NCBI GenBank assembly: GCA_015143295.1
Contig: CM026564.1
Location: 12,822,416-12,886,415 of the forward strand
DNA: 64,000 bases
DNA from: Tetracentron sinense
Lineage: Eukaryota; Streptophyta; Magnoliopsida; Trochodendrales; Trochodendraceae
Direction of reading: 5' to 3'
Shown in pieces: positions 1 to 64,000 of the stretch (its first letter is position 1; each line of letters begins with the position of its first letter). A program made the translations under genes and the position numbers. Under the pieces are notes generated by a model. The model was given only the letters and a program-made list of their open reading frames with translations, did no database searches and was not told where the DNA came from.

Positions 1-1368
1 AGTTTCATCTTTCATTAGTGACATAAGGGTAAAATTGTCATAAATGAGCAAAAAATCCTTTGTATGAACTAAAAACATAAGAGCTTAAAATCATTGATCA
101 TTAATGACTAGAATCATTTTTTTATCAGATAAACATGGAATTCTGTTGACCAATTCCCAAAAGGATTTTAGTATGTGTAATATGCTAGAACGTCCTTTGA
201 GCCACGTGTCATTATTTTATTGAATTATAAACAACGTCCTTAAATTCAAAATTTCACAAATCAAATTTTTCAATAACCATCATCAACACACGGTAAATAA
301 AATTATCCCTTATTTTATTTGAAAAATTATGCTTTATATTGATCACTTAGGAGAACCCTTGCATGTTTAAATCTATGCATGATTTACAAGTATTTTATTT
401 CATTCACACGGATTCACGAAATCTATACATGAACAAGCATGAGAATAAACAAGATGACAAGTAATATGCAAGTACACAAGGACACAAGCATTATGCATGA
501 TTGAGTTTTGCACTGACCGAGTACCCACAGGCCTATGATCAAGGCAAAACCAGCCGTATGCACCGGCGAATGTGTAGACAAGCCATATACACCGGATAAT
601 GTGTAGACAAGCCGTGTACACCGGATAATGTGTATATTGTGTGGTACCTCGGAAAGTAGGGTATATGTTAGTCTCTACCCGATATATGGGGTAGAGTTAT
701 TTTAAGTTATTGCAATTGCATGTTGTTGAATAAATTCATGAACAAAAATAGGCAAGATAAATAAGAGAAATAAGCATGAGTAATCAGGTGTAAGAATCAA
801 ATTTAATTATGCTTCCGCACTTTGAAATATTGTGAGTTCACTTGTGATGTTGAATCTTAAAATATATTGTTATCAAATCTCATATATTGTTAGGCAGGAT
901 TTTGTATATACGCTGGGTAACTTGTTACTCAGCCGATGACTGTTGTTGTCGGTAGGTGCTAGATTTGACATTTGTGCCCCAGGACCTTGGGAAGAGGAAG
1001 AATACGAGGAAGAGCCAGCAGGTGACTATCCTGATGGAGAATGGAACTTGGATTGCTGGCCATACACAGGACACTAGATCACTAGTATATTTGGATTTTG
1101 AATTTTAGAATTGTAATAGACTAATTATGGATTTATAGTTAGTTTGAGTTTATGACTGGAGATTCATAGAGGTTGATTTTAAATTGATTATGACGTCTTA
1201 GTATTTATTTCAGATATTGGACTTGATTGCATTTATTAAAAAAAAATAAAATTTAGGTCCATGTTTTTAGAATTGCCTTAAATGCTTATGATAAGAAGTT
1301 ATGGAATTAATGATTAAGTCACGTGCCAAAGTCTCACATTAAGTTAGGTGGGATTTTGGGGCGCGACA
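1..1368 (+). repeat. LTR fragment, Gypsy type (3' end only)
   Basis: AT-rich DNA with no coding potential that ends in TTTTGGGGCGCGACA. This is the typical 3' terminus of a plant Ty3/Gypsy LTR (reverse complement TGTCGCGCCCC). A related terminus in the opposite orientation starts at 26981 (TGTCACGCCCC). The left edge lies outside the window, so length and target duplication cannot be read. Internally it holds a three-copy 29-bp repeat. The LTR assignment rests on the terminus alone and is moderate. Confidence 0.45.
552..638. repeat. 29-bp tandem repeat, 3 copies
   Basis: Three consecutive units begin at 552, 581 and 610 with AGCC and share CACCGG..AATGTGTA. The period is exactly 29 bp. It sits inside the LTR-like fragment and is not coding. 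Confidence 0.75.
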
Positions 1369-1451
1369 TCGACCGACCTTTGTCTTTTTGTGATAGACAT
1401 AGCCGGTGTGCCTCCTCGGAGGATCATCATCCTACGATGCAAATACAATTA

Positions 1452-3028
1452 TCATTTTATCAAAGGTGAAATATGTTTTTTTTTATTAATTTCAAAATAA
1501 AATAGAGTACTTTCCCTGCAAACTTCCTCCTTTAACTGTCTAACCTCCTCACTCAACTTGTTTACAATCGCCTCAAGGCGGCCTGCACTCGCATAAATTT
1601 CAGCTTTATGGTTTTTATCGCTCCTCTTAATAGCCTCATCAATGTAGAGCTTGAGCTGGTCCAATAGCCTCAGAAGTACTATCTCTTCATGCCCTCTTCC
1701 TCTTCTTGGTAAGAGGGGAAGCTGTTACGTCCACCTCTTCCTCTTCCTTGTCGTCCTCCTCCTCGTCTTTGTCTTTTTTCTCTTCTCCCTTCTTTCTAGG
1801 AGGAAGGTCCCGCTCTTTATGGACTGTCGAGTCCAACCCTCCAAGCCGGGTGAGTACATCAATCATTGCCGGCTCTTCCAGCTCCCTCTTAGTGGGCACG
1901 AGGGGTGGTAGAATCTCAACCTACAAGTGAAAAAGTTAGTTACATCAGTAATGTAAGAAATACTTATATTTAATGTAATAATTAATAAAATAAACACTTA
2001 CATCTGAACTCATTAACACCCGCCGGGTATTCTCATATTTAATGTAGGTCGTGATCTTCCATTGTAGGAACCGAGGAAATGTATCGGGCACTATCGGGAT
2101 GGGATCCAAAAAGGACTTGATACTCTGCCCCCATCTCGCAAATGCGGGAATACATTCTAGTAGCCAAACATGTTACAATAAAGCAATTAAGTCATAAAGT
2201 ATGAAAAAACAATTAAATATAACAACGATAAAGATAAACTATAGTTCTATTACCTGGAATGCAAAAGCCCAACCATATATGTTGTATCTATAACTGCCAA
2301 TGGAGAGTGCAGACTCCAAAGATGCCTTCGACTTTTTGTATCCAAATACTCCCCATGGATAACTATTGAAGGCTGGAAGGTCTTTCACTAGAGCCCATCA
2401 TCTCTCATATACACAGGCAGTGGAGACCTTTGCATCCAAAAAATTATCTACAAAAAAAAGCAAGCCTAGCTGCACGGCTTCCATATTATACTTCTCCCCA
2501 AGCCCTTGGATCTTTGTCAACAAATCTTTCTTATGGATTTCCCGAGCTTCCTTTTGGGGAACATTCTCTTCCTAAGTTTCCGCTCCCCCAAATCGATTTC
2601 ATGGGGGTAGAAGGAGTAGATCTAAGACCCATGTCTAGGGCAAAATCCAACTCCCTAAATTTCATCAAAACCCCTCAATCTCAAACTCCATATCTCCTAC
2701 GTGGTGTTGGAGAACGAAGTGATCCACCATACCATAAAATGTGAATGTGTGCTGATCCTTAAAACGCTCAAACACTTGCTCCTTCCATAAAACCATTCTA
2801 TTTGGCACACTCGAAAAAATTATGTTTCATCTCCCACCAAAAAGCCTGAGTGCATTTCGCGGAAGGCTGACCCTCCTTTTCAATTAGGGGGATTGAGGAT
2901 TCCTATTTCATATTTTCATGGATTTTTCTACTCTTTGTTGGCTTCCTTGCACTCTTTGTTGGTTTGCTTGGGCTCTTTTGAACTTTGGGTTTTGCAACAA
3001 CCTTCTTACCTAAAATTTTCTTCGCCAT
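1452..3028 (-). pseudogene. DUF1985-type transposon protein remnant
   Basis: Read on the minus strand, this is a broken gene of the plant DUF1985/Ulp1-like transposon class. A basic N-terminus starts at ATG 3028 (MAKKILGKKVVAKPK). Then come MVLWKEQVFERFKDQHTF near 2800, FRELDFALDMGLR near 2650, and the diagnostic LVKDLPAFNSYPWGVFGYKK near 2380 followed by YNIYGWAFAFQ near 2260. An apparent intron follows (GTAATAG donor after the CAG at 2254). The next block is LLECIPAFARWGQSIKSFLD and YIKYENTRRVL, then an acidic and lysine-rich linker, then a probable coiled coil ending near 1452. Several frameshifts and in-frame stops (for example TGA between ACVYER and WALVKD) make it non-functional. No Ulp1 protease domain or terminal inverted repeats are seen. 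The family match comes from the motif pattern, not a search. Confidence 0.6.
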
Positions 3029-3069
3029 CCTACAAAAGGAAAAAAACAAGCATGACAAAAACAAAACTT

Positions 3070-3262
3070 TTGACAAGAGGTCGATACAGTCGATGCGCAA
3101 ATTACAAGGGATCGATGCATTAAGGTTACAGGGTCGATACATGTATCAAACTGTACAGGGTCGATACAAATTGTACAAGGTCGATACATTAGAACAAAGG
3201 AGTTGATACACTAAAGGGACATGGTCGATACTCATTCAAATAGGACAGTAGCTAACTTATGA
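3070..3262. repeat. Irregular GGTCGATACA motif cluster
   Basis: About seven spaced copies of GGTCGATAC or GATCGATGC occur at irregular 20-30 bp intervals. They lead into the regular 83-bp array and probably represent its decayed edge. No coding potential. Confidence 0.5.
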
Positions 3263-3283
3263 GGTCGAAGCAGGTCGATACAT

Positions 3284-3740
3284 TCATTGCACAGGTTGAT
3301 GCATGTGCATCAACTAAAGTAAAGGGTTGATACATGTATTAACCTAGTGCATCTACTCGATACTTTCATTGCACTAGGTTGATGTATGTGCATCGACTAA
3401 AGTAAAGGGTTGATACATGTATCAACTTGGTACATCCAGTCGATACTTTCATTGCACTAGGTTGATGCATGTGCATCAACTAAAGTAAATGGTTGATACA
3501 TGAATCAACCTAGTGCATCCAGTAGAAGCTTTAATTGCACTAGGTTGATGCATGTGCATCGACTAGAGTAAGGGGTTGATACATGTATCAACCTAGTGCA
3601 TCCAGTCGATGCTTTCATTCCACTAGATTGATGCATGTGCATCGACTAGAGTAAATGGTTGATACATGTATCAACTTAGTGCATCCAGTCGAAGCTTTCA
3701 TTACACTAGGTTGATGCATGTGCATCGACCGTCATCTTCT
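3284..3740. repeat. 83-bp minisatellite with two dyads per unit
   Basis: Six units start at 3284, 3366, 3449, 3532, 3615 and 3698, so the period is 82-83 bp. Each unit contains the perfect 18-bp palindrome GTTGATACATGTATCAAC or a one-base variant. Each also contains the near-palindrome GTTGATGCATGTGCATCGAC. The period is not a multiple of three, so it is not a coding repeat. It lies about 0.75 kb upstream of the U11/U12-35K start codon. Confidence 0.85.
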
Positions 3741-4437
3741 ACATTTGAAAAGGTATGTTTTGGCTTATATGCATTGACCCTTCACATATATGCATCGACC
3801 CTTCACATATTTGCATCGACCTAGTGCAAAGAAATTGTTGCAACAAACAAGAAAACATTTTTGGTTTTTAGGGCCATTTTTCGAAGGAAAATGTATGAGT
3901 TTCATACGAATGAAATAAGGTTTTCATAAAAATTTACAAGAATGGAAGTTTCAAAACCGAAATCTTTCAAAAAAAGCTATCGTATATCCAAAATATAAAA
4001 AAATAAAAATCCTTCAAATGGAAGGAATCACTTACCTTTAACAATCAATTGACCTTCTCATAATCACTTCACGAAGGAAACTTGGGGATCTCGAAGGTTT
4101 TCGGTTGAGCATCAATACAGCTTACAATAGAATTGATGAAGAAGATGAGAGGGTCGATGCGCAGTGGAGGAGTCCTTACAATTTCCAGCTTAGTTATGAG
4201 TAGGGGACAAAAGATGTCATAAACGAAAAAAATAAGGGTATGAAGGAGAAAAAAAAAACCACACGTGCGAATGGATTCACATGTGTATGAGGGCATTTAA
4301 AGAAGGGTTTTTAAATCCTGGGTATTTAGAGAAGAACCCCATACTATAGGGGTAATTTGGGGAAATCCTCTTTTGAAAGTTAAAAGAAGGCTTTTGTGTT
4401 GTAACCGGACTCTAAGAGTACAGAATATCAATTCCAT
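3741..4437. other. Upstream intergenic DNA, no gene seen
   Basis: AT-rich DNA between the minisatellite and the promoter. It begins with three more degenerate CATTGACCC or CATCGACC copies (3770-3825). Beyond that I see no coding region, RNA or repeat. Confidence 0.5.
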
Positions 4438-4444
4438 TATAAAA
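4438..4444 (+). promoter_or_regulatory. SNRNP35: TATA box of the U11/U12-35K gene
   Basis: TATAAAA lies 51 bp upstream of the ATG at 4495. With the usual TATA-to-start spacing, transcription would begin near 4470, giving a very short 5' leader of about 25 nt. The element is called by position only. Confidence 0.5.
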
Positions 4445-4494
4445 GCCAGACGAGCGTTCCCACACAAAATCGAGAGTAAAAAAAGGCCAAGGAG

Positions 4495-4633
4495 ATGAGC
4501 GGGAGCAACATAAACTGTGTATTCTACGCCGATTCGTATCATCCGATCCAAGCGGGAAGCATCGACGGCACCGATGTTCTCCCTCACGACAACGCCGTTT
4601 ACAGAGCTCTCCTCTGTTCTTCTGCTGGCCTCT
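4495..4633 (+). CDS. SNRNP35: U11/U12-35K exon 1
   Basis: The ATG at 4495 starts [20 protein letters not shown], and the exon ends ...SSAGL plus one base before donor GTAAAT at 4634. It encodes the family-typical N-terminal block [21 protein letters not shown], which in the human protein reads very similarly. Length is 139 nt, so the intron sits in phase 1. The last base T joins AT from exon 2 to make Tyr. The open frame that simply reads on past 4633 is intron and should not be used. Confidence 0.9.
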
Positions 4634-4726
4634 GTAAATTCCCCTTTAAATCCCAAAGTTGTTTATTCTCATTCAATATTTCTCTTCATCTTCTGTTTTT
4701 CTCATCATTCGAAATCGATTTTGCAG

Positions 4727-4824
4727 ATGACCCATTTGGGGATCCTAAGGTTATTGGAGACCCTTATTGCACTTTGTTCGTTGGACACCTTTCCCACTTC
4801 ACTACTGAAGACACGCTTCTAAAG
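4727..4824 (+). CDS. SNRNP35: U11/U12-35K exon 2 (RNP2)
   Basis: The exon follows acceptor TTTTGCAG (ends 4726) and stops at AAAG before donor GTTTAG (4825). At 98 nt it restores the frame to phase 0 (139+98=237). It encodes [20 protein letters not shown] and [21 protein letters not shown] is the RNP2 strand of the RRM and GDP..TLFV is characteristic of this family. The upstream intron is 93 bp. Confidence 0.9.
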
Positions 4825-4952
4825 GTTTAGCTTTCTTTCTTCTTTTTAATCTGTTGGGGTTCTCAAATTATTCATTCAATTTATTTATTTATTTTTGTAT
4901 TCCTTAATTTAAAGTTTTCCTTTATGATGCTTTTGGTTTTTGTTACACTCAG

Positions 4953-5004
4953 GCCATGAGCAGGTATGGAAGGGTGAAGAACTTGCGATTGGTTAGACAT
5001 ATTG
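4953..5004 (+). CDS. SNRNP35: U11/U12-35K exon 3
   Basis: The exon follows acceptor TTACACTCAG (ends 4952) and encodes AMSRYGRVKNLRLVRHI plus the first base of the next codon. It ends before donor GTATTT at 5005. Length is 52 nt (phase 1 exit). The peptide is the first RRM helix and following strand, matching the FSRYGDIRRLRLVRD segment of the human protein. If intron 3 were retained, the frame would close at a TGA about 10 codons later and truncate the RRM before RNP1. Confidence 0.88.
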
Positions 5005-5477
5005 GTATTTTCTCCCTTCGTTTCCTTTGATTGATACTATAATCTAAAGATGTTTGTTCTTATATGGGATTCATGTCATTTTATTGGGGATTTATTTTTT
5101 CTCAATTTTTCAAGTTTAATAGGGAACTTTCAGATTGTTTCCACAGTTGGGTTGTTTGAAAATTTGATATTCCTGTTGTTTTTCGGAAGTTAATCGATAC
5201 CTTATTGTTTCGATGTTCAGAGTATGGTCTAAATGGGTTATCATTCTGTGATATTTCTTTTAATTTTTTATAGCAGAATTTTGATTCCTATGATTATTGT
5301 TCTTTTATCATTCTAGAAAAACCGAGTATGCTATGTCCTTGACCTCGTTAACTGTACTAGTTATCACTAATCTTTCTTATCTAAGTTAATAAATTCCTTT
5401 AAATCATGAAGCTCAAGATGATCTGAGTACGCTGATGAAAATCTAACTATATAATTCTTTTAATTTTCAGGAACATA

Positions 5478-5611
5478 TTTTTTTTTTCATAGGTAAGCAC
5501 TTTGCAATTGGGTTTTTACTTGGGCCTTGTTGGTCAAGGGTCTTGAACCCAAATCTATTAGGTATTCCATAATCAGACCTTACCAACTGAGCAAGCACCA
5601 GTTGGTAAGAA
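5478..5611 (-). mobile_element. tRNA-derived SINE with 12-bp TSD
   Basis: On the minus strand the body carries a box A-like TTGCTCAGTTGGTAAG and a box B-like GGGTTCAAGACCC about 45 bp later. It ends in ten A residues (plus-strand T run 5478-5487). It is flanked by the exact direct repeat TTCAGGAACATA at 5466-5477 and 5612-5623. An internal Pol III promoter, an A tail and a target duplication together define a SINE. The A and B boxes resemble the Au-SINE type, but the family was not checked by search. At 134 bp it appears full or nearly full length. Confidence 0.75.
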
Positions 5612-5924
5612 TTCAGGAACATAACTTGTTCGCTATCCTTAAGATTCAAAGACCTTAGAAAGGAGATTAAGATTGACAACTCATAATTAGTATGCTCAAT
5701 GTCAAGGCAATAGTGAAGATTTGAAGGTAAAACCATAATTATTTACGTTGCAGTAATTCTATCCATCATTTTGGGTACCCATCTGCGATTCTCTTAGCTA
5801 AAAAGATTTGACAAGTGCCCATTCCCAAAAAAAAAATAGTTTACTTTTCAGGATGGTGACCCATGGCAAGATTTAAAACACTGCTCATGTTTCCCATGAG
5901 AAGGGTTGTAAATATATTTGATTC

Positions 5925-5965
5925 GGCCATATCTGAATTCGATCCGATATGGCCGAATTTAAAAC
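5925..5965. repeat. Short perfect hairpin
   Basis: TTCGGCCATATC and GATATGGCCGAA form a perfect 12-bp stem around a 12-base loop. The ATTTAAAACACT motif occurs on both sides (near 5871 and 5957). It could be a tiny fold-back element. Nothing more can be said. Confidence 0.4.
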
Positions 5966-6906
5966 ACTTGTCCATTTGTCTTTCATAGTTCGGGGGGTTT
6001 GGAACTGATTTTTCGATTGCTTTGCTTAGGTGTTCTTCAAATAAGTGCTTGATAGCTTACATTAGGATAATTTGGGGCATTCTGAAAAGAGTTAGGGTCA
6101 TTTCGTCTTTGCTCCTGCTTTTTCTAGGATGTTTGGAAAGGAAAATAGCTACACTGAAAAAAGTGTTTTACGTGTTTATTAAAGTTAGATTCGAGTTAAT
6201 TTTGTGGGTTCCCACTCTAAAGGAATTCTTAAGGAATTTTGTGGATTCCACACTTGTTGATTCCCTATTACATCCATAGAAAGTGAGTCTTAATACTCTA
6301 GGGGCCCGAAGATCCCTTAAGCAGTGAACGTCCCTCCCTACCACTCTTGCCCTGAACAGCTGAACCACTTCTCCCTTTGATGTAGTTTTGTAATGGAAGT
6401 TAACTAAATATATGTTGCATGATTATTATTATTTTTTTCTCAGATTAGGATGTTGGAATGGATGATTGGAAAGACTATGAAAGAGAAGATAGAAATGAGG
6501 GCATTCGACAGAATCTGGGAGTAGCTTCAATATGTGATAATATAAGGTAGAGTCTCTATTGTGATGACTGAACATGGCCAGTGAAGACCAAAAGTGGACC
6601 AAGTTTGGGTGGATATTTTAATCCATTGACACGGGCATTGCAGCAGAGAGTACACATGTCCAGGAAAGAATATTCACATCCATAAACATGTTTAGGAAAT
6701 AATACACATGTTACAAAATCTGCCACTTGTTCATTAGAAATGCCAAAAGGACGTGGATGGAGATAGTGAGAAAAGATTTTGTAACACAAGCTCTAGCTGA
6801 AGATATTGTCTTTATTAGAATGATTCGACATGTTTCGTGTCCACCCCAAATAGCTGGGATAAGGCACAGATAAAGAAGAGAAGATTGTTTCCTTCTATTA
6901 ATTCCA

Positions 6907-6931
6907 CCCCCCCCCCCCCCCCCCCCCCCCC
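6907..6931 (+). repeat. Poly-C tract (25 C)
   Basis: Uninterrupted C run in the giant intron, G-rich on the other strand. The exact length may be affected by sequencing error. Confidence 0.7.
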
Positions 6932-8449
6932 AAATTCCCTTTTTTAGAACTTTCTTCCTCAATGGGGCTTTTGACTTTGTGAAATTTCAAAATTTTAATT
7001 TGCATCCTATTGAATATGTTTTCCTCTTCAAACATTGAGGCGAGATCATTCATTAGATGTGGACTTGTGGGGTGGGGTGGGTGGGGAGTCCATTCCTTTA
7101 TTGCTTAGGATAATTTAATTAGGGTGATTTTGGGCCCATATCCTTATACTATGGTTAAGAACAAGATAAATGGATTGAAAAGTGTTGGTGCAGCTTTTTA
7201 ATTGAAATTGTAACTTAAGAAAGAAAGATAGTTATGTAGCAATTACATTACTTGGGTATGCGCGTATAGCTGCCAAGTTTAGGGGTATTTATCTGTTTGC
7301 AATTTGCTACCCCTTGAATCCCAAGTTACACAGACATTGTGTTTAAAGCCAAAATTTTCTACTAGGATTATTTCTTTCTCTTGATTGTCAAATCAATTCT
7401 TTGCGAGATTGAGTTTTAGCTAATTTGCGCTCCTATCTAGAGAAATGCTTGTTCCTTTCTCAACATGAAATTTATGCTTCTAACAAAAATGAGTTTCAGA
7501 ATAACTCTTCTGCCGACCATACACTTTTATGCATAGAAAGGAATCATTTTTCCTGTATCTGGCTGACGTTGTGATTCTTTAGTTAAGTTGAAAGAATCAC
7601 TGTTAAATGCATCCAGTTGGATTGTACCCATGAAATGGAGAGATATAACTAGGCAATTTTAGGGAAGGATGGTGAAGTATTGGCACTCTTGTTGATGTCA
7701 TTAAAGGATTGGATGCCTGACAAGATGATGGATTGCTATTAGGCATTGTCCTTAACTCAATACAACATTTTCCAAGATCTTCTATGTTCCATGATAACAG
7801 TCATTTCCTCTTTTTGTTGATATTTTCTTTCTTTAATTGAAGTTGAAGAAGACTGCAAGGAAGAAACATTGGCTACTTTTCAATTTTAAATGTGTAAACT
7901 TGATATTTTATTTTACTTTTTTTGAAGTATAAAAAGAGTGCAAGGAAGAAACATAGACTAGTTTTTATTTTTAATGTGTAAAGACAACAATGGTGAGAGA
8001 GGGAGCCATACATCGGGCAGAACCAGACCTAAGAAAGGGTTGATGCTGGATGTAATTACTACTTTTAGGAATAGCTTAGAAAAGTGAAGAGACAAAGTTG
8101 AATATCTAATGGAAGTAGGGTTTTATTGATGATAAGATTGAACTTACTGAGAGAGAAGACAGCTTCGAGATGGATAAACTCCTTACAAGTCACAGGTTCT
8201 TTAACCAAAACATGCATACAAAGCCTTCCTTACCCCATATTTGTAACCTTAGTCCTACAAAAGAACATTTTAATTTAAAATTATAATGTATACTTCTACT
8301 TATTCTCAATTGCACCCCTACCTCCTAATCAAGCAAATTAATTCTAATCCTAATGCTCGTCATTTCTCATTGTTGGCAGTGATAATCTCACAACCAACAT
8401 TCCTTGATGTGAATCATCTATTGATTTTTTATTTTTTTTTTAAAAAGCC

Positions 8450-8660
8450 ACTCAGGGGGAGTGGGGGGGTTTGGCGGACCCCTATCTGTTTATTAAAATA
8501 AATTAAAAAGAAAAGGGGGGGACCCCTACAAAGACTCAAAAAGAGAGGGGGGACATAAAACTTTACCCCTACAAAGACTCAAAAAAATAGGGGGGGGGGG
8601 ACATAAAACCTTACACCTAAAAGGACTTAAAACAGGGGTGGGGGATTTAAAAACCCCCAA
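8450..8660. repeat. G-run repeat at a LINE 3' end
   Basis: GGGGGGACCCCTACAAAGACTC-like units recur about every 60 bp (near 8515, 8545 and 8590) with G runs of six to ten. It directly abuts the 3' end of the minus-strand LINE and may be its 3' untranslated region. Confidence 0.5.
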
Positions 8661-8669
8661 CCCTTTACA

Positions 8670-9560
8670 AAAACAAACAACCACTCTGCACATCAAAATA
8701 ATCTAATATTACCAAGACCCACTTTGTCCAGGAATATAAGGGCCCTAAGAGTTGGAGGACTATCCTGAATAGTCTGAATCAAACCCGAACTCTGAAGATC
8801 ACCCATAGTTAGCCAAAAAATCAGCAACCTAGTTTGTTTCTCTGTAAATATGAGTAATTGACGAACATATATTGTTAACTTTTTAAAGTTTTTGGTTCCA
8901 GTACCAAACATACCAAGGATGATGACAATTTCCATTCCAAGCTTCTACAAGGGTTTTTGAGTCAGACTCTACCCCAATCTGAATATAATTCATGGAATGA
9001 CAAAGCATGATGCCATCAAGGAGAGCTCTAGTTTTAGCAACATAGCTGGAACAATGGTCATAGAACGAGAAAAAACAGGCTAACATATCACTATGATGAT
9101 TTCGAATGATACCCCCTCGACTAGCTAACCCAGGATTACCTCTAAATGCTCCATCCACATTCAGCTTTATTATTCCTTGATGAGGTCGAATCCACATTCT
9201 GCTAGCCAAGCTTTTGATTCAGGCAATAATAATCTCCGAAGGCTTCCGAGCATTCTTGAATCTTCTCGAACATCTTTCTTTCCAAATTTCCCAAATAATA
9301 AGGAGAGGAAGCAAATTGTACAATTTATTGTGTCTCCTATCATAGGCTCTGAACCATCTCATGAAAAGACATTGAATGGAGTCACTGGGTTGAAGTGCCA
9401 TGGAGCAATACCTAGTAAAATATCTCTAAATAGTAGTTGCAATATCACTTTGATAAAGGTGAGATAAAGATTCAATATTACCAGAATTACAACAAGAGCA
9501 ACGACTAGCTAAAGGAATGCCGAATCATATTATCTGTTGAAATAGCACCATACATTACCT
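8670..9560 (-). pseudogene. LINE remnant: C-terminal RNase H region
   Basis: The minus-strand reading is the C-terminal part of a plant L1-type polyprotein. A linker comes first (LLPLLIIWEIWKERCSRRF at about 9330, typical after the reverse-transcriptase zinc-binding domain). An RNase H-like domain follows: IKLNVDGAFRGNPGLASRGG (catalytic Asp in NVDG), TRALLDGIML and VESDSKTLVEAWNG (catalytic Asp in ESD). After a frameshift near 8890 comes ITHIYRE-like sequence with a trailing DFLA-type motif, ending GLGNIRLF near 8693. The reverse transcriptase and endonuclease are missing, as in a 5'-truncated copy. It is not functional. Confidence 0.72.
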
Positions 9561-9805
9561 TCCATCTATGATACACCTCAACCTCACCAAATCACGGTTA
9601 AACCATGACTATGCTCACACATGCAAAGAGGCATGCACATCTTGTCGGAGACACGTCTCTCTTACCATATAGAGGAGGGAAGCTCCTATTTTGTCAGCCA
9701 ATAGGAGGTTGGCTTGTGTTCTCCACTATGGACGACAACAGAGGGAATAACCTCCGCTCTGGCAGGCTGGCAGCTAATAGATGACTGCCACATTCCCTTC
9801 AATGT

Positions 9806-10160
9806 GGTGTGATTAGTTACACCATGGCTGGCCAATGGAGACTTTGGGAGTCAGGTTCATATCCTCTAGAGCATGTGCCTTGGGCAATCTGTTGGGGGTT
9901 GTGGAAATGGAGGAATAACATATTTTTTAGGGGTATGACTCCTCTTTTCCTAGGCTTTGCTCTTTCATTGGTGCCAACAAGACCGGTCAACTCTTCTCCA
10001 AAAATTTGCGAGCATCCTTATTTATGTTTTCTTGTATAGATGAAATCTTGTGGCTATTTGCAATCCTCGAGCCTTTTGCTTTGCTTTCTTGTGGAATGTT
10101 CCCCATATCCGTTGTAAGTTTTTTCTTAGACCGATAATCATCAAATTATATTAAGGAAAA
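9806..10160 (+). pseudogene. LINE 3' remnant, second copy
   Basis: The plus-strand reading HVPWAICWGLWKWRNNIFFR matches the WxIWxxRNxxxF block that follows the reverse-transcriptase domain in plant LINEs. The frame then fails (TAG after LCFLV). An A-rich stretch follows near 10150. Only the 3' end remains. Confidence 0.5.
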
Positions 10161-10589
10161 GAGAGTATACAATCAACAATAAAGGTAAGAAAGATTTTAC
10201 AAGGATGTAAACTCGATCATTGCTGGGCCCCCAGGTTAGGGATTCTAGGGTTTTGTAACAACCTGGATTTTCGGAATAAAATTCTGAGGTCAGGATGACC
10301 TTCAATTGAGTAATTAATGTAAGATTAATATTTTTAAATATTAGGGTGTCACTTTCCCCTAATCGGAATCCATAAAACTCCAGAAAGTGTTTGAGTTTAA
10401 CTGCGGGTTCTGGATTATCGAATTCGGTGTCCGATAATTACCGGCAAAACCAGGAGACACCCACCTAGTATCCTAGCTAGTGTGTGTCGGCCTTCTACCT
10501 AGACGATTGCCTATTATGCCAGTCCCGTCACGTGTCAGCTCGCGAAGTCTTGGGACATCGTACGCAAAACCCAGGGAATCCGTAGGATT

Positions 10590-11060
10590 TTAATTTGCGT
10601 CAGTGCTTAGTGTTTCCCAATAAAACCCAATATTTTCCTCCGAAAGTGGCACACTACGTGTCAATCTGCTACTAGGACGACTATATGTCACCCTAGTCCC
10701 GTCACGCATAGGTTCACAAAACCATGACGAGTCTTGAACTGAAAATACAGGAAATTCGCGGGTTTTGAAATTGTGTCGGTGCGCAATATTTACAAGTAAA
10801 ACCCAGTATTTTTCTTCGAAACTCGCACACCACGTGTCGGTCAGCTGTCTGGATGACAACTTGTCGTCTCGGTCCTATTACACGTCGAACTGCGAAACTG
10901 TGACGTGTTTAGTGCCCAAAACTAGGAAATTTGTGGGTTTTGCAATTTTCTTCCGGACTTGGTGTTTATTGTCAAAACACAATATTTTTTCCCGAAATTC
11001 GTGCAGTGGGTGTCGGACACCCCTAGTACGGTCACCTGTCATATCGGCATCATCGCGCGT
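10590..11060 (+). promoter_or_regulatory. LTR upstream repeats with G-box/ABRE-like cores
   Basis: CACGTGTC occurs near 10530 and 10832, and TACGTGTC near 10654, in equivalent positions of the ~176-bp units about 0.4-0.7 kb before the TATA box. CACGTG is the known plant G-box/ABRE core. A role as a repeated enhancer is inference from position and repetition. Confidence 0.4.
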
Positions 11061-11215
11061 CTTCTCGCGAAGTTATGGGGTCCCGTTCGTGAAAAAAAAA
11101 AAACTGCGGTTTTGGTCAAATAGTCAAAGTGATGTATGATGACATCATCACAATGATGTCATCAATGACATCGTCGAGGACACCTCACCATGGTGACTCA
11201 CCCCTTTTCTACCAC

Positions 11216-11223
11216 TATATAAA
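11216..11223 (+). promoter_or_regulatory. LTR TATA box
   Basis: TATATAAA is followed by a GA-rich region (GAGAGAGG repeats 11290-11370), as expected of an LTR promoter and leader. Confidence 0.4.
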
Positions 11224-11715
11224 GGGTTCTTCCCACTTATTTTTTTCTCCCACGTCGAGAGAACTCTCCCATCACTTGTGCGTGGGATTCTAGAGAGAGG
11301 AGAGAGATTGGAGAGAGAGGAGAAAAGTAGAGAGAGAAAGGGAGAGCTTGAGAGAGAGAGAGTCTACCTTGGGTTTGTCGACGTTCCGAACGCAACCGCC
11401 CGTCCTTTTCGCCATCTGGAGCCTCGTTTTGCGCATAAGAGGTAAAAACACCTTCCCTCTCTATTTTTCCTTATAAATATGCTATTTTGTATGGAATGGT
11501 TTGGTTATGACTATGTGTTGATGAAAAACGGTCGGAGACCCGAATTGAAGAGGGGTGAATGGATTGGGATGTGTGAAGAGCAAGAGGTGCGTAGACCTCG
11601 GTTTCGGGCTGAATAGCTCAAAATTTTGGCTCACATACAATGATTTGTGACGATGTGTGGACGAAAAAGGGTCGGAGACCCGTTCTGATGTGTGACGAAT
11701 GAATGGGGAAGCGTG

Positions 11716-13937
11716 TGAAAGCATGTCTCTTTTTAATTTTAGAAAAACAATTCTTAGGGGCATACATCGAATCCCAAGATCTGACTACGATTCTAATTGA
11801 TTTTATTCAATGAAGGATAAAATAACAATCACATTTGCGACTTTGATATTGATAAGTCAAATTTACGTCATAGAACGATGCCTGCAAAACTTCGCAAGTG
11901 AAAAGTCTCATTCGCGATTCACATGAACCTTCTTTATCTTCTAAAACTTTTCTCAAATGGAAGTTAATGGCTCTTCTAATTCAAGCTCTATGAACTTTTG
12001 TTCTTTTCTTGAACGCAAGATCCTTTCTTCATTAACAAGATTAGTTCTGATTTTGTTCAAGATTTAGAATCAAGATGAAAGAATATGAGAGTATGACCTT
12101 GCAACTACCACAAGAGGGAGAGGGGGGGCATGAGCTATTGAAGAGGGAGAAGGAAAAAACGTTGGGGAGAGTTAATCCAAAGGGTGGACGTCCCACCCTT
12201 TATATAGATTGCTTACTTGCAATCCAAGACTCTTCTCCCTTATCCTAATCCAATTAGAATTCCCTCAAAAGATTCCTTAATGATAATTCCCAATTAATTA
12301 GGATTTATCTTAGAAAGAAACTAACCTTATCCATTAGTAACAAACTAATCTTATCCTTATCAATTAGGATAATTAATTAGTAACTAACTAATCTTATCCT
12401 TATCTATTAGGATAATTAATTAGTAACTAACTAATCTTATCTTAATAAAGAATCATTAGTAACAAACTAATGCAATCCCTATTAAATAGGGAATCCTTAA
12501 TTAGCAATCAAGTAATCTAATCCCTAACTATAAGGAGATAAGATCACCTAAATAAAGAGATAAGGTTCACCATGAAGTGGGCGTCCCACCCTAAGTAGGC
12601 CCTACTTCTACTCGTCCATTAAAGAGTTCCAAACTCTTTTGGTCATTGATTTGATCTTTATCAAAATCTCCTATGGGTCCTACCCATATGGTTAATCACA
12701 TCCTATGTGATTTCACTTATTAGAGCTTCACTATACCATATAGTGATATACTTAGAGAAATTAATTAATTTAATTAATAATTAAATTAAAAGCTTAAGAA
12801 GAACCTAGTGTGCGGGATCTAAAAGGATCTCCTATTTTCGGTTGTGAGACCAAGTGCTTAACCCTTTTGGTTAAAGCCTTGTTACTAGGAAACACTTTCC
12901 TATAACACCATTAGAATCATAAAATTTTATCTATGTCCTAGGATTTCCACTAATCACAATAATGTCCATTAACACAATGTGACTAACCCCTAGAAATTAG
13001 AGAATTACTTGCAGGTATTTCCATTACAAGATTTGTTTACAGATGCGTTCATCCACTTCTAATATTGTTATAAGCTTACGGGACAATATCTTATACTGTC
13101 TGTAATCCCTAGCTTATAATGAGAACGATTTCTCTTTGATACTTTTAGTTAAACTTGGACTTTCCTAACTATTTTAGAAATTCTTTAAAAGAAATAAAAA
13201 TAATAATTATATTCCTTTTATATATAAAATAAACTTCTCGATAAAACTATTTCATCGATAAATATCAATGCTGGTTTTCCAAGTCCTGTTTGACAAGTAT
13301 CAACTCAATATAAATTACTCTAGAAGAGCAGTGGAATCATTGTGGAGTGTACACACACTTTTTCTAGTATAGCGTACATAACCTAACGAGCCCGTATTCA
13401 GTCCGGTGTGTTGGACATTGACGATTGGTTACATCAAAGCTATATAGGCAAATACTAGAGAAGATGCGACCTCTCAGGTGAAGGACAATCTGTCAAATGG
13501 ATTATCCTAAACATATAGACAGTATATTTCTAAGGGTATCCACTGAGCGATCCAGTTGCAATATAAGTACTTCTTACTTATATCCACATCTTAGTCAAGA
13601 GACCCTTCTCTCAGTAATTGAGATTCATCACTCTATCATATGAAACTAATAATGTATAAATTAGTAAGAATACATTGTCCAGATGTATCCTAAATAACTT
13701 AGAACAACTCTAGGCCTACAAGGAATCGGAAAAACATATTTCCTTAGCAATTAGTTAAAAACTAATTGGATGGTTTTCTTACAATGTTACCTAAGGGATA
13801 AAGTAGTCTCATCTAATGAGATACTTTTAATATGTTACCAAATGTAAAAGACAATGTGTGAATGTAAAATATGCTTTTATTGATCAAGTAAACTAATACA
13901 ATTCCGGAATGACTTTCGTGGGCATATATGTCTAACA
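11716..13937 (-). repeat. Copia A 3' LTR
   Basis: Read on the minus strand it starts TGTTAGACATATATGCCCAC at 13937 and ends CTTTCA at 11716 (2,222 bp). A TATA box lies at 12199-12206 on the minus strand. The polypurine tract (AAGTGGGAGA) lies just upstream of its start, at 13938-13950. It pairs in inverted orientation with the LTR at 24148-26389. The flanking bases GCGTG are not repeated beyond the other LTR (ATGTT), so no target duplication encloses the pair. Confidence 0.8.
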
Positions 13938-13979
13938 ATCTCCCACTTGCACTCAAAGCCAATCTCCTATGTATCAAAT

Positions 13980-16900
13980 ACCCATCATCTCTAGATGTTT
14001 CTTTTAACACCTTTTGAGGAAGAGCTTTAGTAAACGGGTCTGCCACGTTATCCGCTGACGCAATCTTCGATAATTCGATGTCTCCTCTCTTGGCAATATC
14101 TCGAATCAGATGAAATCTCTTTTCAATGTGCTTAGTCTTTTGAAGTGCTCCAGGCTCTATGGCTTGAGCTATTGCACCACTATTATCACAATAAAGTGTG
14201 ATAGGAGATTTAATCGAGGAAACAACACCAAATTCAAGAATGAACTTCTTTATTCACACTACTTCCTTCGCAGCATCACATGCAGCAATGTACTCTGCTT
14301 CAGTTGTTGAGTTAGCAGTTGTTGTTTGCTTGCAACTCCTCCAACTAAAAACTCATTTCCCAAAAGTAAAGACAAATCCTGAGGTGGATCTTCTATCATC
14401 TATTCTGCCTAAAAATCTGAATCTGTGTACCCTACAACAATCAGATCTTCTCCACTGTAAACCAAACAGTGATGCATAGTCCTCCTTAAATACTTGAAAA
14501 CATGCTTAATTGCTATCCAATGCTCAAATTGATATCTACTCATGATACTCACTGCGTGATAAATATCAGGTCTTGTGCACAACATAGCATACATGAGACT
14601 TCCCACTGCTGATGCATATGGGCAATGACTCTTCTGCTTTCTTTCGTCATTAGTCTTTGGAGATTTTGATTTGGAGAGACTAATTCCATGCCTAAAGGGT
14701 AATATCAATTTCTTAGAATTTTCCGTTCTATATTTGCGCAAGATCTTGTCAATATAAGATTTGGGACAATCTCAACATCATTTTCTTTCGATCTCTAAAC
14801 AATTTAAGACCAAGAATATGACAGGCTTCACCAAGGTCTTTCATAGTAAAGTTACAGAACAACCAGATTTTAACAGTTGATAACATTCCTACATAATTCC
14901 CAATGAGTAGAATATCATCTACATAAAGAATTAGGAAAGTTATTGCACTCCCACTAACCTTCTTGTACACACATGCCTCATTCATATTTTTGTGAAAACT
15001 AAACGATTTGATTGATTCATTAAAACGGATGTTCCAACTCCCAGAAGCTTGCTTAAAACCATAAGTGGATTTTATCAATATGCATACTTTATTATTTTGG
15101 CTATAGAATTCAAAATCTTCGGGTTGGTCTATATAAATATCCTCTTGAATGTTTCCATTCAAGAAAGCGGTTTTGACACCCATCTACCAAATTTCATAAT
15201 CATAGTAAGCAGCAATGGATAATAGAATTTTGATGGACTTAAGCATTGCTACTGGTGAAAAGATTTCCTCATAGTCGATACCAGCTCTTTGACTATAACC
15301 TTTCGCCACAAGCCTTGCTTTAAATTCCATCGGATTCACGTTTCCTCTTGTAGATCCATTTGCACCCAATGGGTCTTATTCCCTCAGGCTTTTCAACCAA
15401 CACCATTTGAGTACATGGAGTCCATTTCAGATTTCATGGCCTTATGCCAGTTATCAGAATCAATATCATATATTACCTCTTGATAAGTATAAGGATCATC
15501 ATCTAAGGAATTTGATTCCATAGAATATACCTCATGCTGATAAGACAATCTATCTGAAGGTCGACTAATCCTTATACTTCTCCTAGGCTATTGTGTACTT
15601 AATGGTTCAGTTAAGATAAGTTTAATCATGGTCATTTTATTCTGATTTTGCTCCTCAAGATCTATTCTAAATTCACTTTCTCTATTGAGGAATAAATCCT
15701 CTTCTAGAAAAATGGCATTCCTGTTTACAAACACTTTTTGTTCGCTAGAATTATAGAATAATATCCATGCCTTTCTTTTGGGTATCCTATAAATAGGCAC
15801 TTCTTAGTCTTACTTTCCAACTTGTCAAAGTTCTGCTTTCGCACATGAACTAGACAACCCCATATCCTGACATGCTTAAGACTAGGCTTTCGCCCTATCC
15901 ATAACTCAATTAGAGTTTTAGAAACAGACTTAGAAGGTACCCTATTCAATAGATAGATAGCAGTGTCTAATGCATATCCCCAAAAAGAAATTGAAAAATC
16001 AGTATTATTCATCATTGAACGAACCATATCTTATAGGGTTCAATTTATTCTTTCTGAAACACCATTAAGCTGAGGTGTTCCTGAGGGAGTCCATTGGGAT
16101 AAAATTCCATTATCTCTAAGATAATCCATGAACTCATTCGAGAGGTACTCTGCTCGGTCGGATCTTAAGAGTTTTAATACTTTTACCTGATTGCTTTTCT
16201 ACTTTATTTCAGAATTCTTTGAATTTTTCAAACGATTCCGACTTGTGTTTCATTAGATATATATATATAACCATATCTAGAATAAGCATTTGTGAATGTT
16301 ATGAAGTACATAAAGCCATCTCTAGCTGAATGATTCATGGGTCCACATACATCAGTGTGAATTAATTCCAATATACTAGTGGCTATCTTTGTTTTGCTTG
16401 TAAATGGCCTTTTGGTCATTTTATATTTCAAACAAGGTTCACAAGTTGGATAAGGTTCAACATATAAATGGTTTAAATGAACATCCTTTACCAATCTGTT
16501 GATTCTATCCAAATTGATATGGTCTAATCTGAGATGCCATAAGTATGATGGATTCACAGACTCTCTAACTCTTTTCTGAGGCTTCACACTTATATACTTA
16601 TTATCCTCAATGTTATTAACAGAATTGCATATAAGATCAAGATAATAAAGACCATTAAACAATGTGTCAGAAACAATAAATCTATTATTGTACTTGATCA
16701 CTACACTAGTATCAAAATGCACTGAATAACCAAATAGAAATTAAACTAGAAACAAAAATCAAATTTCTGCGTATGTCTGGCACATATAAACAGTCTTTCA
16801 AAACTAAAATCCTATCTAAAACAAATTCTAAAACATAAGTCCCGATGGCGATCGCAGCAACACTTGCTTCCGTTCCCATCCTTATATTGAATTCTCATCA

Positions 16901-17869
16901 CTGAGCTTTCTGCTCTCTTGAAACCCCTGTAGCATATTACAAATATGTGAGGTAGATCCAGTATCTACACACCAAGAGTTAGAGGAACCAACAATGAAGT
17001 TGGATTCAATGATAAAAGATTCGAACATACCTTCCAAAGGTTTGTCCTTGAGGGATGCTAAGTAAACTCGACATTGCCTCTTCCAGTGACCTAGTTTCTT
17101 GCAATAGAAGCAGACATTCTGATTCTTATCCTTGTCCATCTTCTCAGAAGATGCTTTCTTGTTCTTTCCTTTCTTGCCTTGGAGGAAATTAGAGAAATTG
17201 AGCTTCTTCTTTTTTTTGCCTTTGCCTTTAGGCTTAGGCCTCGAATGTCCAACTCCCCCTCCCATATATGTAAAGAGCTTAGTACGCTTTATAAGGTCTT
17301 CAACTCCTTGCAACATGTTTAGGAGCTTTGGCAGAGTAGTCTCCAACTTGTTCATGTTGAAATTCAACACAAACGCAGAAAAGGATTCCGGGAGAGAGTT
17401 TAGGATCGCATCTATTTAACTTGATCAAGATTTACACCAAGAGTCAAGAGTTCATTAATGAACCCCATCATCTTGATGACATGCTCCGGACTGGGTTTCT
17501 ATCAGACATCCTGGTTCCCATTAGTCCTTTCATAGCCAACTGCCTAGCAGTCCTATTCTGTTTCCTAAACATCTCCTTGAGATTTGTCATTATGTCCTTA
17601 GCAGTAGTGAAACCCTCGTGCTGCTGTTGAAGGACATTTGACATACATGCAAGAATGTAGCATTTGGCCAAACTATTTGACTCATGTCACTTTGAGGCTT
17701 TCTCAACATTCTTTGGGGTCTGAATTGCCTCATCAAACTCTGGATAATCAGAAGTAAGAACATTAGTTATCTTCTGAGATATTAGCACAATGTCAAGGTT
17801 TCTTTTCGAGTTCACAAAATTAGGATCAGTCAAACGATTCTCATCTAAAATCTTGGAAATGAGATTTAT
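13980..17869 (-). pseudogene. Copia A gag-pol polyprotein, decayed
   Basis: Minus-strand Ty1/Copia polyprotein in the usual order. Gag comes first; its expected start codon near 17869 reads ATA instead of ATG, and blocks follow such as KILDENRLTDPNFV and HEGFTTAKDIMTNLKEMF. A CCHC knuckle CFYCKKLGHWKRQC lies near 17090. Protease is CVDTGSTSHICN near 16950. Pre-integrase and integrase are LWHLRLDHINLDR and ELIHTDVCGPMN (16300-16560). Reverse transcriptase contains FLNGNIQEDIYIDQPEDFEF and YVDDILLIGN (14900-15180). RNase H ends in ADPFTKALPQ near 14030. At least six stops or frameshifts separate these blocks, so it is dead. It is very similar to Copia B, which is inverted relative to it. Confidence 0.82.
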
Positions 17870-19613
17870 GGTTATCTATACAATAAAGCATAAATAATTA
17901 TATTATAATTCACATATATATTCATCGGATTTTGAGATTTTAAATTTGCGATGATCCTCTCATCTTTCTTCAAATTTCATAATTCCCTTCATTATATGAA
18001 ATTAGGAAATAAACATTTTATTTCAGATGAGTATTGGAATCCTCATAATACATATGTAATATTCCATTTTAGGATAATACTACACATGTACTACAAGGTG
18101 GATAGTAACTATCCATCAAATTGAACATCTCATGCATAACTCCTTATGTAACTCAGTGACTTCCAATTTTCTTGCGACTTCCAAGGACAACATGATTGGC
18201 ACAGTTTCAGCCGCCATGTTTCCTTGTTTAAGTGAAACCACCAATTTTTCTGGTTCGTCATATGATCATGTAAGGTTGTGCCGCAATTTCAGTTGACACT
18301 CCTTATCAGGCCATATACAAACTTATCTACAACAGAAATAAGGCTCTAGGAGTTTAATTCAGACTGAATCATGTCAGTACCTTTTGGCAAGACAAGACTC
18401 AGGCTAATTAATTCCTAGTTTTATTGATAAAGGAAGGTCATAGGATTAATAATCTCATTTAGTATCACTTAATATTTTTCTTGAAGGGAATAAAATAAAC
18501 ATGCATAATCATCATATAAATTATGAAAATTTTCGATAATAGAATTATCAAGGAGTGATTAACTCCCACTAGCCCTCACAGGGGGTTTTGATCACTAGGG
18601 TTTTCACCTTATGGTCAAAACCTACTCATCCCTGTAACCTTAGGGTATTTGGATGTCAGTTTAATGATCCATCTTATTTACCAATCTTTAACAGCGTTTA
18701 ATGTCTTTTCAGACATGATTATCCAATAATCTTGTAAGCAAATGTTTTACGTAAAAATCTCCACATGGGTCACAAACTCCACGTCCAAAAGAGTACTATT
18801 AATGTGTTATGTCTAAATATAAACAATTTACAACTAAACATAACTCATTAATAGGGGTATAATTCAATTACCCTAAATTATCATAAAAAGCGATAATCAT
18901 AATTATCTAAGCTTCCGGGCTTAAAAGAAATATTATTAATCATCACATTAACAATAATATTATAATTATAACAATATTATAATCTCACAATAAGTTTACA
19001 AAAATCATACGACCTTATTTAATTACAACAAGGGAATTAAATAAAGCTCTACAACTATTGAAGATCTTCTATCTCGCAATGGTTTTCCTGGAAACTCCTT
19101 CGGTTGATTTTTTTCACCATAAATCAGCAATCCTATTCTAAAATAAGAAAAAGGGGGAGGCGGAGGGAAAGAGAAGGAGATATGATTTGTGGAACCCATC
19201 CAGCACATACAATAATAATTATTTTATTTTATGCTAGTCTGGGGCTCTCGAGAATAAATTAAACAATTTAATTTACTATGCTAAAAAGGATCTCTAAATC
19301 CTCAAAAGGCTTTAACCAAATTTATATCTCTATATACTTATCCCTATTAAATTTCGAGAGGTTTTGAAATCATCCATAACCTAATTTGTCTCACTAATTA
19401 TAAGGGATTGATCAGAATCAATTATATCCATCCTAAATTCAAAATAGAGGGGGACCCTTAACCCTAGGTATTTAATGATTATCTAATCATCAAGTTATGA
19501 TTATTAAATCATCAAGAATCAAAAGATTCAATCCCATAGGGTGACCGAAATTCATAGGGGGTTTATCTTGATATAAATAATGATTAAGAACAATAAAATC
19601 AAAGAGAAGCATA
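17870..19613 (-). other. Copia A long 5' untranslated leader
   Basis: About 1.7 kb between primer site and gag with no coding potential. Its half nearest gag (to about 18353) is matched in inverted orientation by Copia B from 19719. The remainder has no partner because B is truncated there. Small open frames in it show no protein signature. Confidence 0.6.
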
Positions 19614-19631
19614 GCCAGGGCTTTGATACCA
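19614..19631 (-). other. Primer binding site of Copia A
   Basis: The minus strand reads TGGTATCAAAGCCCTGGC, complementary to the initiator tRNA-Met 3' end as in most plant LTR elements. An LTR end should follow at once, but the sequence instead passes into a MITE-like fragment, showing that the 5' LTR has been lost. Confidence 0.75.
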
Positions 19632-19632
19632 C

Positions 19633-19718
19633 CAAGGTTTAAAAAAAGGCTTTCGGACACTATAACGGACATAGCCGAAACCTTTACATAACGCCATTAC
19701 ATAACGGTTTCGGCCTTT
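19633..19718. mobile_element. MITE fragment captured between Copia A and B
   Basis: CAAGGTTTAAAAAAAGG and the following TTTCGGACAC..TAACGGACA..GCCGAAACCTTTAC match the left 90 bp of the complete element at 40322-40923. The right end is missing and the DNA passes straight into Copia B leader. Short shared bases at each edge (CCAA and ACTCC) suggest end joining. Confidence 0.6.
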
Positions 19719-20199
19719 ACTCCTAGAGCCTTATTTTTAGTGTAGTTAAGTTTGTATATGGCCTGATAAGGAGTGTCAACTGAAATGGGGGCACAGTCTT
19801 ACTTGATCATATAACGAACCAGAATAATAAGTTTCACTTAAACAAGGAAACATGACGGCTGAAACAATGACAGTCATGTTGTCCTTGGAGGTCGTAAGAA
19901 AATTTGGAATCACTGATTTACATAAGGAGTTATGCATGAGATGTTCAGTTTGATAGATAGTTATTATCCACCTTGTAGTACATGTGTAGTACTATCCTAA
20001 AATGGAAGATTACATGTGTATTATAAGGATCCCAATACTCATTTGAAATAAAATATTTATTTCCTAATTTCATATAATGAAGGGAATTATGAAATTTGAA
20101 GAAAGAGGAGAGGATCATCGCAGATTTAAAATCCCAAAATCCGATGAATATATGTGTGAATTATAATGTAATTATTTATGCTTTATTGTGTAGATAGCC
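19719..20199 (+). other. Copia B 5' leader, truncated
   Basis: It matches the Copia A leader in inverted orientation from ACTCCTAGAGCC onward (A side ends at about 18353). No primer site and no 5' LTR precede it. Confidence 0.65.
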
Positions 20200-23100
20200 A
20201 TGAATCCCCTTTTCAAGATTCTAGATGAGAATCGTTTGACTGATCCTAATTTTGTGGACTGGAAAAGAAACCATGACATTGTGTTAATCTCTCAGAAGAT
20301 AGCTTATGTTCTTACTTCTGATTATCCGGAGTTTGATGAAGCAATTCAAACCCAGAGTAGGTTAAGAAAGCCTTAAAGTGGCATGAGTGAAATAGTTTGG
20401 CCCAATGCTACATTCTTGCATCTATGTCGAATGTCCTTCAACAGCAGCACGAGGGTTTCACTACTGCTAAGGACATAATGACAAATCTCAGGGAGATGTT
20501 TGGGGAATAGAATAGGACTACTAGGCAGTTGGTTATAAAAGGACTACTTGGAACCAGAATGTCTGATGGAAGCCCAGTTCGGGAGCATGTCATCAAGAAG
20601 ATGAGGTTCATTAATGAACTCTTAACTCTTTGTGCAAATCTTGATCAACAGAGTCAAACGGATGCAATCCTAAACTCTCTCCTGGAATCCTTTTCTACGT
20701 TTGTGTTGAATTTTAACATGAACAAGTTGGAGACTGCTCTACCAGAGCTCCTAAACATGTTGCAAGAAGCTGAAGACCGTATGAAGCGTACTAAGCTCTT
20801 TGCATATGTGGCAAAGGGAGTTGGACCTTCGAGGCTTAAGCCTAAGGGAAAAAGCAAGAAAAAGAAGAAGTCCAATTTCTCCAAGTTTCTCAAAGGAAAG
20901 AATAAGAAAGCATCTTCTGAGAAGAAGGACAAGGATAAGAAACAGAATGTCTGCTTCTATTACAAGAAACCAGGTCACTTGAAGAGGCAATGTCGAGTTA
21001 CTTAGCATCCCTCAAGGACAAACCTTTGGAAGGTATGTTCGAATCTTTTATCATTGAATTCAACTTCATTGTTGGTTCCTTTAACTCTTGATGTGTAGAT
21101 ACTGGATCTACCTCACATATTTGTAATATGTTGCAGGGTTTTAGAAGAGCTGAAAGCTCAGTGATGGGGAAGTCAATATAAGGATGGGAATGGAAGCAAG
21201 TGTCGCTGCGATCGCCATCGGGACTTATGCTTTAGAATTTGCTTTTAATATGATCTTAGTTTTGGAAGACTGTTTATATGTGCTAGACATGCACAGAAAT
21301 TTGATTTTTGTTTATAGTTTAATCTCTATTGGTTATTCGGTGCATTTTGATACTAGTGTATTTATCAAGTACAATAATAGTTTTATTATTTCTGGCACAT
21401 TCTTTAATGGTCTTTATTATCTTGATCCTATATGCAATTCTATTAATAATATTGAGGATAATAAGTCTACAATTGTGAAGCCTTAGAAAAGACGTAGGGA
21501 TTCTGTGAATCCAACATACTTATGGCATCTCAGAATAGGTCATATCAATTTGGATAGGGTCATCAGATTGGTAAAGGATGGTCCTTTAAACCATTTATAT
21601 GTTGAACCTTATCTAACTTGTGAACCTTGTTTGAAAGGTAAAATGACCAAAAGGCCATTTACAGGCAAACCAAAGAGAGCCACTAGTATATTGGAGTTAA
21701 TTCACACTGATGTATGTGGACTTATGAATCATTCGTCTAGAGGTGGCTTTATCTACTTCATAACATTCACAGATGATTATTCTAGATATGGTTATATATA
21801 TCTAATGAAACACAAGTTGGAATCATTTGAAAAGTTCAAAGAATTCCGAAATAAAGTTGAAAAGCAATCAGGTAAAAATATTAAAACTCTCAGATTTGAT
21901 CGAGGAGGAGAGTACCTCTCGAATGAGTTCATGGATTATCTGAGAGATAATAGAATTTTATCCCAATGGACTCCCCCAGGAACATTGCAGCTTAATGGTG
22001 TTTCAGAAAGAAGGAATTGAACCTTATTGGATATGGTTCGTTCAATGATGAATAATACTGATTTGCCAATTTCTTTTTGGGGATATGCATTAGAGACTGC
22101 TATCTATCTATTGAATAGGGTACCTTCTAAATCTATTTCCAAAACTCCATTTGAGCTATGGATAGGGCGAAAGTCTAGTCTAAAGCATGTCAGGATATGG
22201 GGTTGTCCAGTTCTTGTGCAAAAGCAGAACTTTGACAAGTTGGAAAGTAGGACTGAAAAGTGCCTATTTATAGGATACCCAAAAAAAATGCATGGATACT
22301 ATTTCTATAATCCTAGCGAACAAAAGGTGTTTGTAAACAGGAATGCCATTTTTCTAGAAGAGGATTTATTCCTCACTAGAGAAAGTGGATTTAGAATAAA
22401 TCTTGAGGAGCAAAATAGAATAAAATGACCATGGTTAAACCTATCTTAACTGAACCTTTAAATACACAACAGCCTAGGAGAAGTACAAGGATTAGTCGAC
22501 CTCCAGATAGATTGTCTTATCAGCATTAGGTATATTTTATAGAATCAGGTCCCTAGATGATGATCCTTGTACTTATCAAAAGGTAATATGTGATATTGAT
22601 TCTGATAATTGGCATAAGGCCATGGAATCTGAAATGGACTCCATGTACTTGAATGGTGTCTGGATCTTGGTTGAAAAGCCTGAGGGAATAAGACCCATTG
22701 GGTGCAAATGGATTTACAAGAGGAAACGTGGATCCGATAAAAAGGTAGAGACCTTTAATGCAAGACTTGTGGCGAAAGGTTATAGTCAAAGAGCTGGTAT
22801 CGACTATGAGGAAACCTTTTCACCAGTAGCAATGCTTAACTCTATCAGAATTTTGTTATCAATTGTTGCTTATTATGATTATGGAATTTGGCAGATGGAT
22901 CTCAAAACCGCTTTCTTGAATGGAAACATTCAAAAGGATATTTATATGGATCAGTCCGAAGGTTTTGAACTCCATAGCCAAAATAATAAAGTATGCAAAT
23001 TGAAAAAATCCATTTATGGTCTTGAGCAAGCTTCTCGGAGTTAGAACATCAGTTTTGATGAATCAATCAAATCGTTTGGTTTTCACCAAAACATGGATGA

Positions 23101-24094
23101 TGCATGTGTATACAAGAAGGTCAATGAGAGTGCAATAACTTTCTTAATTCTTTATGTGGATGATATTATACTTATTAGGAATGATGTAGGAATGTTATCA
23201 ACTGTTAAAATCTGGTTGTCATGTAATTTTGCTATTAAAGACCTTGGTGAAGCCTTCTATATTCTTGGTCTTAAATTGTTTAGAGATCGAAAGAAAAGGA
23301 TGCTGGGATTGTCCCAAGTCAATTATATTAACAAGATCTTACGCAAATATAGCATGAAAAATTCTAAGAAAGGGATATTACCTTTTAGGCATGGAATTAA
23401 TCTTTCCAAATCAAAGTCTCCAAAGACTGATGATGAAAGAAAGCAGATGAGCCATTACCCATATGTATCAGCAGTGGGAAGTCTCATGTATGCTATGTTA
23501 TGCACAAGACCTGATATTTGTCACACAATGATTATTGTGAGTAGATATCAATCAAATTTGGATCCTGAGCATTGGACAACAGTTAAGCACATTTTGAAGT
23601 ATTTGAGCAGGACTATGCATCACTGTTTGATTTACAGTGGAGAAGATCTGACTATTGTAGGGTACACAAATTCAAATTTTCAAGCAGAATAAATGATAGA
23701 AGGTCCATCTCAGGATTTGTCTTTACTTTTGGGAAATGAGCTTTTAGTTGAAAAAGTTGCAAGCAAACAACAGCTGCTGACTCAACAACTGAAGTAGAGT
23801 ACATTGCTGCATGTGATGCTGCAAAGGAAGTAGTGTGGATAAAGTTCATTCTTGAACTTGGTGTTGTTTCCTCGATTGAATCTCCTGTCACACTATTGTG
23901 ATAATAATGGTGCAATAGCTCAAGCCATAGAGCCTAAAGTACATCAAAAGACAAATTTCATTGAAAGGAGATTCCATCTGATTCGAGACATTGTCAAGAG
24001 AGGAGACATCGAGTTATCCAAGATTGCGTCAGCGGATAACGTGGCAGACCTGTTTGCTAAAGCTCTCCATAGAAGGTGTTTGAAAAACATCTAG
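20200..24094 (+). pseudogene. Copia B gag-pol polyprotein, decayed
   Basis: Plus-strand Ty1/Copia polyprotein starting at ATG 20200 (MNPLFKILDENRLTDPNFVD). Gag runs to the zinc knuckle near 20960, where the second Cys is Tyr (CFYYKKPGHLKRQC), so the knuckle is damaged as well as the frame. Protease CVDTGSTSHIC is near 21100. Integrase has LWHLRIGHINLDR, HTDVCG, the second Asp in RFDRGGEYLSNEF and a following Glu region near 22010. Reverse transcriptase has KTAFLNGNIQKDIYMDQ and YVDDIILI (22900-23180). RNase H has TTEVEYIAACDAAKE and ends KALHRRCLKNI at the stop by 24094. Stops at about 20374, 21003, 22018 and 23042 and frameshifts inactivate it. Confidence 0.85.
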
Positions 24095-24130
24095 AGACGA
24101 TGGGTATTAGATACATAGGAGATTAGCTTT

Positions 24131-24147
24131 GAGTGCAAGTGGGAGAT
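24131..24147 (+). other. Polypurine tract of Copia B
   Basis: GAGTGCAAGTGGGAGAT lies directly before the LTR start TGTTAGAC. The same tract is present at the mirror position in Copia A. Confidence 0.65.
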
Positions 24148-26389
24148 TGTTAGACATATATGCCAACGAAAGCTATTTCGGAATTGTATTAGTCTGCTTA
24201 ATCAATAAAAGCATATTTTACAGTCACACATTGTCTTCTACATTGGGTAACATATTAAAAGTATCTCATTAGATGAGACTACTTTGTCCCTTAGGTAACA
24301 TTGTAGGAAAAACATCCAATTAGTTTTTAATTAATTGCTAAGGAGATGTGGTTTTCCGGTTCCTTGTAGACCTAGAGTTGTTCTAACTTATTTAGGATAC
24401 ATCTGGACAATGTATTTCTACTAACTTACACATTGTTAGTTTCATATGATAGAGTGATGAATCTCAATCACTGAGAGAAGGGTCTCTTGACTAAGATGTG
24501 GATATAAGTAAAAATACTTATATTACAACTGGATCGCTTAGTGGATACCCTTAGAAATATACTGTCTATATGTTTAAGGTAGTCCATTTGACAAATTGTC
24601 CTTAACCTGAGAGGTCGACATCTTCTCTAGTATTTGTTTATATAGCTTTGATGTGGCCAATCGTTAATGTCCAACACACTGGATTGAATGTGGGCTCGTT
24701 GGGTTATGTACGCTATACTAGAAGAAGTGTGTGTACGCTCAACAAGGATTCCACTACTCTTCTAGAGTAATTTATATTGAGTTGATATTTGTCAAACCGG
24801 ACTTGGAAAACCAGCGCTGTTATTTATCGATGAAATAGTTTTATCGAGAAGTTTATTTTATATATAAAAGAAATATAATAATTATTATTATTTCTTTTAA
24901 AGAATTTCTAAAATAGTTTTGAAAGTTCAAGTTTGACTAAAAGTATCAAAGAGAAAGGGTTCTCATTATAAGCTAGGGATTACAGACAGTATAAGATATT
25001 GTCCTGTAAGCTTATAACAATATTAGAAGTGGAAGGACGCATCTGTAAACAAATCTTGTAATAGAAATATCTGCAACTCAAATTTCTAGGGGTTAATCAC
25101 ATTGTGTTAATGGGCATTATTGTGATTAGCGGAAATCCAGGGACATAGATAAAATTCTATGATCCTAATGGTGTTATAAAAAAGTGTTTCCTAGTAACAA
25201 GACTTTAACTAAAAGGGTTAAGCACTTGGTCCCACAACCGGAAATAAGAGATCCTTTTAGATCTTGCACACTAGGATCTTCTTAAAGCTTTTAATTTAAT
25301 TATTAATTAAATTAATTAATTTCTCTAAGTATATCACTATATGGTATAGTGAAGCTCTAATAGGTGAAATCACATAGGATGTGATTAACCATATGGGTAG
25401 GACTCATAGAGGATTTTGATAAAGATCAAATCAATGACTAAAAGAATTTGAAACTTTTTAATTGGCGTGTGGAAGTGGGGCCCACCTAGGGTGGGATGCC
25501 CACTTCATGGTGAACCTTATCTCTTTATTTTGGTGATCTTATCTCCTAATAGTTAGGGATTAGATTGTTTGATTGCTAATTAAAGATTCCCTATTTAATA
25601 GGGATTGCATTAGTTTGTTACTAATGATTCTTTATTAAGATAAGGATTAAATTAGTTAGTTACTAATTAATTATCCTAATAGATAAGGATATGATTAGTT
25701 TGTTACTAATTAATTATCCTAATTGATAAGGATAAGAATAGTTTGTTAATAATGGATAAGATTAATTTCTTTCTAAGATAAATCCTAATTAATTGGGAAC
25801 TATCATTAAAGAATCTTTTGAGGGAATTTCTAATTGGATTAGGATAAGGGAGAAGAGTCTTGGATTGCAAGTAAGCAATCCAAGGAATCTATATAAAGGG
25901 TGGGACGTCCATCCCTTGGATTAATTCTCTCCCGAATGTTTTTTCTCTCTCCCTCTTCAATAGTTCACGCTCCCCCTCTCCCTCTTGTGGTAGTTGTAAG
26001 GTCATACTCTTATATTCTTTCATCTTGATTCTAGTTTAGATCTTGAACAAAATCAGAACCAATCTTGTTAATCAAGAAAGGATCTTGCGTTCAAGAAAAG
26101 AACAAAAGATCGTAGAGCTTGAATTGGAAGAGCCATTAATTTCCATTAGAGAAAAGTTTTAGAAGATAAAGAAGGTTCGTATGAATTGCGAAAGAGACTT
26201 TTCACTTGCAAAGTTTTGCGGGCATCGTTCTATAACGTGGATTTGACTTATTAATATCAAAGTCGCAAAAGTGATTGTTATTTTATCATTCATTGAATAA
26301 AATCAATTAGAATCGTAGTCAGGTCTTGGGATTCAATGTATGCCCCACCAAGAACTGTTTTTCTAAAATTAAAAAGAAGCGTACTTTCA
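24148..26389 (+). repeat. Copia B 3' LTR
   Basis: It starts TGTTAGACATATATGCCAAC, carries a TATA box at 25890-25897 (TATATAAA), and ends CTTTCA (2,242 bp). It is similar throughout to the Copia A LTR in the opposite orientation. No 5' LTR partner exists for this copy. Confidence 0.8.
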
Positions 26390-26518
26390 ATGTTTTGAGT
26401 CTTTTGACAAGTGTAGCCCACCTTCCAATGTTCGCAGCAGGTATTGAACAAGAACAGATTTCCCCTTCAGAAGAAGTCTTAGAACTACTTCTTACGGCAC
26501 GAGTTGAACAATACTTCT
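26390..26518. other. Short unassigned spacer
   Basis: No recognised feature between the Copia LTR and the next LTR-like start. Confidence 0.4.
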
Positions 26519-26980
26519 TGTCAGCACCCCATTTTTGCACCCCCTCTTTTACCCCCTTCTTCAATGCTTCAAGGGTCAATCAAGGCCTAGAAATCCTCCT
26601 CGAAGGTTCAAAGTGTTCAAAATCAAGTCCAAGCACAAAGTCCAGCCTAAAACCGCCCCAAAAACCCATTTTAGGTCATTTCTGCCTGGGACCGTTCGAA
26701 CGGTGCCAGACAATTTGCCAAAACAGATTCTAGTAGCCTATACCTTTCGAACGGTCCTAACATCATTCAAACGGTCCATGTGCAAAAAGTTTTTGAAAAT
26801 AGTTAAAACCCTAATTAGGTCATCCAATTCTGGGATGACGTCACCCCTAACCTTTTAGGATTATTCCAACCTATTCTTACCCTTGGAAAAACCTATAAAT
26901 ACCCATTGGTTTTAACCTTTAAACCTAAGCCTTGGAAAATCCATTTTCTAGCCAAAACCCTTAAAGTCTTAGAGAATTCT
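26519..26980 (+). repeat. LTR 5' fragment (TGTCAGCACCCC type)
   Basis: It starts TGTCAGCACCCCATTTTTGC, a common plant Gypsy LTR start, and includes a TATA box TATAAATA at 26895-26902. CCGTTCGAACGGT-type dyads occur near 26694 and 26747. It is cut at 26981 by the next LTR-like sequence. Confidence 0.45.
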
Positions 26981-28650
26981 TGTCACGCCCCAAAACCTAC
27001 ACACTAATACTATTATTTGCACAGATATCGAGGCGTGAACCAGAAAGAAATTCCAGGATATAATAGAAATTAAAACATTTAATAATCTATTAAACAACTA
27101 TAAAATATCCAGCACAACTAAAGACTTAACAACATGAGTTCTCCCAAAATAAACTATCAAAAGGTTCCACATGTTTACCTCATTGCAGTTCTCTCACACT
27201 CTAATAGGAAAGAAAACTAAAACTTGTCCCGCTGGCTCAAGCGAGAACGATATCTATTCTCCTCAATCACCACTTGAAAAGAGTAATCAATAAGGGTGAG
27301 CTCACAGTCACAGCTCAACAAGAGAATACAATTATAGCTTAGATTCATTAAAAATTTATATGATTAAATGACTAACAAATTATGCATATTATTCGAGTAA
27401 GTCTTTATTTATGTTTCTATCCTATTAATAGGGGTCTTACAAAACTTACCCTATTGACCACGAGAATCCTTGGAGTCTCAGACAACTTACCTTATTCCTC
27501 GGGTGTCACCTAATTCACCCATTCAGAATGACTATTTTACACAACTCCACTCAATTCTCAGTTTCTGGGTTGGTACTCTACACCACCCTGAAACCATTAA
27601 TGGGTGGTACACAACTTCACCCTAGGATCCATTCAAGGAGGTCTTACACAACTTACTCCTTGAATGACCCTTACCCAAGATTTATCACATTGATTATTAC
27701 AACACCATTATATTAAAACATTAATTCATTAGATGCATAATAGATTTCATAATGTATTCAGGCATTTCATAAATAAAGTATCATGTTAGAGAATAAGTTA
27801 AGAATTGCGTTTCTATTTTACATTAAGCATACTATGGGTTTAAGTCACAATTAATTTGCATTAAACCTAATGGAAACTTACACAACAATTTCCATTATTT
27901 ATTCTAGATTCAATCTATCTTCATGCGCTCAATTTAAACCAAAAGGAGTCATTTAAGTTCAATTAAATACTGATGATTAATAAAATTTTGCCAAAATAAC
28001 CAATACGGACAAAACACAACACCAACGGTCGACCGCCCTAAGGCACTGGTTGATCGGTCTTTTCAGATTCCAAAAAGAAACCCCTGCTTTCTTAAGGATC
28101 TTGCCCTAAACCTTCGATTTCTACAATTTAAATAGAGTTTTCTTCCTTTAAAATACCATGTAGATTACTTTATCATTTATCAAAATCACACATAACATCT
28201 CTTAATAAATCAGAATATTACATGTATTAAATATCTCTCATTAACATGTTATCATAACAACATTCATCAATAATAACAAAACAGATTAGCATCATTAAAG
28301 AACACATCACACATATTACATATAAACCATAGAAATATCCACTTGCCTCTATTTTCAAATCTCGAAAAGAAAAGAAAGGAGGTGGTCACTTGACAGGTTT
28401 TGATGCTATCCCGGCGATCCAAAACTTCAGACTCCGGTTCTTTATGAGCATTCACCGAACTCCAAACCTTACAGCCGTTTTCTCCTCTTTCTCCCACCAA
28501 ACGTATCTCAATTCTCTTGTATTAGGTTTGTAAAAGAGAGGCTAATTAGGTTTTATATGTTTTATTTATACTAACACTTATTTAGAGAATTACTAGAATA
28601 TCCCTACTAAGGTCCGTTTGGTAATAACCATTATTAAATCCATTTAAATC
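26981..28650 (-). repeat. Gypsy-type LTR fragment
   Basis: It starts TGTCACGCCCCAAAACCTAC in plus orientation, which is the 3' terminus of a minus-strand LTR. It is AT-rich and non-coding, with short internal repeats (TTACACAACTTACTCC-like, 27430-27660). The outer edge near 28650 is uncertain. Confidence 0.4.
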
Positions 28651-28889
28651 GAAATACGGAAGAGGCTCCTCATCGACAGCTATGCCTAATGCTGATCCCT
28701 ATTGGCCTGTTGCTGATGATCCATCGGAGGGCGAGGCCATAGATGAGGGTGTGTCTGTGAGAGAGAACACCTCTGGTTCTGTTGACCGAAGAACTTTTTA
28801 CTAGTCACGATGAAATTCGGGGAGAGTTCAATCGCACCCACAGATCAACACGTGTCCCTTTTAATCTTTATTAACCGTGGTTAAAATTC
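28651..28889. other. Unassigned segment
   Basis: GC-richer than its neighbours. A short reading EIRGEFNRTHRSTRVPFNLY near 28810 looks transposon-like but cannot be assigned. Confidence 0.3.
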
Positions 28890-29204
28890 ACTTACTCTTA
28901 ACTTTGGTAACATCTTTGGATTTGGATACCATAATATAAGAAGCTTAGCCACGATGAAGTACGACACCCAACCAGTACTCTAGTGGCTTAGAACAATATT
29001 AGGCTTACAAGGAACTAGAAAATCATATCTCCTCGCAACCTTTGCATGATTTTCTTACAATGTTACCTATGGAACTTTATGTCATCATCAAATGAGACAA
29101 TAATTATTATAAATACCCTTTAGGGTTGATTGAGTGAATATGATACTTCTTTAATCAACATAGAAAAGTCTTATATTGGCTCTTGATGGCATATTTGTCC
29201 AACA
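28890..29204 (-). repeat. Copia-type LTR fragment
   Basis: Read on the minus strand it starts TGTTGGACAAATATGCCATC at 29204 and resembles the starts of the 2.2-kb Copia LTRs elsewhere in the window. Only the first ~300 bp remain. Confidence 0.5.
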
Positions 29205-31100
29205 CTCCTCGACCCAAGGACCAAGAGCACAAATATCAAATGGTGTACCGGTCAACATCAAAATGTATGGCTGAGTATTGAAACACTCAACGAGTACAAG
29301 CTACTAGCCAACAATAGTAATAACACAAATAAAAGCATGGTTACAAATTAAACATTTCATTCATGTGCATGTATGAAACCCTTGTGTGCAAAAACCCTCA
29401 TTAAAAATCATGTATGCATAACTCATAACTTGTACTTGAAATTAGCTTTTCGTATTTTCCCAAACTTGCTTGTCGTGCTTAAAATCTTATGCTTGTCTTG
29501 TGAGAATCATGGTTGTCTTGTCTTGTTCTTGTTTAAATCACACTTGTCTTATTTTGCTTGTCTTGTCATGCTTGTCTTGTTCTTGAAGCCAGATATTAGT
29601 GCCATTGAAATGACTTGAAAGCCGGGTATGTAAATACCCCTCATCGAAATTACTTGAAAACGACTTGATAGCCGGGTGTGTAAACATCGTTCATGGAAAT
29701 GAAAAATGCACACTAATATCCTTGACCGGCCCAACGTCCGACATTATCATATTTGCTTGTCTTGTTTTCTTGAAGCCGGATATGGCATATCCTTGGATAT
29801 GCCCTATCTTTGACCGACCCAGAGTTTGGCTTTATCATTCGTTTCGTGAATCACTTGTCTTGTTCTTTGGTTTGTTTTTCACATATGCTTATATTTAGAA
29901 AACTAAATCATGCATACATGCTTGTGCATAAGAAATGGTGAGCATCATAATAGCATGAAAAAACTTAAGGAAATCACATGTCGACCTTTAAAGCATTTAT
30001 ATAGTTATGGGAAAAACCTTAAAAGCATCTTAGTATGCATGAACAAGCTCGAAACATGGAATCATGATCATAGGAATCATACATTTGACATACATGGCAT
30101 AGATCATTGTTACTTAGCCTATTACATCCATAACGTACTTTATAGTTTATACATTTAGAGAAATCATGGTAGATTTTGGGATTGGAAAACACATGTAAAC
30201 AATTTAAACATTTCAAGCTTGGAAACCTAAGTTTGGGATCTAAGTTATCACTAAATTAACTAGAAGGTGTACTTACAATTCTTATTTAAAATCATACTTT
30301 AATCCTCTTATTCAATATTTATATTATCACAAAGCTAAGTAGTAGAAGGTACTTACTTTTTAGGATTGGAGAAAGGCTTGAGAAGACTTGAGAAGGTGAG
30401 ATCCAAATTCCAAAGAAGGATCCGATGCTTGAAGAAGGTTTGTGGAAGCAAGAATAGGCTCTACCTTGATCCTAGCACAAACCTTTGGCCAAAACCCTAG
30501 CTTTCCCCTTTCTTCTCTCTCAAAATCTCCTCTTAGAACTCTCTTAGGGTGATATGAACCCTAACCTACGAATTTGAGTATTTATAGAGTAAGGGCGGTG
30601 GTCAAAGACCAACATACCCTTAATGAAATGATTTAAAAGACCCAATTGAGCAAAATTGTGGGGGCCCGGTAGACCGGCCAGGCCAATAAACACATTGTGG
30701 CCCAATTTTGGGCCAAAATCCATACAATCGGTCGACCGGCCTTGAGGGGTGGTAGACCGGCCCTGAATCCCAACTCACTGTTAGTCCATTTTGGGCCTTT
30801 TCGAGACAGTCGGTCGACCGGCCTTGAGGGGCGATCGATCGGCCTTGCAGAACTTGGCTATTTCTCCTTTTTTTTTTCCCATTTTTCACACTTAGAGTGA
30901 TTCCACTCTTACATTAACTTACTAAGAGTGCTTCCACTCTTTTTCATTGGCTTGACAGCCATATACAACACATCAAATTTTGATTTCAAATTCTTTGATT
31001 CAATTATCACACACCAAAATACATAGAAGGTCATTGGGCCAAAATCACTATTCACTGACACTATTCACCGAATAAGAAAATGAGTTCCGGGGTTTCTACA
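29205..31100 (-). repeat. Gypsy LTR fragment (same family as 51079-55087)
   Basis: It ends GGGGTTTCTACA at 31100, the minus-strand LTR start. It shares with 53200-55087 the TATTGAAACACTCA block, the CTTGTCTTG-rich stretch and the CGGTCGACCGGCC dyads (30735, 30810). The other LTR end is missing at 29205, so it is truncated, not a solo LTR. Confidence 0.6.
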
Positions 31101-31838
31101 CTTGCGATAAGCAATAGGTAACTCAAAATCGGAAGCAATATGAATAATAATAAGAGAAGTATGAACATGACGAAGGGAAGGTGATGAAGTATCTAGTGGA
31201 GTGGTCTGCGGGGAAGAATGTGGTAGAGGCGCATCAGAGAGAGAACGAGGCGGTTGTCAACTAGAGTACATGAGAAGCTCCTTCTACTGCGGAAGATCCC
31301 CATAAAACAGGTAAAGGCAAAGAGACAGTAGGCACAATACAAGGTAAAGGCAAAGAGACAGTAGAGACAGTAGGAGTAGGAGAGAAATATGGTACTGTCT
31401 CGAAAAAGGTAACATCCAAAGAGACAAAGAAGCGACGAGACTAGGGATTGTAACACCGATAGCCCTTCGATGCACTAGAATAATCAACAAAGACACATCA
31501 AATTGCTTTATCATCCAATTTCTGACGACTTGGATGAAGATCCTGAATAAAGAAGGCACAACCAAATACCCGTGGCTCAATGGGAAAAATAGGGGCATGA
31601 AGACAAAGAAACTTATAAGGTGAGAGACCATCAAGAATATGAGAAGGTGCCTGATTGATGAGAAAACATGCAGTGAGAAGGGCCATGGACCAAAAAGGCT
31701 TAGGCACTTGCATGCCTCGTAACAAGGAGCGAGTGACACCCACTAAATGACGATTCTTGCGCTCAGCAACACCATTTTGTTGAGGGGTGTACAAACAAGT
31801 AAGCTGATGAGAAGTACCATGAGTGTGAAGATACTACA
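31101..31838 (-). pseudogene. Copia C pol, downstream part
   Basis: The minus strand reads YLHTHGTSHQLTCLYTPQQN then GVAERKNRHLVGVTRSLLRG, the C-terminal integrase core with the catalytic Glu in VAERKNR. WSMALLTACFLINQAP and FGCAFFIQDLHPSRQKLDDK follow, then decayed linker sequence to about 31200. The reverse transcriptase is absent. It continues the integrase at 32940-33300 after a gap of roughly 40 codons where foreign DNA has replaced it. Confidence 0.75.
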
Positions 31839-32939
31839 TCGCTCCGGATTCATCGGTCAGGAGTGAAGAAATGCAAATCAAGGAGAATCCAATCCCTTCC
31901 TTCTGGAACTGGAAACCGGAAACGAGATAAACGTATCTAACCCTCCTATCCAACGTTAGTCAAAACCTTACCCGATGACTTGAGTATCCCCCATGTCTTT
32001 TAGCTCCTTGCATTGGCAGCAAACCAATATTTGCATGTTTGGAATGATCCTAACCGTCTAATCAGAAAGCCTTAATAAAAAAATACACATGGGCAACAGT
32101 CCAAAATCAAGCGGGCTAAAGTGTGTGATCCCGTATGCTTTCGATATCAAATTGATCTATTAGTGCTCTCAAGAGCTTGAGTAGACCGTTCGTTCAACTC
32201 GCCTGAAGGAGACTAGACTTCTTTAGATAGAGAGACTCACTTCGTAACCTTCGCTCCCTTTGCACTCGTTTAGCAGTTGCTCTTCTTATTCATGATTATA
32301 CCGTTCGCAGGCATTCTTGGTCAAACTGGCTGGCTTGGGGCCAGGGGGGTTCTTTGAGCATTGATTGCAGAATCTGTTCTGATTTATTGCCAGTGGACTA
32401 TTTTCTTCGGCGAGCCCTTTGTCATCCTTAGGTTATTGGCGGATCGGTTTCCGTCTTTATGAAGGTAAGGTCTCTCGTTGAGTGTGCAAGCATCTTAGGT
32501 GTAATATGATACGCATACGCATGCGTAAGCATATCCGCTTATAGTCGCATGGGGTGCGGTGAGATGGATCATCCGTGGTTGGAATCAAGTCTCTACTGTT
32601 CCTGGCTATAATATTCACCATTATCTTTCATTTCTTTAAAGTTTGTCAACAATTTTATCACTTCATTGTGATAGAGAGTAACATTAGAAGAGTTTTTTTC
32701 TCTAGAGATAAAATGACCAAAGCTTCGGTTGCTTCCACTTGTGGCCTTCGACCGACAGACAGGGAACCCCACCTCTTCTTCTCTTCATGTATGTGGGTTG
32801 TCTGTGCTCTAAGCCCGGCCCACGCGCGGTTAGGAAGATTGGCCGCAATTTGAGCGGTACCACCCACCCTACCCTACCACCTATAGGCGGTCGTCCGTCC
32901 TACAGCCGCCCTCGAACAAAAGGAGCAGTTAAATACTCA
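31839..32939. other. Foreign insert in Copia C, possible organellar DNA
   Basis: About 1.1 kb that interrupts the integrase region and is clearly less AT-rich than its surroundings. It has no poly-A, no terminal repeats and no transposon protein signature. Its even base composition and lack of plant-TE features recall plant mitochondrial intergenic DNA, but no mitochondrial gene is recognised. An organellar origin is therefore only an inference. Confidence 0.35.
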
Positions 32940-34830
32940 CAACCATTATATTAAGACCACCAAACTGGGTACGAACCATAGTATGAAATTCTTGGAATTC
33001 AGAAAACAGCTCATCCTTAAACTTAATAAGGTAAACCCAAGTAGCCTGAGTGTATTCATCGACAAAAGTAACATAATAACGAAAACCATCACTAGAGATA
33101 ACCGGAGATGAACCCCAAACATTAGAATGAACAAGCTCAAAAGTAGAACGACATCTATGCATGCGAGAAGGATAAACAATGCGAACATGTTTAGTAAGCT
33201 CACAAATATCACATTGAAAAGTAGATGAAGAACACAGTTTACTAAAAGTAGAAATCAAAGAACACGGTCTGATCCAATATGCCCAAGCTTGGCATGCCAT
33301 AAACGATAGGTATCATGAGTAACATCAATTGAAAAAGGAAAAGCAGTAGCAGCAGTAGCTAGGACACGATTAGGAGCATAATCAGTATCAAGGTAGTACA
33401 GAGGTAGTACAGTGCCTCTTTTCACGCCTCTACCATCAATCCTTCTTGTAGTCAGGTCCTGAAAGAGACAATGAGAAGGATGAAACATATCACAACAATT
33501 GAGTTTGGTAGGAAGACTACTAACTGAAAGAAAGTTAAAAGATAAATGAGGAACATGTAAAACATTAGATAAAGAGAGTGACAGACATACAGGAAAGTTC
33601 CCTACTCTTAAAACAGGAGTAACGGAACCATCAGCTAAGCGAACTTTGGCAGTAGGAGATGGAGGTGAATAAATGGAATAACCCTGTAACTCACCAGTCA
33701 TATGAACAGTGACTCCAGAATCAATCACCCAGCTAGGGGAAGAAGTTGATGTAGTGGTAGCATAGGCTGAGGGAGCACAGATACCTGAGCCAGCAAGTGA
33801 AGAGGAAGTAGTCACTCTACAGACAGAACTCAGTGCAAATCATCTCAGCAACCTGAGCTCTCAAGGACTCCAAAGGATCACTCGCAGTAACTGAGGTGGC
33901 AGGCGAAGAATCAATCCTAGGAGTCGTAGTAAAATGAGCAGCAGGATGAGATGGGTAACCATAGTTATGCAGATGATAACAATGATCACGATCATGTCCT
34001 ACTATATCACAGTAAGCATAAGGAGTAATAAATCTGCTACAACCACGTCCGCCACGACCTTGACAACTCCTATCAGTCCCCTTACCACGTCCTGGAGGAT
34101 GAAAATCAGTAACAAAGGCAGTATGATCCTGATGGAGCATAGGAGGGGAACTTGAAGACATAACAGCCCATCGGTGTTCTTCATTGAACACAGTGGAGTA
34201 CACCGATCGAAGAGAGGGCAGAGGAGATATGGCAAGGAGCTAAGTGCGTAATTGCTCAAATTTGACACTAAGACCATCCAAGAAATCATAAATGTGATGA
34301 CGCTCAATTCGCTTCGTCATAACATTTGCAGAAGCAATGGACAATTAAAAAAAAGGCTCATAATGGCTCAATTCTTAACAACGGCGTTGAAGAGCCCCAA
34401 AATAATTAGAAATACGCATATCCCCTTACTGAAAGTGAACAATCTCACGAGTAAGTTGATAAATCTGAGCATCATTCCCCACTAAGGCATAAGTCTGAAT
34501 AAGAGCATCCCAAAGCTCATGACAATCCTTATAGAAAATGTAATTCCTGGCAATCTAATGCTCCAGAGAATTAAATAACCAACCCAAAATAATGCAATTC
34601 TCGGCATTCCATGTAGCAATCTTGGAAATACCTGTTTCCGGCTTAGGGGTTTTACCATCAAGATATCCCCTCTTAGAACGACCCCCAATATACAGCTCAA
34701 TAAAGCTTCATCACACAAGAAAATTATCATTATTGAATTTAAAATTGGTGATAAAGTGGACAACGGAGTCGGAAAAAGTCGGCGGAGTAAGAAATTTAGT
34801 ACCATAGGAGCAACTTAAGGTGAAAAAAAT
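32940..34830 (-). pseudogene. Copia C gag, protease and integrase start
   Basis: Minus-strand Copia of a different lineage from A and B. Gag runs 34830-33830 (FKFNNDNFLVW, IATWNAENCIILGWLFNSLE, DFLDGLSVKFEQLRTQLL), with a damaged knuckle YAYCDIVGHDRDHC. Protease is SWVIDSGVTVHMTG near 33730. Pre-integrase is YRLWHAKLGHIGSDR near 33300. After a frameshift the integrase reads CDICELTKHVR, FELVHSNVWG and FVDEYTQATWVYLI, ending near 32942 at the foreign insert. The first catalytic Asp of integrase is replaced by Asn (HSNVWG). Stops and frameshifts make it non-functional. Confidence 0.78.
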
Positions 34831-35365
34831 GAAGTCACACTACCAATCAATTAATACCTCATTAAAAACATGTCCATAGGTAGTAAGATAACCAAAAACA
34901 TTGATCGAAGGTGTTGTTAGAAGCAAAACAGTGCAAAAAAGTCCCTTAACAGTGAAACTGTAGAGAAAGGGGTTGGAAAAATCCTCACTCCTTCAAATCT
35001 CATCCAAATAGAGGAAACTTAGTTTTAAAATGTTCCTTACAAAAAACCTATCCATCCATGATCAACGAACATCATTAAAATGGTCTCATTCGAGCAAAAA
35101 CGTTTTTGAACTAACAGAGTTATTGATTTTGATTTTTTTTTCAAATCATTGTAACTTCCTCAATATTTAATCAAATCACACGATATAGGATTCAAAAATC
35201 CTCTAAAATCAAGATCTTTGAAAAATATACTTTTGAAGAACCCAACACCCAAAAATAAGGCTTAGGCCATATGGCTAGAGTCAGCCACATGGCTAAAAAC
35301 ATGGCAGTTGTCCTCATTTCTTTGATTGTTCTTGTGGCTTTAAATGACCGTTTCCTTCCTTTGAT

Positions 35366-35383
35366 GAAACTCTGATACCAAGT
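35366..35383 (-). other. Primer binding site of Copia C
   Basis: The minus strand reads TTGGTATCAGAGTTTCATC-like sequence, the classic TGGTATCAGAG primer site, placing the 5' LTR just above it (about 35384-35530, boundary unclear). Confidence 0.6.
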
Positions 35384-35539
35384 TGGAGATAGGGTTTGGA
35401 GGATTCAGGGTTTAGAGTAGAGAAAAGAGAAACGGGAGAAGAGAGATTAGGGTAAATTGCTTAGTGAGTGAAAGAAAACCCTATTAGCATCTTATATTTA
35501 GAGAACATTATAGATATACCCTTTTACAATTATACCCTC

Positions 35540-35697
35540 GATATTACATATATATACTATAATCTTTCAATAACTTTTTGAATCTTTCTACAATTTTTCT
35601 TATATTTTATTTATTTGATAAAAATGAGAGAGCATGAAGCTTTCTACAATTTTGAAGTCCTAATGCCTTGCCTCACACCTTCACGTTTTAAAACATT
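35540..35697. mobile_element. Partial MITE, right end only
   Basis: It matches the last ~190 bp of the element at 36394-36957 (AATGAGAGAGCATGAAGC, CTAATGCCTTGCCTCAC, CGTTTTAAAACATTG). The left end is absent. Confidence 0.55.
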
Positions 35698-36393
35698 GTG
35701 CGGGACGAGTTGTAGCGATTTCTTGGAGCAGTATGACAGTTTTATTTCGCCAGTGGCGAAATCTTCTCAATCGGGGGGGAATTGATGCGGACATTGGATT
35801 GTTGGATTTTATTATGATGGAGATCCACCATTGATTCTCTATTTTGAGGAGGATCCTCCATTGGATTGCAACTTGGTGGACGATCGATCGTCGGATTGAG
35901 AGATGGCGATCGGAGGGCCGAGATCAGCCTGTAAATGGGAATGGGCAGCTATCAATATTACCTAGGCACTTTAGTTTTCCCAAATTTTGTTGTGCCGACA
36001 CCTTAAACGACATAACACTCCGTGGCATGACACGACACTCCTCGATACGTGCTTATAATGTGCCATGGTGGTATCACATTATTGGTTAGTCACGTAGCGC
36101 TTTAAGTATGTCGTGCCATTTTAAAAATACAATATATATATATTAGATTGTTAGGAACTTTTTATGAAGTTGTGTAGCCTTTTCGGCAACATAGAGAAAA
36201 ATTTACTAGGAGAGCGGCGATACCAATAACGATCAATATGTACGTCGCTGTCTTGTTTTCTCCTTTCTATTCTCTATATAAGTATTTTCTTAGAACTTTG
36301 ATATATATTTAAAAAAAAAAAATTGGGGACAAGTGGTCCACCCTCTCTATTCTTATTATTTTTCTATATTTTTTGCTTATAATATATTCGTAT
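35698..36393. other. Unassigned intronic DNA
   Basis: No coding region or clear repeat. Several GTGCCG/GGCACGAC-like words occur between 35980 and 36120, without a regular period. Confidence 0.35.
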
Positions 36394-36957
36394 CAATGTT
36401 TTAAATGTGAGGCTTACGCCTCGAGGCTCACCTCAAGGCGAGACTTAAAGAAAATGCCTTGAGGCTCAATCATGAGGCTTAAATCCCATGAGGCACACGT
36501 CTCATGCCTTGAAACTCGCTTTATGTATATGTCGTACATCTTATACATTAACTAAAATTAGGTTTCTAGTCACAACTGAGACTTAAATTTTTTTTAAAAA
36601 AATTTGTTATTTGTTTCAACTAATTTATATAGTATTTACGATGTGTACATGTGCGTCCACACAAACACACAATGTACACGAATACAACGATATATATATA
36701 TATGTATGTATGTATAAATATATTTCTCTCTCTATATATATATATACATATATTATACTATTTCTTTAACTTTTTGAATCTTTTTACAAATTTTCTTATA
36801 TTTTATTTATTTGTTAAAATGAGAGAGCATGAAGCTTTCTTAAGTAAGTTACACGCCTCACGTATCTTGAGGTCCTAACGCCTCGCTTCGAGGCTTACAC
36901 TTCACGCATCTTGAGGTCCTAACGCCTCGCCTCACGCCTTCATGTTTTAAAACATTG
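36394..36957. mobile_element. hAT-like MITE (564 bp) with 8-bp TSD
   Basis: The left end CAATGTTTTAAATGTGAGGC mirrors the right end CACGCCTTCATGTTTTAAAACATTG. Flanks are ATTCGTAT (36386-36393) and ATTCATAT (36958-36965), an 8-bp duplication with one mismatch. Subterminal GCCTC/GAGGC words repeat on both sides, and a TA-rich microsatellite lies at 36690-36760. There is no coding capacity. Eight-base duplications are the hallmark of hAT elements. Confidence 0.7.
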
Positions 36958-36989
36958 ATTCATATATATATGATAATCATTTTCAAAAA

Positions 36990-38680
36990 TCTATGTCTGT
37001 GCCGCCATATTGGAATTTTCAGAGCTTGCCGTGCCGAACACCTTTAGACAGCTGCATACTTGGCATCCGTACCACGTGGCTAGGTAACACTGGCAGCCAT
37101 ACATGGTTTTCACTATTCGCGAGTTACTATTCACAACAACTATTCTCTATTGTATCTTCTCTCTTTTCTCTATTTTTTGTTTTCTTCTTATCTTGCAAAA
37201 CCCTAATTTAACAAACCCTAGATTCCCATTAGTCATAACTGTTACAACATTCCCATTGCCACATCCTTGCTGCCCTCATTCCACACCTCCTAATCCCATC
37301 TAGCTGCTGCTGCAGGCCTATACAGGCCTTGTATTGACTGCCACAACCTTCCCATACCTGTTTCCACTTAACTACAGCCCCTACAATTTGTCCCAGCTCA
37401 ATTGCAGGCTGTCCCAGCCATTCTCTTCAGCTGCAGGTCACCCAAGCTCCACCCCTTTGCTGTCCAACATTCTGACAGTAACTAATCTTGCTATTACAGC
37501 ATCCTACTGTAGTTGCAACACAACACAGTCCATACCTAACTGCTCCAGCAACCGTAGCTCCTGCCGCAAGCCTCCAGCTTCCAGCCTATTTCTAATCACT
37601 GCCGCAGCCCTATTCTGTGTCCCTAAACCTTTCCCATCCTTATTTCCACAGTCATAAACCTGTTCCAGCCCTATTCATCTGTCCTTAACCTATCCCAGCC
37701 CTAGTCCCCTCTCCCTAATAGTCCCTACGCCTACCCTATTGCAGCCACACATCATTCCCTATATTCCAACCTGAAACAGTAATACCCTAAACCCTAACTC
37801 AATCTCAAACCTTAAAACAACAACCTCACATCAACTCTAACCCTAGATTTTGAAAGTTATTTTATTATTGCTGCTGGTTTGTATTATTCAATTCAATAGG
37901 GCTTGAAAACAAACCTCACATGCATGTTTCAACTTATAACCTTTGTTGAGCTTTAACTTAGTTTCTTGAATTCCTCAATTGAACATGAAAATTTTGTGGA
38001 GCTCACATGCATGTTTCAACCTATAACCATTGTTGAGCTTAACTTGGTTTCTTGAATTCCTCAATTGAACATGGAAATCACATTGGTTAATGACCTAAAT
38101 CCCTAAGCTAGTGGAAGTTGTCACTTCCATTACGATCACCTGGTCAAATTTGAAGTTCATTATTGCGGGATTGTGACTTAACCTAGGATTTTACTAATTC
38201 CCTATTGACTTTCTTTATTGTAATTGTGGAATCTGGGAAGTTTATTGTTTTCCTTTATGCTGCAATTAATTTTCTGATCTCCAAATTGCATCATCCTAGG
38301 TTAGCTTGCATTGTCCTGCATCATTGACTTGTTGATCAATTAGCTGTTAGTTGCGAATTCAGCTGTTGGAAGAATTAAATCTCACTGCTTTACATTGTCC
38401 CCAACGATACTCATCAAATTACCCAACCTACAATTGGAAACCTGTCTTGTCATGTGTTGGCAGTTTGAACGTATTGATTTGACCCCATAAGTGGGACCAC
38501 CACCCAATAGCATGTTGTCATACTGCGAGTTGTCTCATGCCATAAATAAACCCGGACACTCAAGAAATCCGTTGGACAGGTGGATTCTCGATTCCCACAC
38601 GTCTCTAATTTCCGGAGTTTTAGCACCGATTAGCCAAGGACTAGAGAAATTTTCTAGTTATGAATCGGGTATAGAGCCAA
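36990..38680. other. Unassigned, CT-rich, with an 85-bp duplication
   Basis: 37290-37850 is rich in CCAGCCCTA-like words and low in complexity. It looks like an LTR leader but has no provable ends. 37917-38080 is a tandem duplication of about 80 bp (CTCACATGCATGTTTCAAC at about 37915 and 38003). The open frames here show no protein signature. Confidence 0.4.
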
Positions 38681-38686
38681 TGGGCG

Positions 38687-39790
38687 ATGCTTGGTTACAA
38701 TTTCGAATCCGTTATTAAAAGTTCGTAGTTCTATTTGGATCGATAGATCGAGGGCACTCTTCTTGTCATTCTCAGATTGATTGGTTTGAGGATTCAGACG
38801 ATGCTGAGCACTGGAAATTTTCAAAGATGCGCCTAAACACTTCCATATCGTCCTCCAAAAATGATTGATAAACTTCGTATGATAGTCCTCGGTAACTCAT
38901 GTTGCTACACAAACTCACTGAAATAAAGGGAATCCACATGTGTCGCATCCGTAGATTGTCAGTAAGTAATAAAGAGAGCCATTTTTGAGAAATGTCCACC
39001 AAAACAAATATAAAATAGTACCTGGCCACGTTCTTCAACAATCCTAGAACGAAATCCATACTGATGTCTTCCCTAGGTTGACTGGCAATGGAGCTTACAA
39101 CCAAATGTTTTGTAATCAACCCTTGGAGGTCTTGCATACGTCGATCGATGATACCATGAACCCCATGTTCTATAATCAACCCTTAGAGGTCTTGCATACG
39201 TCGGTCGATGATAATATGAACATCTTGTGCATTTCGGTCAGGCGTTGCTTGGTTACAATTTTGAATCCGTTATTATATGTTCGTAGTTTTGTCTGGATCG
39301 ATAGACAGAGGGTGCTCTTCCTGTCATTCTGAGATTGATTGGTTTGAGGATTCAGACGATGCTAAGCATTGGAAATTTATAAAGATGTGCCTAAACACTT
39401 CCATATCGTCTTCCAAAAATGACTAATAAACTTCGTACGATAGTCCTCGGTAACTCGTGTAGTTGCACAAACTCACTGAAATAAAGGGAATCCACATGTG
39501 TCGCATCCATAGACCGTCAGTAAGTAATAAAGAGAGCCATTTTCGAGAAACGTCCACCAAAACAAATATAAAATAGTACCTGGCCATGTTCTTCAACAAT
39601 CCTAGAACGAAATCCATACTCATGTCTTCCCTAGGTTGCGGCTATGGAGTTTACAACCACGTGTTCTGTGATCAACCCTTGGAGGTCTTGCATACGTCGG
39701 TCGATGATACCATGAACCCCATGTTCTGTGATCAACCCTTGGAGGTCTTGCATACGTCGGTTGATGATACTATGAACATCTTCTGCATTT
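38687..39790. repeat. Tandem duplication of ~555 bp in Gypsy pol
   Basis: 38687-39241 and 39242-39790 are near-copies (CTTGGTTACAATTT, GATTGATTGGTTTGAGG and ATAAAGGGAATCCACATGTG recur in order). Inside each is a further ~63-bp duplication around GGAGGTCTTGCATACGTCG. On the minus strand each copy encodes the same integrase fragment. Confidence 0.75.
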
Positions 39791-42560
39791 CGGTCAATAT
39801 TAATAATCCTTCACTAGTGAGAAGTTCTTATCCCTACCAAAATGTCCTCCTAGTTCAAGTTCACCACTGTGTAACTCCATAACAACCCTATAGCGAAGTG
39901 AGCTATTGGAGGTGCACAATGTACTCCCTTAAACTAGGAATCCATCATAAAGAAAATACCCACCTGAAAGATCTCCACCTTGTGTCCACATATTCCATGT
40001 GTTGTTGAAGTTGGTGTCTTTGGCATACTGGTCCTTGACATTGTCAAGACCCACTTCCTCGAAAGGCATTGTAGTGAGGATGAGCTGGAAATGACTCATG
40101 TGTCTGATATGCGGTTTTTGACACCTACATTATGTTGTAAAACGAAGTTGTATTTTTGTAGAAACTGGCATGCTGAGAATTTAGCTTCTTCTAGAATGAA
40201 GGGTATTTGAGGCCCTTATGATCCAAGAATAAGATAAACTCTTTGTACGAGGTAATGCCTCCAGTGTTGCAGAACCTGACTGAATAAAATATCATGTCAT
40301 AAGTGGGATATCTCTTCCTTCCAAGGTTTAAAAAAACGGTTTCGGACACCGTAACGGACACGGCCGAAACCTTTACGTAATACCGTTACGTAACGGTTTC
40401 GGCCTTCACTTCTTTTTTTCCTTTTTTGCTTAAAAAAAATCCAAAAAATTTCAATAAATAGAAAAAAATAAAAAACATATAATAAATGAGTAACAAGATA
40501 CTTTTAAAGTCAATATGAAGCTCAAAATTTAGAAATAAGGAAATTAGATGGGTCGAGAGTTGAAACATACCCGAAATAAAGAACCTGCTTTGGATTCCTT
40601 CAAATCTATGAATTAAACCCCCAATTAAGTTGTTAATCAACAAAAAACAAAATGATTTTAGGGAAAAAAATGTATTAAGAATAGGTAGAGAAGAAGACAG
40701 GAAGCAAAGATAAGGTTTTAGAATGAGTTTAGGAATTTTCGGAACCCAGTCCTACGACCGAAACCTATACGTATTGGGCGTAACGCCCGTTATGTAACGG
40801 TTTCAGGCGTTACTGTTTTGTTTTGGGATAAATGGGTAAAGGTACGGTATCGGGTATTGGAGACCACCGAAACCTTTACGTAACGGGCTTTACGTAACAG
40901 TTTCGGCGATTTTTTAAACCATGCTTCCTTCACACAACTTTTTTGCTGATATGGGCTACTGGACAACCCTCCTGGTTTAACACTCCACCTATGCCGATTT
41001 TATTGGCATCACACTTTCACACCTGACCTCAAATACTTTCTCCAAATTCAGGAGTGTTAAAATAGGTGCCTTGGTCATTTTCTTCAACAACTGGAAAATT
41101 TCTTCGGCTTGTGTGGATTTATAGAACTATTCTGCCTTCATGCAAAATTAGTAACGGGAGAGATTATCCATTAAAATTTTTTATGAGCGCATATAAAAAG
41201 TAGCTAGGCCATGGAAACTCCTCACTTCGGTTAGTTACGAGGTGCTGGTCATTCAACAATTGTACAGACCTTTTCTTGGTCCATGCTCACTCCTTTTGAG
41301 GAAATTAAATTTCCCAAAAAGACCACATTGTCCATCAAGAACAAAGATTTTCTGTTGTTCACATATAATTTTTCCGCTCTCAGTGCAAGCCAAACTTAAT
41401 GTAGATGGTCTAGGTGTTCACGATGATCTACACTGAAAGCTAAATTATCAACAAAGCAAACCACAAAGTTCTTAATAAACGGTCAGAGTACCTGGTTTAT
41501 AAACCATAGGAAGGTGCTTGGAGCATTTTAGAGACTAAATGACATAACTATCCACTCACAGAGACTATCTCTTCTCTTGAAGGCTGTTTTCCATTCACAT
41601 CGCTCTGCTGGATTTGGATTTGATCTGCCATGTTGGTTGATTTTGGAAATATAGTTAACTCCTTGTAACATGTCCAGTAAGTCCTCCGGGTGTGGGATGG
41701 GGAATCGATACTTGATACTTGACTGTGATTTGGTTGATGGCCCTGCTATCGATGCACATCCTCCACGACCCGTCCTTTGGTGTCAATAAGCTCAAAAGCG
41801 ACAAGCAAAAGCTCAAAAGCATACATGCATTAGTACTCCCCCATTACAAAGGTAAGGGATTTTCTCACTCGTTAACACGCCTTTATTAGTAAAGTGTTTT
41901 CTTGCTCATTAGTCGGCCTTGTTTTCATTTGACTCTGTTAGATGGGGAGCTAGCATGTTCTTACTCTTTCTTATTCAAATATCAAATAATAAAAGAACAT
42001 ACACTCAGATTTGTGGAAGAGGAACTCTTCCCACCCTCTAGCGCGCACTTGCCTTTAGAAGGGAGAAACATTTTTGCTTGGAGACGTTACTGAAAGGGAT
42101 AGAGTAGAGTGAATGAGAAACATAATGACTTTTTAACCCTTGACAAAAAAAGAGGATAGGATAAATAGTTAGGGAGTAAAATGTATCCCCTATGCCACAT
42201 AATGGATGTAGACCTCCTAAAAAAAGGAACAAATTTCAAGAGAAAAATTATTTCTTCATGCTCTTCGTATTCATACAGTAATGAAGTGAATTTGGAAGCA
42301 CTAACCCAGCCCCCAGGTACTGGTGCTGAATGCCACGCATGAGAGAAAGTCCATTTGGAAGTTTTTCAGGTGACACATCACTGAATTCTATTAACAGAAG
42401 CTGCACTGGTTCAGGTACTTCGCTGTCCATGTCAACTTCTTTTGTTACTAGAGCTAATACAAGTATACAACCCCAGAAAATGCACTGTCGATCTCAAACT
42501 CGCACAAATCAGGCAAGCTTTCAGTTTTGCTTCTTTGGAGTTTTAACGTAAAATCTGGTT
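38770..42560 (-). pseudogene. Gypsy pol remnant (RT, RNase H, integrase)
   Basis: Minus-strand Ty3/Gypsy polyprotein, heavily decayed but in order. The reverse-transcriptase entry is EPVQLLLIEFSDVSPEKLPN near 42400 followed by LSLMRGIQHQ. A degenerate RT core lies at 41200-41770, with [15 protein letters not shown] and LCHLVSKMLQAPS standing where the family has its RT motifs. The RNase H end resembles EFILFLDHKGLKYPSF near 40210. Integrase zinc region DVCKTSKG.SQNTW is near 39680, then the core REDMSMDFVLGL near 39620 with a partly degenerate continuation. The integrase core is duplicated in tandem, and a MITE (40322-40923) splits the RNase H to RT interval. It is non-functional. Confidence 0.68.
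40322..40923. mobile_element. hAT-like MITE (602 bp), perfect 8-bp TSD
   Basis: Ends are CAAGGTTTAAAAAAACGG and, inverted, CATGGTTTAAAAAATCGCCG. Flanking 8-bp direct repeats are identical: CTTCCTTC at 40314-40321 and 40924-40931. Both subterminal regions carry several inverted copies of GGTTTCGG, CCGAAACC and TTACGTAA, as in binding-site arrays near hAT ends. There is no coding capacity. A fragment of the same family lies at 19633-19718. Confidence 0.82.
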
Positions 42561-42889
42561 CTTAGATGTTTCTTCATATTTACAATGGAAGTAGTCGTTT
42601 CTTTTGCTTCTCAAACCAGGATAAAGGGAGATCCAACCTCATTGAAAAGCGTGAGTAGTAAATCTAAAAGAGATCAGTTTCACTTTTCGATCATCTCGTA
42701 CTTCAAACAATTCAAATTTTAATGTCAAAATTTTCAAAAATACTTTACTTTTGTCTTTTATTTTTGCTTTCTTGCTTGTTCATCGGTGAACATCTATGTA
42801 TCCCTCTTTATTGTCCAATATGTTGAGCTTATTAACTGATTAAAAACTTTTCAAACCAATCTAGAAAAGAATCAGGATCTAACCTGCCA

Positions 42890-43440
42890 TTAAACTCGGG
42901 GATTTCAGGTCGTTTCAAAATTTATCTGCAGTCCTCTTGTTCACATCCACTTTCACTGCCATAATCCTCCCGCTCATAGATTTCACGATCTCCATAATTA
43001 CCGTGGCCACGTCCACATCTGTATCCTCTTATGAACCCACCAGCATGGTGGTTTTGATAACCGTCTCAGTTACTGCCACGATTCTGTGCTTCATGCTCAT
43101 ATTCTTGGCGCTCCAGGTCATCGGTTCGGTGAGTCGTTGAAGAACTAAAACCGTCCATCAGATGAAGTGTCAGTATCTACATTTTGGTCATGCCAATCCT
43201 GGCGTTCATCACTGGTTTGCCTTTTATGCAACTGTAAAAGTGTGGCAAACTCTAGTGAGTTGTTCCAATAGACTGTTGATGTTTCCTACGGTCCCCAATA
43301 ATCAATCCAACCTTGGAACAATATCTTCATGATTGTTATTGTTTTCTTTTGCATCTTGGCGGTATCTTTTCAACTTGAAACCTAAGTTCCCAATGTCAAA
43401 TACCTGATGATGCAAATAGAGCACCCCAAAACAGCAATTA
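42890..43440 (-). pseudogene. Gypsy gag N-terminal remnant
   Basis: The minus strand yields LLQLHKRQTSDERQDWHDQN near 43210, then shifted frames rich in Arg, Gly, Asn and Tyr (GHGNYGDREIYEREDYGSES-like). FETT.NPRV near 42910 follows, standing where the family has its TTEIPEFNG-like motif. This pattern is typical of the gag of plant Ty3/Gypsy elements and probably belongs to the pol remnant just downstream. Confidence 0.5.
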
Positions 43441-44627
43441 TTACTAAGGAAATAACGAGGGAAATAAATTGAAAATGATATCCGGTTTAAGTAGAATGGG
43501 GAGAAATCACTTCTCTGCAGTCCGCTTTATAAGAGTCTATTTTATTATTTTTTTTACCTAACACCCTCAATCAATAATGAATATTCTGGAGCAAGCGTGA
43601 CTTTTATACTACTTACATCTCAACTAAAAGTAAAGTGTCTACTGACTAGGATACCCTTACTAATATAATTGGAGTCCAACCTTAATTAAGTGGACTACCA
43701 ATTCTACCCTTAAATAGTTTACTAACCAAATTATGTCCAAAAAAACCCGAGTTACTTGAAATAAAGTTATAAAGTTGTAGGAGCACCCGAGACCCCAAAT
43801 AGAACCATGTGGTGCTCGTTGTGGTCCAATATTGCATCACATACTCTAGGATGCCCACCAAAACATCAAGTCTCAATGCTAGGTTGCTTCTTAATATAAG
43901 TTAAAGCTCACTGTTAATTAATGGAGAATACGACTTCATACTATGCACAAGTGTCATTGCTCTGTACCTATGTATCAATGATGGTTTGCTAATTCTGTAA
44001 GAGATTCGGGGCTATCAGCTTTAACCTTTAGGTCTTACTTGTTTTGATAAACTGTAAATACGCCAAGATAGTTGAATTGGTATTAATATGTTTTCTTAAT
44101 ATGGGTTTAAGTTTGAGTCCTTTAATGTCTAGTATCAGAGAAGATTGAATAAGAAATCAGACATTCTTAGCTGATAACCTTTATATCTGTTCATTTCTTT
44201 TTTGGCAAATATACTTGCTCCCTTGGGCCAGGCTTTGTTTAATCTGTCTGTGGGTCTATGCTATTTAACTAGAGATCTGATATAGTCTAATATGTTTCTT
44301 GGGTGTGCATCATATTACTACAATTAGAGGAAGTAGTGGTCAAATGGTATGTGGCATTGGTAAATCCTTCACGAGTTCATGGTGTTCTCTTTCTTACTGA
44401 ATCATATATAGTCAGTTAAATGAATTAATATGGATCTTGACAATCCCATATATTGTTTCTGGTGATACCTTCTACTCATGGTTTTCCAATCCAATTTTGT
44501 GCAAATTAATTTCCATGACACTTAGTTTGAATAATAATATCAAGCATATGTTAGTATTTCTTTTCCTAAGTTCATGTTTTTGGGAAGATCTGCTTTTATA
44601 ACTTAATTGTTGATACTTGATTTGCAG

Positions 44628-44698
44628 TAACCGGTGCTTCACGTGGTTATGCTTTTGTTGAATACGAAACTGAAAGAGAGATGCGGCGTGCATATGAG
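44628..44698 (+). CDS. SNRNP35: U11/U12-35K exon 4 (RNP1)
   Basis: The exon follows acceptor TGATTTGCAG (ends 44627) and ends ATGAG before donor GTTCTG at 44699. The incoming G from exon 3 plus TA makes Val. The peptide reads VTGASRGYAFVEYETEREMR then RAYE, with RNP1 as RGYAFVEY. It continues exon 3 without a gap, and 52+71 nt returns the frame to phase 0. The exon is isolated between a 39.6-kb intron and one of at least 19.3 kb, so it would be easy to miss. Skipping it would shift the frame because 71 is not divisible by three. Confidence 0.9.
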
Positions 44699-46589
44699 GT
44701 TCTGTGATCATCTCTGATACTAAAACATTGAACTTATTGTTCTCTTTTCTTAATCTGAAAAAAATTGCTCCTTATTGTTCATAAAATTTGATCACACTTT
44801 TCAAGTAAAAATAGAAATTGTGATGCTTGCTATCGGCCCTAGATAAACATATCTTGGTGGTAGGCATTCATTGCAGACTTATTTTTGGATGTAAAGTTTA
44901 GAATGGAATTCATGAAGTCCATGCTCTCTAATCTTCCATTGTGCTACATTTCAGTTGTCCAGATGTTGTGCTTGACTTTCAATAAGATGGAGATCCATTG
45001 AACAAGAGCTTTTGGAATAGTGGAAATCCAGGCACTAGTATCATGCAGTTCATTGGAATGTTGCGTGTAAATTTAAAACTGATCAGTGCTGGGTTTTGGG
45101 AATTTAAGGGAAAGGAAATAGAGATCATGGAAAATTGTTGTGGATTCAGAAGGAGTCAAAGGCTAACAGGGATGGATAATTGAGAATAATTAAGGAAATA
45201 GAAATCTTGGTAGGGATGGCAAAATTATAGGGTTAGGAAGAGGGTTTGGTGTGGTGATGGTAAGGAATGGTGTTCCATAGTTGCAAGGAAGCTATGTACA
45301 AGGTGGGAAGTGTGCTTCCCAGGAAGCTCACTTCCTAGGAAGCTCGTTTCCTAGATTCGCTTCTTAGGATGCTCGCTTACATCATGTCCTGTTTAGTGAT
45401 CAAATGGGCCATGTATCTAGGAAGGGATGGGATAGGCCCGAGTCTAAAGCCTGCAACATAGATCTTAAGCAAGTATCGTTAGATTGAAACCAAAGGCACC
45501 TATTTCTCCACAAATATCTCATGTAAGATAAAATTTAAGATATGGTTAGCCATACTAAAACAATGGGAATGAGATACCTATATCTCATTTCTCACTTCTC
45601 ATTTCCTAAGGATTTTTTGAGCCTTGCTTCCCGCTTCTCACTTTGGTAATTATGTGATGTTCATCTGGGCGTTGGGATTGGGTTACGAAAAGTTTGGGAA
45701 AGATATCCATGGGACATTCTGTAGTGTTGCATCAGGTATTGCATGTAAACTGTAACGACCCAAAATCCCCCCTAGGAGTTACAGAGACTTTAGATGTGAC
45801 TATCCTAACTTGGCAAACCATCCTGCAATATACAAGGCATACTAAATAGTGAACTTGAAAAATTTTCATTTAATATCAATTGTATTCCAAGTTCAAGAGT
45901 CAACTAAAGGCTACATCAAAATTAAACCTGTATATGAGATCTATCACTTGAGTTACCCACTCAAGCCTACACCAAATTCCCAAAATACATGTCACTCTCT
46001 CCCTCAAACCTCAACCATAAGGCCACATGTCGAGGCCCCTATCATCTACATGCTAATCTCCAGTAAGCTCCTGTTGCACCCTTGGTTTCGGAGCACGATC
46101 ATTTTACCTGAAAACTACCGAAATAACAATTCGGCTGAGCATTGAATACTTAGCGCATACAAACTACTAACCAACAATGTTTTAAAACATTTACATCTAT
46201 AATAACATGCTAGCATATGCATAGAATAAAGCAGTTCAAAATGGAACTAAGTAAGATTAACCATACAGTAATGAGAGTGCAGAAGTCATAATACATCAAT
46301 ACTTTTCTAATCTTAATTCAATTTCATATACATATACTCAAAATCGCATGCTTTTTGAACTTTACTTTAAAACCATACTTCATCGTTTACATCATGCATT
46401 ACTCTTTTCATTTTCCATATTCACCATGTGCATCACTCCTTACAATCATTCACACATGCACTTTCTTTCATTTTCCTTAACTAGTGCCCGGACTATGGTG
46501 GAACGGAACACACTAGCATCTTTCACTTTGAGACTTGTGAGTTCCTTATTAGTCTTATGATTTCCACGCTTCACTTACTTCATTTGGCT

Positions 46590-47385
46590 AGCACCCGAAC
46601 TATGAAGTGGATGGACATACTAGCATCTTTACTTTCATTAACTCGTTCCCGAACTATGAAATGGACGGACATATTAGCATATTTCACTTGCTTGACTAGT
46701 ACCGGAACTATGAAGTGGACGGACATATTAGCGTATTTCACTTGCTTGACTAGTATCCGAACTATGAAGTGGACGGGCATACTAGCGTCTTTACTTTCAT
46801 TAACTCGTTCCCGAACTATGAAATGGACGGACATATTAGCATATTTCACTTGCTTGACTAGTACCGGAACTATGAAGTGGACGGACATATTAGCGTATTT
46901 CACTTGCTTGACTAGTACCCGAACTATGAAGTGGACGGGCATACTAGCGTCTTTACTTTCATTAACTAGTACCTGAACTATGAAATGGACAGACATACTA
47001 ACGTATTTCACTTGCTTGACTAGTAACCGAACTATGAAATGGACGGTCATACTAGCGTATTTTACTTTCATTAACTAGTACCCGAACTATGAAATGGACG
47101 GACATGCTAGCGTATTTCACTTGCTTGACTAGTACCCGAACTATGAAATGGACGGTCATACTAGCGTCTTGACTTTCATTAACTAGTACCCGAACTATGA
47201 AATGGACGGACATACTAGCGTATTTCACTTGCTTGACTAGTACCTGAACTATGAAGTGGACGGACATACTAGCGTATTTCACTTGCTTGACTAGTACCTG
47301 AATTATGAAGTGGACGGTCGTACTTGCATCTTTACTTTCATTATCAAGTACCCAAACTATGAAATGGACGGACATACTAGCTTCT
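46590..47385. repeat. 54-bp minisatellite, about 15 copies
   Basis: The unit core is CCGAACTATGAARTGGACGG followed by ACATACTAGCGT and one of two alternative linkers (ATTTCACTTGCTTGACTAGTA or TTTACTTTCATTAACTAGTA type). 46647-46808 and 46809-46970 are the same three-unit block repeated, a higher-order structure of 162 bp. Because 54 is divisible by three, both strands stay open for over 100 codons. These repetitive frames are not genes. Confidence 0.85.
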
Positions 47386-47470
47386 TATGAGCTTATGAGA
47401 CTTATGAGCAGTTATGAGCTTTTCAGGTACCCGTACTTATGAGAAACCTCGGTCATACAAGACATATATA

Positions 47471-47555
47471 CAGTCGGTCGACCGGCCGGCCAGGAGGGGC
47501 AGTTGAGTGGCAATGGGCGGTCGACCGGGAATAGGGGCAGTCGACTGGCTATTTG
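47471..47555. repeat. GGTCGACC dyad cluster in LTR
   Basis: CGGTCGACCGGCC and two diverged copies (GGCGGTCGACCGGG, CAGTCGACTGGC) stand within 85 bp. The same cluster occurs at 54583-54830 and 30667-30850 in related LTRs. Confidence 0.6.
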
Positions 47556-47805
47556 CAAAATTTGGCCATTTTCCCCTTCTTTCCCATTTTTGATACTTTG
47601 GGTGTTTCCACTCCTTGTTGAATACCCTTAGGACCCTTGACATCCTTAATATACCTTACACAACCACAACACACCCTTAGTTTGGTTTCCACACTCTTTT
47701 CATCATTTCTTACGACCCAAAATACATAGAAGGCCATTAGGCCTTGAAAAGTACGATTCCCTGACACTATTCACCGCCTAAGGACTCGAGTTTTGGGGTT
47801 CTACA

Positions 47806-47822
47806 TCCTCCCCTCCTTATAG
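47806..47822 (-). other. Polypurine tract of the Gypsy element
   Basis: The minus strand reads CTATAAGGAGGGGAGGA directly before the LTR start TGTAGAACCCC. It is preceded by TAATTTCGAGGACAATTT, the usual sequence at the end of plant Gypsy internal regions. Confidence 0.75.
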
Positions 47823-48035
47823 AAATTGTCCTCGAAATTAGGACGCTATGCAAGCAAGCAGAGATAATTTTCCCCACATTACAATTTTCTCTATTATACA
47901 GGCTTAACACCCCTCATGACACAATGATGTCCAAATCCAGTGTCGACTAATACATTGCCTAGGCACTTGCTCACTAGAAAGGTCTTTGGGTGTTATACAT
48001 AACTAAATACTATCCTATACATCCCAACCTAGAAT

Positions 48036-49496
48036 CATGGTTTAAAATATCAATACGTATCGACCGATACCGGGTCGATACATATCCTATTTGAGCTACC
48101 TGATACACTGGTATGTTGGGGAAAAAAACTCCATTGTATCGGGCCGATACAGGCCCGATACACTCAATACGGAGATTTTTCAGTTAATTTTTTTCTCCTT
48201 CCATTTACACTACGATCCACAATACAGATCCGATACACAACTAATTTACATAATATTATTTAAGTAAATGATTTTAACTTGATTTTACTTTCATTTACTT
48301 TAGATATTTGCCCGGTTGTTTTTAGGATTTGGGCTTATTTCTTGACTCGGTTGGGAGTGGAGTGGGTCTTCCCTTCATCCTTTCTGAGCTTCTTATCTGG
48401 ATGACATTTGTCTGCTTTGGTGGGGGCTAAGGAATCCATCCGGACTCTTTTGCCCGGGGCTCTTTCGTGGGCAATTTGGAAGGAGAGGAATGGTAGGGCT
48501 TTTGAGAATTCCTCTTCGTCCGATCTGAGGATCTTATCTCGTGTGCGGCAGTTGATAGTGGTATGGAGCTCCACTTGTCCTACCGGGACAAGAAGTGAGG
48601 GATGTCGTTTATTGTTGAGGTCTCCCAGTAGCCGTTTGGGCTTGTATTTGCTCTCATTCTTGTTCTTTATTGTTGTTTCTTGTGCTTTTGTAGTTAGTTT
48701 ACGCCCCTGTAAACTGCTTTTTGCTTTGCTTTAATATATATGATTTACCAATCAAAAAAAAAATATGTAAATAAGGTTATCCCATTGGTTATGATGCCTC
48801 AGCCTAACCCTACTTATCAGAAGCCACTGGTTATGATGCCCCAGCCCAACCCTACTTATCAAGAGCCATTGGTTATGATGCTCAGTCTTAGTCTTCGACT
48901 GACAGTTAGGGATAGATCACGACTCAGCAGCAGACATCTGTACAAATGTACTTGGGCATGTACCGCATAATGATGACTTGGACACAGTGGTGTCATCATG
49001 TCTGGACAACTTATAATGTATCACTCTACTCAATTCCTGATCCCACAATGATAGAGTATGGGCTGGCACGAAGCTCAATGTGGTATTGAGTTTCTATCAT
49101 GTATGTAATTTGATTTGTGAATACAAGGGTCTATGTATTTTCATATTTTTGATTTATGAATGCAAGTGAGCTTCTATCACTTGGTTAAGTAATTATGCTT
49201 TGTAATTTCATACATATTTATCAGCGCGCACGCCTTTTTTAACTTATAAATTTGTTAATTCTCATATGTATAATTATAAATGTAGTTGGAGGTTTTCATT
49301 TAGTTTGTTTTTAGGTTATATTTGAATTAAAAGAAGTTTTATGCAAGGTATCTAAGTTTTTCCTTATGTATCCAAACTTTTTTTAGCGTATCTTGAATTT
49401 TTCCACCGTCTCCAACCGATACGGTACTAATACACCAATACGTATCCTATTTTGGATTTATCGATACGGCGACCGATACCGATATTTTGAACCATG
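48036..49496. mobile_element. hAT-like element, copy 1 (1,461 bp), TSD CCTAGAAT
   Basis: Ends are CATGGTTTAAAATATCAATA and, inverted, CATGGTTCAAAATATCGGTA. The exact 8-bp repeat CCTAGAAT lies at 48028-48035 and 49497-49504. Near the ends are many CGATAC/GTATCG words in both orientations. An ancestral protein end is shared with copy 2 and closes at the same TGA (VQMYLGMYRIMMTWTQW near 48950, then SLYSIPDPTMIEYG), so the family once encoded a protein. I cannot prove it was a transposase. A 455-bp LINE piece is inserted inside. Confidence 0.82.
48309..48763 (+). mobile_element. 5'-truncated LINE inside hAT copy 1
   Basis: It is absent from the otherwise collinear copy 2 (empty site near 61160). 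It encodes LLPGALSWAIWKERNGRAFE and LRILSRVRQLIVVWSS, the region after the LINE reverse transcriptase, then a 3' tail ending in A10 (48754-48763). The truncated 5' end and poly-A are typical of L1 integration. No clear target duplication is left. Confidence 0.75.
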
Positions 49497-49726
49497 CCTA
49501 GAATTAGTATGTTGGTATACACATTTCATAGTCAGCACGAATAAAACCTATCACGCAAAAACTTAATTTAATGTACTTTGAACCACATCCTCAGATGTCT
49601 GAGCATCCTGTTGTGATATGGCGAAGGCTCTGCCCTGGTTCACCTGGCGAGGTGGCTATGTGGGTTGTATGGGCCTTGAAGCCTAAAAAGACTCCTGCTG
49701 CGTGGGTAATTGAGGAAGAAGTTTGT

Positions 49727-50730
49727 TCACCTGAGACTGAGTCGGTGGCGGACGGCGAGGACAATCTCTAGTCCGGTGCCCGTAGTCCCCGCAATAGAAA
49801 CAAGCACCCGTGCGTGCTCGGTACTCCCCAACTCCATGCTTCCTCCCACAATATGCACAGGCCTCAAACGTAGGTGCAGAAGATGTGGGCTACACATAAT
49901 GAGTGACCTGTGTAGTAGAAGAGTGAGGGTCCTATAGTGCAAAAGGAAGGCTCTGCACCTGCGTAGGTCCAAAGGACTGGTATAGAACTGTTCTGGCCCT
50001 CTTCTCCGGCTATGCTGAGCCACTGGACTGGCCTCCCATAATTTCTCTTCTTTTGAAAAATTTCTCAGAACTCGTTTCTGCCAGTTGGGTCTTATCCACA
50101 ACCTCTACGTAGGTCTCATGCCTGAATATAGAGACCCTATTTCTGATATAGGCTTTCAATCCCCTCTCAAATTTCCTGGCCTTCATTGCCTCTGTGGCTA
50201 TCAGGTGTGGAGCGAACCTCGACAATTCAGAGAACTTGGCCTCGTACTTGGCCACTGTATTCCAAGGTAATGAACTCCACTTCTTTCTTTTTTCTAACTC
50301 CTACTGGGAAGTATTTATCGTAGAAAACATCGAGAAACTCTTCCCAAGTCCATTCTTGACCCGCTCGAGTTAAGTCCCTCGTTCTGATGACGGATTTCCA
50401 CCAGTGATCTGCCTCACCTTCCATCATAAAGGCGGCTAACTTTCTCTGCCTCTATAGGCATCAAGACAGAGAACAACTTCTCCAGCTGCCTAACCCATGC
50501 TTCTGCAACCAATGGGTCTATGCCACCATAGAATACTGGAGGCCTCATCCTCCGAAATGCCTCTATCCCTGCTTGTGCTCTGTTTGGAAGAACAGGTACG
50601 AATGTTGCAGCAGGAGGAGTTGCAGGCTGCCTTGCTGCAAGCATGGCTAATGCCTCTGCTATGGAGCCCAAGACCTGCGTGAGGTCGGGCTGCTCACTCT
50701 CGAAGGATCGTCACCTCCATTACTCCTAAT
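49727..50730 (-). pseudogene. Gypsy gag remnant with zinc knuckle
   Basis: Minus-strand gag of the enclosing Gypsy element. IAEALAMLAARQPATPPAA and AFRRMRPPVFYGGIDPLVAE lead into WVRQLEKLFSVL near 50500. The retrotransposon gag core follows: EADHWWKSVIRTRD and WEEFLDVFYDKYFP near 50330, then MAKYEAKFSELSRFAPHLIA, KARKFERGLKAYIRNRVSIF near 50170. A zinc knuckle CFYCGDYGHRTRDC lies near 49780 with intact CCHC spacing. Frameshifts (near 50420, 50255 and 50010) break the frame. Just downstream the hAT-like element begins, and pol is absent. Confidence 0.8.
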
Positions 50731-51061
50731 GTGATTTCCATGACCCTGATTACCGCATTTCATGATGTGAATCCTGAGAACAACAGTAAACCATGAGTCT
50801 AACTCGGAAACATATGTACCAACATAACCTCATCGTAGCTTATTTAGCACATAATAATATACTACACATAGTTACACATAAATTAGCATTAACATACAAT
50901 TGAGGTTTTTCTAGCGTGAGATCCTAAGTTCGGTTGAGATTTCAACCAGTTTTGACTAAGATTAACTTGTTAGTCTACACTTGGAACTCCGGAGATGAAA
51001 CTAATGTCTTGGTTTAATCGTGGTATCGAACTCTAAACGACCCTAGAGAACCTAATACTTA

Positions 51062-51074
51062 GGCTTTGACACCA
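51062..51074 (-). other. Primer binding site of the Gypsy element
   Basis: The minus strand reads TGGTGTCAAAGCC four bases after the LTR end CATTACA, a slightly mutated form of TGGTATCAGAGCC (initiator tRNA-Met). Confidence 0.75.
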
Positions 51075-51899
51075 CTTCTGTAATGACCCAAAATCCCCCC
51101 TAGGAGTTAAGATAGACTTTAGACGTGACTATCCTAACTTGGCAAATCATCCTGCAATATACAAGGCATACTAAATAGTAAACCTGAAAATTTTTCATTT
51201 AATATCAACTGTATTCCAAGTACAAGAGTCAACTAAAGACTACATCAAAATTAAACTTGTACATAAGATCTATCGCTTGAGTTACCCACTCAAGCCTACA
51301 CCAAATTCCCAAAATACATGTCATTCTCTCCCTCAAACCTCAACCATAAGGCCACATGTCGAGGCCCCTATCCTCTGCATGTTGATCTCCAGTAAGCTCT
51401 TGTTGCACCCTTGGTTTCGGAGCACGATCATTCCACCTGGAACTACCGAAATAACAATTCGGCTGAGCATTGAATACTTAGTGCATACAAACTACTAACC
51501 AACAATGTTATAAAATATTACATCTATAATAACATGCTAGCATATAAATAGAATAAAGCAGTTCAAAATGGAACTAAATAAGATTTACTATATCGTAATG
51601 AGAGTGCAGAAGTCATAATACATCAATACTTTTCTAATCTTAATTCAATTTCATATACATATACTCAAAATCGCATGCTTTTCGAACTTTACTTTAAAAC
51701 CATACTTCATCATTTACATCAAATCTCTTTTCATTTTCCATATTCACCACGTGCATGATTCCTTACAATCATTCACACATGCACTTTCTTTCATTCATTT
51801 TCTTTTATTTTCCTTAACTAGTGCCCGGATTATGGTGGAACAGAACACACTAGCATCTTTCACTTTGAGACTTATGAGTTCCTTATTAGTCTTATGATT

Positions 51900-52545
51900 T
51901 CCACGTAGCACCCGAACTATGAAGTGGACGGACATACTAGCTTCTTTACTTTCATTAACTAGTACCCGAACTATGAAATGGACGGTCATACTAGCGTGTT
52001 TCACTTGCTTGACTAGTACCCGAACTATGAAGTGGACGGACATACTAGCGTCTTTACTTTCATTAACTAGTACCCAAACTATGAAATGGACGGACATACT
52101 AGCGTATTTCACTTGCTTGACTAGTACCTGAACTATAAAATGGACGATCATACTAGCGTATTTCACTTTCATTAACTAGTACCCGAACTATGAAATTGAC
52201 GGACATACTAGCGTATTTCACTTGCTTGACTAGTACCCGAACTATGAAATGGACGGACATACTAGCGTATTTTACTTGCTTGACTAGTACCCGAACTATG
52301 AAATGGACGGTCATACTAGCGTCTTTACTTTCATTAACTAGTACCCGAACTATGAAATTGGACGGACATACTAGCGTATTTCACTTGCTTGACTAGTACC
52401 CGAACTATGAAGTGGACGAACATACTGGCGTATTTAACTTGCTTGACTAGTACCCGAATTATGAAGTGGACGGTCATACTAGCGTCTTTACTTTCATTAT
52501 CTAGTACCTGAACTATGAAATGGACGGACATACTAGCTTCTTATG
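51900..52545. repeat. 54-bp minisatellite, about 12 copies
   Basis: Same unit as 46590-47385 with about 12 copies, so the two LTRs of one insertion differ in copy number. Open frames on both strands are a by-product of the period. Confidence 0.85.
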
Positions 52546-54582
52546 AGCTTATGAGACTTATGAGCTTTTCGGATACCCGTACTTATGAGAAACCTCGGTT
52601 ATACAAGACATATATGTGCATAGCATGGAATACATGTGAGTATAGAGTACTTGTGAGCGTCATAGTAATCATAGATAGCATTTAAACATGGAATCATATT
52701 CATGAAATATCATTTATGTAGGTAACATAGCACAACATGGACTACTTAGCCTATTTTCATCGAAGATGATGCATCAAATCCTACTTTTCGTCAATGAATC
52801 ATAAATGGAGGGTTGGTAGATTGTATCTACTCTCTTCTATTAAAATCTCATTATCGCGACCCAAAACCCACCCTACGAGTTAGAGTGAATCTTGGACAAC
52901 TTATCATGACCTCCATGATATGCTTGACAAACCATCCTGCAAAACACTGGGCATATACAATAGAGGACAAAATAGCAGAATCATAAACTAACACGGCACA
53001 GCGGTAGTCTAACCAAAACCTCAATGTATATGTATGTTCCAAGTTTCTGTACAAAAGTGCAAACAAAAGAAAGGTGTGGACATGCCCGCCAAAATACATG
53101 AGTACATAATCTCTCATTCTCACTCACACACACTTAGAATCTATCACCTAATAGTAGCCATCTACATGAGACTCCTCAGCAGAGACCTCCTCGAAGTACT
53201 TCTCTTCCTTCCATGGACCGGGAGCACATATGTCAAAAGGAGCGGTCGCTCCACTAACACCTGGCGACATCAAATGTACGATTAAGTATTGAAACACTCA
53301 GCGGGTACCAAATACTGACCAACAGTCATAGCAATATAATAATGAAAATAAAGCAGAAACAGTTCATATCATAATAAGAAGGTAAACAGTTTATATTTCA
53401 TGCTTGCATCACATCAAAGCCGGAAAAACTCTTGAAATCATCGTGTGCTTGACTTGACTTGAAATACTCTTTTCGTGCTTGAAAACTTGTCTTGTCATGT
53501 TTTGTCTTACTTGTCTTGTCGTGTCATGCATGTCATGTCATGAAATTAAAATGCTCATGTTTGCTTGCTTGGAATTTAAACATACTCATGCGCTTGGGAT
53601 GTTAGTGCCCTTGAACAACTTGAAAGGAGGGTGGTGTAAACCCCCTCTTTTTGAGATATGAAAAATTTAACTTGAAGGGAGGGAAGTGTAAACCCTCTCT
53701 TTTTGCAAAAATACAATAAAGTAAACATGTATGCTTGGAGGTGCACTAACATCTTGCTTGACGTGTTCTTGTACTTGTCAAAAGCGAGACAAAACATATC
53801 GTAAGATATGCCTTACCTCTTACACCAACCCTTCCGTTTAGCCTTGTCATGGTGTTCATGAATCGAGACTAAAACCCTTGTCTTGAAAACTCGGTAAACC
53901 ATGTCATGCATGCCGTGCTTGTGGTTTCGTGTACATGCTATCACTTGGAATTAAACATGACATATGGAGTTCAATAATACATGTAATAGCATTCATTTTA
54001 ACAAATTAATTATATTCATACTGCCGTTCTAGAAAACAATTAAACACATTAGCATGAAACCCTAGAATTTTCACGTCTTAAATCATGTTTTTCTTGATCA
54101 ATAAATCATCCAATCCATCCATCATCCATGTGTGTTCATTATTGGTGAAATACCCTTCACATTTGTTTTCATCACAACACAACATCCATGGCATCCATCG
54201 CCCAACATCCATCTTCACTCATGCATCCCACCTCATAGTATGTTCGTAATTCAGGGAAAACAAGGAAGAAGGAAAGAAAAAGGGGAAAACATGACTGGGA
54301 GGGTAGCATAGGGTACCGACCTTGAAAAGGGAAAGAAAACCCTTGAGAATGCCGGGGAAAACGCTGCCGAGCTTGGAGAAGGAACTCCACGTGTGCTTGA
54401 GCCTTGGATTGAGAAATCCAAGCTTAACCCTAACTTTTCTCCCTTTCTCCTCCAAGAACTCCCTTAGGTTCTATCCCTCCAAAACCCACGAAATGGGTGG
54501 GTATATATAGGCTTAGGGTTGTAAAAACCCTAAGTTACCCTCAAAATTCGTGGAAGAGGGGTAAAAACCCCAAATCACTAAA

Positions 54583-54830
54583 GGTCGATCGACCGGCCAG
54601 AAGGGGTGGTCGACCGGCTGAGCAGAAAACACACACTGTGGCCCATTTTGGGACACATTCTATACAGTCGGTCGACTAGCCAGGAGGGGTGGTCAACCGG
54701 CTGAGCCGAAAACACACACTGTGGCCCATTTTGGGCCACATTCTATACAGTCGACTGGCCAGGAGGAGCGGTCGACCGGCAATGGGCGATTGACCGGGAA
54801 TAGGGGCGGTCGATCGGCTATTTGCAAAAT
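54583..54830. repeat. GGTCGACC dyads in ~83-bp repeats
   Basis: Blocks of AAACACACACTGTGGCCCAT followed by dyads of the CGGTCGACCGGC type recur with a period near 83 bp. This lies about 260-500 bp inside the minus-strand LTR start. Confidence 0.6.
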
Positions 54831-55912
54831 TTGGCCATTTTCCCCTTTCTTTCTCATTTTTGATACTTAGAGTGTTTCTAGTCTTTGTTGAACACCCTTA
54901 AGAATCTTGACATCCTTAGTATACCTTGCACAACCACAACAGACCCCTAGTTTGGTTTCCACACTCTTTTCATCATTCCTTACAACTCAAAATATATGGA
55001 AGGCCATTAGGCCATGAAAAGTACAATTCACGGCACTATTCACCGACACTATTCACCACCTAAGGACTCGAGTTTCGGGGTTCTACATAAACTTAAGTTG
55101 ACATATATAGTAGTTAAGAATTGGTGTGGGCAGCTAAGTGCTAAACTTGTGTGGTGCGAAAATTTTGTTGACTTTGTCTCTTAAATAAGGAAATTGATGA
55201 GTTAGACAGCTCTTTTTCAAGACTCAAGACTTGGGTGTACTTCTGATTCCCACAGTGATAATAGGTACCCTAGAGCCAGTGTTCACTTTGTTCAGTTTTT
55301 ATGGCCTTTATTAGGGTTGATACTTTGTGTTTCTCTTCAAGTAAAACAGTGTCCTGTCCCACTTGGTTGAAGTTTTTTCTTGGACTGTTATCTTGGGGAA
55401 AAATTCTACCTGCTAGCATCTCCCTTTTAACATTATTATAATATGCAAGTGAAAGAAAATTTTCGAAGATGTAAAAAACCTCCAAATCGTGTTGGACATG
55501 ATGCCCAGAAAAGTCATTTAGATTGTTAGAACCTTATTAATTTGATTAATAAATGCTTCTTCTTAATTTATTGTGTATTCATTATGGATAATTGACCATG
55601 ATCATGAGATGATCTATACGATATGAGATATCAATAAAGGTCCATAGGATATATTGTAGGAAAGTTATGTGATTAGATTATCACAGGTAGATATAACTTT
55701 CCGGTTCCTTATACCTTATATAGTCACAGTTGTGGGTGAAGCTGGGCATTTCACTTATATGGCTGCCAGAATGCTAAGATGTTCTCAATAGTTAAGATGT
55801 AGTTCTATCTCGAACTATTGTAGTGGAGACTACACATTAGCATATGGGTGCTTAAATGTACACTGACTGATTGCATTCAATGAGAGACCTCTTGCATAAA
55901 CATACTATCAGA

Positions 55913-56240
55913 CATAGTGACAAAGTCGGGGTTAGGGAATAATTCGGCAGGAATCAAGTTCGGAAAATTCGGAAAAATTCGGAAAAATTCTGGAAAAATT
56001 CGTAAATAAAATAAAGTGTAAATTAATAATTATAAATATATACGGAACAATTTGATTAAAATATATAAAAACAATTAAAAATTTTTGAATAATTTGGGAA
56101 TTATTCGTAAAAAACGCGAATAAAACGGAAAAACGGCGTTTTTTTTAAATTCGCGAATTAAACGCAGAACAATTCGGCAGTTGAAAAATGTGCGAATTAA
56201 ACGCGTTTTTTTCAAAAAAACGGTGTTTTTTGTTACTTGG
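55913..56240. mobile_element. hAT-like MITE (328 bp), TSD CTATCAGA
   Basis: Ends are CATAGTGACAAAG and, inverted, CCAAGTAACAAAA. Identical 8-bp repeats CTATCAGA lie at 55905-55912 and 56241-56248. The interior repeats AATTCGG/CGAATT words. It is non-coding and lies within the solo LTR, so it is younger than that LTR. Confidence 0.75.
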
Positions 56241-57312
56241 CTATCAGATAGTTGGTCTCTCATTCACATTGAACGGTTTCGATGATCCTTAGATCTGGTG
56301 AGTTCATCTATGACTAGGCAGTGATCTGACTGTTTTGATTCCACCAACGTATTTTCTACCTTAGGGAATACAATACAGTGACAGTTGGATAGTTAGAAAG
56401 TTGTTCGAGTTATGATGAATTTCAAACAAGAAATCCATGCTCATTAATTTGAGAGATTATCCAAGTTCCGGATAAGACAGTTGATTAAGTTCAAATCCTG
56501 TGCAGGTGATTTTGAAAACAAAATAAGTTTTGAAATATACTTTTATTAAAAGGTATTATACTTATAAAAGGATTTTTTTCAAAATGTTTTTCATGAGAAA
56601 TTGTTTCTCATGTCTTAATCATAAGTCTTGGAAACCCGGATGATTTACAATGTGCTATGAGTTAGATAGTTAGTCAATCTCGAAGGCCTATTAGGGATAA
56701 TGTATTTGGAAGGATAAATCGAATTTAAAAGTTCATGTAGCGGGATCCGTAATGGTTAATGTTCATACACTGGGATTCAATTGCAACATGGATATCTCAC
56801 GTCACTTGCAATTCCAATGTAAAACCCGTTTAGGGTCAATGGGATAACATTGGATAAGCCAGGGTAAGAATGTCCCAGAGCAATCTGTGGAGGTGCTCAA
56901 ATAAGAAATACAAGCTCAATAATTGATTAAAAGTTAATCATTTAATTAAATAGATTAATAGTTAATCTATTGTTTAAATTAATTGTTAATTTAAACTAAG
57001 GGATTATTTTAGTAATTATTTGATTAACATAATTAAAGGGGAAATGGGTTTGACCCATATCCATAAACCCATTAAAATGGACATTTAATATGGGTCAAAG
57101 CCCATGGGTTTAAACCCTAGGGTGGGGCGCCCACTTGAGGAATCCTAATTGGATTAGGATTCGTTTAATTGAATAATTATTGAAATATAATTCCTTTTAT
57201 TATGGAACTAAAATCCAAGTGTTGGATTGCAATTAAGATTAAGATGTTATTGTAATTAGATTACAATAAGGAGTTTTAACTCCTCAAATCCCACGCCTCA
57301 TAGAAGCTCACG

Positions 57313-57333
57313 CCCCCCCCCCCCCCCCCCCCC
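57313..57333 (+). repeat. Poly-C tract (21 C) in solo LTR
   Basis: Uninterrupted C run within the solo LTR. It may be unstable or miscounted. Confidence 0.65.
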
Positions 57334-58207
57334 TCCCTTGTGGATTCCTAGTTTGACTAGGTTTCCTACTTTGGTGTAGGATGTTGACTTATCCCTTTTA
57401 ATTAAGGAATCCTCTTATAATAGGGACTTTTTAATTAATAGGATTACTATAACTAAAGTAGTTATAGATTAAGTAAGAGTTTATTTAATTAATAATAAGA
57501 GTTATTGTTAATTAATAAATCCTACTAGATAAGATCAAGTTGGAGTAGGATTAGGATAAGATCCTAGTCTATAAATACCCCAACACCCTAGACCATTAAG
57601 TAGAATTCTCTAGAATTTTTTCTCTCCTCTCCTCTCTCTCTCCAAACCGTGAGCCCTAGGGGAGACCCTTAGGGATTTTCGTGAGCTATATTGGTGGTCT
57701 TAGTTGGGTTTTGCAAATCTAGGGTTTTGAACCTTAGTATTATTGGTGATAGAAGGTCTACACCATTGATCTATCTTCTTTCTCTTGCTTCTATAATTCC
57801 AAAGGAGATTCTAAAGCTTCGTGGGGATAGCGAAGAACAAGGATCAAGCTTCTAGTATTTTTTCGGAGAAATCTCTACAAAGAGTTTTGACAGTTCGAGT
57901 GGATTAAGCTTCACCGGTGAAAAACATTCACCGATGTGATATGACTAAAACTCTTAGATAATTTTGATGCTTTTTATGGTGTTAAGATCTAGGGGATCCA
58001 GTTTCCGCATAAATTTTTATCCGGATCCCCTTTCAAATCGTTGCACAAGGTAAGCTTCAGGTAGTGTGACCTTTAGGCACCTAGTTCTATAGGAGATGGT
58101 AATGCAATCTAGATTCTAAACCATGAGAATTTGTTCAGACAAGAAAAGAATCCACCAGTACAAAGTTTATTGCCAATATAACATCTCAATTTTGGGCTCC
58201 AAGATAG

Positions 58208-58489
58208 TGTTGAGAGACTTGTTCGATCTCACAATGGGGGGTGTAACTGTTACATTAGATCATTTATGTATGGGCATGAGACTTGTTCGATCTCACAATG
58301 GGGGGTGTAGCTGTTACATTAGATCATTTATGTATGGGCATGTATGTCCTAGAGTTTTTGTTTTAATATAAATACACTAATGAGAGACCGTGAGACCTAT
58401 TCACGATTCCCTATTCCTTTCTTCACGTTTCTCTCTTCTCCTTCCTTATTTCTCCATTCTTTAACCCTAACATCTACAACATAAATTCA
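58208..58489 (+). repeat. Copia D 5' LTR (short)
   Basis: It starts TGTTGAGAGACTTG and ends near ...CATAAATTCA, followed three to four bases later by a primer site. A 64-bp block is tandemly duplicated (58214 and 58278). A TATA-like AATATAAATA is near 58364. The 3' edge could also be at 58481. Confidence 0.55.
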
Positions 58490-58493
58490 AACT

Positions 58494-58505
58494 TGGTATC
58501 AAAGC
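58494..58505 (+). other. Primer binding site of Copia D
   Basis: TGGTATCAAAGC just after the LTR end, the initiator tRNA-Met type. Confidence 0.65.
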
Positions 58506-58988
58506 ATTAAATCAAGAGGAGGAAGTTTCATCACATAAAAAACAATGAAATGGGGGAGGGACTGACATCAGGCCGTACATATGATGTCAGCCTTACGGCC
58601 AGCCCTTTTGGGTTCTTGGCTGGTTGAGTCCTTTTTTGTGAGGTATTTCTCCTCTTTCTCTTTGGTTTTTTTTTCTGCAGATTTTATTGAGATAATTGGA
58701 ATGGTTCTAAAGCCCTAAAATCAGATTTAAGAAAAAAAAATTCAAATTTCATTAATCCGATGTTAGGGCTTTCTTGAAGGATGTTAGTTGAAGTTTATGG
58801 TTTGGATAGGTGAAGTTTATGTTTCGAGAGCTAATGGGAGTGGTCTCATCGCATTAGGATGAGAATCAAGTGAGTTGTATAGATTTTTCCCTTTCTAAAA
58901 GGTACTACCCCTTCTAAGAGTTAATTTTTTATGATCTTATTTGTTTGGTCTTGTAGACGTATGTTTTGTTGCTGAAAATAGTTCAAAC

Positions 58989-59341
58989 CATAGATATAAA
59001 AATTGCCGAAACTGATACGAAATGGGCGATACGTATAGGTATCGGTAGTCCCCTAATACGATATTTATACTGATACGAAACGGGCAATACTTATCGTTTA
59101 TTAGTTATTCGTATTTAACTTCATTGTTTAATTGTAATATTGTTTGCTACTTTGTTTTTGAGTCACTTCCCATGACTTTATATTTGGTTCTTATAACTCA
59201 TTTGATATTTTTTAAGTTTAATTTGATTTTTTTTTTAAAAATTTCTTTAAAAAGAAAATTTTATATGTATCGCCCGAAACCGATACGCATAGGTTTTGGT
59301 TGGGACCGATACATCCCCCGAAACCGTATTTTTAATCCTTG
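58989..59341. mobile_element. hAT-like MITE (353 bp)
   Basis: Ends are CATAGATATAAAAATTGCCG and, inverted, CAAGGATTAAAAATACGGTT. The flanks GTTCAAAC (58981-58988) and GTTCAAAT (59342-59349) are an 8-bp duplication with one change. CGATAC and GAAACCG words recur near both ends. It is non-coding and lies in the Copia D leader. Confidence 0.7.
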
Positions 59342-59564
59342 GTTCAAATCAACATCGTTAGATCGGGTTGTGTGATCCTTGTATGGGATCATGGCTGATT
59401 TGTTTTGATCTGCCCCCTTTTGTTCAGTTGAGTAAATTGTGGGATTGTGTGAAGGTTGTTAAATTGCATTGATCAGTAAATCTGATGTGAGTTTTCCCAT
59501 CCCTAGACATCTGAAAGGCATAGGAGGTGTAATTCCTTAAAGTGATAGTCCCGGGTTACAGATT

Positions 59565-60165
59565 ATGACAGTGAAATTAAATGGATCCAATTATCTGGAA
59601 TGGTCTCAGTTAATAAAGATGTTTATCAGTGGCAGGGGCAAGCTCAGGTATATAAACGCTAGAATAATTGAATCCGATGTGTCAGATCCCACACATGATA
59701 AGTGTGAGACTGACAATCTGAGTGTAATGTCTTGGCTCATTCACTCTATGCAACCTAGTTTATTTATTTTTAATTCCTTACAACTACTCGAGATTTGGGA
59801 TGCTGCTTCTCAAACTTATTCCCAAGTTCAGAATTTTTCTTGAGTTTATCAGCTGAGTCAGGTTATAGCTCATCATCGTCAAGGCCTTAAGGGGAGAAAA
59901 CCTTCGCTGATTGCTTTGCCTCTTTATGGAGTACATGTTGGAGGAACGGGACCACTTTAATGTGTTTAAACCTGTATGTTAGGTTGATGCAGTAGAATAC
60001 AAGAATAAAGTTGAGAGAACTCGGATATTTGAGTTCCTAGCAGGTTTGAACCCAGAATTTGAATTGGTTAGGGTTCAATTGCTCAGTAGAGATGTGTTAC
60101 CATCCCTTAATCAAGTTTATGCATGTGCAGACTACAGAGTGAGGAGAGTAGGTTTATGCATGTAC
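59565..60165 (+). pseudogene. Copia D gag remnant
   Basis: The plus strand reads VKLNGSNYLEWSQLIKMFIS near 59575, the entry to the Copia gag domain (LNGSNY..W). SVMSWLIHSMQPSLFIF and LEIWDAASQTYSQVQN follow, then after frameshifts FEFLAGLNPEFELVRVQLL near 60040 and LPSLNQVYA. Protease, integrase and reverse transcriptase are missing because Gypsy DNA follows. Confidence 0.72.
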
Positions 60166-60269
60166 AGTTCACTTATTGTACTGTCATGGCCTACCCAACA
60201 AATGGCATGCATCAATTGGCACAACATCATGCCATGCACTGCACTTTTAATGTTTTCCGATTGAAAAAT

Positions 60270-62380
60270 GTCTCCGAACAATGTTAAGAAATGGTTACTT
60301 CGTTACCCTCTCTAAGCCATCCGATTTACTCCCAGTCTTCGAATTCAACCAAACAACGTTAGGAAATGGTTACCTTGTTACCCTTTTAAGCCATGTGATT
60401 TACTCATCAGTCTTCAAATTCAGCTTGTTAACCACCTCTTGTGGGACTACATCCCTGCAACTCTCTCCATCAATTATTAGATAATAGTTTTTTTCCATTG
60501 GTTGTGCGCCGAGTTTCAGAACCAATCTTCTTCCTCCACTTGTGAAATTGTTCTCACGAATCATCAGTGCTTTACCATGATCACTATATGTGACATCATC
60601 TTCTACGGTGGGTTCTTCTTCATTAACAGGCTCACTTTTGATATCAACTTCTCCGTCATCGCTACAACTTCTTCAGAATTCGAACCTCGAGTCAACAAGT
60701 TGTCGTGAATGGTACACTTTAACCACTTGGTTATTTTGCCGACTAGATTTTGTTGGCAAAATCATTGTCCTATCGCCATGTGCACGGTTTCCATTCTCCT
60801 GGTTTTTTTCCCAGATTAGATGCCCAAAAGTTGGTGTTTGCACTATTTGACCAGAGTGCCCATGCCTTTCTAAGTTGCTTCTCCAGTTTTATCCCTAAAT
60901 TGTAAGCATGGTTTAAACTATCGGTACGTATCGACCGATATGGGCCGATACGTATCCTATTTGGAGCAACCCCGATACACTGGTATTCTGAAAAAAAAAC
61001 TCCACTGTATCGGACCGATACACTCGACACGGGGATTTTTCAATTAATTTTTTTTTTCTTCCATTTACACTAGGATCCACAATACATAACCGATATACAC
61101 AACTTATTTACATAATACATTATTTAAGTAAATGATTTTACTTTCATTTACTTTAGATATTAATATGTAAATAAGGTTACCCCCTTGGTTATGACGCCCC
61201 AGCCCAACCCTACTTATCAGGAGCCACTGGTTATGATGCTTAGTCCCAGTCTTTGACTGACAGTTATGGATAGATCACAACTCAGTACCAGACATATGTA
61301 CAAATGTATCTGGGCATGTACCGCACGATGATCACTTGGACACAGTGGTGTGATCATGTCTGAGCCACTTATAATGTATCACTCTACTCAATTCCTAATC
61401 CCACAATAATAGAGTATGACCCGGCACGAAGCTCAATGTGGTATTGAGTTTCTATCATGTATGTAATTTGATTTATGAATACAAGGGTCTATGTATTTTC
61501 ATATTTTGATTTGTGAATACAAGAGTCTATGTATTTTCATATTTTGATTTATGAATGCAAGTGAGCTTCTATCACTTAGTTAAGTAACTATGGTTTGTAT
61601 TTTCATACATATTTATCAACGAGCACGCCTTTTTTAACTTACAAATTTGTTAACTCTCATATGTATGATTATAAATGTAGTTGAAAGTGTTCATTTAGTT
61701 TGTTTTTAGCTTATATTTGCATTAAAAGAGGTTTTATGCAAGGTATCCAAGTTTTTCCTTATATATCCAAGCTTTTTTTAGCGTATCTTGAATTTTTCCG
61801 TCGTATCCAACCGATACGGTACCGATATACCGATGTGTATCATATTTTAGACTTACCGATACAGCGACCGATATCGATATTTTGAACCATGATTGTAAGC
61901 ATCATCTAATTCACCAATATTTCTGGAGCACAACAACATCATGTGTGGCGCTTCATAGCCGACTAACATAGAGCTTAATGGCCTGCTCCTCTCGTTCAAT
62001 TTCATCACTACAGACGAAAACTGGTTAAACTCCAATGAGAACTCATTGACACTCTTATTGCCTTGATGGAGATTATGCATCTTATGGTACAAGTTTTGAA
62101 GGTGATTTTCCGGTAAGAGCTTTTCCTTAATCTTTTCCTAAGAGGTAATATTTGGCTTACCCATACTTGCATGACGATCTCCACCAAGATGATGCGTATT
62201 TCTTCAGCTTAAGTGCACAATCTTCACCTGTTTTTTTTCCCTATCATATGGTACATCTTTTTAGTCAAAACTCTCTCCACCCTGTTCTTCTAATCCATAA
62301 TCTCTTTGGGTTGCTCGTTTCTTCTAAATTAGGTACTGTTACCTTCATATTGAAGTCCATGACCTCTCAACATGCCTAAT
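60270..62380 (-). pseudogene. Gypsy gag-protease remnant split by hAT copy 2
   Basis: Minus-strand Ty3/Gypsy gag of a lineage other than the 49-kb copy. MDFNMKVTVPNLEET near 62360 is followed by ALKLKKYASSWWR (near 62200) and YHKMHNLHQGNKSVNEFSLE near 62060. The hAT-like element interrupts at GELDDAYN, and the frame resumes as LGIKLEKQLRKAW near 60880. Farther on come an acidic stretch and protease-like NYYLIIDGESCRDVV and NKLNLKTDE near 60420. The frame is broken repeatedly and pol is absent. Confidence 0.72.
60907..61891. mobile_element. hAT-like element, copy 2 (985 bp), TSD ATTGTAAG
   Basis: Ends are CATGGTTTAAACTATCGGTA and, inverted, CATGGTTCAAAATATCGATA. The exact 8-bp repeat ATTGTAAG lies at 60899-60906 and 61892-61899. 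It is collinear with copy 1 (48036-49496) apart from the LINE present only in copy 1. The residual protein end (VQMYLGMYRTMITWTQW) is also shared but carries a stop. It lies inside a Gypsy gag codon run. Confidence 0.82.
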
Positions 62381-62421
62381 ATGTTCATACAAAAAAAAAT
62401 ATATAGTGAGGAGTTTATAAC

Positions 62422-63075
62422 CATGGTTGTTAAATCTTTACAATTTGCGATTCAAATCCTACGATTTGAATTCCAGGCAAAATGGTTCAAATCGAAAGTG
62501 AAAATCTTAATTGGGTAAATCCTACTCGATTTGCAATTCAGATTGTGATTTGCGATTCAAATCGTACGATTCACATTAAAGTAGAGAGGAGAAACGGAAA
62601 AACACTTGTAACGGACATGCCAAAACCCTTATCTCTGTTGTTGTGAAACGGGAAAAAAAAGAAAAAAAAAAGAAGAAATGAGGAAGAAAGAGGATGTAGC
62701 TGGAGAGTTGGACTTTAGGAGAACTTGATAGTTTATTTTATTAGTCTTTTTAATTGGACAAGTCTTTTAATACTTGATCTCATACAACATAATTATGAGT
62801 TTACTTTTGTTGATTTATCTTTGAGGACATTGAGGGTTATGTTTCGTTTTATGGAGTTCATTTGTGTTTTGTAGTATATGCAATGAAATGTTCTTTACTT
62901 TCTTTTATCAATAGATATGAATGAAATTTTTTGATAATGGATTATTCCATTTTCTGATTTATTAAGTATTTTTTTAAACAATTTATAAAAAAATGGATTG
63001 AATTTTACGATTTACAATTTGAATTGAATCGGTCCTAAAACAATTAATCGATTCGATTACGATTTAACAACCTTG
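62422..63075. mobile_element. hAT-like MITE (654 bp)
   Basis: Ends are CATGGTTGTTAAATC and, inverted, CAAGGTTGTTAAATCGTAAT. The flanks TTTATAAC (62414-62421) and GTTATAAC (63076-63083) agree at seven of eight bases. Subterminal GATTCAAATCG/CGATTTGAATC-type words repeat on both sides. It is non-coding. Confidence 0.7.
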
Positions 63076-63083
63076 GTTATAAC

Positions 63084-64000
63084 TAGTAATTAATCTAAAA
63101 TCTCAATATAGAGGTCCAAGAAAGCCTCTATACAGAAGAAAATAAGAAGGAAACATTTCAATTCTATTCTTTCAATATTGATCAAATCTAGTGCTGGACA
63201 ACCCACCCTGTTTTATATGTTTCTCTGAACCAAAAGCAATCTCAGCTCTTAATATAAAACTCTCTAACAAACTCTAGCTCTTTACTGACACCACTAAAAG
63301 GAAACATATGCCTTATCTCTACTTAAATTCTCAGGGCAAACTAAAACACTCATTTTCTTAGGTGGTTTTGTAACTCACACTTGGACCCACCAAAAGCCAA
63401 CCAACACTAACAATAACTCAGCCTAATGAAAAGCCAGTCTAGTCCTTGACCTTTAATAGACAAAACTCAAATATAGAAGCCTAATAGGGGCTGTAAGCAT
63501 TCCTGTTATCTGGGCTTCAAAATCCAAAAGCAGAGCATGTATCAGCATTTTGGGGTTTTCTCTTATTTTTTCCCGATGTCGTTCTATGGTTTTGTTCCTC
63601 CATTTACCAGCATCCCATGGCTGGAGCTTCAGCTCCAACAAGCTCCTCTTCGTCTAGATATAAGTCTTCAAAGATTGCTGGTTTTTCTACAGAATTTCAG
63701 CTGCATCAAATGGGAAGGGAGATATCTTAAGAGCATTCTTGGATCCTATTTTTGCTTCACGGATTCATGCACCGTGGAAATGAAATTCATGTGGAGGGAT
63801 TGCACATTTTAGCATCTCTTTGGATGACTTGCTTAGCATTTTCAGGGAACTTTGCAATTTGATATACATCTAGCTTTGTTCTAAATTATTAGAGCCTATT
63901 TTATCTAATTGAAGGATTGAAAGATTGGGCAATTAGGATCTGTGTTTTAGCATGTCCATCAGGAGACAATGTGGCCAAGTCTTTTGCCAAAGTAGGGATA
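63084..64000. other. Intron 4 DNA, nothing identified
   Basis: Moderately AT-rich sequence without protein signatures or recognisable repeats. The next U11/U12-35K exon was not found here. Confidence 0.4.

Follow-up and report, generated by a model that had tools for sequence, protein, structure and literature searches.

The 64,000-nucleotide stretch of Tetracentron sinense DNA analysed here (the window) contains the first four exons of a gene for the U11/U12-35K (SNRNP35-like) protein and, within its third intron, two degenerate Copia retrotransposon copies lying head to head, arm A on the minus strand and arm B on the plus strand (Table 1). Joined together, exons 1 to 4 form one open frame, separated by GT/AG introns of 93, 128 and 39,623 bp. 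The 120-residue product has its best match among solved structures in the U11/U12 35 kDa protein (8r7n_C, E 1.3e-27) and also matches RRM_1 (6e-16), a homology that rests on the first 120 amino acids, which are all that the window contains. These flanking exons, with their GT/AG borders and single open frame on the plus strand, bear out a preliminary description of this DNA, which had placed both copies in a sense intron; judging from the gene structure only, the locus is presumably transcribed. None of the motifs typical of the later part of the U11/U12-35K protein was found in the six frames of the window, so intron 4 probably extends beyond its end. The gene has two very large introns, one of 39.6 kb and another, beyond 44698, probably of at least 19.3 kb.

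Table 1. Features of the U11/U12-35K locus, the inverted Copia pair and the associated MITE copies (positions within the window)
Feature	Position	Strand	Basis
Exons 1-3, U11/U12-35K (SNRNP35-like) gene	4495-4633, 4727-4824, 4953-5004	+	
Intron 3, U11/U12-35K gene, 39,623 bp, GT...AG, contains the Copia pair	5005-44627	+	
Arm A: degenerate Copia copy, from part of the leader to the 3' LTR end	11716-18353	-	90.3% identity to arm B; Pfam
3' LTR of arm A, 2222 bp, TTTCA exactly at the outer border	11716-13937	-	
Putative unpaired 5' leader of arm A (bulk of the spacer), counterpart lost from arm B	18354-19632	-	Orientation and motif
Primer-binding-site-like motif TGGTATCAAAGCC, 12/13 to TGGTATCAGAGCC	19619-19631	-	Motif match
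hAT-like MITE fragment (terminal 85 bp) with its outer end preserved and its interior lost	19633-19717	+	Match to fuller copies
Putative deletion breakpoint, where the MITE interior meets the arm B leader; about 3 nt (ACT) common to both sides	19718-19721		Junctions compared by eye
Arm B: degenerate Copia copy, 5'-truncated within the leader, to the 3' LTR end	19719-26389	+	Self-BLASTN; Pfam
Polypurine tract AAGTGGGAGAT preceding the LTR in arm B	24137-24147	+	Arm A same by alignment
3' LTR of arm B, 2242 bp, TGTTAGACATATATGCC start, TTTCA end	24148-26389	+	
Fuller MITE copy, 602 bp, perfect 8-bp target duplication CTTCCTTC	40322-40923		
Exon 4, U11/U12-35K gene	44628-44698	+	
Fuller MITE copy, 353 bp, target duplication 7/8	58989-59341		

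A BLASTN comparison of the window with itself aligned the two arms in inverted orientation at 90.3% identity over 6711 columns, and returned exactly the coordinates and the collinear inverted copies that had been described. In a global alignment, arms A and B have 6049 matches, 411 transitions and 141 transversions (K2P 0.090), and are thus separated by 552 aligned differences, together with 33 gaps. The alignment of the arms along their whole length, proposed earlier as a check, showed that this divergence is even: chi2/df was 0.96 (p 0.61) in 50-column bins and 1.03 (p 0.41) in 100-column bins, and in coarser bins 1.24 (p 0.19) at 250 columns and 1.48 (p 0.12) at 500. The arms differ by 9.05% in the internal part and by 7.0% in the LTR. 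When the C/T and G/A differences were polarised as C-to-T or G-to-A changes, 207 fell in arm A and 204 in arm B, so the two arms look about equally old. In the arms the CpG observed/expected ratio is 0.43 and 0.39, and the leader has 0.44; four other stretches of the window gave 0.54-0.65. Low values in the arms and leader would be expected of old, methylated elements.

Both arms carry a polypurine tract followed by an LTR of the TG...CA type, as Copia elements do, and the LTR lengths agree with the 2.2 kb given in the preliminary description. The outermost ends of both arms are exact LTR 3' ends lying beside unrelated sequence: beyond the outer borders, flank similarity scored 20 in inverted and 19 in direct orientation, with a shuffle mean of 20. 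The outer 5-bp flanks are unequal (GCGTG and ATGTT) and, as already described, there is no target duplication around the pair. The 5' LTR had likewise been reported missing from both copies, and no match to the LTR was found in the spacer between the arms at an E value of 1e-3 or below. Neither arm has the two LTRs and the 5-bp target duplication of a Ty1/copia element; since the spacer lacks an LTR match and the outer flanks differ, we regard the arms as truncated copies, not complete elements. Elsewhere, a minus-strand fragment at 28988-29204 shares about 65% identity with the opening 240 bp of the LTR of the arms, and is perhaps an older related LTR head.

Eight of the 10 ORF pieces examined in the arms gave Pfam matches to Copia-type domains and the other two gave none, the types found being gag, zinc knuckle, pre-integrase, integrase, SH3 and reverse transcriptase (RT). 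Matches in arm A were to RVT_2, gag_pre-integrs and zf-CCHC (3 of 5 pieces), and in arm B, where all five pieces matched, to Retrotran_gag_2, gag_pre-integrs, rve, SH3_retrovirus and RVT_2. The order in arm B, with gag, integrase and then RT, is that of a Copia pol, and arm A is collinear with it; by their resemblance, the arms may belong to an Angela/BARE-like lineage. Both arms are damaged, in part at the same places: a stop in the integrase occupies the identical alignment column in both, and inspection by eye of the part between RT and RNase H revealed a further stop and a frameshift common to both, the alignment having no gap between columns 3857 and 4146. These lesions, at least three in number, indicate that both arms derive from one already defective parent. 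A scripted lesion list returned one shared in-frame stop and, opposite sense codons, 6 stops in A and 5 in B, private counts that are rough because the scripted frame of B is unreliable past column 3994. Nine further same-column stop triplets were excluded from the shared count on account of differing phases or a position near or past the RNase H end, two of which sit at the frameshift and the stop judged shared by eye. Coding gaps make up 22 of the 33 gaps between the arms, and 18 of the 22 are not a multiple of three. Differences are spread evenly over the three codon positions (9.0, 9.7 and 9.1% over 3020 consistently framed columns, with 855 columns of inconsistent frame left out).

The spacer, previously put at about 1.37 kb, measures 1365 bp and does not look like an independent element; its interpretation as a diverged LTR or a separate element was rejected, given that the short matches found were only at E 0.02 or worse. 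A primer-site motif is found on arm A's side only, with no LTR adjoining it, and arm B is without one. Because this motif is oriented like arm A and continues into it with no visible break, the stretch preceding the MITE is most simply read as the 5' leader of A, which would be about 1.76 kb long in all, counted to a gag start judged by eye in arm B. None of 2000 dinucleotide-shuffled spacers contained a match to TGGTATCAGAGCC with one mismatch or fewer; primer-binding sites of this type, which are common in plants, presumably correspond to Met-tRNA. Searches of the window brought up neither a tRNA nor, at gathering score, any Rfam family; among viral contigs, a search for relatives of the family gave 2 pattern matches, neither of them a relative.

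Between this putative leader and arm B lies the end of a MITE, whose superfamily we take to be hAT. The MITE begins CAAGG, and both fuller copies have inner inverted motifs; terminal inverted repeats and the 8-bp target duplication are present in the fuller copies, and the fragment in the spacer retains one end only. Its outer terminus at 19633 is preserved, and its inner side is cut and joined to the arm B leader. As a transposed MITE had sequence on both sides, arm A probably once extended past it, and a spacer made up of a putative A leader, a primer site and a truncated MITE end points to a later central deletion. The natural end of a minus-strand cDNA lies near the primer-binding site, and the putative A leader ends one base from the motif, so that it first resembled the fold-back product of a stalled cDNA; that reading was abandoned once the fuller copies showed this stop to be the outer end of the MITE.

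The Copia pair consists of two decayed retrotransposons in inverted orientation within a giant intron, an arrangement of an ordinary kind and with a legible history. We favour, with a probability of about 0.6, an origin by two Copia insertions followed by a central deletion. Two members of one already defective subfamily, trans-mobilised in one burst, would have inserted separately in intron 3, in opposite orientations and at about the same time; later, a hAT-like MITE would have landed beside the primer-binding site of A, at the expected end of the 5' LTR; and one central deletion would have fused the MITE interior to the arm B leader, taking with it the remainder of the MITE, the 5' LTRs of both copies, the upstream leader of B and anything between, to leave a decaying head-to-head inverted repeat. 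We infer the order of these events, the prior presence of the 5' LTRs and a deletion by end joining. The preliminary description had held that these are not two ordinary insertions, a view that our results do not sustain: unequal outer 5-mers are what two separate insertions predict, the absent enclosing duplication counts against a single insertion, and the content of the spacer points to the central deletion. Moreover, the outer borders are exact LTR ends beside unrelated flanks, which argues for integration at both ends and not for a segmental inverted duplication. Sequence loss by deletion is known from inverted Alu pairs (PMC3215922). On a small scale, the pair would illustrate clearly how the centre of two inverted retrotransposons may be lost, the truncated MITE serving to mark the breakpoint.

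Some observations nevertheless count against two insertions: that the MITE should lie a single base from the primer site is a coincidence without explanation, the putative leader of about 1.76 kb is long, and the shared lesions and equal age of the arms would be more directly explained by a single event. In such an event, a defective Copia RNA would have given a fold-back palindromic cDNA with the LTR 3' end (U5) at both ends, which integrated once, the MITE and a partial central deletion coming later. The LTR 3' ends on both outer sides, the lack of any 5' LTR and an even divergence free of codon-position bias are also as this history would have it, but the pair has no enclosing 5-bp target duplication, the end of A at the primer site is accounted for by the MITE terminus, and no precedent appeared among the literature matches listed, in a weak search judged by titles and abstract starts; we consider it unlikely. 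The shared lesions could also have arisen if one dead copy had been duplicated in place and in inverted orientation, by template switching or break repair, or if two copies had been homogenised by gene conversion. A duplicated segment, however, should carry A's flank, and the borders instead stop exactly at the LTR end with unrelated flanks; as for conversion, the divergence is not significantly patchy and so gives no sign of recent tracts, and we hold this pair of mechanisms to be less probable still. Long repeats are difficult to assemble, but an assembly artefact is scarcely credible here, since arms separated by 552 aligned differences and 33 gaps cannot be a simple false inverted duplication and the centre of the pair is explicable piece by piece.

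Whatever their origin, the arms retain a considerable capacity to pair. In sense RNA they could form 6049 Watson-Crick and 231 G-U pairs over 6601 aligned positions (95.1%), and an antisense transcript would give 180 G-U pairs; the longest perfect pairing run is 78, and 80 runs reach at least 21. Duplex energies computed for 17 blocks, each of 400 columns at most, sum to -9919 kcal/mol, versus -3066 kcal/mol when those blocks fold on themselves. Matching blocks range from -451 to -646 kcal/mol, whereas 16 non-matching block pairs have a mean of -118 and a strongest value of -144; as these bind much more weakly, the similarity of the arms is far from chance. The preliminary description had allowed that the arms might prove too diverged to pair, and this is not the case. 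By these calculations a hairpin in the intron is physically plausible, and under the two-insertion history it would be a by-product.

A function for such a hairpin is compatible with any origin. The pair might have been retained because the hairpin brings the sides of the giant intron closer together, or because siRNAs derived from it silence the Copia family. The pairable fraction, perfect runs and block energies given above are in favour of this, and a precedent exists in maize Mu killer, an inverted MuDR derivative whose hairpin RNA silences MuDR (PMC2563033). Mu killer, however, is described as a perfect 2.4-kb hairpin (PMC2563033), whereas the arms here differ at 9.7% of positions, and their even divergence leaves no conserved segments apparent; we consider retention for function very unlikely. 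Slightly more doubtful again is the specific form in which the promoter of the minor-spliceosome gene would transcribe the pair into a 6.6-kb hairpin, diced into siRNAs that would act as a resident silencer of its own Copia family. A possible signature of transcription was also considered and set aside: in both arms, the host sense strand shows more C-to-T than G-to-A changes (pooled odds ratio 1.31, p 0.009; single arms, p 0.057 and 0.090), and we do not rely on this excess because the same bias was scattered in four other repeat pairs of the window (rate ratios 0.75, 1.60, 0.77 and 1.02, from small counts). Should the hairpin form, it would serve as a natural experiment on the way in which plant spliceosomes get across an intron of 40 kb where about 6.3 kb of double-stranded RNA could arise, the host gene being itself one for a splicing factor.

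The pair shows both similarities to and differences from several known systems: (i) Noble of grapevine (PMC2576258) and BARE of barley (PMC3735527), both Ty1/copia elements, are described with the Copia domain set, polypurine tract, TG...CA LTR and pre-gag leader also seen in the arms. In contrast, both arms here are dead and without 5' LTRs. In the Noble report, a perfect TGGTATCAGAGCC motif opens the leader between LTR and ORF, and the leader measures 269-695 bp in 40 copies (PMC2576258), versus about 1.76 kb for the putative leader here. (ii) Alu pair exclusions, as reported, are alike in involving inverted copies of the same family and loss by deletion, but concern Alus of 0.3 kb (PMC3215922) and not plant LTR elements of 6.7 kb. 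(iii) Mu killer is likewise an inverted transposon repeat (PMC2563033), and a hairpin RNA is possible in principle for the pair here too; the arms here, however, are 9.7% diverged and intronic. (iv) In Chloranthales and magnoliids, long introns have been reported as common, with LTR elements apparently the major contributor in Chloranthus spicatus (PMC8626473); here too a giant, retrotransposon-rich intron lies in a conserved gene, with the difference that two copies form an inverted repeat. Among the literature matches listed, judged by titles and abstract starts, none reported this locus.

The window has other features. Intron 3 also contains, to the left of arm A, an ORF at 8886-9218 on the minus strand with an RVT_3 (RNase H-like) match (E 7.5e-13). 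The remains of a second, different Copia element lie at 31287-34239, also on the minus strand, recognised by a Pol_BBD match and by tblastn with the integrase and SH3 pieces of arm B, and are accompanied by a primer-site-like motif at 35380 (2 mismatches). A tandem duplication at 38683-39796 has a unit of about 557 bp, the copies being 91% alike. Direct repeats of about 1.5 kb at 45750-47469 and 51078-52615 are 89.5% identical over 1491 columns, and 94.2% over the 814 columns that precede a satellite; each contains this 54-bp minisatellite, in 14.8 and 11.7 copies respectively. Beside one of them, at 51074 on the minus strand, is a primer-site-like motif with 2 mismatches, an arrangement which suggests that the two repeats are the LTRs of a minus-strand retrotransposon with the satellite inside its LTRs.
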